A stretch of DNA of 38,389 bases, taken from assembly GCA_020725805.1 (NCBI GenBank), contig DYEF01000015.1:1-38389 (forward strand), in the 5' to 3' direction. Both the position numbers and the translations under genes were made by a program. Below the pieces are notes generated by a model that had not been told where the DNA came from, did not search any database, and saw only the letters and a list, made by a program, of their open reading frames with translations. Below are positions 1 to 38,389 of this stretch, one piece after another; positions within the stretch are counted from its first letter, which is position 1, and every line of letters starts with the position of its first letter. This DNA is from Bdellovibrio sp. (lineage in GTDB: Bacteria > Myxococcota > SpSt-1050).

Positions 1-1
1 C

Positions 2-34
2 CAGCTAAGATTTAGTTTTGCGGAGGATTTATGA
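2..34 (+). CDS. Possible 3' end of a gene entering from the left edge
   Basis: The frame starting at base 2 reads QLRFSFAEDL and stops with TGA at 32-34. The ATG at 31-33 overlaps that stop (ATGA) and has a good Shine-Dalgarno GGAGG just upstream. The second frame, however, runs only ten codons, to the TAA at 61-63. This could be the tail of one gene followed by a truncated or leader-like second frame. Only eleven codons are visible, so the call rests on the stop-start arrangement and is weak. Confidence 0.2.
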   Translation, partial: QLRFSFAEDL

Positions 35-70
35 AAAATTTTGGGGTATTTCCAGAGAATTAAAAACTTA

Positions 71-98
71 TTGACTTATAAAAAATAAGTGTTATTTT
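71..98 (+). promoter_or_regulatory. Candidate sigma-70 promoter for the NYN gene
   Basis: TTGACT at 71-76 is followed after 16 bp by TATTTT at 93-98. A 6-bp inverted repeat (ACTTAT 74-79, ATAAGT 85-90) overlaps the -35 box and spacer and could be a repressor site. The start codon at 172 lies about 70 bp downstream, which leaves room for the structured leader at 114-168. Confidence 0.4.
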
Positions 99-113
99 GA
101 TAATCAAATGATC

Positions 114-168
114 CCCATCATTGGATATAGGTCGTTAAGACACTATATGCTGATGATGGGAGTTTTTT
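114..168 (+). promoter_or_regulatory. Structured 5' leader hairpin with T-run before the NYN gene
   Basis: CCCATCAT (114-121) pairs with ATGATGGG (153-160). Inside it ATATAG (125-130) pairs with CTATAT (143-148), leaving a 12-nt loop. Six T residues follow at 163-168 and the ATG is at 172. The only plausible Shine-Dalgarno, GGGAG at 158-162, is partly inside the 3' arm, so folding would hide it. The element therefore resembles an intrinsic terminator or attenuator, or a sequestering hairpin. No known riboswitch class is recognised. Confidence 0.45.
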
Positions 169-171
169 ATT

Positions 172-725
172 ATGAGAGCAGTTATTTTTATTGATGGTGG
201 ATATTTAGAGAAAGTACTCAATTATTATCGCAATCCTAAAATAGATTTTAATAAACTGGTTGAAAAACTATCTGGAGGTAGAGAAGTCCTCCGAACTTAT
301 TATTACCATTGTCTTCCATATAAATCAGCAGAACCAACAGAAGAAGAAACCAAAAGTATAGCAAGAGAGAAAAATTCTATAATAAGATAGATAATCTGCC
401 AAGATTTTGTGTAAGATTGGGAAGGTTAGAGTACAGAGGAGTTGAGAAAGGTACAGACAGGCCGATTTTTGAGCAGAAAAGAGTTGATATAATGATCTCG
501 ATTGATATGCTTTTGATGAGTTATAGTCAACAGGTATCTGATATAGTTTTACTGTCTGGTGACAGTGATTTTATTCCCTGTATTGAGATAGTGAAACAAC
601 AGGGTAAACTTACCACTTTGTGGTATGCGAGAGAAGATATTATCAGGGCTCATAATGAGTTGATTAAAATATTTGACGAGAAGAAGATAATAGACCAGAA
701 TTTGTTAAACAGTTGTCTGCTTTGA
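172..725 (+). pseudogene. NYN (LabA/DUF88-like PIN) nuclease gene, frameshifted
   Basis: Two consecutive frames (172-390 and the frame running through 417-725) together form one roughly 185-residue NYN-domain protein, a PIN-like metal-dependent nuclease family thought to act on RNA. The N-terminal part has the opening motif FIDGGYL. The C-terminal part has KRVDIMISIDML and LLSGDSDFIP, so the acidic residues expected at the metal site are split between the two frames. The break is at a run of five A residues at about 370-375. One extra A restores a continuous reading through KFYNKIDNLPRF into RLGRLEYRG, which is family-typical sequence. The cause could be a one-base deletion, a sequencing error in the homopolymer, or -1 frameshifting, although no canonical X-XXY-YYZ slippery heptamer is seen. 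The gene is more AT-rich than most of the window, which suggests it is accessory. Confidence 0.75.
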
Positions 726-764
726 TATTATCTGAATTTCCTCAATCTTATAAATAATATGCTT

Positions 765-3700
765 TTACTGCGGTATCCTCTCTATTGTAGTCACGAGTGT
801 ATTACCGCTGATTCCGCCGATTGCATACATAAACGGTGGCAGTCTTATTATCGAGAAATACCCTCTGCCTGTTCCCATCTGTGCACCGGTGTTCTCCTTT
901 TTGCCGAGTGAACCGTTCTGTACGTTGGCTGGGAATCTCTCTACTGTATTCGAGGCGTTATAACTCCCTCCGGACTCTGCCTGAATCCCGCCGAATGCAA
1001 ATAAAAATCCCGCATAGAGTTGTGCCTCTACGCCGAGAACCGGTTTTGTAAGGTCTTCGGTTGCAGTATTCCAGCCTGTGAGATATCCGCTTTCGTCTAT
1101 CTGGGAGTATTCCATCGATTTTATCCCGCTGTTGTTTCCGGCAGTATAGGAGTCATCTCCGCCCACAAGATATACAAATATCGGCTCTCCCTGAAGACGT
1201 TGTTTGATAACAGTCAGTTTTGCCTGATTGCTTATAATCCCGCCTGATTCTGCTGTAATATAGGTTACACCAAGCCCTATCCCCGTTGCTATGTTTTGGT
1301 TCATTGTTGCAATATTGGTATCACTGGATTTGTAAATGTAGTCATTCCTCTCGATTACATTTCCGCAGCTGTCATAGGCAACGGCAGTATATGTCTGCTT
1401 CTGCATAATCTCGATGGTGGCCTCTGCCGGACTTATGACTATCTTTGCAAATTTACATTCATTATTTGACGAGACGTTCAGTATTGCCTTGTTTGAAAGG
1501 ACTCCGCAGGCAGTTGCGTATATGGTTGTAGTACCGACGCTAAGTCCCGTTGCCTTCCCTGTGTTATCGATAGTGGCAATTGATGTGTCTGTTGAGATAT
1601 ATCCGAAACTATTGTATTGCAACAGGTTCCCGTTTGAATCATAAGCCTTTGTGTTGTATTGCAGACTCTGGCCGACAAGAATACCGGCAAGCACAGGTTC
1701 GATCTCGATTCTCATAACCTCACAGGCTGTACCGCCGGTTACCTCCAAAATCGCCACATTGCTGTATACTCCCTGATATTCGGCTGTAATTCCTGCCTTC
1801 CCCTTTGCGAGTGCTGTTGCAAGTCCGCTGCTGTTAATCATCGCCACTGACGGATTGTCTGACTTCCAGCTAAAGGATGAGATATTCAGTTTGTTGCCGT
1901 TTCTGTCGAATGCCTCCGCTGTATACTGCTGCTGCTGACCGACCTCTTTTGTCGCATATTCGGGTTTGACGACTATCGTAAAGACATCGCTTACCGGTTC
2001 ATCCTGAACGACAAGGGTTGCCTTGTTACTTGTAATCCCCTGATGGGTTGCCGTGACAAACGTTGTTCCGGCTTTCAGTGCCGTTGCAAGTCCCGCGCTG
2101 TCGATGGTCGCTACCTGACTATCGCTCGAGTTCCACGAGACAGTCAGATTTCTGAAGATGCAACCTGTAATATCCCTCCCTATTGCCTCGTACTGAACCT
2201 TTGCGCCCGGATTTACTACCTTATATACAGGTGCAATTTCGATAAAGGCAAGGGATACATTTATATCCTCACAATACGGAGTGATCGGAGGCTCATCACC
2301 TTCTTCATCGGGGAAGTCATTTTCGTCGGACACAAAGTTACTCGCGATACCAAAGAAAGCCCTCTTGCTGTTTGTGGATTTGTCGTAATCGAACGGTTCA
2401 AAGTCGTTGAGGTCGGATTTGAAGACTCCGCGTTCGACTGTTTTAAGATAGTTTGATGTATCTGTCCTCCCGCCTATTGCAAAGACGATATCTGCACCGT
2501 CCTTGTTCTTTACATAGATTGCCCTCAAACCTTCTCTCTTCTCCCTGAGGGTGGTATTTGCCTTTACAAAGTATCTGATAGAACCTCTCTCGAGCGGCTT
2601 TATTATTTCGGGTGGCATTCTGTTTTTATCGGGAGAATCAGAACCATTGTCCAAATAACTGTTCTGCTTTACGCCGGACTTTAAGAGATAAAACTCGGAC
2701 TTGTTAGCTTCTGTTCTGTAGATGTTGTAACTGACGGCACTCTTTATCTTGTCCCACGTAATATTTGCTGAGTTATTTTCATCTTTTATCTCAACGACGG
2801 CCTCGTATGACTGAGTGCTCTCATAGTTTGCCGTTACAGTGGTCACAACATATTTGTAAACGCCTGAGGCGAGTGTGGCACTATCGTTCTTTCTCGCAGC
2901 CGCATTCACTCTCGAAGGTGCCGGAACGAGTCTGTTCTCACCATCGTCATTGAAGACAACGGCGTTTACACCTGTTGCAATGAGCCGCTCTGAACCGGCA
3001 ATTCCGTCTGCAGACGGACTTCTGTATATATTGTAATAAAGGGCATTCGGCTGTGGTGTCCACTTGATGATATTTGTACCGCTGACGTTGGGCAGAATAA
3101 TCTCTCTTGAAGGCAGAGATTCACCATCCGCATAGACAGCAGATACCTTGTAATACCACGAACCGGGCGGCAGTGAGCCTGAGAGTGTTGTAAATGACGG
3201 CCTCAGCGGTTTCGGGGCATCGGATTTGGTATTTACCTTTGCAATCTCTATAGTGTCGAGCGGACCAGCTCCGTCAGAACCTCCGAGTGCGATGATTCTG
3301 TCTCTGATTCTCACAAGACCGAAATCCTGCCTTTTTGTCGAAAGTTTTACGAAATCTCTCTGTTTCTTCTCCGGATTAAACTGGAGTGCCTTCTGAAACT
3401 CTCCGAGTTCTCCGCTAAGAGCCACAGGTGCAATCTCAACGGAGTCAAGGGTGTCGACGAGGTTGTTGCCGCCTGCAACCAGAATATACGGGTTTTTATA
3501 CTGGTCTCTGAAAAATACAGAGGCGTGTCTGAATCTGCTCTCTTTGAGTTTTGCGCTGATGGTTGACCACTGGGTAAGTTTTCCCTCTGCACTGGACATC
3601 ATCTGAATGGCATAGTAGTAATCGTATTGTCCGTCAGGATTTACTACCTTGATCGGATAATATCCGAGTCCCAGTTGATTCGGGCCTATTACCGCATCTA

Positions 3701-4697
3701 TCTGTGTAGCTGTTATTGTCTTTATTGTCAGTTCTATTTCTGACGAGCCTGATACTGCATATAGTTTTGCCCCGTCTGCAAAGTTCTCACCCATTACGAT
3801 AAACGGGTCGGCACCGGTGTTAGAAGGCATTCTGTACGGATTTACCGATGTAATAAGTGGTGCGGGGATGGTTGTAACCGTGAATTTTTCAAAAAAACCA
3901 CTCTGTTTGTCGGGGTTTATAACCTCAACAATATAATCTCCTGCCGGCATTTTGTAAGACTCTGTAGGTGCAATCGCTGTTATATTTTTATCGGAATGAA
4001 ATGCAACACTTGGGGAAATAAAATACTTATTGCTGTCGGATTTGCTGATGAACCTGACCGCCGGTGTGGAGACGAAGTTCTCTCCGTAGATTGTGACCAT
4101 TACATCCGAGTTCTTTCCGTCGAGCGGGTCACCGCAAAATCCGGTCTTCGGCTCGATATCCTTTATAACAGGCGGGGGATTTATCAATACCCTGAATGCC
4201 TTTTTCAGGATTTTTGTGGCATTATCTCCGTTTATAACCTTTACATCATAAAGCCCGAGTGGTCTTGAGAGATTTGCCACAAGTACACCCCTGACCGAAT
4301 CGTTCGTTACTTCCTTTACCGTTGTCTCCTCTTCATAGACGGGGCTCTCCTCTTCGTTTACAAAAAAGACCTTTGCTCCGGCCAAAAATCCGGTGCCCGA
4401 GAGAATAAATTCTATATCAACGCCGCGGTAGCCGGCCTCCGGAGAGATTGATAAAACCTCAAAGGGGGTAATCTCCGTATCTCCGATGTCATCTGACCCG
4501 TCGGGCTTTGCGCCGTCCGGCAATACTCCGTCAGGGAGAACTCCGTCAGGCAGACTCCCGTCTTTGGATATATCGCTTAAGACTCCATCGCCCGAGAAGA
4601 TATCGCTTTCACCCGTTGCGGTCTCGTCACCGCAGGAGCAGGCAGATAAAATGATTGCAATAATCACTGTCGTAAAGAAATTTTTTGGTCTAAACAT
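765..4697 (-). CDS. Large lipoprotein with IPT/TIG, Kelch, FN3-like and Big_2 domains
   Basis: A predicted lipoprotein of 1310 residues: hydrophobic signal, lipobox LSAC with Cys20, then a Gly/Asp/Pro linker of repeated PDGVL units (about 45-68). Three IPT/TIG domains follow (about 79-168, 172-276, 278-368; motifs such as GTGF, GENF). Kelch-type strands with GG doublets occur at about 385-485, 715-800 and 1165-1310. They are separated by two FN3-like domains (about 490-695, each with the YYxIYRS or SYNIYRT pattern) and by four Big_2 Ig-like domains (about 815-1160, each with a D/S-x-x-IATI-type motif near the C-terminal third). The likely role is binding or adhesion at the cell surface; no catalytic motif is seen. 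GGAGG sits six bases before the ATG (complement at 4704-4710). It is the first gene of its own transcript and has no enzymatic neighbour to suggest a substrate. Confidence 0.85.
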   Translation of the reverse strand: MFRPKNFFTTVIIAIILSACSCGDETATGESDIFSGDGVLSDISKDGSLPDGVLPDGVLPDGAKPDGSDDIGDTEITPFEVLSISPEAGYRGVDIEFILSGTGFLAGAKVFFVNEEESPVYEEETTVKEVTNDSVRGVLVANLSRPLGLYDVKVINGDNATKILKKAFRVLINPPPVIKDIEPKTGFCGDPLDGKNSDVMVTIYGENFVSTPAVRFISKSDSNKYFISPSVAFHSDKNITAIAPTESYKMPAGDYIVEVINPDKQSGFFEKFTVTTIPAPLITSVNPYRMPSNTGADPFIVMGENFADGAKLYAVSGSSEIELTIKTITATQIDAVIGPNQLGLGYYPIKVVNPDGQYDYYYAIQMMSSAEGKLTQWSTISAKLKESRFRHASVFFRDQYKNPYILVAGGNNLVDTLDSVEIAPVALSGELGEFQKALQFNPEKKQRDFVKLSTKRQDFGLVRIRDRIIALGGSDGAGPLDTIEIAKVNTKSDAPKPLRPSFTTLSGSLPPGSWYYKVSAVYADGESLPSREIILPNVSGTNIIKWTPQPNALYYNIYRSPSADGIAGSERLIATGVNAVVFNDDGENRLVPAPSRVNAAARKNDSATLASGVYKYVVTTVTANYESTQSYEAVVEIKDENNSANITWDKIKSAVSYNIYRTEANKSEFYLLKSGVKQNSYLDNGSDSPDKNRMPPEIIKPLERGSIRYFVKANTTLREKREGLRAIYVKNKDGADIVFAIGGRTDTSNYLKTVERGVFKSDLNDFEPFDYDKSTNSKRAFFGIASNFVSDENDFPDEEGDEPPITPYCEDINVSLAFIEIAPVYKVVNPGAKVQYEAIGRDITGCIFRNLTVSWNSSDSQVATIDSAGLATALKAGTTFVTATHQGITSNKATLVVQDEPVSDVFTIVVKPEYATKEVGQQQQYTAEAFDRNGNKLNISSFSWKSDNPSVAMINSSGLATALAKGKAGITAEYQGVYSNVAILEVTGGTACEVMRIEIEPVLAGILVGQSLQYNTKAYDSNGNLLQYNSFGYISTDTSIATIDNTGKATGLSVGTTTIYATACGVLSNKAILNVSSNNECKFAKIVISPAEATIEIMQKQTYTAVAYDSCGNVIERNDYIYKSSDTNIATMNQNIATGIGLGVTYITAESGGIISNQAKLTVIKQRLQGEPIFVYLVGGDDSYTAGNNSGIKSMEYSQIDESGYLTGWNTATEDLTKPVLGVEAQLYAGFLFAFGGIQAESGGSYNASNTVERFPANVQNGSLGKKENTGAQMGTGRGYFSIIRLPPFMYAIGGISGNTLVTTIERIPQ
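4497..4562 (-). repeat. 15-bp tandem repeat coding for PDGVL linker units
   Basis: Imperfect 15-bp units encode the PDG-x-x linker just after the lipid-anchored Cys of the Kelch lipoprotein (SLPDG, VLPDG, VLPDG, AKPDG). Copy number probably changes by slippage. The linker is likely to hold the globular part away from the membrane. Confidence 0.6.
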
Positions 4698-4753
4698 TAC
4701 AATCCTCCTTACAACACTTTAAACACAAAATATCACTATCTGTTGCAATGACA

Positions 4754-4782
4754 ATAATAATCCAAATATAATAAGGAATCAA
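4754..4782 (-). promoter_or_regulatory. Candidate sigma-70 promoter of the Kelch/IPT lipoprotein
   Basis: Read on the minus strand: TTGATT (4777-4782), 17 bp, TATTAT (4754-4759). It is followed by an AT-rich 5' region of about 50 nt and the strong Shine-Dalgarno at 4704-4710. Confidence 0.45.
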
Positions 4783-4867
4783 CTCCAATATTTATACAGG
4801 AAATAAATGAAGATATTCTGTCTGGTTCGGGTCTTGTATTTATGGCCTTCCCTGAATCGGGCAGTAT

Positions 4868-6802
4868 TTAATTACTCGTTTTGATATACTGCTTTGCCTC
4901 TTTGTAAATGCTCTTCTTCTTTTCCAGAACGATTCTGTCCAGACTTTTCTTGTCAACACCAAACCGTGCAGCGACCCCTGAAAGGATTTTATATTCACCA
5001 TCCGACAGGACTCCGTCGGAGAGAAGCATTCCGGTAGCCTTTTCGATCAGTCTTTCTGCCTCGGCATTATTTGAAGGATTAGCAACAGAGAACCCGTTTG
5101 CAACCGAAGTAATGAGAACCCGTAATTCTCCCTCTGAAATCCCTCTCTCTTTTGCAATGCCAATGAGAATATTCTCTTCGGATGCATCTATCTTTCCGTC
5201 TGTAAGCATTCCGGAGATTATGGCAGAAAGACTTATTCTGTCCTCGATTGGATTTTTCTGAAAGGAAATATTCTGAGGCTTATAATCGAATGGTCTGTAT
5301 GGTTCTATTGCATACAATATCCAGTCACGGCTTCCGTCATTGACTGATGAGCCGCAGAACTCACAGGTATCTGAAATGTTGTCTGATAATGGCGCACCGC
5401 AGTTGCGGCAGGGGACTGTCTTGAAATTGTAAAAGGCGGAACTTCTGACATCAGATTTTCTTACAAGGACGTAGTTCTGAATTCTGACTGTATTCTGACC
5501 TCTGTTTCTTATCTGTCTGTTTGCTCTGCTTCTCTCACAATTAGCGCCTGACCATTTGACCATTACGTCGAGCCTGACGAATCCGTCTTCACCGTTTATT
5601 GTGACTCTCTTCAGTTCGACTGCACCAACGGCAACCTCGTCGAGTGAGGGATACCACTCAGTTTCTTTGTCAAAGAGACCGCTCAGATTCTGGGATGACT
5701 GTAGCAGCTGATAATACGTCGGGTGACAGACACCTTTTAACAGACGGCTATCTCCGAGAAGGAGTGAGCCGCTCATCTTGAAGAAGATTACAGAAGCCTT
5801 GTCTTCAATCACTGCGGCATTGAAATCCGGGTCTTTCTGAATCATCTCGGTCAGCCCCTGTACCGATTGCGGCGGGGCATCACTGTATTCGCACTCCTGC
5901 GTTATCTCTGTAAGCACCCAGTCATACTGCCCTCCCATAATAAAAGCCTTGCAGAATTCACAGCTGCCGGACTCAGTAATTTTGATCTCAGCACCGCAGT
6001 TCGGGCATTTCCCTTCGATTAATCCTGCCTTGTTCGTCGTCTTTGCGCCCTTTCTCCTTGCAAAGGTCCAGTACTCCGTAAAGGGCTCTGATGTATTGAC
6101 CTGTAATACTTTGCCGGTTTTCAAGTCGACGTTTTTATCTTCCATTACGGCCGTAAATCCCACATTGATGACGTCGTAGAGATTGTCCGAATATGCGGTA
6201 TCGATAGCTGCGTTGAGAATCCTGATATTCTCGAGCTGGTTTCTGTATCCAAGATATTTCTGCATCTCGATCTGAACCGAGAATCTTGCAAAGATTCCGT
6301 TCGAGACAAACGGCTTCATAAGAGACATATTCTGTTCGGACCAGCCCTTCTGAATCGTAAGAAATGCGTTCTTTGTCCGCTCTATGAATTTTTCCTCCGA
6401 AAAATCCGGATCGAGCTCTTTTATCCTCTGGAGATTCTGTGTCCTTTGCTGGGATTTGAGTGCATCTGATAATCCGCTTGCCTTCCCGATCGTTTCGTTG
6501 TACCGGGCATCGCCGGGCCCCCTTTTGGATGTGAGGGCAATAACGATAATAATACCGCCGATTATCAGGAACGTAATGATTGCACCGACGGCTGAGCCGC
6601 TGCCCGAACTGCTGCCGGATGTACCGTATGACCTCGATGAACTATACGAAGAGCGTGAAGAAGAAGAGGAGCGTGAACTTGAGGATGAGGAACTACCGCT
6701 GTAGCTGTGTCCGCCACCCGCTCTGGAAAATACGTTTGTAGAATATAAAAGGAATAGAGAAAAGAACAGGATTATTGTCAGAAATAATATTGCTTTTCGC
6801 AT
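4868..6802 (-). CDS. Membrane protein with Tim44-like, two zinc ribbons and a TerB-like C-terminus
   Basis: A 644-residue protein. The N-terminal signal or transmembrane segment is about 4-27, followed by an almost pure Ser/Arg/Gly/Tyr stretch (30-70) and a second membrane segment AVGAIITFLIIGGIIIVIAL (about 71-90). Next is a Tim44-like domain (about 130-250; FSEEKFIERTKNAFLTIQ, then a YWTFAR segment), a CPNC...CEFC zinc ribbon (about 265-285), a second domain of similar type ending in a second CRNC...CEFC ribbon (about 465-490), and a C-terminal TerB-like helical pair with acidic loops ADGK/SDGE in the forms LTDGKIDASEE and LSDGVLSDGEY (about 520-640). Tim44-like domains in bacteria are usually single and near the membrane; the function is unknown. 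CCTCC complement at 6809-6813 supports the start. It is transcribed separately from the downstream lipoprotein (66 bp to the next promoter). Confidence 0.8.
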   Translation of the reverse strand: MRKAILFLTIILFFSLFLLYSTNVFSRAGGGHSYSGSSSSSSSRSSSSSRSSYSSSRSYGTSGSSSGSGSAVGAIITFLIIGGIIIVIALTSKRGPGDARYNETIGKASGLSDALKSQQRTQNLQRIKELDPDFSEEKFIERTKNAFLTIQKGWSEQNMSLMKPFVSNGIFARFSVQIEMQKYLGYRNQLENIRILNAAIDTAYSDNLYDVINVGFTAVMEDKNVDLKTGKVLQVNTSEPFTEYWTFARRKGAKTTNKAGLIEGKCPNCGAEIKITESGSCEFCKAFIMGGQYDWVLTEITQECEYSDAPPQSVQGLTEMIQKDPDFNAAVIEDKASVIFFKMSGSLLLGDSRLLKGVCHPTYYQLLQSSQNLSGLFDKETEWYPSLDEVAVGAVELKRVTINGEDGFVRLDVMVKWSGANCERSRANRQIRNRGQNTVRIQNYVLVRKSDVRSSAFYNFKTVPCRNCGAPLSDNISDTCEFCGSSVNDGSRDWILYAIEPYRPFDYKPQNISFQKNPIEDRISLSAIISGMLTDGKIDASEENILIGIAKERGISEGELRVLITSVANGFSVANPSNNAEAERLIEKATGMLLSDGVLSDGEYKILSGVAARFGVDKKSLDRIVLEKKKSIYKEAKQYIKTSN

Positions 6803-6823
6803 TTTTAACCTCCGATAGTTCTA

Positions 6824-6852
6824 TTTATATATCAGATTTTGATTTAAGTAAA
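6824..6852 (-). promoter_or_regulatory. Candidate sigma-70 promoter of the Tim44-like gene
   Basis: Minus strand TTTACT (6847-6852), 17 bp, TATAAA (6824-6829), placed about 22 bp before the start codon with GGAGG between them. Confidence 0.5.
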
Positions 6853-6933
6853 AACAGAAAACTTGGGTTTTCAGGTGCTCTGGTGCAAAGTTGCTGACAA
6901 GTCTGCTTTAACCGGCGGGTTTAATTTCTGATA

Positions 6934-7881
6934 CTACTCGGAGAAGATCTCTTCTATTCTCTTAATTAGCAAATATGGGTCCGTAATGCTCACAAGTTCT
7001 GACCTGAAAGATGATGCATTTTTCAGTCCCTTTGTGTACCAGATAATGTGTTTCCTGATTTTGAAAATCTCTCTTTCCGGGTGTTTTGAGTCGAGAACTG
7101 CGAGTTTTATGTGCCGCAGAATTATGTTTTTCAGATATTTGCTGTCGGGCACAAAATCCTTATCCAGAATCTCCTTTATCAGAAAAGGCCTTCCCAGAAG
7201 TCCCCGTCCGATCATAACTGCATCACAACCTGTCTCTTCTTTCATCCTTAAATAATCCTCGCTGGACCTGATATCACCGTTTCCTACTACAGGAATCTTT
7301 ACTGCTTCTTTGACCATTTTGATATGAGACCAGTCGGAGTGTCCGGAGAATGCCATCGCCCTTGTTCTGGGGTGAATGATAATATAACTGGCACCTTCGT
7401 CCTCAGCCATCTTTGCAAAATCCAGAAAATTTAGGGAATCTTTATCCCATCCCGAGCGGATCTTTACGGAGACCGGAAGTTTTGTGGAGCTTCTGACAGC
7501 TTTCACTATCAGAGTTGCAAGCCTGATATCCTTCATAAGAGCCGCGCCCGAGCCTGAACCCACAACCTTACGGGCGGGGCAGCCCATATTGATATCGAAG
7601 GCCACAGGCCTGATATTTTCCTCAACAATCGGCACAGCTCTTTCAAACATCTCAGGCTCTTTTCCGAATAACTGGACAATGAGCGGACCTTTATCGGTAT
7701 CCCTCTGAATAAGGGAGAGATTCTTCTTTGTTGCCCGCACGATTCCCATCGCACTCATCATCTCAGTAAAACAGACTTTCGCCCCGCACTCCCGAAGTAT
7801 CAGCCTGAATGCTGCGTCGCTGATTCCCGCAAGAGGTGCAGGGATAATTTCGACATTATCTATTTTACCTAAAGAAAACAC
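6934..7881 (-). CDS. dusB: tRNA-dihydrouridine synthase, DusB type
   Basis: An FMN flavoenzyme that reduces uridine to 5,6-dihydrouridine in tRNA using NADPH. The 315-residue length is normal for the family. The sequence opens with APLAGISDAAFR, has FDINMGCPARKV with the catalytic proton-donor Cys101, the substrate/FMN segments KIRSGW and HPRTR, and the FMN-phosphate motifs GNGDI and GRGLLGRPF. All key residues are present. The ATG overlaps the last 13 bases of the upstream radical SAM gene, so the two are translationally coupled. Assignment to DusB rather than another Dus paralogue is from motif similarity and is less certain than the family. Confidence 0.93.
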   Translation of the reverse strand: MFSLGKIDNVEIIPAPLAGISDAAFRLILRECGAKVCFTEMMSAMGIVRATKKNLSLIQRDTDKGPLIVQLFGKEPEMFERAVPIVEENIRPVAFDINMGCPARKVVGSGSGAALMKDIRLATLIVKAVRSSTKLPVSVKIRSGWDKDSLNFLDFAKMAEDEGASYIIIHPRTRAMAFSGHSDWSHIKMVKEAVKIPVVGNGDIRSSEDYLRMKEETGCDAVMIGRGLLGRPFLIKEILDKDFVPDSKYLKNIILRHIKLAVLDSKHPEREIFKIRKHIIWYTKGLKNASSFRSELVSITDPYLLIKRIEEIFSE

Positions 7882-8864
7882 TGCAGGTCATCTCCGTATT
7901 CGTCACCGGTGACTGCATATACAAGTGCGCGGCAACCGGCGCATTCCTCGAATCCGCAAAGTCCGCAGATATCACCACTCAGATTCTTTCTGATATTTCT
8001 GATTTCGTATTGCGAGAGGACTTTGATTATATCCCGGAAACTCATATTATTCAGATCTGCCACCTTCTTATTGTATCTTCTGCAGGGATAGACCGAGCCG
8101 TCCGGCATCAGTGCCATAGAGACCTTTCCGAGGTTACAGAGTGCCCCTTTCAGTCTGTATCCCCTTTTGCCCGAAAGAAGCCAGAACGCCTTATACTGAA
8201 TGATTTCTTCCGGCTCAAGTCCGATCTTGGCTGCTCTCAATATGTTCTCGATTGCGCTCTTCCATTCATATCTCTTCAGAAACTCGCCTTTTATGTCTCT
8301 TCCGTTGCCGAGCGGGACGAATCTCTCGAATATTGCACCCATAAGTGAATTCTGCTCAATATACCCGAGCATCCTGTCGATATCCCTGTAGTTGTAAGAC
8401 GCAAGTGTCATCATAATCAGAATTTCTTTACCTGTTGACCTGAATTTCTCAAGATTTTTGGTGACTGTTTTAAGATTCTCTTTTCCCCTTATTCTGTCAT
8501 TGACAGCAGGATCGGCCGATTCAACGGATATCTTTATATACCTGATTTTTGCAAGCGTTCTGAGAAGCGAGACCAGTTCATCGTCTATGTACGTCCCGTT
8601 GGTAATGATATTTATCTCAGAGCAGGAATCGAAGTTGTTTATATGTTGCAGCAGTTCGGTAATATGAGGATATAACAGTGGTTCTCCGCCGGTAATATTT
8701 ACAGATACTTTTTCTGTAATACCCGAACCAAATATCTTCTCTGCATACTGTTTGAGGATTTTAATATCCTTCTCGCGTTCTTTAGAGAAGATATCCTGAT
8801 AGCAGTGCAGACACCTCAGGTTGCATCTATCTGTTATATGCCACTGAAAACCAAACGTCCTCAT
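7869..8864 (-). CDS. Radical SAM protein with SPASM-type C-terminus
   Basis: A 331-residue radical SAM enzyme. The 4Fe-4S/SAM-binding motif CNLRCLHC is at Cys14, 18 and 21, and the SAM-binding GGEPL is near 62. The C-terminal part carries a SPASM-like auxiliary cluster set: CNLG, YPCRR, ICGLCGFEECAGC and QCF, with the segment GCRALVYAVTGDEYGDDLQC. This tail is seen both in peptide-modifying enzymes and in haem-pathway enzymes of the NirJ/AhbC/AhbD group, so the substrate cannot be read from it. It overlaps the Dus gene by 13 bp. A well-formed promoter lies 55-83 bp upstream and AGGAGA precedes the start. A RiPP-like precursor gene and a PqqD-like gene occur at 10525 and 18261. The enzyme might serve them, but they are in other transcripts. 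Confidence 0.88.
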   Translation of the reverse strand: MRTFGFQWHITDRCNLRCLHCYQDIFSKEREKDIKILKQYAEKIFGSGITEKVSVNITGGEPLLYPHITELLQHINNFDSCSEINIITNGTYIDDELVSLLRTLAKIRYIKISVESADPAVNDRIRGKENLKTVTKNLEKFRSTGKEILIMMTLASYNYRDIDRMLGYIEQNSLMGAIFERFVPLGNGRDIKGEFLKRYEWKSAIENILRAAKIGLEPEEIIQYKAFWLLSGKRGYRLKGALCNLGKVSMALMPDGSVYPCRRYNKKVADLNNMSFRDIIKVLSQYEIRNIRKNLSGDICGLCGFEECAGCRALVYAVTGDEYGDDLQCFL

Positions 8865-8918
8865 ATTGGATAATCTCTCCTATCTGCAGATATTGCTGCA
8901 AACAAAAGGCAGAAAAGA

Positions 8919-8947
8919 GTAATACAGAATATGGATAGCTGAGTCAA
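8919..8947 (-). promoter_or_regulatory. Sigma-70 promoter of the radical SAM-Dus operon
   Basis: Minus strand TTGACT (8942-8947), exactly 17 bp, TATTAC (8919-8924). The predicted transcript start is about 50 nt before the ATG at 8864. It lies inside an open minus-strand frame (8861-9145), which is one reason not to call that frame a gene. Confidence 0.6.
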
Positions 8948-9147
8948 CCATAATATTTCTGATTCTGGCTTTGGGTCTGAGCCGTCCGGTACAAAATATT
9001 TCCGGAATTGCGTGTCGAACAGGCATTGTTTTTGTGTTTTCTGTGCAGGCCGTATACCCTGAAAAAGCAGAACTTTTTTGATTGATTTATCGGACATAAT
9101 CATATTTATATCTTTCTGGCAGGCAAACCACCGAAAGGAGACCATCT

Positions 9148-10236
9148 ATGAAAAGACTCGTTTCCGAAAACATAGAGACATTGAGGCCATATACCCCGGG
9201 CAAACCTATTGAGGAGACCGAGCGGGAACTTGGTATAACAAATATAATCAAACTTGCGAGCAATGAAAATTCACTTGGTCCGTCGAAGAAGGCATTAAAG
9301 GCTATCAAAAATGCCCTTAAGAACCTGCACTTATACCCCGATGCGAACTGCTATTACCTGAAGGAGAAACTTGCAGAATTTCACAATATTCATCCCGACC
9401 AGCTGATACTGGGAAACGGCTCTAACGATATTATCGATCTGAGTGTCAGGACTTTCTGCTCGCCCGGCGATGAGGTGATTACATCCGAGATGAGTTTTAT
9501 AATGTTCTACATAAGTGCACAGGCCCAGAACTGCGTACAGAAGATTGTAAAGATGAAGAATTACACATTCGACCTCGATGCAATAAAGGCGGAGATAACC
9601 GACAGAACGAAGATGATATATATTGCGAATCCGAATAACCCGACAGGGACTTACAATACAAAAAAGGAGATTGACAGGTTTATTAAGAGCATACCTGAGG
9701 ATATTGTGCTCGGAATCGACGAGGCATATTATGAGTATGTAACGGCAAGGGATTACCCGTTCGATATGATCGGTTACATAAAGGAGAGGCCGAATACGAT
9801 AGTTATGAGGACTTTTTCGAAGATATACGGACTTGCAGGGGTCAGAATAGGATATGGGATTACAGATGCGAAGCTCGCAAATTATATGAACAGGGTCAGG
9901 CAGCCGTTTAATATCTCGACGCTTGCGCAGGTAGCGGCGATGGCGGCGCTCGATGATAAGGCACATGTCAGAAAGAGCCGAAAGATGAACCGCGAAGGAA
10001 TGGAGTATCTGACGAAGGAGCTTACAACACTTGGATTTACAGTAATCCCGTCACAGGCGAACTTCCTCTTAATTGATTTACATAAAGATGCGACAGAACT
10101 CTACGAAAAAGTCCTGAGACTCGGGGTAATAGTAAGGCCTATGAAGGGTTTCAATATGCCGACCGGAATCAGGGTAACAGTAGGCACAATGGAAGAGAAC
10201 AAGAGATTTATAGACGCCCTTAAACAGAGTCTGTAG
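9148..10236 (+). CDS. hisC: Histidinol-phosphate aminotransferase
   Basis: A fold-type-I PLP enzyme converting imidazole-acetol phosphate and glutamate to histidinol phosphate in histidine synthesis. At 362 residues it has family length. Motifs: SNENSLGPS near the N-terminus, NPNNPTGT, the PLP-phosphate/ring contacts around GIDEAYYEY, and the Schiff-base Lys225 in TFSKIYGLAGVRIGYG. The C-terminus carries RLGVIVRPMKGFNMP and RVTVGTMEENKRF. AAGGAG nine bases upstream fixes the start at 9148. No other his genes are nearby, so the gene is orphaned from its pathway here. HisC paralogues acting on phenylalanine or tyrosine precursors share this fold, so the substrate is probable rather than certain. 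A diverged copy of its 3' end lies 222 bp downstream. Confidence 0.88.
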   Translation: MKRLVSENIETLRPYTPGKPIEETERELGITNIIKLASNENSLGPSKKALKAIKNALKNLHLYPDANCYYLKEKLAEFHNIHPDQLILGNGSNDIIDLSVRTFCSPGDEVITSEMSFIMFYISAQAQNCVQKIVKMKNYTFDLDAIKAEITDRTKMIYIANPNNPTGTYNTKKEIDRFIKSIPEDIVLGIDEAYYEYVTARDYPFDMIGYIKERPNTIVMRTFSKIYGLAGVRIGYGITDAKLANYMNRVRQPFNISTLAQVAAMAALDDKAHVRKSRKMNREGMEYLTKELTTLGFTVIPSQANFLLIDLHKDATELYEKVLRLGVIVRPMKGFNMPTGIRVTVGTMEENKRFIDALKQSL

Positions 10237-10326
10237 GCGAAAAAATATAAGGTGAAAACAAAAGGTTAAAACTTATACAACTATTACCCGGTACTGAAGA
10301 ATTCTAGACTTATTATCTCAAATCAT

Positions 10327-10458
10327 TATAAAAATATTAGGCTTGGGGTAATGGTAAGGTTCATTAAGGGATTTAATATGGCAAACGGAAATATTATCAC
10401 ATTATACACAATGGAAGAAAACAAGAGATTCATAAACGCCATAAACCTAAGTATATAA
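10327..10458 (+). pseudogene. Diverged duplicate of the hisC 3' end
   Basis: The frame from 10327 to the TAA at 10456-10458 reads as the last 43 codons of a HisC: RLGVMVRFIKGFNM, then TMEENKRFI, and a terminal Ser-Ile. Against the intact gene at 10102-10236 there is one codon missing near the start, and I count 24 identities over the last 39 residues. The stop codon aligns exactly. The copy is clearly more AT-rich. Fainter similarity seems to continue leftward to about 10270. There is no start or upstream domain, so it cannot make an enzyme. Confidence 0.8.
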
Positions 10459-10524
10459 AAAATGAGGTTTTAATATATAAACAACGAATAGCAAATTAAT
10501 AGTTAAGTATATATCATAATATTT

Positions 10525-10665
10525 TTACTCTGACCTATCTATTGGTCCTCCTGGACAAGCGGAATCATCAGCCATCCCACAACCAGCTAAGTATATTTTC
10601 TTTGATACTTTTTTGATAATAGGTTTTTTCCATTTTTTTGTTTTGGACTTAATCTTGTTCTCCAT
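10525..10665 (-). CDS. Small peptide, candidate RiPP precursor
   Basis: An unannotated 46-codon gene. The first half is a Lys-rich leader-like region containing KKWKKPIIKK (residues 10-19). The second half, from Tyr25, is YLAGCG, then DDSACPGGP and an RSE end: two Cys (29, 37), five Gly and three Asp. Basic leaders with a Trp/Tyr-x-x-Pro-x-Ile segment followed by a small Cys/Gly core are typical of precursors recognised by PqqD-type RRE domains. This is family knowledge, not a match to a named class. The ribosome binding site AGGAG (complement at 10673-10677) is seven bases from the ATG and lies against the stop of the 2432-residue lipoprotein gene, 13 bp away, so both are probably on one mRNA. 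It is a short frame in an AT-rich stretch, but the Shine-Dalgarno and composition support it. Radical SAM and PqqD-like genes lie within 8 kb on each side. Confidence 0.6.
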   Translation of the reverse strand: MENKIKSKTKKWKKPIIKKVSKKIYLAGCGMADDSACPGGPIDRSE

Positions 10666-10678
10666 AGTTATGCTCCTT

Positions 10679-13600
10679 TTACTTAATTATATATAGTTTA
10701 TAACTTTGTCTGTCTACTGTTAATATGTCTGTAAATTTGTCATTGTTGTATTTACCAAAACCCGACACTCTAATTCCAAAACTACCTGATTCTTGAATAG
10801 TTGTTAATGGTTGGCTCGCTAAGCCAGATGGTGAACCGTTGTATATGAGAATTGCACCACTATTTGTACCAAACACAATATCCTGATATCCATCCAGATT
10901 AATATCCCCAGCAGCGGTAAAATCTATTCCAAATTGTGAAAAATTGCCATTTGTTAGAATTCCTTTATTAGATAGTTGGGATTTATCATTCGGAACACCA
11001 TGTAGCTTGTATATCGTATATGCACTATTTCTAGTGAAAATATCATTTGCACTATCACCGTTAATGTTAATGACTCTTGTTAGACTTGCATATGATTGTG
11101 TGTCACCATTAACAATAAGAACTCCTTGAGAGTTGCTGTCAAAATCTCCACTTAAGTCATTGCTACCAAATAGCACATAAATTTTTCCATAATCTGAAGA
11201 ACTTGTGCCGGTGTTGGCAAAAACAGCGTCTATATAACCATCACCATCTATATCACCAGCTGATCCAATTTTTAAGTACGTTGCTGAAGATACAGTTGTT
11301 TGAAAACTAATATCATACCCGTTTGGGTTGGTGAGACTATTATATATATTAGTATTAAATTGAGATGGTAATTGACTCCGACCTTTATAAATTAAATACC
11401 TATTGCCGAAATTAACAACAATATCGTCAATATTATAGGAGGCGATTTTATCTCCATTTATGTTTAGTCTACCACTTATTGTCCAATAAGCGAGTCTCGA
11501 CGCTGAACCTGATGGAGGTATTATTGTAGAATTTGGAACTATGCTTGGTTCATTAGGAACAGACTGTGTTGTTGTTGGCAATCCTGTTGCTGAACCAAGG
11601 TAGATATATGCTCTTCCTTCATTGCTATAAGCTCCACTTGAACCAATAAGCAAATCATCATAACCATCACCATTGAAGTCTGCAATCGAAACTGATATTC
11701 CAAAAAATGCATTTACTGAGCCACCTCTGATTTCCAGAGAAGGTCTTGACTGGTTTTCATAATACACAAAAACTCTTCCAGTGTTTGTAGACCAATTGAA
11801 CTCACTCACAACAGGATCTTTTAATCCGTCACCATCAAAGTCTCCCAACAAATATACGTTTGAACCATAATTTGAATCAGTTCCAGAGGCTATATTCTGA
11901 ATTATAAACGGCACTCTTCTGTCTTTTTCGTATCCGGAGGTTGTGGATTCGTTCGGTATGCCCGGGGTGGGGACCGAATCGATGGCTTTGACGGCAAAGC
12001 AGTAATACTTGTGAATCACAAGCCCTCTAACTATCGCCGTCTGCATCTGTCCCGGTTCAGCAATGGTTCCGATCTCTACACCATCAGAAGATGCAGTGGA
12101 CCACGCAAATCCCTGACAGTTTTTACTGACCGATGTATCCTCAGCCCATCTGATTTCATAGCCCGCAACCTTGCCGGACGAGGCATTGTTTCCGTCGTTT
12201 GCCGGTGCTGTCCAGAAGAGCTTGGCTATACCCATTCTCCTCGAGCATTCGCACTTCGTCTTGTCGGGCTCCTCGGTTGCACCTTCAAGCCCGCAGAATT
12301 CCTTGTTGGGCTGGCAAAGGGCTGTGCACTGGGCAGGCTCTTTCTCTTCTTCCTTTGAGGCATCTGTCGTCTCTCCGATACAAACAGACGGAGTAACGGA
12401 TGCCGGAGGTAATACATCTACATAGACCTGAACGTGTAACGGGTCTTCTGCCTTGTTTCCAACAAAGTCATATACCTCAACCGTGCAGTCATAAGGCGCA
12501 TGGTCTGTGTAAAAGATTACATTGCCGAATGTTGCTGTCCCGTCCGCCTGAACTATCGCAGAATTGTCACCGCCGGTATTAACACCGCCTGTGCAGACCA
12601 AGAGAGCGGTCTGTCCCGTCTCGACTCCTGTTGTCTGAATCTTTATCTCATCACCGGGCTTAAACTGCAGTCCCGCTGCTATCTTGTCTGCATCGTTATC
12701 AGATGTGTAGACTTTGTCAATAGAGAGATTATTTCCGTCAGAGACAGGGTTGGTAAACGTTACGGTTGGTTTATCACCGTCAGCAAGGATATTGAAGAGC
12801 TCTATCGTTGTAGTTATACCCGAATTGGGGTCTGTCACCGATGCCTTGAGGGTGTTGGTGGCAGGATACTGATTGAGTGTAATATTCGTAAATGCTGCCT
12901 TTCCGCCCTGCAGCTGGACGGCCGGAATAATCTCGACTCCGTTTACCCAGAGTTTTGCATCTGTGCCGCTCATAACATCGGATACGACATTGATTGTAGT
13001 CTTAAACGAGCCCGGTGCCGGGTCAAAGTCATCCGCTGCTGTAAACTTGCTGTTATTTACAAGTTCATCACCTGTACTAACCACTCCGTCCGCAGTCCAT
13101 TTCTCGATACCAACTGCCGGCACGTTGATATTTACATTTGCATAGACTTTTTGACTGTAGCCCACATTCCCCTTGTCATCTACTACCTTGATTCTGAACT
13201 CCCTGTCGCCCTTGTTGAGTGTCGGATAAGGTGTGTAGTTGAACTGGAAGTTTGTATTATCAGAGCCGATTACAGCCTGAGCATTTGTGACCGCATTGAA
13301 TTGTCCGAGTCCGACCAGTCTGTTTTCAATCGTGACTGTCGAGGCAGAATCCACACCTGTTATACTGATGGCAAATTTGTCTGTCTGTAAGCCGTTGTTA
13401 AGGTTGCCGTCCTTGTCATCTGCGGGCAGGAATATGTAAGGATTCGCCTGATTCGGTGTGTTGGGGAATACGAATGCAACAGTCGGGGCAACTGTATCCA
13501 CATCGAATTCACGCACTGCCTGAACGGCAGGATTCTTTACTATGTCATAGAGGTCCGCCTTGATATTGTTTACACCCTGAAGGAGTGTGTAAGACTGGAA

Positions 13601-16600
13601 TGTGATCTGATTACCCATTGTGTTGTCGATAGTAATCTCGGTCTTGATTGCCCCTCTCGTAAGCGAGACCTTCTGGTTCAGAAGAGGATTATTGTCGCTG
13701 ACATTCACGATTACGTCGAGTTTGAGATTGGTCCCTTCATAAATGCAGTTGTATGTGCAGTTGAGCTGTGTCAGCCAGTTCGGATTTACAAATGATGGTG
13801 GCGAATTAAACGAAACAACAGGTGGAATAGAATCCGCAAGGACAGCAATTGCAGGAGATGTATCATTCTTGTTACCGGCGGCGTCGGTTACTTCGATCGA
13901 GTAGGTGTGTGCCCCGTCCGGAATATTGTACTGAATACTCGCTGCATTCCCTGTGACCGTCCCCTCCACACCGGTTACTTTAACACCGTTGTCGAGCAGA
14001 TAGACCTTCTGGCCGTCTTCGGCTCCGGATGTCGTAACAGCTATTGTTGAGAGAATGCCCGCGGTATTTGCATCTCCGTCTTCTGCGAGTCCGAGCATAA
14101 CATTAGGCTGAACATCATTTCCGAGCTGGTTATTTGAAATTACAATAGCATTAACTGTCGGAGAAATCGAATCTATTTTGATATTAGAAGTAACCGAATA
14201 TCCTTTGTTGCCGTAGTCGTCCTGAGCCTCTGCAAAGACCTTGTGGTTACCTTCAGACATACTTATCTGTCCGAGGGTAACAGCGCCTACAGAACCACTC
14301 ACTACAACCTTCCCTTTTCCGATTACCCTGAAGAGACCTGAACCGTCCTGACAGACCTCCGTCGCCGTTCCGTAATTGTCGGAGCAGAGTTTGACCTCAC
14401 TGTCGTTTTTGAGGCCCTTTGTCTGGATGTAGAAGTATCCCTGAAATCCCGGATTCGACTGGGACTGGTCGAAGGACCTGTTCCACACATAATTTGTTGT
14501 GTCGTTGAGTTTTGTAAAGTTCTTGTCGAAGATTTCGAGGATAGGTTTGTCGGTATTGACATCATAGTTTCTGGTTGCACTGCCTGTGTTTCCGGCTGCA
14601 TCCTGAGTATTGGCTCCGACCGTGTTGATACCGTTATTCAGTGTAAAATATGTGGTATCCGACGGGAAGGTGAGGAGCTGACTATCAGAAGTCAGAGTGA
14701 GAGATGAATTTATACTGGTGGCCCCTGAAATTACAACGTTTACATTCTTATCTGCCTTACCGTTCTTTACATCTACTCTGATAGCTGTCTGCAATCCCGC
14801 ATTGAAGAGGTCGTAATCGTTCGATATACCGAGTTTGTCGGATACAGGGAAAGTGATATTTACTTCAGGTGCTTTTCTGTCAATGTATATCTTTATCGAG
14901 ACCTCCTGAGATTCGTTCCCTGCCTTATCCCTGCCTTTGATTCTGAGGGTTGTCTCTGTCCAGTCTGAGCCGGCTACATCCGTGACCTTGATTCCCTTGA
15001 ACGTAAAGGTGTTGTTTTTTACCTTTCCGGTGTATGTGTCGGTCGAAAGGGCTCTGATTACCGTGAGGGTGACTTCCGCATTGTCTTCGAGTGATTCGGA
15101 ACCATTTCCGCCCTGAACAGTTATATCGATCCCGAAGCCAACACCGGGAAATTTATCCTCATCTGCGAGATTGAATATTCTGCCATCAGTCGGTTCAACG
15201 AAACTGACGGAAGGAATACCCGTATCCGCAAATACCGTAAATTTCGATGAAATACCGTTCTTGTTTCCGTCGTCACAGGTAATCCAGATCTGGGATGAGC
15301 CTTCGTTGAAGGTTACGTTGGTGAATGTGAGATTTCCTCCGTTTGCCTGAGCATTGTAGACCGCAACATTCGTCTGTTTTACGCTCAGTGTGCAGGGAGT
15401 CGAATCGTGTGCATTTGTGGTGGCTATTACATCATACTGAACACCGTCCGTGTCGTGGTCCTTGTCGCTTGCATCGTTTAAGTACTTGCCGTCAGTCGGG
15501 TCGGTGATTGTTATTGCAAATCTCCCTGTATCAACTGTTATGTTCAGCTCTGCAAATCCGGTCTTGCCTACCAGATTTTTTGCCTCGGCTCTGAGTACCA
15601 GACTTCCTTCCGGCAGTTCTACATTTTCGAAAACCATCTCTACGAATCCGCCGCCGATGTCGGTGGCAGGCAGACTGTCGACAGGCATTCCGAAATCCCC
15701 ATCGGATTCCTTGATATAAAGTTTTCCTATTGTTCCTGCTGCCAGATTTTCGGCCTTCACCTTGATATCATACTGGAATCCGTTGGTCAGGTCACTGTCC
15801 TTATCATCAGGCTCTGTGAGTGTTGTTCCCTCGGACGGACTTTCGAATGTGAGTGCAGGGACCGTGGTGTCAACGAATACGTTGACCGAGGGCTCGTTTG
15901 ATTTGTTTCCTGCCTTGTCTGTTGCATAGACCTTAATCACATTTGGTTGTTTGTCTTTATCTGCCACGAGAGGAACCTCGGTAAATACCGCCCAGCCGTC
16001 ATCAACTTCGACGGGAGGAACTTCCACATTATTTACCTTGAGATATACCTTCTCTCCGTCTTCGAGTCCGTTTGTCTTTACTGTTACGTCGACGAGATTT
16101 GTGTCGACATTGGTATTGTCCTCGGGGTCCGTAATGACAAGTACAGGCGGTGTAATGTCAACTGTAACGACCAGCGGGTCGGGCTGTACAAAGGCCTTTA
16201 ATCCGCCCGCATTCTTTACATCAACGGTCATCTCGTATTTTCCTTCGGGAATCTCAACGGCTGAAGAGAACTCGGCTTTATTGTTGTTTACGGTAAATTC
16301 GTAATCTGCATATCCCTTTATTACAAGCTTTCCTTTCTGCCCGTTCTGAATATTCTGGGTCCTGATATCGAACTTCGTCGTCTGCAGGTTTGGTTTTGTG
16401 TTGTCTTCGTCGTTATCCCTGTTGAGGTATGAATTGTTTGCAGGCCAGAAGAACTGTGCAAAGGGAATACCTGTGTCGACTGTAATCGTAATATCTGCAC
16501 TCTCGAACTCGTTGCCGGAATCGTCAATCAGAAAGAGCCTCAGGGTATGTGTGCCTTCCGGTATTGTAACTGAGTTGAAGCTGTATGCACCTTCTGCTGT

Positions 16601-17977
16601 GAATGTATCGGAGCCCATATCCATTGCGATAGGAGGCAGGTCCGGATTAATGGCGGCATCCATCCTCAGCATTATTCTCTGATAAGTGCTGACTCCGGTT
16701 GTGGTGCCTGATACCTTTAACTGGAAGCCGGGTTTGGAGGCGTCTGTATCCATATCGGCATTAAAAAGCTTTCCATCAGGGGGTGAACTTATGAGTCCGG
16801 ACGGCGGGACCGAATCCACAACGGCATTTACCGGAAGTGCTGTCCCCTCTCTGGCTGTCTCTCCTGCCTCTTTTGCCTTTGCCTCGACCTTGATTGTATC
16901 TCCGTTTAAAAGAGCCTCTTCGTCAAATGTTACATCAGCTGTGGCGATAAGTCTTTTTGTTCCGCTCTCCTCGGCAACTGTTCCGCTCACTTTGATGGTC
17001 TTGTTCGGAGTTGTAATGGTAAAATCTACCTGAGAGCCCGCACCACAGGAGGTGTTGTTCTTCTCGTAGGCTGTCTCGGCAGCGATTGTAGCCTGCATAC
17101 CCGCAGCATCTTTGTCTTTATCAAGTATTACCTTATCTCCCTGCCCTTTTACGAGGTATTTGCTTCCGTCGAGAGGGCTGATGATTCTCACAAGGCATCT
17201 GCCGGTATTAACTGTCACAGAAATTTTATTCACCTTTGCCTTTATTCCGGAGAGATTGTAGACAACCATATCCAGTTCATTGGTCCCTTCGGCAAATGTC
17301 ACGTTCTGGAAGAGGATTACGTTTACGCCGACCTTTGCAGATGCGGCCTCAACGCCGTTGATTATGAGTTTTGCGTTCTGGTTTATCTCCACTCCTACAC
17401 AGGAGAGCTGGACACCGTACTGAAAGCCGTCAGAGAGGTCCTGATTGGCATCATCTGTTGCTGTGAGGGTATCCTTGTCCTGTGGTTTCTGGAAGGAACA
17501 GCTTACATCACTTGTGGCGGTGACAACAATTGTCTTGCTGGCCTCTGAGCCCGAGAGATTCTTCACAGATGCAGTAAGCGAGTTCGCACCGTTGACAAAT
17601 GTTACATTTGTGAAAGTGGCAACGTATCTGCCCATATTGTCCTTGGTTACGCCGGCCGAGTAGCTCTTTCCGGATGAACTTGTGGTTGTATCGGAGGCGT
17701 TGAGCAGTGTTACCTTCTGTCCGACTTCTACATTCTGAACCTTTACGACGACGTCATACTGAATAAACGGGAGATTAGCATCCCTGTCATCGGAGGCATT
17801 GAGACTGCGTCCGTCCCTCGGGTCGAGAAATTCGATGGTAACCGGAGGTGCAGATGTATCGGTCATTATATCGCTGACATCATTTACCTCTCCTCCCCCG
17901 CCTCCGCCGCAGTCACAGTTGGTAATCGTAAAGAGAACAATAATAACGGCAAGCAATGTCAAAGGTTTGAAACTCAT
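10679..17977 (-). CDS. Giant lipoprotein: sixteen Ig-like repeats, FN3, FG-GAP propeller
   Basis: A 2432-residue predicted surface lipoprotein. The signal peptide ends at ITNC (Cys21; Asn at -1 is atypical for a lipobox), then CDCGGGGGG. About sixteen Ig-like domains of 100-120 residues cover about 45-1860. Each begins PxVxFxxPxDG, has an acidic loop of the D-D-x-D-x(4-6)-G-x-Q type, and ends ...AGNxS... with a VDT linker. A Cys-rich insert (1862-1911) leads to one FN3-like domain (about 1914-2020). The C-terminus (2025-2432) holds about seven FG-GAP/VCBS blades with DFDGDG, DFNGDG and DIDGDG calcium loops, as in alpha-integrin-like propellers. Probable role: calcium-stabilised adhesion or ligand binding. 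The 3' 1.25 kb is AT-rich while the rest is not. A GGAGGG site lies just before the ATG. The small peptide gene follows 13 bp downstream. Confidence 0.85.
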   Translation of the reverse strand: MSFKPLTLLAVIIVLFTITNCDCGGGGGGEVNDVSDIMTDTSAPPVTIEFLDPRDGRSLNASDDRDANLPFIQYDVVVKVQNVEVGQKVTLLNASDTTTSSSGKSYSAGVTKDNMGRYVATFTNVTFVNGANSLTASVKNLSGSEASKTIVVTATSDVSCSFQKPQDKDTLTATDDANQDLSDGFQYGVQLSCVGVEINQNAKLIINGVEAASAKVGVNVILFQNVTFAEGTNELDMVVYNLSGIKAKVNKISVTVNTGRCLVRIISPLDGSKYLVKGQGDKVILDKDKDAAGMQATIAAETAYEKNNTSCGAGSQVDFTITTPNKTIKVSGTVAEESGTKRLIATADVTFDEEALLNGDTIKVEAKAKEAGETAREGTALPVNAVVDSVPPSGLISSPPDGKLFNADMDTDASKPGFQLKVSGTTTGVSTYQRIMLRMDAAINPDLPPIAMDMGSDTFTAEGAYSFNSVTIPEGTHTLRLFLIDDSGNEFESADITITVDTGIPFAQFFWPANNSYLNRDNDEDNTKPNLQTTKFDIRTQNIQNGQKGKLVIKGYADYEFTVNNNKAEFSSAVEIPEGKYEMTVDVKNAGGLKAFVQPDPLVVTVDITPPVLVITDPEDNTNVDTNLVDVTVKTNGLEDGEKVYLKVNNVEVPPVEVDDGWAVFTEVPLVADKDKQPNVIKVYATDKAGNKSNEPSVNVFVDTTVPALTFESPSEGTTLTEPDDKDSDLTNGFQYDIKVKAENLAAGTIGKLYIKESDGDFGMPVDSLPATDIGGGFVEMVFENVELPEGSLVLRAEAKNLVGKTGFAELNITVDTGRFAITITDPTDGKYLNDASDKDHDTDGVQYDVIATTNAHDSTPCTLSVKQTNVAVYNAQANGGNLTFTNVTFNEGSSQIWITCDDGNKNGISSKFTVFADTGIPSVSFVEPTDGRIFNLADEDKFPGVGFGIDITVQGGNGSESLEDNAEVTLTVIRALSTDTYTGKVKNNTFTFKGIKVTDVAGSDWTETTLRIKGRDKAGNESQEVSIKIYIDRKAPEVNITFPVSDKLGISNDYDLFNAGLQTAIRVDVKNGKADKNVNVVISGATSINSSLTLTSDSQLLTFPSDTTYFTLNNGINTVGANTQDAAGNTGSATRNYDVNTDKPILEIFDKNFTKLNDTTNYVWNRSFDQSQSNPGFQGYFYIQTKGLKNDSEVKLCSDNYGTATEVCQDGSGLFRVIGKGKVVVSGSVGAVTLGQISMSEGNHKVFAEAQDDYGNKGYSVTSNIKIDSISPTVNAIVISNNQLGNDVQPNVMLGLAEDGDANTAGILSTIAVTTSGAEDGQKVYLLDNGVKVTGVEGTVTGNAASIQYNIPDGAHTYSIEVTDAAGNKNDTSPAIAVLADSIPPVVSFNSPPSFVNPNWLTQLNCTYNCIYEGTNLKLDVIVNVSDNNPLLNQKVSLTRGAIKTEITIDNTMGNQITFQSYTLLQGVNNIKADLYDIVKNPAVQAVREFDVDTVAPTVAFVFPNTPNQANPYIFLPADDKDGNLNNGLQTDKFAISITGVDSASTVTIENRLVGLGQFNAVTNAQAVIGSDNTNFQFNYTPYPTLNKGDREFRIKVVDDKGNVGYSQKVYANVNINVPAVGIEKWTADGVVSTGDELVNNSKFTAADDFDPAPGSFKTTINVVSDVMSGTDAKLWVNGVEIIPAVQLQGGKAAFTNITLNQYPATNTLKASVTDPNSGITTTIELFNILADGDKPTVTFTNPVSDGNNLSIDKVYTSDNDADKIAAGLQFKPGDEIKIQTTGVETGQTALLVCTGGVNTGGDNSAIVQADGTATFGNVIFYTDHAPYDCTVEVYDFVGNKAEDPLHVQVYVDVLPPASVTPSVCIGETTDASKEEEKEPAQCTALCQPNKEFCGLEGATEEPDKTKCECSRRMGIAKLFWTAPANDGNNASSGKVAGYEIRWAEDTSVSKNCQGFAWSTASSDGVEIGTIAEPGQMQTAIVRGLVIHKYYCFAVKAIDSVPTPGIPNESTTSGYEKDRRVPFIIQNIASGTDSNYGSNVYLLGDFDGDGLKDPVVSEFNWSTNTGRVFVYYENQSRPSLEIRGGSVNAFFGISVSIADFNGDGYDDLLIGSSGAYSNEGRAYIYLGSATGLPTTTQSVPNEPSIVPNSTIIPPSGSASRLAYWTISGRLNINGDKIASYNIDDIVVNFGNRYLIYKGRSQLPSQFNTNIYNSLTNPNGYDISFQTTVSSATYLKIGSAGDIDGDGYIDAVFANTGTSSSDYGKIYVLFGSNDLSGDFDSNSQGVLIVNGDTQSYASLTRVININGDSANDIFTRNSAYTIYKLHGVPNDKSQLSNKGILTNGNFSQFGIDFTAAGDINLDGYQDIVFGTNSGAILIYNGSPSGLASQPLTTIQESGSFGIRVSGFGKYNNDKFTDILTVDRQSYKLYIIK

Positions 17978-18260
17978 AAACCCTCCATAAAAAGGTTACA
18001 GAATACTGTAAAAAATACTACCACATTGCATATCATTATGCAATATTATTTTAGCAGCTGCCTACTGAGATGGAGTTTTGTCAGACTTTTGTGCAGCTGC
18101 CACTATCCGTTATCAGGTATCTTGCAGATTAAATATCTTAATATTTGCAAAATTTCGTCCCGGGTGATAATAACTTCAGGGATAAGGAGTCCGATAGATT
18201 TATCCTTTCTTTTAAGGGGGATTGTCGGACCGTTAAAAAGAGTTTGCAGAGGAGTATTCT
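17978..18260. promoter_or_regulatory. Divergent intergenic region with two inverted repeats
   Basis: Minus-strand promoter candidate for the giant lipoprotein: TTGCAT, 17 bp, TAGTAT, read leftward from about 18043. Its -35 box sits in a perfect inverted repeat, arms ATTGCATA/TATGCAAT (18025-18044, 4-nt centre). A second repeat, arms TTACAG/CTGTAA, is at 17996-18011. GCAGCTGCC occurs twice (18054-18062, 18093-18101). On the plus side a weak TTGCAA (18145-18150), 17 bp, TAATAA precedes pqqD, followed by a GGATAA/TTATCC hairpin with a T-rich tail at about 18180-18112 plus 100 (18180-18212). The pqqD Shine-Dalgarno is GAGGAG, seven bases from its ATG. Confidence 0.4.
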
Positions 18261-18578
18261 ATGAAGAAAAGGACTCACAAGGCATTAGCAGGGAAAAGAA
18301 CGAAGGGCAAGTTAGCGGCGAAGGTGAGGCTGAGGGACGGAATTGTTTTCAGGGTTATGGATGAAGAGGCGGCTGTTGTCAGGCCTGATGACGGGACTTT
18401 GATGATTCTGAACGAGACTGCTACTTTTATCTTAAAGAGTATCGGGAAGGGTACTTCAAGAGAGAGTCTCGTCCGAAGGATAGTCAGCGAATATGATACC
18501 ACGCCGGTAGAGGCCGAGAGAGACTTAAACAGTTTTCTGAAAACTCTTGAAAAAGAGGGGCTGATTGAGATATCCTGA
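18261..18578 (+). CDS. PqqD-like peptide-binding protein (RRE fold)
   Basis: A 105-residue protein with a basic N-terminal tail (1-22) followed by a PqqD-like winged-helix domain: a first strand around GIVFRVMDEEAAVVRPDDG, then LMILNETATFILKSIGKGTS, RESLVRRIVSEYD, and a C-terminal helix ending LEKEGLIEI. This is the classic PqqD/RRE order of three strands and three helices. The N-terminal basic tail is longer than in stand-alone PqqD. In characterised pathways such proteins bind a precursor-peptide leader and hand it to a modifying enzyme. It starts a plus-strand operon with a PLP enzyme 23 bp downstream and no radical SAM gene next to it. The partner may be the peptide gene at 10525 or something outside the window. 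Confidence 0.78.
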   Translation: MKKRTHKALAGKRTKGKLAAKVRLRDGIVFRVMDEEAAVVRPDDGTLMILNETATFILKSIGKGTSRESLVRRIVSEYDTTPVEAERDLNSFLKTLEKEGLIEIS

Positions 18579-18601
18579 TAACCTGTTTAGGAGGTTTTAT
18601 T

Positions 18602-19846
18602 ATGCCGAGAAAGAAACTCAATCTAAAAAAATCAGTGAGACTGTATGAGGAGGCAAAGAGATTTATCCCCGGCGGGGTAACCGGGATAAGGAGGCCGATA
18701 AATTTCATTCCCGGAGAGTATCCGATCTTTCTGAAATCCGGAAAGGGCGGCAGAATAACGGATGTGGACGGCAATGAGTATGTAGACCTCCTCTGTGCCT
18801 ACGGACCGATTATCATCGGACACAGGGAGAAGATGATAGACGATGCGGTGATAAGGCAGATGAAGGAGGGGTTCTGTTTCAATCTTCCGCAGATTTATCA
18901 GAACGAGCTGTGTAAGATCTTCTCTGAACTGATACCCTGTGCGGAGCAGACGATTCTCGTACGAACCGGTTCGGATGCAACAACAGGTGCAATAAGGATT
19001 GCAAGGGGTTATACCGGCAAGACGAAGATTATAAGAAGCGGTTATCACGGCTGGCACGACTGGTGTGTGGAGGTAAAAGGCGGAATTCTTCCCAAGACAT
19101 ACGAAGATACGATTGATATTCACTACAACGACATCGATGCTCTCGAGAAGGTCTTTGGTCAGTATCCGGATGATATTGCCGCTGTGATCGTTACAGGGGT
19201 AGGGCACCCTCTGAACGAACCTGTTGTTGAACCGACGCCCGGATTTTTCGGCAGAATAAGGGAACTTACAAGAAAGCACGGTTCGGTTATGATTCTGGAT
19301 GAGATCAGGACCGGCTTCAGAATATCGCTTGGAGGCGCCCAGAAAAGATACGGTGTGACACCTGACCTTGCTACATTTGGTAAGGCAATGGCAAACGGCT
19401 ACTGTATCTCTGCCATCTCCGGTAAGAGAGAGGTTATGAATGTCGTTACGGAAGGAAAGGTCTTTATATCCTCGACATTCTTTCACAATTCGCTCGAGAT
19501 GGTGGCATCCATTGAGACAATAAAGTTTCTGAAGAAGAATAAAGTTATAGACAACATCTGGAAAAAGGGTGAAAAATTTCTGGAAGAACTCAGAAAACTT
19601 ACAGAAAATTACAGCGATATAATAACGCTTTCAGGGATTCCGCCTATGCCGTTCTTTACTTTTCCGAGAGATGATGCAGGAAAATACAAGGAGCGCAGGG
19701 TAAGGTTTTACACTGAGTGCATCAGGGCGGGTGTCTTTATGCAGCCCTATCACCACAGTTATATCTGTTACAGGCATACTGACAAGGACCTGAATCAGGT
19801 ACTGAACGCAGTAAGTGACGCGCTTAAAATCATCAGAGAGGTTTAA
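18602..19846 (+). CDS. Class III PLP aminotransferase, glutamate-1-semialdehyde aminomutase-like
   Basis: A 414-residue PLP enzyme of the HemL/GSA-aminomutase branch. Key sequence: FIPGGVTGIRRP near residue 21, TGSDATTGAIRIARGYTGK (about 122-140, the phosphate-binding loop and the ARGYTG signature of this branch), YHGWHDW (148-154), MILDEIRTGFR with Asp233, and Schiff-base Lys261 in TFGKAMANGY. GSA aminomutase moves an amino group within a molecule in tetrapyrrole synthesis. Here the gene has no haem neighbours and follows pqqD by 23 bp and precedes a MaoC-like gene, so it more likely transfers or moves an amino group in a specialised pathway. GGAGG lies about eight bases before the ATG. Substrate unknown. 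Confidence 0.85.
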   Translation: MPRKKLNLKKSVRLYEEAKRFIPGGVTGIRRPINFIPGEYPIFLKSGKGGRITDVDGNEYVDLLCAYGPIIIGHREKMIDDAVIRQMKEGFCFNLPQIYQNELCKIFSELIPCAEQTILVRTGSDATTGAIRIARGYTGKTKIIRSGYHGWHDWCVEVKGGILPKTYEDTIDIHYNDIDALEKVFGQYPDDIAAVIVTGVGHPLNEPVVEPTPGFFGRIRELTRKHGSVMILDEIRTGFRISLGGAQKRYGVTPDLATFGKAMANGYCISAISGKREVMNVVTEGKVFISSTFFHNSLEMVASIETIKFLKKNKVIDNIWKKGEKFLEELRKLTENYSDIITLSGIPPMPFFTFPRDDAGKYKERRVRFYTECIRAGVFMQPYHHSYICYRHTDKDLNQVLNAVSDALKIIREV

Positions 19847-19854
19847 TTTTCAGA

Positions 19855-20718
19855 ATGGCTTCGAACTTGAGACTGATAACGACTGGTCTTAGACATTTCT
19901 TCTATAAAAGGCTTAACAGGGATATGCTCGGCTTTGTAAGGGAAGAGGTCCTTCCTGAGATATTGCCCGGGGATGTAAGACTCTATGCGGCCGCAACAAA
20001 CGATGATCCGGACTCCTATTCAGGTGAGAGTATCATCCCTCCGCTCTTTGTGAGCAGACTTATTCATCCGTTTCTTACAGAGGTAATTACAAAACCCGAA
20101 CTGAGGATGAATATCCTGAAAATGGTCCACGGCGAGCTCCTGATCAGATGGCTTACCCCTGTGTATGTATCAGATAGACTAAATCTGAAAATGGAGATAA
20201 AGGAGATAATAGAGACAAACGCAGGCGAACTTATCAGAATATCTTTTATTGTCAGACGGGGAGATAAACCGGCGGCCGAGGCAGTCGCGGGACTTCTCAT
20301 CAGAAACCCGAAAGGGGAAAAGTCCAAGAAGGAGGAGGAGAAGCGGGAGCCTTTCTATGTTACCCAAATAAAGACTGCTCCCGACCAGGCACTCAGGTAT
20401 GCAAAGGCCTCACTCGATAACAATCTCATTCATACAAGTTCTTTCTTTGCAAAACTTACAGGACTCAAAAGACCGATTCTGCACGGTGTGTGCGTCTTTG
20501 CAATCACCTGCAATGAATTAATAAAAAAGTTCACAGAGAATGATAAAACAAGACTTGTATCTATGAGCGGGAGATTTGCATATCCGGTCTATCCCGGAGA
20601 GACGGTTCTGCTCAGGTGTTTTAAGGGAGAGAGCGATAATGTAATCGAGTACGAAGTAGTCAATTCCGCGGGCCGGCAGAATATCAGGTTCGGCAGGTTC
20701 GAATTCAAGAAAATCTGA
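19855..20718 (+). CDS. Double-hotdog MaoC-like hydratase/dehydratase
   Basis: A 287-residue protein with two hotdog halves. The N-terminal half keeps an IPPLFVSRLI helix-like segment and MVHGELLIRWLTPVYVSDRL, similar to the non-catalytic half of (R)-specific enoyl-CoA hydratases. The C-terminal half has YAKASLDNNLIHTSSFFAK with Asp188 and His193 at the spacing of the hydratase-2 catalytic pair, then GLKRPILHGVCVFA. The residues usually read SGDxNPLH; here a Leu replaces the Pro and Ser-Leu precedes the Asp, so activity is likely but not assured. Family substrates are enoyl or hydroxyacyl thioesters. It follows the aminotransferase by 8 bp and overlaps the SGNH gene start by one base, so it is in the same operon. 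Confidence 0.75.
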   Translation: MASNLRLITTGLRHFFYKRLNRDMLGFVREEVLPEILPGDVRLYAAATNDDPDSYSGESIIPPLFVSRLIHPFLTEVITKPELRMNILKMVHGELLIRWLTPVYVSDRLNLKMEIKEIIETNAGELIRISFIVRRGDKPAAEAVAGLLIRNPKGEKSKKEEEKREPFYVTQIKTAPDQALRYAKASLDNNLIHTSSFFAKLTGLKRPILHGVCVFAITCNELIKKFTENDKTRLVSMSGRFAYPVYPGETVLLRCFKGESDNVIEYEVVNSAGRQNIRFGRFEFKKI

Positions 20719-21830
20719 TGGAAAGTAATACGAACCCGGAGAAAAAAGTTTCCGAAAACAACAGCATAAGACTCAATCTTTTAATCCTCTTTGGCAGTAT
20801 TATCGTTATTCTTGCCGCCGAGTTTCTGCTCTATGTCCTGAATATCCCGTCAGGAAGATATAAATATAATGCCTCCCTCCCCTTTGTAATAGAAAACAGG
20901 CAGAGGGGATTTGACTGGCGCGGCTATCATACGTTCAGGGATGAACTCTTCAGGGCGGACGAAATGAATCTGACAGATCCTGACCTCTCTGTCTTCTGGG
21001 TCCCCAAACCTGATTTTCCTCCCTTTAACAGGGATGGCGCAATAGGCGACCCCAAAGATTCTGAGTGCAGAAAAGAGAGGTGTGTCAGGATACTCTCTCT
21101 CGGAGACAGCAATACTCTCTGGGACGGTCAGACGTCATATCCGCTTGTCCTGAAAAAACTAATCGAAGAGGACAGTGAGCTGGATTGCAGTCCCCTTCTT
21201 CTCAACGCCGGTGTTCACGGATATTCCTCCTATCAGGGTAAAAACTATATGAAAAGATTTATCGTTTTTAATCCGGATATTGTGACGATAAGTTTCGGAT
21301 GGAATGATACTGTCCCTGTCAGGGCACCGGAGGATAAATATTACGGAAGGGCGCTAAAGAATTTTGCAGAGAGAAGGGAGTATGCCGTTATCAGGGTTAT
21401 GCGCAACAGCCGCATTTTTCAGTTGCTCGAGATGGGAATTCTTTCTCTGATCACACAGTTTGTCCAGCCTAAGACCAGACACAGGGTAACTCCCGAGGAT
21501 TTTGAAATGAATCTTGAGGAGATGATAGCTCTTTCTCAGGGAATAGGTGCCGTCCCCGTCATCATATCCCGTCCTCATTATTTCAGGAAAGAGAAGATAC
21601 ACATCTTCGAAAAGGATGTCGATGCCTACAATGAGATCGCAAGGAATATTGCAGATAAGAATAATCTTCTCTTCTTTGATATGAACGGATTTTCAAAGGG
21701 GTTCAGGTTTGAGGAGATATTCTCTGATTACAGCCACTTCAATGAAAAGGGACATTATCTTGCGGCAGAGGCTTTGTATAAAAAATTAAGGGATAAAATA
21801 GCCGAAATATGCAGTAAGAAAAGGCCTTAA
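20718..21830 (+). CDS. Membrane-anchored SGNH/GDSL hydrolase
   Basis: A 370-residue protein with one N-terminal membrane anchor (about 18-41) and an extracytoplasmic SGNH hydrolase domain. Block I is SLGDSNTLW with nucleophile Ser131. Block II Gly165 is in NAGVHGYS, block III is GWND with Asn196, and block V is DYSH with Asp337 and His340. All four catalytic landmarks are present. Such enzymes remove or transfer acyl groups from sugars, peptidoglycan or small molecules. The start ATG shares its A with the TGA of the MaoC-like gene, giving strict coupling. It ends the operon; a convergent gene begins 39 bp away. The anchor implies that the last step takes place at the cell surface or periplasm. 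Confidence 0.85.
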   Translation: MESNTNPEKKVSENNSIRLNLLILFGSIIVILAAEFLLYVLNIPSGRYKYNASLPFVIENRQRGFDWRGYHTFRDELFRADEMNLTDPDLSVFWVPKPDFPPFNRDGAIGDPKDSECRKERCVRILSLGDSNTLWDGQTSYPLVLKKLIEEDSELDCSPLLLNAGVHGYSSYQGKNYMKRFIVFNPDIVTISFGWNDTVPVRAPEDKYYGRALKNFAERREYAVIRVMRNSRIFQLLEMGILSLITQFVQPKTRHRVTPEDFEMNLEEMIALSQGIGAVPVIISRPHYFRKEKIHIFEKDVDAYNEIARNIADKNNLLFFDMNGFSKGFRFEEIFSDYSHFNEKGHYLAAEALYKKLRDKIAEICSKKRP

Positions 21831-21869
21831 CGGATTCGTCTGGTCTTTTTCAGATGCGGTGAGCGGTAT

Positions 21870-24194
21870 TTATTTGAGTATAGCCGATATATCCTGTCTT
21901 ACGCTCTTCTCTTTTGCGAATACAAATATCCTTGCCGGCACGGTATTACTAATCGGGATGTTCTCGATAATTACCTTTCTGCCGTTTGTCTTGTGGTTTA
22001 CATTAAGAGATGAGATTTTTCCCTGAGAGATTTCGAATATTTCGTATATGCCGAAGTCGTCCGGGATGGTCGCCTCGATACTCACGGTCTGGTCGGAGAG
22101 CACCCAGTGGGGTACCATTGCCTCGCTTATAAGCGATGTGCCGCAGGATATATCTGTGGGGGCCTTCGAGGTCTTGAGCCCTATTACCGGGACAATCAGT
22201 GCATCAGGACTTCTTATCATCTCAACGATGGAATCACTGCTGCCCTTTATCATACCTGTTATATCACCGGTTCTGAGGTATTTTCTGAGTGAGGCAAATG
22301 TCTTGCCTGCCTCTGCAATAGCCGCCCAGCGCTCAGGTTTGTGGGCTGCCTCATCCTGATTCATCTGGAACCACATAAGACCCTTTCCGCCGGCCGCCAT
22401 TACGGAATAGGCCTGAACAAGAATCTCCTGCGGGTCAGGCTGTACGTGTATCTTTCCGTCGCTCTTGTTCCAGACCGGAGAGAGACCCTGTGCATACATC
22501 CACGTGGTCAGCGGCATATGGTTGTTTCTGGTATTTTTGAGATAGTCATACGAACCTCTCAAAGGCGGGTGTTTACCCCACGCTGTAATATGCGGGGCAC
22601 AGGCAGCGACGTAGAAATCTATTCCCTGAATATCGGCCATACCTGCAAATGTGCCCACATTCCCGTTTGTCTTTGCCCCGTTGTAGGTCGGAATTTCAGG
22701 GTACCAGCTCCAGAGTTTCTGTGATTCCTTTGCCTTCTTCGAGGCGTTGGGGATATTATTCTCGTCCCAGACCTCTCCGTCCGATTCATCTCCGGTCAGA
22801 AAACCTGCAACAAAAGAAGTGTTCGTAATCAGTTTGTCCGCATTCTGCATCGATGAGAAGCCGTCGGCAATCAGCACATAGAAATCTTTGACCGCGGGGA
22901 GCACACTGTTTACGAGATTGAACCAGTCCAGACCGCATTTACTGTTGTCCATATAGACAAACATCGTGTCAATAAAGGCATTTCTTGCGCTCTGGTAGTT
23001 TGTCTGATTCCCGCCGGGGACAGGACACTCGGAAGAATTCGGCCAGGCCTCAATCGGGAAGAACGGTTTTATTACCCTGCCGACCCCTACCGAGGGATTT
23101 GCATTTTCAAATTCCACAACTACCGTATAGGGCTCACCCGGTTTTACAGCACTGCAGAGCGGTATCCTTATCACAGAAGTCTCCTGAGGCTTTATTGCTC
23201 TGTCCGGCAGACAGGCTATACCGTTTGTAAGGACCTCCTTTGCGTTCAGTCTGACGCTTTTAACCGTATGATTTACGCTGTCCGTATTCTGAAGATATAC
23301 AAGAAACTCCGTCATATCATCCGTAGTGGTGATATACGTCAGCGGCACTTTGGTCTTCTTTACCTCGAAGTTTCCTTCCACCGCTACGCCGTTATCTGTA
23401 TCGATTCTGATCGAGGCACTCGTGGCTGAATCCCATTTCTTGTCCCTCGAATGGAATGCAAACCAGAGAATCCCACCGGCACTTACCTTTTCGGGCCAGT
23501 AGTGATACCACTCCATCTTCGGTTTAATGAGCATACTCTCAACGTTCTCTCCGTTTATGTAAATAGCTGTAATCTTTCCTGTTACATTCGAGAGCATCGC
23601 AATATGAAATCTCCCGCCGTCTACAGGATAATCCGTATATTCATTGTAATCCGAATCATTCAGATAATAATCCTTCCGGTAGGTGGCAAAGATTTTATTC
23701 TCTGTCTGAACTGCCTGACAGGGATTGCTCAGATTCTGACAGGTTTTGAGCGGAGGTATTATGAAGTCCGGACCGGATGTATCTGTAACCTGTGTATCCG
23801 TTATCTGTATATCCGCCGTCTGTACATCTGTTGCCTCTGTGTCTGTAATCTGAATATCTGTTGCCTGACCGTCTGTCGTCTGTATATCCGCCGTCTGAAC
23901 GTCTGTTGTCTGAATATCCGTTATCTCTGTATCTGTAATCCCGGTATCTTCCAAAATGATATCGCTGATCAGGTCGGGCAGCGGCTCTCCATCGGCATTG
24001 ATATCAGCGGTATCTGAGGATTCGGAGTAATCTATAGCCTGCACGTCTTCACTATAGATGTCCTCTGTCTTGGTGTCCTTAATATTCAATATATCTTTGG
24101 GGGTTGTATCAGTGCCCTGAGTTTGTTCACCATCCTCTGCACAAAAACAGATAAAGAGAGATAAAACCAAAGTAACATAAACGGATATCTTCAT
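21870..24194 (-). CDS. Exported protein with Asp/Thr repeat linker and glycosidase-like barrel
   Basis: A 774-residue protein with an N-terminal signal (hydrophobic 3-17, ending CFC; lipobox poor, so lipidation at Cys16 or 18 is uncertain). A low-complexity Asp/Thr/Gln linker (about 45-150, repeated TDIQT-type units) is followed by a beta-rich region (about 155-395) and a C-terminal region (about 400-690) that resembles a GH-A clan TIM barrel: TMFVYMDNSKCG, FVAGFLTGDESDGE, PLTTWMYAQG, QAYSVMAAGGKGLMWFQMNQDE. The Glu in GDESD and the later Glu/Asp are candidate acid residues. A C-terminal beta domain follows (about 700-774). Glycosidase activity is inference; no family is assigned. It has GGGAGGAA before the start, and the promoter has a TetR-type palindrome. 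Confidence 0.65.
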   Translation of the reverse strand: MKISVYVTLVLSLFICFCAEDGEQTQGTDTTPKDILNIKDTKTEDIYSEDVQAIDYSESSDTADINADGEPLPDLISDIILEDTGITDTEITDIQTTDVQTADIQTTDGQATDIQITDTEATDVQTADIQITDTQVTDTSGPDFIIPPLKTCQNLSNPCQAVQTENKIFATYRKDYYLNDSDYNEYTDYPVDGGRFHIAMLSNVTGKITAIYINGENVESMLIKPKMEWYHYWPEKVSAGGILWFAFHSRDKKWDSATSASIRIDTDNGVAVEGNFEVKKTKVPLTYITTTDDMTEFLVYLQNTDSVNHTVKSVRLNAKEVLTNGIACLPDRAIKPQETSVIRIPLCSAVKPGEPYTVVVEFENANPSVGVGRVIKPFFPIEAWPNSSECPVPGGNQTNYQSARNAFIDTMFVYMDNSKCGLDWFNLVNSVLPAVKDFYVLIADGFSSMQNADKLITNTSFVAGFLTGDESDGEVWDENNIPNASKKAKESQKLWSWYPEIPTYNGAKTNGNVGTFAGMADIQGIDFYVAACAPHITAWGKHPPLRGSYDYLKNTRNNHMPLTTWMYAQGLSPVWNKSDGKIHVQPDPQEILVQAYSVMAAGGKGLMWFQMNQDEAAHKPERWAAIAEAGKTFASLRKYLRTGDITGMIKGSSDSIVEMIRSPDALIVPVIGLKTSKAPTDISCGTSLISEAMVPHWVLSDQTVSIEATIPDDFGIYEIFEISQGKISSLNVNHKTNGRKVIIENIPISNTVPARIFVFAKEKSVRQDISAILK
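23779..23946 (-). repeat. 15-bp imperfect tandem repeat (T-D-x-Q linker)
   Basis: About eleven imperfect 15-bp units encode a T-D-x-x-x linker, with the recurring residues TTDVQ, TADIQ, ITDTE and ATDVQ, in the glycosidase-like exported protein. Units keep the reading frame, so copy-number change would alter only linker length. Confidence 0.7.
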
Positions 24195-24543
24195 TTATTC
24201 CTCCCGTAAAATGCATAATATTTCAGGGTTATGCCGGTTTCTGCCTGTAACTTATGGCTTATGATAGATTCTCTGCAACTCACCTGACTTACTATATAAA
24301 ATTTGAGACTCAGTGTCAAGTTTTGAATAAATACTATCAAAACAGAGGCTTAGAACAGAGTTTATATCTTTGACAATCTCTTCTTTCGTGATAGTTTATG
24401 GCCGGTTAGTTATTTGTTGCTGGTTTGAAGCAGGACGACAATTGCAATGGTTCCACAGATGAGGGATGTTAGTAAGCCGGGAGCCCTCTTTTATCATAAT
24501 CAGATTTCGCATCTGTAATGTATGAAGTATTGGCTCAAATAAT
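24195..24543. promoter_or_regulatory. Intergenic region with operator-containing promoter for the exported protein
   Basis: On the minus strand TTGACA (24314-24319), 17 bp, TATAGT (24291-24296) is a near-consensus promoter for the gene starting at 24194. The 17-bp palindrome TTGAGACTCAGTGTCAA (24303-24319) overlaps it and supplies the -35 box. The remaining part (24320-24543), next to the TetR stop, shows no gene. It contains only short frames without ribosome binding sites, and no terminator hairpin was found. Confidence 0.65.
24303..24319 (-). promoter_or_regulatory. TetR-type operator O2
   Basis: A 17-bp imperfect palindrome with half-sites TTGAGACT/AGTGTCAA around one central base. Its right arm is identical to that of operator O1 at 25162-25178, in front of the tetR gene. 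It overlaps the -35 box and the spacer of the exported protein's promoter, a position suited to repression. Confidence 0.7.
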
Positions 24544-25143
24544 TTAAAGTTCGAAACTCGAAGAGAGGATGTCGAGTGATTCCTTTGCCAGTTTTACAAG
24601 AGGTTTTCTGCATCCTCCTTCAAACCACTCTTCCATAATAATTCGGGCGGTTCCGAATATTGCAGCAGCCAGAATGCGGGATTTCTTTCTTCCCATCTCA
24701 CCGTCACCTGCCCGCCTGTAAATCTCCTCTGAGATGGCATCCTCGAAGTCGCGGTCCTTCTCGATATCTTTGGCTATCAGATACGGGGAGGAGACTACGA
24801 TCTGGTATTCCTCGATCAGTTCGTTCCTGATTTCGTCATAATATTGGGAAAAATTGATAAGGGCATTCCTGATTGCAGAAAAGACCTTCTTATCGTCTGA
24901 CTTTGCTGTTGAAAGCATCTCCCTGAAAATTGCAAGTCTCGCCCTGTGATTTCTGAAAACAACGGCCTCTTTTGTCTTGAAATACCTGAAGAATGTGCTT
25001 CTGGAAACCCCTGTCTTCTTGACAATATCCTCAACAGTGACGTTGTCGAATCCCTTTTCAAAGAATAGTTTTGTAGCGGCCTCGATGAACTGTCGCTTAA
25101 CATTTGCCTTTTTGCGGTCTCTGAGTGAGCCTTCCTTCTTCAT
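24544..25143 (-). CDS. TetR/AcrR-family repressor
   Basis: A 199-residue regulator. The N-terminal helix-turn-helix is at about 20-65: AATKLFFEKGFDNVTVEDIVKKTGVSRSTFFRYFKTKE, typical of the family. The rest is a helical ligand and dimer domain of ordinary length with no recognisable specificity. A matched palindrome sits in its own promoter and in the promoter of the exported protein ahead of which it lies, so autoregulation and control of that gene are likely. The promoter's -10 box ends seven bases before the ATG, and there is no Shine-Dalgarno, so the mRNA may be leaderless; an upstream start is not available in frame. Confidence 0.87.
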   Translation of the reverse strand: MKKEGSLRDRKKANVKRQFIEAATKLFFEKGFDNVTVEDIVKKTGVSRSTFFRYFKTKEAVVFRNHRARLAIFREMLSTAKSDDKKVFSAIRNALINFSQYYDEIRNELIEEYQIVVSSPYLIAKDIEKDRDFEDAISEEIYRRAGDGEMGRKKSRILAAAIFGTARIIMEEWFEGGCRKPLVKLAKESLDILSSSFEL

Positions 25144-25149
25144 ATAATA

Positions 25150-25178
25150 ACCATATTCAATTTGGCACTAAGTGTCAA
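25150..25178 (-). promoter_or_regulatory. TetR promoter with operator O1
   Basis: Minus strand TTGACA (25173-25178), 17 bp, TATGGT (25150-25155). The palindrome TTGGCACTAAGTGTCAA (25162-25178) has half-sites TTGGCACT/AGTGTCAA and covers the -35 box and most of the spacer. The AGTGTCAA arm and the architecture match those of O2. The predicted transcript start falls at about the ATG (25143). Confidence 0.7.
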
Positions 25179-25282
25179 GGAATATTTTCAGAATTCCGTT
25201 CGTTATTCTGGTTGTTTCGGTACTTTGTGGCTTCGGTGCGCCACACTATTCATCCATCTTTGTCTATAAAAAACACAGCTTT

Positions 25283-26095
25283 TTATCCCAGTGCCACATC
25301 GAGTACCATCATTACCGTAAAACCTATGATTGTACCTGTTGTGGCTATGTCGGAGTTCCCTTTTGCCTGAGATTCGGGAATGAGTTCTTCTACCACCACA
25401 TATATCATAGCTCCTGCGGCAAATGAGAGCGCATAGGGGAGTATCGGTTGAACCATTGAGACAGCGACTGCGCCGAGTAATGCCGCAACCGGTTCTACAA
25501 TCCCGGACAACTGCCCGTAAAAGAAACTCTTACCCCTTGAGAATCCCTCTCCTCTGAGAGGGAGTGAGATTGCAAGCCCCTCGGGTATGTTCTGAATCCC
25601 GATACCTATAGCGAGAGATACCGCTCCCATCAGTGAAATGGTTTCCCCCTGTGTGGCAAGTGAACCGAATGCCACACCTATTGCAAGCCCTTCCGGGATA
25701 TTGTGGAGAGTAACTGCAAGAACCAGAAGTGTGGTCTTCTTCAGACTCGTCTTTATGCCCTCGGTCTCACTCTCCGATAGTCCCGGGTGCAGATGGGGAA
25801 GCAGCATATCTACAACTCTCAGAAAGCCTGCTCCGAGCAGGAATCCGAGTGCCGGAGGGAGCCACTTTATTCCGCCTGATTTTTCCGAGAGTTCAATTGA
25901 AGGGGCAAGAAGTGACCAGAAACTAGCAGCAATCATTATGCCTGCGGCAGAACCGAGCATCAGGTCGAGAATCCTGCTGCTTGCCTGTCTGATAAACAGA
26001 ACACCGGATGCCCCGAGCGCTGTAAGCAGATATGTAAACAGACCGGCAAAAAGTGCAAGAGTAACCGGCGAAAAAGAAGAGAATGCCTCCGTCAT
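25283..26095 (-). CDS. ZIP-family metal transporter (GufA-like)
   Basis: A 270-residue polytopic membrane protein of the ZIP family, which moves zinc and related divalent metals into the cytoplasm. The two signature metal-site helices are present: LHNIPEGLAIGVAF and IGIQNIPEGLAISLPL, each with His/Asn-x-Pro-Glu-Gly. About eight hydrophobic segments are visible, and a third site helix ends in VEELIPES. The start at 26095 is preferred over an in-frame ATG ten codons earlier (26125) because GAGGTG (26103-26108) lies seven bases before it. It follows the VWA lipoprotein on the same strand with a 70-bp gap that holds a 9-bp tandem repeat. Metal specificity is not readable here. Confidence 0.88.
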   Translation of the reverse strand: MTEAFSSFSPVTLALFAGLFTYLLTALGASGVLFIRQASSRILDLMLGSAAGIMIAASFWSLLAPSIELSEKSGGIKWLPPALGFLLGAGFLRVVDMLLPHLHPGLSESETEGIKTSLKKTTLLVLAVTLHNIPEGLAIGVAFGSLATQGETISLMGAVSLAIGIGIQNIPEGLAISLPLRGEGFSRGKSFFYGQLSGIVEPVAALLGAVAVSMVQPILPYALSFAAGAMIYVVVEELIPESQAKGNSDIATTGTIIGFTVMMVLDVALG

Positions 26096-26137
26096 AAAAA
26101 AACACCTCAAAGGTCTATATAACATAAATCTTTTACG

Positions 26138-26169
26138 GTTTAAACAGTTTGAACGGTTTGAACAGTTAG
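26138..26169. repeat. Tandem 9-bp repeat between VWA lipoprotein and ZIP genes
   Basis: Three and a half copies of a 9-bp unit, GTTTAAACA, GTTTGAACG, GTTTGAACA and GTT, overlap the TAA stop (26166-26168) of the upstream gene and end 43 bp before the ZIP start. It could be a phased binding site or a slippage product. It is not coding. Confidence 0.6.
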
Positions 26170-29100
26170 TAGCACGCGAGGTTATATGTAATTTTTACCT
26201 CTTCTCCGTCCTTTACCTGAACATTCGGACCAAGCAATATTGAATTGTTTGCCGAATCGTAGGTAAATCCGCTCTGAGGGTCTTTATTCAGCTTATTTCC
26301 TGACACAAATACCTCTATTGAGTTTTCATCCGGGCGTGAGTGCAGGAAGAACTCGTTTTTTGTATCGAAGACATCGAGCCCGAGCTTGCTCATAAGCGGT
26401 CCCCAGTTTTTATTGCAGATGCTTGCTGCTATACCTTTGCCAACCTTCTTGTACATATCCAGATACCTGATACCGGCGGACTCGGAGGATGAGCCGGGGC
26501 ACTTCATCGGACTTGGCAGGTTGTTTATATCTCCGTCCTTATCGAGTCCTGTAACAATTGAGAGCGAGAGAAGCTTTCCTGTGGCGTCCTTCTTTATCTG
26601 TTTGAAATAGTCGGCATAATAATCGACCGACCCCGGAGACTGGTCGTCCTCGTCGGCAACCATTATCAGGTAGAGTTTTGCCTGGTCTCTGAGAAAGCCC
26701 TTGTTCTTCCCCGGGTCATCTATGACAGGAGACGAGAGTGCCTTCTTTGCCGCCTCGAAACAGGCCTCCGCCTCGTCCGAACAGCATTCGCCGATTAAGG
26801 CATTCTTTCTGAACGCCTCTATAATCTCCTGACTGCTCGAAAGCACCGGCTGATAATTCGGAGTCGGATTCTGGGGAGGATTATTTGCTATAATTTTCGG
26901 AGTTCCCTTCTTGTTGAACAGGACTCCGGGGTAATTGTAGTCACCCGAATCTGTCTTTGCCGGTTCGTTAATCTCCGAAGAGATGACTCCGATCTGAAAG
27001 TCTGCGTTTACATTTACGGCATAGTTGATAAAGAGAGGAAAATTGCCGGCGAGAGATGCCTGGTCATCTGCCATCGAGCCGGAGTTGTCAATGCACCAGA
27101 GTATGTCTATCTTCGGTTTGCCGGAGGCGGTATATTTCTCTTCCACCTTATTGTCCGGCAGTCCGTTGCCTGTCAGCAGGAGTTCATATTTGCCGTTTGT
27201 CAGGTTGGATGCATCGCTCGTAATTGTGAGAGTCGATTCCTTCTTTCCTGAAGATGACGGGGAGAACTTCATCTTAAAGGAAGATTTTGAACCCGGTTGA
27301 ATAATAATCGGCAAATTAGGTTTGTTGGTTACGGTAAATTCTGCGGAATTCGGGACGAGATTGCTTACTGTCAGGGGAGAGGTGCCGGTATTAAACATTG
27401 TTATTGTGAGCTCGGGTCCGGAGCAGTCTGTTGTGGCGTCCGGAAACAGAGCCGGGTCGGGACTGACCAGAAGATGGGAAGAGACACCGCTGCATATCAT
27501 CGGGAAGGTAAGAGATGGGTTGTTCGGGTCCGTTGTGGTGATACTGATAAAGTTCTTTGTGCCGCTGCTGTCGGGATTACCGTCCTTGTCCGGTGCAAAT
27601 CCGTTTTTATCCGGTGTACACCAGATATCAAAACGGGCATTCGTCCCGACCGGAACCCTGAGAGGATACTGCGGTGTCCGTATCAGCTTAAACCACTTCC
27701 CCACATTCGGACCAAAGGCGCCGGTATTTATAAAACACTCGGAAGTTCCTGTGTTCTCGAGCACGACCGAACGGGTGTATGTCTTGCCGACAGGGACATT
27801 TCCCCAGCTCAGTTTGTTGTTTTCCGGCAAAATGAAGAATTTGCATACGGGTTCCTCTCCGCCGCATCCGGTGAGATACAGTGTCTCGTACGGAGAATCG
27901 ACCGAATTGGAGTATATTATCATCTTGTCGTCAAGACAGGTCTTTTCTGTCTGCGCCGTATACTCCATCTGTACTTTTACTCTGTCGCCCGGCATCATCG
28001 AAAAGGGAATGCTCGAGATTGCACCGGAAGAGGAGCCCTGAATGAACATCGAGATTATCTTGAAATTGTCTCTGTTTGTTGGTCCCTCGAATTTTGTAAC
28101 CTCACAGGCACCGTCACCAAGATTGTAGATATAGAAATCCTTGAGCTGCTTCTGTCCCGCTGCCATATGTCCGTAGTCCAGAGACTGGGGGTCGATTTTG
28201 AGAATACAGGACGGAAGATTCTGTCCTGTTCCCATAAGGTTTATTGTAGCCTTTCCATTCTTGAGCGACGGGTCGTCCGATTCAACAATTACTGATGCGG
28301 TGTCGAGTCCCTCGTTTTTAGGCAGATAATAGAGTTTGAGTCCCACTTCGGTGTCGGGTGCCAGTTCCTGAGAGGTAGGACTGGTTGTCCCGTCGTATCC
28401 GAATTCGTTGTCCGCATTATTGTTGAGGGCGATACTCAGAATCTTGACCGGTTTTGTGCCGCAGCTTTTGAGATTGAAGACTTTATCCGCCCTTGTATTG
28501 ACCGGCACGACACCAAAATCATAAAAGGGTGCTTCATAGCAGAGTTTCGGTGCCATTCCGACAGCAGTAATGCTGATTATCACTTCATCAAGAATCTCGT
28601 CATCTGTGGTAACGATTATCTGACCGATATCTTTCCCCCCGTCAGCGGGTTTGTAGATTACCGCCGTAGTATTGTTTTTCTTTGGTTCGACCGCAATCTC
28701 TTTTGTGTTTGCCGGCTCGGTAGAGAATTCGTAGGCGTTTATCATCTGGTTTTCTTCGCACTGATTGTTGTTTAAGGGACACTGTCTTATCCTGATCTCT
28801 TTCTGAATCATCCGGATCTCACCTGCATTCCTGACAATGACAGTCCTTCTGGATACATCGGAGGTCTTCGGGTCAACGGAGCCGAAATCAACCGAAAGGC
28901 AGCCGTCTTTCTGGCTTGTCTCACAGTCTGATGTACATTTCACGATATTCCCGTTCTCGTCCCCTGTGCAGACATCAAGTTTTGCCTCCGCGCCCTTTCC
29001 CTTCAGGGTATATGTCTCGGATTTAACCACATTTGCTGCCTTGTTGTGATACCATTCTACCGTCAGTTTTCCCTCATCGGTTCCGGATTTTCGCGGAAAG

Positions 29101-29420
29101 TATGCAATCTTTATGATGCCGCTCTGGGACGGTGAAATGGACGGTGTAAACTGGACTACACTGAAGGCATCGGAGTTTGTCCCTGACGTAAAGGAGACGG
29201 CTACGGATTTGAATTCGAGATTATTTTTGCCGGAGTTTCTGATAGTTAAGTCCAGCTCCTTTGTGGTATTGACACGGACGGTTCCGAAGTCAATGATCTT
29301 GTCTGATGAGCAGTTCGTACACTCGTAAAACGGGGTAATCTCCTCGAGTTTCGAATCCTCGCACTGGCAGGCTGAAAACAGGAGTATCCCGGCCAAAAGA
29401 AAATATCCATATCTGTACAT
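26166..29420 (-). CDS. Lipoprotein with choice-of-anchor-D repeats and a VWA domain
   Basis: A 1084-residue predicted lipoprotein with lipobox FSAC and Cys18. About five or six ASPM/SPD-2/Hydin-type beta domains (choice-of-anchor D, about 25-770) repeat the pattern DFGxVxxxTxxxxxLxxxNxGxxxL, for example IDFGTVRVNTTKELDLTIR and YDFGVVPVNTRADKVFNLK. A von Willebrand A domain is at about 770-1000, with a complete MIDAS start DNSGSM near 778 followed by a DxSxxS pattern and two later Asp loops. A short C-terminal beta tail follows. Many Cys pairs suggest disulfides outside the cytoplasm. GAGGAGG precedes the ATG. Fifteen bp separate it from the upstream MEMO-AMMECR1 gene, so it is second in an operon. 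Role: probable metal-dependent protein binding at the surface. Confidence 0.85.
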   Translation of the reverse strand: MYRYGYFLLAGILLFSACQCEDSKLEEITPFYECTNCSSDKIIDFGTVRVNTTKELDLTIRNSGKNNLEFKSVAVSFTSGTNSDAFSVVQFTPSISPSQSGIIKIAYFPRKSGTDEGKLTVEWYHNKAANVVKSETYTLKGKGAEAKLDVCTGDENGNIVKCTSDCETSQKDGCLSVDFGSVDPKTSDVSRRTVIVRNAGEIRMIQKEIRIRQCPLNNNQCEENQMINAYEFSTEPANTKEIAVEPKKNNTTAVIYKPADGGKDIGQIIVTTDDEILDEVIISITAVGMAPKLCYEAPFYDFGVVPVNTRADKVFNLKSCGTKPVKILSIALNNNADNEFGYDGTTSPTSQELAPDTEVGLKLYYLPKNEGLDTASVIVESDDPSLKNGKATINLMGTGQNLPSCILKIDPQSLDYGHMAAGQKQLKDFYIYNLGDGACEVTKFEGPTNRDNFKIISMFIQGSSSGAISSIPFSMMPGDRVKVQMEYTAQTEKTCLDDKMIIYSNSVDSPYETLYLTGCGGEEPVCKFFILPENNKLSWGNVPVGKTYTRSVVLENTGTSECFINTGAFGPNVGKWFKLIRTPQYPLRVPVGTNARFDIWCTPDKNGFAPDKDGNPDSSGTKNFISITTTDPNNPSLTFPMICSGVSSHLLVSPDPALFPDATTDCSGPELTITMFNTGTSPLTVSNLVPNSAEFTVTNKPNLPIIIQPGSKSSFKMKFSPSSSGKKESTLTITSDASNLTNGKYELLLTGNGLPDNKVEEKYTASGKPKIDILWCIDNSGSMADDQASLAGNFPLFINYAVNVNADFQIGVISSEINEPAKTDSGDYNYPGVLFNKKGTPKIIANNPPQNPTPNYQPVLSSSQEIIEAFRKNALIGECCSDEAEACFEAAKKALSSPVIDDPGKNKGFLRDQAKLYLIMVADEDDQSPGSVDYYADYFKQIKKDATGKLLSLSIVTGLDKDGDINNLPSPMKCPGSSSESAGIRYLDMYKKVGKGIAASICNKNWGPLMSKLGLDVFDTKNEFFLHSRPDENSIEVFVSGNKLNKDPQSGFTYDSANNSILLGPNVQVKDGEEVKITYNLACY

Positions 29421-29435
29421 CAGTCTCTTCCTCCT

Positions 29436-30998
29436 CTATTTCTTTATAAAATCGCTCTCGTGAAAAACGATCGCCTCGAACTTTTCGAGTTTTATATCCC
29501 CCTTTTTGTAGCAGTCCATATTGAGTCCGGCCTTGAGGCACAGGTGAGCCAGATATTCATCGACAGTCTTCCATCCCGCCTCCTCGGGTACCTGAGGCAG
29601 AAAGACACCTTTATTGAATCCTCTTGTCAGCACGAGTCCGTCCCGTCCCAGAACGATATCCTCCTTTTTGATAGGCTCAAGCGGTGTAAGTACAGATATC
29701 TCAATCTCAATATCCTTCAGTTCGCTCATCTCGACCGGCATAAACCGCGGGTCGTTTACAGCGGCATTAACTGCGTTGGAGAGAACGGATTTGTAGAGTG
29801 GTTCGAATGCCATAATATGGCCGATACAACCTCTCAGGTCGCCGTGTTTCTTCAGTGTCACAAATGCAGCACCCTTCTCCTTGAGTTTATCTGACTTGGG
29901 CCTGTAATCCATCTCCTTCTTGTTCTTCAGATAGTACTCTACTGAATTTCTGGCAAGGGTAAGAAGTTCCTTCTTCTCTTCATCGGTGAGTGTGTATTTC
30001 ACATTTCCCTCCTTTTCGATCTTGACTCCTCCCGATTCACTCTCCTTGAGTTCCTTCAGCTTTGATTTTGACCCTTTAAAGTATGCGACAGAGCCGTATC
30101 CTACGACAGCACTCTTGTCACCCGCTGTATCTCCCGAATTTTCGTGGAATACCACATAAGGTCCGTCGGCACCGGCGAGTCTCGCAATGTTCATCAGGAC
30201 AACAATCGGGGCAATACCGCAGAACTGTGTCTTCTCCTGCATCTCCTCGTCGAAGAGCGTATCAGGGTCATTCTTCTTCAGAACGGAGAGTGAATATTCG
30301 TCAACGGCATTATTCTCGTCATAAGGCTTGTAATGGGACATATCCGAGCTCGCAATATAGAGCACGTTCTTCTTCTTGAGCGAGTTGTATACTGAAGTTG
30401 CGATCTCCCTCAGTGCCTTCTTGTCATAGACAGGGACGATGATTGGCAGAATTTTCGGGTCTTTCAGGTAATACTGAACAAAGGGCAACTGGACTTCAAG
30501 CGAGTGTTCAACCTTGAAATACCCCGGTTCGGATATGAAGTTTTTAGTGTCTTTGAGTAGTTCTGATGCCGCTTCTCTGTCGATAGGCAGTTCCCCGAGC
30601 GGTGTTTTATATGTATCATAATTCAGTACTGCGGCCTTGTGTCCTCTCATTCTGTGAGATGGTGCCATAACCACAATCAGGTCATACTTTCTCCCCTCTG
30701 CGAGCTTGAACCCGTAAGCTGCGGTCCTGCCCGAATAGATATAACCTGCGTGTGGTGATATGAGTCCGAATACTTCGCCCTTGTTCTCTACAGTCTTTTT
30801 CACCTGTTTATCGAATTTATCGAGCATACCCTTGAGCTCTGTCTGGCTTGCGGGATAGAATGAGCCTGCTACTACCGGGCTGAATATTTCTTTCATCTCT
30901 TCTCCTTTCTTTTGCTTCGATTCGGGTTTTGATGAACAACAGATAATAAAAGAGAGTATAAAAATCAGAATCCTTTTAAAAATATCTAACTTATACAT
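29436..30998 (-). CDS. MEMO (AmmeMemoRadiSam B)-AMMECR1 fusion with an N-terminal signal
   Basis: A 520-residue fusion of two AmmeMemoRadiSam components. Residues 37-310 are a MEMO domain: FSPVVAGSFYPA, then the metal-site positions of the human protein at His83 (SPHAGYIYSG), His115 (APSHRMRG), His222 (SSDMSHY) and Cys260 (QFCGIAP). Residues 340-520 are an AMMECR1 domain with FVTLKKHGDLRGCIG and DPRF. MEMO folds resemble class III non-haem dioxygenases; the biochemical role in bacteria is unsettled. The usual third component, a radical SAM protein, is not adjacent. The first 21 residues look like a lipoprotein signal (hydrophobic, CC), so the product may be exported. However, an internal ATG at 30896 (Met35) has AAAGGAG (30902-30908) five bases upstream and would give a cytosolic form. 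The upstream ATG (30998) has only AGGTG. Either or both starts may be used. Confidence 0.85.
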   Translation of the reverse strand: MYKLDIFKRILIFILSFIICCSSKPESKQKKGEEMKEIFSPVVAGSFYPASQTELKGMLDKFDKQVKKTVENKGEVFGLISPHAGYIYSGRTAAYGFKLAEGRKYDLIVVMAPSHRMRGHKAAVLNYDTYKTPLGELPIDREAASELLKDTKNFISEPGYFKVEHSLEVQLPFVQYYLKDPKILPIIVPVYDKKALREIATSVYNSLKKKNVLYIASSDMSHYKPYDENNAVDEYSLSVLKKNDPDTLFDEEMQEKTQFCGIAPIVVLMNIARLAGADGPYVVFHENSGDTAGDKSAVVGYGSVAYFKGSKSKLKELKESESGGVKIEKEGNVKYTLTDEEKKELLTLARNSVEYYLKNKKEMDYRPKSDKLKEKGAAFVTLKKHGDLRGCIGHIMAFEPLYKSVLSNAVNAAVNDPRFMPVEMSELKDIEIEISVLTPLEPIKKEDIVLGRDGLVLTRGFNKGVFLPQVPEEAGWKTVDEYLAHLCLKAGLNMDCYKKGDIKLEKFEAIVFHESDFIKK

Positions 30999-31019
30999 AT
31001 ATAGAACACCTGTTGTTCA

Positions 31020-31048
31020 ATAATAGTCAATTTGATACAGAATATCAA
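31020..31048 (-). promoter_or_regulatory. Sigma-70 promoter of the MEMO-VWA-ZIP operon
   Basis: Minus strand TTGATA (31043-31048), 17 bp, TATTAT (31020-31025), with one mismatch in each box. The start at 30998 lies 22 bp downstream of the -10 box. Confidence 0.6.
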
Positions 31049-31129
31049 GCAATTAAAGAGATACCTTTAGGAATAGCCTCTTTTCTTATACAGAACGTTC
31101 GGGACACAGAGAGAATATCCAGAAATTAT

Positions 31130-34100
31130 TTACTCCAGCTTCAATATTATGATTCCTCTATTGAGGTTTGAGACATAAGCAATATTTCCTGTAATCGAGG
31201 GCATCGCCTCATACACATTAAAGAAATATTTAGAATACACATTATCACCATCATTAGAAAAATCATAGGATGTAAGTGAGGTTTGTAAACCTGTATATGC
31301 AAATTCACCACTTATAACAATTTTATTAACATACGAATCTGATGTCTTCAGATTCCTGAGCTCCGGATTAACAGGATCTCCAAGAAACGCCCTAATAACC
31401 CCTAATGCACTATACGACGAATAGTACAAATATCTCCCACTAATTGAGAGTTCACCAGCCATATGGCCGTGATTATTGATATATATGTTTTTTAAGACTG
31501 GAGATTCCACTTCTGATATATCATAGATTAGAATACCTCGTCCCGGAACAGCGACATAGAGATACCTGGAGAACAAAGCAAAGGCGTAATTCTGCTCTAC
31601 ATAGTGAGTCTCCTGTCCGCAGTTTCCTATTGTCAGGGTATTTCTGAGAGTAAAGTCTTTTAAACTAACAATCTCAATCTCTTCTATACAATTGTTATAA
31701 TCCTCCTTATTATTATCAACTCCTACAAAGAGATAACCGTCAACAGGGATGGCTGATATTATTTCACGATTTGACGAATTACTTATATTGTAACTCTCCT
31801 GTAACACCTGATTGAGGTTAAAATGGTAGAGAATTACCCTGTCATCAGTTACAGCATACACCCCGCTATCATAAAAATTAATATACTTTCCATGAGATGG
31901 ACCAAGATCATCCTGATAAGTCTTATTGAGGCTAAGATCATTAATGTGTTTCCCAAATTCAATAAACGAAGTATCAATAATTCCAATAAGCTCTTTATAT
32001 ATAGTGATATCTAAATTGTTCATATCTGTATAATAGTATTCGCCAACCTTTTTGGGACTTCTGGGATTAGCGAGTGAGAATATTTTAATTGACGATGAGT
32101 TTGCGTAAGAATTAAAATTGCTTACAAAAAGCAGGGTTTTGGAAACATCTATATCTTTCTGTGTAACATAATAATATTTATCAGTCGAAATATTATTTCT
32201 TAGGTGTCCATAGTTATCATTCTCGATTTCATATAAAAATTCATTCTGTCCATAGTTACGGAATATTCTTATGCCGCCATTTGTCGATATATAATAGTAT
32301 ATACCTTCTGAAATAATGTTCAGTCCAATATCATTTGTAGATATCTCATTCTCTTTGGAAAAATTACCCGGGCTAAGCGGCGAATTATATCTGAATATCG
32401 ACATTTCTGTAGAATCAAGTATATACAACTTATCCTGAAACACCTCCATTCCTATCGTGCTTTGCGACAATTCCTGTTTTAAAGTAATGTTTTCAATATC
32501 TGAAATATTAAAGATAAACATATTGTCATAAAAGGCCCCAACATAGAGATAAATTCCCTGAATCACCATTGAGGAAATATATTTAATCGTAAGATTCTGA
32601 GTCTTTTTCAGCTGTGGGTTTGAGATATCAGAGATATCGTAAATCCATATCGATGAATTTGAAGGGTTTGGGTTTGGGCCATTAACCCCCACAAAGAGAT
32701 AATTATTGTTAAATGCTAAACTGGATGCAAAATTATCAACTGGCAATGTAATATTTTTCACGACCTTTATATTCGATGGTTCTGAAACATCAAAAATCAC
32801 AACTCCATTTTCACCGTCTGCCACAAAGGCATATCTTCCATAAAGTTCTAATTGATGCATAGTTTTAAATTCAGGTCTTTTTATATGCCCAAGCAAGACG
32901 GGGGTCCTTGGGGATGAGACATCAATTATATGCAATCCTCCGTTCCCGTTTTTGTTGCCAGTAGTTACATATAATAATCCGTCTCTCTCCTCCACTGCCT
33001 CAAATGAAGAATCAGTTTCTGCGCCAACCTCGTTTAAGGATATATCCCTTATCAGGTCCGGGGATATCTCTCCCGCGATAGCCATAGCCGGTTTGAAAGA
33101 TATACTTCCTATGTTTGGATTGGGCTTAGTATCGTCATAAGCCGCAACATCGATATAAAAAGGCATACCATTTGGAACTCCGGTCAGCCAAAACTCACAC
33201 ACCTCCTTCCCGTTGTTGTCGATCTTACAGGGTTTCCCGACGTTTATTGGAGATGAGCCATTATCAGCAAAACTACCATTGAGAGAATAATTCGAATAGC
33301 CATAATATATCAGATACCCGGAAATATCACTCTCATAATCCGGCGGTTCCCACGAGATAAGCACCTTTGAATCATTGTTTTCGGCTTTCAGATTGCGGAT
33401 ATTGTTTGGCGGAAGTGAATCTTCCGTTATGGTTACAAAGTCGATATCACTGTAATTCCCTGCCTCGTCCACACCTCTTATCATCAGGGTTGTGGTATCA
33501 TTTTGGGCGACATAGAATCTGACAGTATCTTCATCTATCAGCTGATTAGGCAGGTCTTTTATATCCATAAACCAGTTGATATAAAAGCAGTTTTCATCAT
33601 AACCGCCCGATATCTGGAATTTATAGTCGGTTATATTTTCATCATCCGGCAGAACTGAGATATCAACATCAATATATCCGAGGAACTGACAGTCTGGATG
33701 TGCAGGCAGATTTGTTTTAGTGTATTCGACCTTCTTCAGTCTGGGACTTGTGGGAGGGATTGTGTCGATTACAAGAGGGATTTCAACTGGCGAAAGGCTC
33801 CTGTTCCCTGCCCAGTCAGTCGCAGATATTTTCACCAGATACTCCCCGTCCTGAATATAGGGAATAATGGTATTGCTGGTGTATGATTCGCCTGTAAAGT
33901 AGATTTCATAGTCCTTGTAGATTTCAATCCTGTATTTTTCGATCTCGCCCGAATCGGGGCAGAGGTACTGCCATGAGAAGAGCGGGGTGCTGACATTCGT
34001 GAAGTACTTGTTCTTCTGTGCTGAAAATCTGGAGTTTGAGACGCTGATGTTTTCCGGAGAGCAGGGTGGCGTGGTGTCGAGTATCAGCTCCTTTACGAAT

Positions 34101-35971
34101 GCATCTGTCTCATTTCCCGATGCGTCTCTGAATCTGAAGAAAATATTGTGCAGGCCCTCTGAAGACCCGATATCGTAATTGCTCAGAGAATTTGCATACT
34201 GGACCCAGCCTGAGCCGCTGAAATCGTAGTTGTTGGATATTATCATCTCGGAGATATCCTGACCACTTATCTCGATGTTTACAAGGTTTGAATTTGTATA
34301 TTTTTTTTCGTTGTTTACCCTGATACTGCTTATCTGCGGCGGTAGTGTATCAACCGCTATTCTTTTCGTAAAGACGTTGCTTACGTTTCCCGCCCTGTCC
34401 GCTACTCTCACTTTAATGTCCAGAACCCCGTTTCTGACAGGGAGGACGACCGGATACATATCTCTGTAGACATCCCAGTTCTGGGGTTCGCTCTCTGACC
34501 CGAAGAAGACCTTTATCCTGTCTATATCTGCTACCTTGTTTGGGGCTGTGCTTTTTATCCTGAGGTTAACGAAAGCGGAGTTTACAGTTTCGGTTCCATT
34601 GATGCTCTTTGCTCCGTCAGCTTCGATATCTATCTCCGGCATAATATTATCGAAGAAAAACTCCTTTTTGTAGACTTCACTCTCGTTTCCGGCCTCATCT
34701 CTGAGTTGCAGAAGAAGAATCTTCTTTCCTGTCTTACCTGTGATTGGTTCTGAGAATTCACCTGAAAATGTGCCAAACGCAATCTGTCTTTCTTCGAAGA
34801 AACTCCCGTCCGGAGTGCTGCCCGGGAGCTCATCTTCATCTACAATGATTTTTCTTAAAGAGAGATTTTTGAAACCGGAGTAATTGTCGCCGGCAGTCAG
34901 TGCTATCCTGATGTTGTCCGAATTGATATAATCCGACACTGCGTCGGGGAAATAGATATTCTCTGCAACAGGCGGCGTTTTATCGAGGAATACCTTTACA
35001 GAGTAGAGTGGCGTCTCACGACACAGGATATCCCTGAATTTTACATAAATATTATACTCGCCTTCGCCTTTATTAAATTCAACGATTTCGTATCTGTTTT
35101 GGGTGAGCTCCTTCCATCCTGTGTCATCTGAGGCGGAATTGACAGATAATCTGAACTCCTTCAGAAAGTCACCGTAAAAAAAGACAATCTTTATTTTGTC
35201 CGATTTTGTTACAGATATGGGTCTGCCGGAACTATTCTCCTCCTCTGCCTGAATAAGTGCGGAAGGAGGAACAAGATTAACAACCCCTATATCAACAGAC
35301 TTGTTTTCCTCAACAACAACAGAGTTTCCGAGAAATCCCAGCCCATTATTTTCGTCGAAAGAGCTGAGACTATAAGTTCCCACCTTCACCTCATCAAAGA
35401 TAAAGCTTCCGTCTGCATCAGATGTAGATGTATATACCTTTCCCATATTAAAATTATCACAATTATTGGGCGCAGGTCTCATCATAAATCCGGATGATTT
35501 ATAGCCGGAAATCAGAGATACCCTTGCGTTTCCGACGCCGGTCTCGGAGTTGTTTTTCTCATCTTTTTTCTTTATATACCCCCGCACAATCCCCTTTTTG
35601 TAATTCAGGTTTATTACACCTACACTGGTCTTCTGACCCGGAATTATCGTTACAGGACCGACCTCTGCATCATAGTAAGTCGGGTCGGAGGCAACAATGC
35701 GCAGAAAATATGTCCCTTTTTCAATATCCCTGATTGTAAACCTGCCATCCCTTTCTGCAAGAGCAGTATAGGATGTATCCTTGATACTCACAGTGAAGTT
35801 TACTTTTTTGATGTCACTGTAATCCTCGGGACTGACGACCCCGTTCAGTTCGCCCCGTGCCTGAATTGTCTTCGGGGATTCGGGGTCATAGGGGTTTATC
35901 GGTTCTATCTCCGAAGAACAGGAGAAGTAGATGACAGGAAGTAAGAGAAAAAGTAATTTACTGGTTTTCAT
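31130..35971 (-). CDS. Lipoprotein with Ig/FN3-like domains and LVIVD-repeat C-terminus
   Basis: A 1613-residue predicted lipoprotein from the ATG at 35971; an alternative TTG start five codons earlier lacks a ribosome binding site, while GGAGG (complement 35977-35981) fits this ATG. Signal ends YFSC with Cys18. Two carboxypeptidase-regulatory-like beta domains (about 35-235, with DGRFTIRDIEKGTYFLRI and DGSFIFDEVKVGTYSLSS) precede several Ig-like domains of the DxAGNxS type (about 330-700), FN3-like domains (about 700-985; SWEPPDYESDISGYLIYYG) and a long C-terminal region (about 990-1613) with repeats such as GLLYVTTGNKNGNGGLHIID and YAFVADGENGVVIFDVS, characteristic of LVIVD propellers. The last third is more AT-rich than the first. 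Likely ligand binding at the cell surface. It has its own promoter. Confidence 0.83.
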   Translation of the reverse strand: MKTSKLLFLLLPVIYFSCSSEIEPINPYDPESPKTIQARGELNGVVSPEDYSDIKKVNFTVSIKDTSYTALAERDGRFTIRDIEKGTYFLRIVASDPTYYDAEVGPVTIIPGQKTSVGVINLNYKKGIVRGYIKKKDEKNNSETGVGNARVSLISGYKSSGFMMRPAPNNCDNFNMGKVYTSTSDADGSFIFDEVKVGTYSLSSFDENNGLGFLGNSVVVEENKSVDIGVVNLVPPSALIQAEEENSSGRPISVTKSDKIKIVFFYGDFLKEFRLSVNSASDDTGWKELTQNRYEIVEFNKGEGEYNIYVKFRDILCRETPLYSVKVFLDKTPPVAENIYFPDAVSDYINSDNIRIALTAGDNYSGFKNLSLRKIIVDEDELPGSTPDGSFFEERQIAFGTFSGEFSEPITGKTGKKILLLQLRDEAGNESEVYKKEFFFDNIMPEIDIEADGAKSINGTETVNSAFVNLRIKSTAPNKVADIDRIKVFFGSESEPQNWDVYRDMYPVVLPVRNGVLDIKVRVADRAGNVSNVFTKRIAVDTLPPQISSIRVNNEKKYTNSNLVNIEISGQDISEMIISNNYDFSGSGWVQYANSLSNYDIGSSEGLHNIFFRFRDASGNETDAFVKELILDTTPPCSPENISVSNSRFSAQKNKYFTNVSTPLFSWQYLCPDSGEIEKYRIEIYKDYEIYFTGESYTSNTIIPYIQDGEYLVKISATDWAGNRSLSPVEIPLVIDTIPPTSPRLKKVEYTKTNLPAHPDCQFLGYIDVDISVLPDDENITDYKFQISGGYDENCFYINWFMDIKDLPNQLIDEDTVRFYVAQNDTTTLMIRGVDEAGNYSDIDFVTITEDSLPPNNIRNLKAENNDSKVLISWEPPDYESDISGYLIYYGYSNYSLNGSFADNGSSPINVGKPCKIDNNGKEVCEFWLTGVPNGMPFYIDVAAYDDTKPNPNIGSISFKPAMAIAGEISPDLIRDISLNEVGAETDSSFEAVEERDGLLYVTTGNKNGNGGLHIIDVSSPRTPVLLGHIKRPEFKTMHQLELYGRYAFVADGENGVVIFDVSEPSNIKVVKNITLPVDNFASSLAFNNNYLFVGVNGPNPNPSNSSIWIYDISDISNPQLKKTQNLTIKYISSMVIQGIYLYVGAFYDNMFIFNISDIENITLKQELSQSTIGMEVFQDKLYILDSTEMSIFRYNSPLSPGNFSKENEISTNDIGLNIISEGIYYYISTNGGIRIFRNYGQNEFLYEIENDNYGHLRNNISTDKYYYVTQKDIDVSKTLLFVSNFNSYANSSSIKIFSLANPRSPKKVGEYYYTDMNNLDITIYKELIGIIDTSFIEFGKHINDLSLNKTYQDDLGPSHGKYINFYDSGVYAVTDDRVILYHFNLNQVLQESYNISNSSNREIISAIPVDGYLFVGVDNNKEDYNNCIEEIEIVSLKDFTLRNTLTIGNCGQETHYVEQNYAFALFSRYLYVAVPGRGILIYDISEVESPVLKNIYINNHGHMAGELSISGRYLYYSSYSALGVIRAFLGDPVNPELRNLKTSDSYVNKIVISGEFAYTGLQTSLTSYDFSNDGDNVYSKYFFNVYEAMPSITGNIAYVSNLNRGIIILKLE

Positions 35972-36001
35972 TTTTACCTCCACCAAAATATGTTGATTGA
36001 T

Positions 36002-36029
36002 ATTCTATAGAAGTTTCATCGTTTTGCAA
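36002..36029 (-). promoter_or_regulatory. Candidate promoter of the LVIVD lipoprotein
   Basis: Minus strand TTGCAA (36024-36029), 16 bp, TAGAAT (36002-36007), placed 31 bp before the start codon, with GGAGG between them. Two mismatches in the -35 box make it a moderate call. Confidence 0.4.
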
Positions 36030-36183
36030 GTGGCATAAATCACATCTTTATACTTGTGGTATGTATATAGGTTTTTCTGTTTTTCGGGAGACGGGTGTGT
36101 TACCGGTTTGTAATCTGGGCAGTATTCAGGTATCAGGTGTGTTCTGTCTGATTGATATTTTTCCTGCCTGACGACTTGAGATT

Positions 36184-36684
36184 TTATCTTTTCTTCAGTC
36201 TGAAACTCATCAGAAATGCAGGGATGGTAGAGTATCTGAAGAATGCCAGCGGGCGGGAGATAAGTCTGCCGGATTCCTTCTCGACAATCGTCCCGAAACA
36301 GGTGGTATGAGAGACCGGCAGATTCCATGGCTTGATGTTTACCTTTTCGCCTATGTAGATATATCCTTTTCCGTTTACCTCGAATTCGAATCTGTATCTG
36401 ATCTTGAATTCGGTAAAATATCTCAACTCGAGAGTCCCCTTTACTTCTGTATTTTCGCAGAGTCCTCCAACGGTGACAGAACCATAAAGGTGATTTGTAA
36501 GGAAGTTCCCGTTCTTGGGATTTATCCAGTCGGCCAGATTGTCGGTACCCCAGACCACACTGAACTCAAACGGAAATTCCCCTTCAGGTCCGCAGCCTTT
36601 CTCAAATCTGTGGGTTCCGCTCATTACCTCTTTCATCTCGAAACCCAGATTTTTTTCTGCCAGAATCTTCAGTAAATTCAGCAT
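36184..36684 (-). CDS. Unrecognised beta-rich 166-residue protein
   Basis: A predicted cytosolic protein with no signal peptide or membrane segment. It is rich in beta-type segments: PFEFSVVWGTDNL, LYGSVTVGGLC, GTLELRYFTEFKIRYRFEF, KGYIYIGEKVNIKPWN and LPVSHTTCFGTIV. From memory these resemble short beta domains that accompany GMC/cholesterol-oxidase-type and short-chain oxidoreductase proteins, but the resemblance is weak and no family is claimed. It starts 7 bp after the SDR gene stop, in the TetR-SDR operon, so a role linked to that oxidoreductase is reasonable inference. The other minus-strand frame at 36005-36328 overlaps it and is treated as a shadow. Confidence 0.65.
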   Translation of the reverse strand: MLNLLKILAEKNLGFEMKEVMSGTHRFEKGCGPEGEFPFEFSVVWGTDNLADWINPKNGNFLTNHLYGSVTVGGLCENTEVKGTLELRYFTEFKIRYRFEFEVNGKGYIYIGEKVNIKPWNLPVSHTTCFGTIVEKESGRLISRPLAFFRYSTIPAFLMSFRLKKR

Positions 36685-36691
36685 ATTCTCC

Positions 36692-37498
36692 TCACTTTCT
36701 CTTGGTTAGAAAAAAGGCCGAAGTCGTGGCAACCACATCCTGTGCAAAGGGGATAAACTGCGAGTAGAAGCCGACATCGTTAAGGAGAGATACCTTTTCG
36801 ACCTTTTTCTCTCTCTTGATGGCCTTGAGAATTATTTTTGCCACTGTTTCAGGTTTCATCGAATAATACGGGACGAGTTTCATTGAAAGCTTTGCACCCC
36901 ATGTCTCTCCTTCAATCTCCTTATAGAAAGGAGTATTTACCATAAAGGGATATACCGTTGTCACCCTGATTCCGTATTTTCTGAGTTCGTAGTGCAGAAT
37001 CTCGGAGAAGACACCAAGGGCTGCTTTGACGCTTGCGTATGCTCCCCATCCGGGAAGTTTGAAGAACGCCTGACCCGATGAGACATTTACTATATGCCCC
37101 CTGCCGGCTGATTTCATCGAATCCAGAAAGGCGTAAGTATGGTATATCGGTCCCAGAAGATTCACGTTTATCAGCTTCTTCCAGATATCGAGCGGTGTAT
37201 CGACAAGGTCGTTCGAATATCCGATTCCGGCATTGTTTACGAGGACATCCAGATTTCCTTCGGACAGAATGGAACTGGCAACTGATTTTACCGATTTTTC
37301 GTCAGAAATGTCATAGACAAAGTACTTTGCCTTTATACCTTTTTGCAGGACTTCTCCGGTGACCTTTTTCAGCGAATCTTCATTGATATCGGCAAGGTAT
37401 AAAACCACCTTTTCATCTGCAAGAAGTTCACAGAGAGATTTTCCAATGCCGCTGGCAGCACCTGTTACAAGGACTCTTTTTGATTCGAGTTTCTTCAT
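36692..37498 (-). CDS. Short-chain dehydrogenase/reductase
   Basis: A 268-residue classical SDR, NAD(P)-dependent. The Rossmann motif TGAASGIG is at 12-19 and an acidic Asp37 after the second strand (LADINE) suggests NAD preference. The central NNAG is at 88-91, and the catalytic Asn113, Ser140/141, Tyr154 and Lys158 (YASVK) are all present. The C-terminal part (MVNTPFYKEI...) is variable and defines substrate; the length and hydrophobic C-terminus are like SDRs acting on lipids or sterols, which is inference only. It follows the TetR gene by 3 bp and precedes the unrecognised gene by 7 bp, so the three are one operon. Confidence 0.92.
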   Translation of the reverse strand: MKKLESKRVLVTGAASGIGKSLCELLADEKVVLYLADINEDSLKKVTGEVLQKGIKAKYFVYDISDEKSVKSVASSILSEGNLDVLVNNAGIGYSNDLVDTPLDIWKKLINVNLLGPIYHTYAFLDSMKSAGRGHIVNVSSGQAFFKLPGWGAYASVKAALGVFSEILHYELRKYGIRVTTVYPFMVNTPFYKEIEGETWGAKLSMKLVPYYSMKPETVAKIILKAIKREKKVEKVSLLNDVGFYSQFIPFAQDVVATTSAFFLTKRK

Positions 37499-37501
37499 CT
37501 T

Positions 37502-38149
37502 TTACTCCTTTCTGATAGTACCTGTATTTCCCGCCAGACCAAAAAATGCAAAATCCACGACCTCGTTTATTATTCTGTCTACGTCCTTCTCGTCGATTAG
37601 TTCCGCGAGCCACATGTTCAGAAAAGAGAAACCGAGTCCAACAACTGATTTCGAGACGATGTCTGAATCGCACCTGCGGGCAAACCCCTTTTCGATAGCG
37701 TAATCCAGATAATACTTTGCAAGCTGTGCAAATTTCATCTGAAATTCATAAATCTTACGTTCGAGTTCCCTGTCGACACTAACGGCTTCCTTGATGAAAA
37801 TAGTAACCAGTTCCCTGTTTTCGATAACCGTCTTAATCATCCGCCTGATAGCCCTTACGGAGGCATCCCTGTATTCCTGACTGTTTTTGGGAAGTTCACT
37901 GCTCATATCGGAGAAGGAGAGCAGAAGCTTCTCTGTCAGCTCATTGAGCAGGTTTTCGAAGATATCGCGTTTGTCAATGAAATTTCTGTAAAATGTACCC
38001 TGACCGACCCCGGCGCTCTTTACTATCTCAGAGACAATGGTGTTGTGATAACCTTTCTCTGCAAAGATCTTTTTTGCAGCCTTAAGCAGTCTTTCCTTCG
38101 TGAGGTTCTTCTTCTCGAGGTTTTTGATTTTTCTGAGTTCCGAAATCAT
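37502..38149 (-). CDS. TetR/AcrR-family regulator
   Basis: A 215-residue regulator, first gene of the TetR-SDR-166aa operon. The DNA-binding part (about 18-65) has AKKIFAEKGYHNTIVSEIVKSAGVGQGTFYRNFIDKRDIF, with helix-turn-helix residues normal for the family. The ligand domain is ordinary in length and unspecific. Being the first gene in front of an oxidoreductase fits repression of the operon until a substrate-like ligand appears, but this is inference. The start has an AGGGA site upstream. A promoter with TTGACA-N17-TATACA is 20 bp upstream. The regulator is not closely similar to the one at 24544. Confidence 0.88.
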   Translation of the reverse strand: MISELRKIKNLEKKNLTKERLLKAAKKIFAEKGYHNTIVSEIVKSAGVGQGTFYRNFIDKRDIFENLLNELTEKLLLSFSDMSSELPKNSQEYRDASVRAIRRMIKTVIENRELVTIFIKEAVSVDRELERKIYEFQMKFAQLAKYYLDYAIEKGFARRCDSDIVSKSVVGLGFSFLNMWLAELIDEKDVDRIINEVVDFAFFGLAGNTGTIRKE

Positions 38150-38169
38150 ATCTTTATCCCTGAAATCAT

Positions 38170-38198
38170 TGTATACACGAAACGGACGGACTTGTCAA
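38170..38198 (-). promoter_or_regulatory. Sigma-70 promoter of the TetR-SDR operon
   Basis: Minus strand TTGACA (38193-38198), 17 bp, TATACA (38170-38175). The spacer holds a GTCC-GTCC direct repeat that could be a regulator site, but it lacks the clean palindrome of the other TetR operators. Confidence 0.6.
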
Positions 38199-38215
38199 TC
38201 TCATTTTTAAACTTT

Positions 38216-38389
38216 TTTCTGCCCGGCACCCGGATTTGTCCAACCGCATATTTTTTAGGCAGAAAGAAATTTTTAGAAATTTTTATACCTGTATTTATGA
38301 AAGGTGGGTTGTCCTCCATATTTTTTTGTGGTCAAATGCCACATTCATTTATTAGAGGTCAACGATGGTCGTTGCCTCATTTATTAACA
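38216..38389. other. Right-edge intergenic region with inverted repeats
   Basis: TTTCTGCC (38216-38223) and GGCAGAAA (38258-38265) can pair across a 34-nt loop. TGTGG/CCACA form a second short stem (38327-38343). GAGG-x-CAACGA and TCGTTGCCTC form a third hairpin (38355-38378) flanked by a 10-bp direct repeat, TCATTTATTA, at 38345-38354 and 38377-38386. No coding frame is seen. Confidence 0.4.

Follow-up and report, generated by a model that had tools for sequence, protein, structure and literature searches.

The DNA analysed here (the window) is the whole of a 38,389-base contig (C8) from a 3.29-Mb assembly. On its minus strand lies a 46-codon gene at 10525..10665 (coding 10528-10665, stop 10525-10527), and its translation is MENKIKSKTKKWKKPIIKKVSKKIYLAGCGMADDSACPGGPIDRSE (46 aa). 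A Shine-Dalgarno sequence, AGGAG (10673..10677, minus strand), stands 7 nt from the ATG, and this ATG is located 13 nt past the stop of a gene for a giant surface lipoprotein (10679..17977, minus strand). The lipoprotein is 2,432 aa long with Ig-like (Big_13) repeats and an FG-GAP beta-propeller, and its gene is probably co-transcribed with that of the peptide. On the plus strand, 7.6 kb from the peptide gene, a PqqD-like RRE protein with a Lys-rich N-terminal tail is encoded (18261..18578; Pfam PqqD, 5.7e-15). A radical SAM/SPASM gene (7869..8864, minus strand; 8.6e-24) lies 1.7 kb away on the other side and, as discussed below, is not part of the system. An earlier note on this DNA had described the minus-strand frame with its AGGAG site, the residues W12, KPII (14-17), Cys29 and Cys37, and the PqqD-like and radical SAM genes; when the sequence was rechecked, all were where it had put them, and only its count of five glycines was wrong, since the peptide has four.

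Several other features of the contig deserve mention. The surroundings of the peptide gene are AT-rich, and the AT-rich stretch between it and hisC contains a degenerate 102-bp copy (10339-10440, plus strand) of the 3′ end of hisC (10117-10218; 76.5% identical, E 3e-18). This duplicate may mark how the lipoprotein-peptide unit reached the hisC neighbourhood. Behind PqqD, in the plus-strand stretch 18261-21830, follow genes for a class III aminotransferase resembling glutamate-1-semialdehyde aminomutase, a MaoC-like protein and a GDSL lipase. A sister species (G001, contig C10) again has PqqD, the aminotransferase and a next gene of 286 aa; in the other families read, PqqD was not seen with these neighbours. 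Other large surface-type proteins are encoded at 765-4697 (Big_2/Kelch/TIG), 26166-29420 (ASH/HYDIN-like Ig domains) and 31130-35986 (Ig/fn3/LVIVD, 1,618 aa).

Our analysis of the peptide indicates that it has the layout of an RRE-dependent precursor. The segment WKKPII (W12-I17; 10615..10632, minus strand) conforms to a conserved Y/WxxPx[hydrophobic] pattern and is the presumed PqqD recognition sequence. It is followed by the presumed core AGCGMADDSACPGGPIDRSE (10528..10587, minus strand; boundary inferred), in which C29 stands 17 residues after W12. RREs are known to recognize W/YxxP, and recognition between StsC and StsA has been tested with W-V-K-P (PMC12710340), compared with W-K-K-P in the window peptide. 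RRE-dependent RiPPs combine a short precursor carrying such a leader motif (here W12xxP15) with an RRE-fold protein encoded nearby, and both are present. The PqqD-like protein, which is the sole close match of its kind in the genome, adopts an RRE fold in an AF2 model (pLDDT 79), and the best PDB match of this model by Foldseek is the TbiB1-leader complex 5v1v (E 5.7e-6, TM 0.91 by target).

The tBLASTn/protein search proposed in the earlier note was performed against 146 relatives of the phylum, and nothing other than the window peptide itself was returned at E <0.1. A scan of the GTDB genome collection with the peptide gave 307 pattern matches with none confirmed, and Pfam and NCBIfam scans assigned it to no family. 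A leader profile that includes the window peptide matches it at E 1.6e-8, which is circular. When the profile was built without it, the peptide was not among the top matches in the window, and sequence alone is therefore no proof of homology. Homology with other precursors rests on position, motif and spacing rather than on a significant profile score.

Position was informative. A PqqD profile was run over 195 genomes of the phylum and about 50 loci were fetched; separate searches for PqqD and for the lipoprotein placed both on one contig, about 6-7 kb apart, also in G002, G005 and G018. PqqD normally adjoins the giant lipoprotein in related loci, and this conserved upstream partner of the peptide was missed by the earlier note. 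The fetched loci contain 19 giants of the window type, and a short Y/WxxPx[hydrophobic] ORF lies directly behind 17 of them by an automatic rule and behind 18 by eye, the added locus being L084, where the peptide ATG is about 70 nt downstream of the giant. At the other loci, the peptide ORF either overlaps the giant by a few bases or lies up to about 30 nt behind it, and Shine-Dalgarno-like sites precede most of these positional homologues too. Applied to control genes of at least 250 aa, the same rule found 9 of 342 (Fisher p 9e-21 against 17/19). Seven of these nine are themselves PqqD systems, with the peptide behind large surface proteins (L090, L102, L106, L117, L118, L119) or a radical SAM gene (L112), which leaves a background of roughly 2 in 335 unrelated genes. 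In L100 (G037), giant and PqqD are present and no YxxP peptide was found. Since MAG contigs are short, the absence of a gene near a contig end is weak evidence. The N termini of the giants of L044, L045, L050, L084, L088, L090, L096 and L101 were also inspected, and in several giants the mature part opens with CxC at the lipobox (e.g. ACDCGG, GCSCDD, GCGCDG).

Beyond the Y/WxxP motif, the positional homologues show little sequence conservation, as is expected for precursors. The leader Trp/Pro positions, whose conservation the earlier note had made a test of its proposal, are kept as Y/WxxP. It had also named conserved cysteine spacing as a test; the spacing between the cysteines is not conserved, and the distance from the leader to the first Cys is conserved instead. 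In 20 of 21 Cys-type precursors, the first Cys comes 17-20 residues after the leader aromatic residue (17 in the window peptide, most often 18), and only L117, with 24, departs from this. Because the set was partly selected visually for the presence of a Cys core, the count illustrates the spacing rule and is no test of it. By record titles, this set spans several phyla (Myxococcota/Deltaproteobacteria, Acidobacteria, Nitrospirae, Lentisphaerae and others). The precursor of the sister species, MKIIRKRNTKRRYIRPTIKFRSSKRQMIVAVSCQKIWGESEYCNIQPGG, has a spacing of 20 and lies behind a different, PQQ-type beta-propeller protein. In large-genome relatives (family f9; L117, L118 and L119), the order is S26, PqqD, PQQ-type beta-propeller protein, peptide and kinase, with peptides of the pattern ...YxxPAxLWEQPFVALA...C....C.P; no radical SAM gene was seen nearby. 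The stricter pattern [YW]xxPx[IVLMS]x11-14C occurs in one of the 278 window ORFs of 30-75 aa, namely the 10525..10665 peptide, in none of the 449 ORFs counted over 58 kb of unrelated loci, and 64 times in 2.1 Mb of fetched loci, where more than half of the occurrences adjoin PqqD/radical SAM cassettes (motif list read against locus maps). Taken together, these data make it very probable that the 46-residue peptide is a genuine precursor, destined for enzymatic modification.

The candidate modifying enzymes are encoded by a radical SAM/kinase operon on another contig of the same genome, linked to the precursor in relatives. In related loci, the peptide gene is followed downstream by genes for an HprK-like kinase, a radical SAM enzyme and an S24/S26 peptidase, in that order. 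All six genes (PqqD, giant, YxxP peptide, kinase, radical SAM, S26) are contiguous in L088, and the arrangement is nearly complete in L046, L089, L050 and L098. The window lacks the trio of kinase, radical SAM and S26 genes, and the same genome has it as one operon on contig C41, probably the modifying operon, which the earlier note did not report. In locus L132 of that contig, the HprK-like kinase lies at 9307-10098, a PqqE-like radical SAM/SPASM enzyme at 8260-9306 and an S24/S26 (signal-peptidase-I-like) peptidase at 7779-8267 (TIGR02228 above cut-off). The same operon, with its genes arranged identically, is present in the sister species G001, and no PqqD or precursor candidate was found beside it in the operon regions of either genome. 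The separation of PqqD and precursor from the operon is identical in G001 and G002. With an operon that lacks PqqD and precursor, and a PqqD and precursor that lack the operon, the two halves complement each other. The C41 radical SAM enzyme possesses C32/C36/C39 and the conserved cysteines C252, C270, C312, C318, C321 and C340; this matches sactipeptide and ranthipeptide systems, which are recognized by a SPASM enzyme with CxxxCxxC and auxiliary-cluster cysteines.

The type of core also follows the type of enzyme. Precursors with a Cys core pair with radical SAM subfamily A in 9 of 9 genomes (G000, G002, G018, G033, G040, G007, G079, G022, G051), while Cys-free precursors ending in a YGPFR..PPR-like sequence pair with subfamily B in 7 of 7 (G005, G034, G020, G030, G059, G099, G160). 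The subfamily B enzyme occupies the same slot, between kinase and peptidase. The association gives p 9e-5 by genome and p 0.008 by family (7 versus 3), figures that come from few families and from a pattern spotted before testing. This covariation is the strongest indication that the radical SAM enzyme has the peptide as its substrate, and it leaves some room for shared descent. In L103, which is of the YGPFR type, the core carries one Cys and no subfamily B radical SAM gene was found in the stretch read.

Based on these observations, we predict, with a probability of roughly three in four, that the window peptide is matured into a radical-SAM-modified RiPP by way of PqqD, the C41 enzyme, the kinase and the S26 peptidase, and that the product is active with the lipoprotein at the cell surface. 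The W12xxP15 leader would bind the PqqD-like RRE protein (18261-18578), which would dock the C41 radical SAM/SPASM enzyme and hand over the precursor. In the predicted reaction, this enzyme cross-links the core through Cys29, and perhaps through Cys37 too; a thioether is the likeliest bond, and Asp33/34 and Asp43 are possible partners. Phosphorylation of the precursor is the probable task of the HprK-like kinase encoded in this operon. Removal of the leader, around export and either at the inner membrane or across it, would fall to the S24/S26 (signal-peptidase-I-like) protease. The coupling of the gene to that of a giant Ig/beta-propeller lipoprotein makes it probable that the mature peptide works at the cell surface, where it would join or serve this protein. 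The gene arrangement with its conservation, the motif with its spacing and the split operon were read from sequence, and the RRE fold from a model; from these we infer that the leader is bound, the core cross-linked, the precursor phosphorylated and cleaved, and the product partnered with the lipoprotein. The RiPP precursor idea of the earlier note, with its charged leader, PqqD/RRE partner and Cys/Gly core, holds.

An unlikely alternative is that the gene encodes an unmodified, small Lys-rich protein that serves the giant as a regulator, folding factor or anchor, with the Y/WxxP segment binding a PqqD that is solely a chaperone. The tight linkage is indeed to the lipoprotein, the precursors of L047, L050 and L088 have no Cys or only one, and L047 and L050 show no radical SAM gene nearby. 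However, genes for radical SAM enzyme, kinase and peptidase recur in operons, and the radical SAM subfamily tracks the core type, which argues against this reading.

In the model of the earlier note, the modification is made by the neighbouring radical SAM/SPASM enzyme (7869-8864); its SPASM domain and its proximity speak for it. We consider this very improbable, since the protein scores 66 bits against the maturase profile and the C41 enzyme 566, and its gene overlaps a dihydrouridine synthase gene. At least five further radical SAM proteins of this genome, encoded on C83, C88, C79, C18 and C42, also outscore it. The gene was not found in sister species G001, and its orthologues in G005 and G014 are in unrelated contexts, without PqqD or YxxP peptides.

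Equally little credence can be given to a lasso precursor, in which a KKWxKPxI leader would precede a core starting at A27/G28 with an Asp at ring position 6-8, as in the paeninodin type. The leader of paeninodin is KKWxKPxI-like, and an RRE fold and a kinase are likewise shared with that system; lasso clusters also use PqqD-like B1 proteins and HprK-like kinases. The fold of the window PqqD is closest to TbiB1, and the NCBIfam lasso PqqD models are its top matches, although below cut-off. YxxP is also a lasso leader motif (PMC12710340). Nevertheless, the asparagine-synthetase-like cyclase and B2 protease of a lasso cluster were not seen beside the peptide in the window, in the C41 operon (L132) or in the related loci read, and PF13471 matches were partial, covering 43-47 residues inside unrelated ORFs of about 490 aa. 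The core lacks a Thr at position -2, and most related loci have a radical SAM gene instead. That 10525..10665 is a chance, untranslated ORF, as an AT-rich stretch and a peptide without a sequence homologue might suggest, is scarcely credible given the AGGAG site, the coupling to the upstream stop, the motif unique in the window and the same position in 18 of 19 relatives.

Among described systems, SynChlorMet (SCM; NCBIfam TIGR04248-TIGR04251) shares PqqD-like (ScmD), HprK-like (ScmC, kinase-like) and radical SAM/SPASM (ScmE/ScmF) parts with the radical-SAM-modified system predicted here. ScmC is the best NCBIfam match of the C41 kinase (2.2e-8), ScmD that of a homologous PqqD (4e-13), and ScmE is the second match of the C41 radical SAM enzyme (1.5e-32), with all three far below the curated cut-offs (33.8 versus 125, 31.4 versus 100 and 112.9 versus 400 bits, respectively). 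In contrast to SynChlorMet, the loci studied here repeatedly include an S24/S26 peptidase and a giant beta-propeller lipoprotein, and the peptides match no NCBIfam model. Streptosactin-type sactipeptides (StsA/StsB/StsC) have a W-x-x-P leader, a discrete RRE, a radical SAM/SPASM enzyme and a Cys core (PMC12710340), as does our system. The StsB model is matched here at 4e-19, with 69 bits against a cut-off of 625. We know of no kinase, S26 peptidase or giant lipoprotein in the sts system. In quinohemoprotein amine dehydrogenase (QhpC/QhpD), the small peptide QhpC is cross-linked by a radical SAM enzyme and forms a subunit with a beta-propeller protein (PMC8172795). By analogy only, QhpC may serve as a precedent for a cross-linked small chain that works with a beta-propeller protein; unlike in QhpC/QhpD, no haem subunit or QhpC homology was seen here, and a PqqD-type RRE is present.

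Compared with known RRE-dependent radical SAM RiPPs, the distinctive feature would be the coupling to giant surface propeller proteins. No publication was found on such a peptide encoded behind a giant surface protein in a genome that also has peptide-modifying enzymes, and as most subscription journals lay outside the search, "undescribed" is provisional. With this in mind, our results suggest that Myxococcota have, across the phylum, a family of radical SAM RiPPs that seems not to have been described. Its precursors have been hidden by being too short and divergent for homology searches, and they can be found by their position right behind giant beta-propeller surface proteins, the Y/WxxP motif and the 17-20 residues to the first Cys. 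The two core types and two radical SAM subfamilies provide testable candidates for new peptide cross-links, and RiPP chemistry is possibly linked to giant surface lipoproteins of unknown function. More tentatively, and with doubts outweighing our confidence, the modified peptide might be a built-in, replaceable "prosthetic peptide" of these lipoproteins rather than a secreted antibiotic. Myxococcota would then have a general system for maturing surface proteins, where each of the unrelated propellers (FG-GAP, PQQ type) would have its own radical-SAM-modified peptide and two alternative radical SAM chemistries (Cys, YGPFR) would be used.

A cassette of S26 peptidase, kinase, PqqD and radical SAM genes is also widespread in Acidobacteriota (L147-L175 and others), and records titled Omnitrophota, Nitrospirae, Lentisphaerae and Anaerolineaceae contain it as well (L176, L177, L179, L194, L201). 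Near many of the Acidobacteriaceae copies, no precursor with the YxxP-Cys motif was found. Cassettes of this kind often carry YxxP-Cys peptides, for example ...KPYTKPSVASEPIYETLALACGKLPGQGGFCNAAPRRS.
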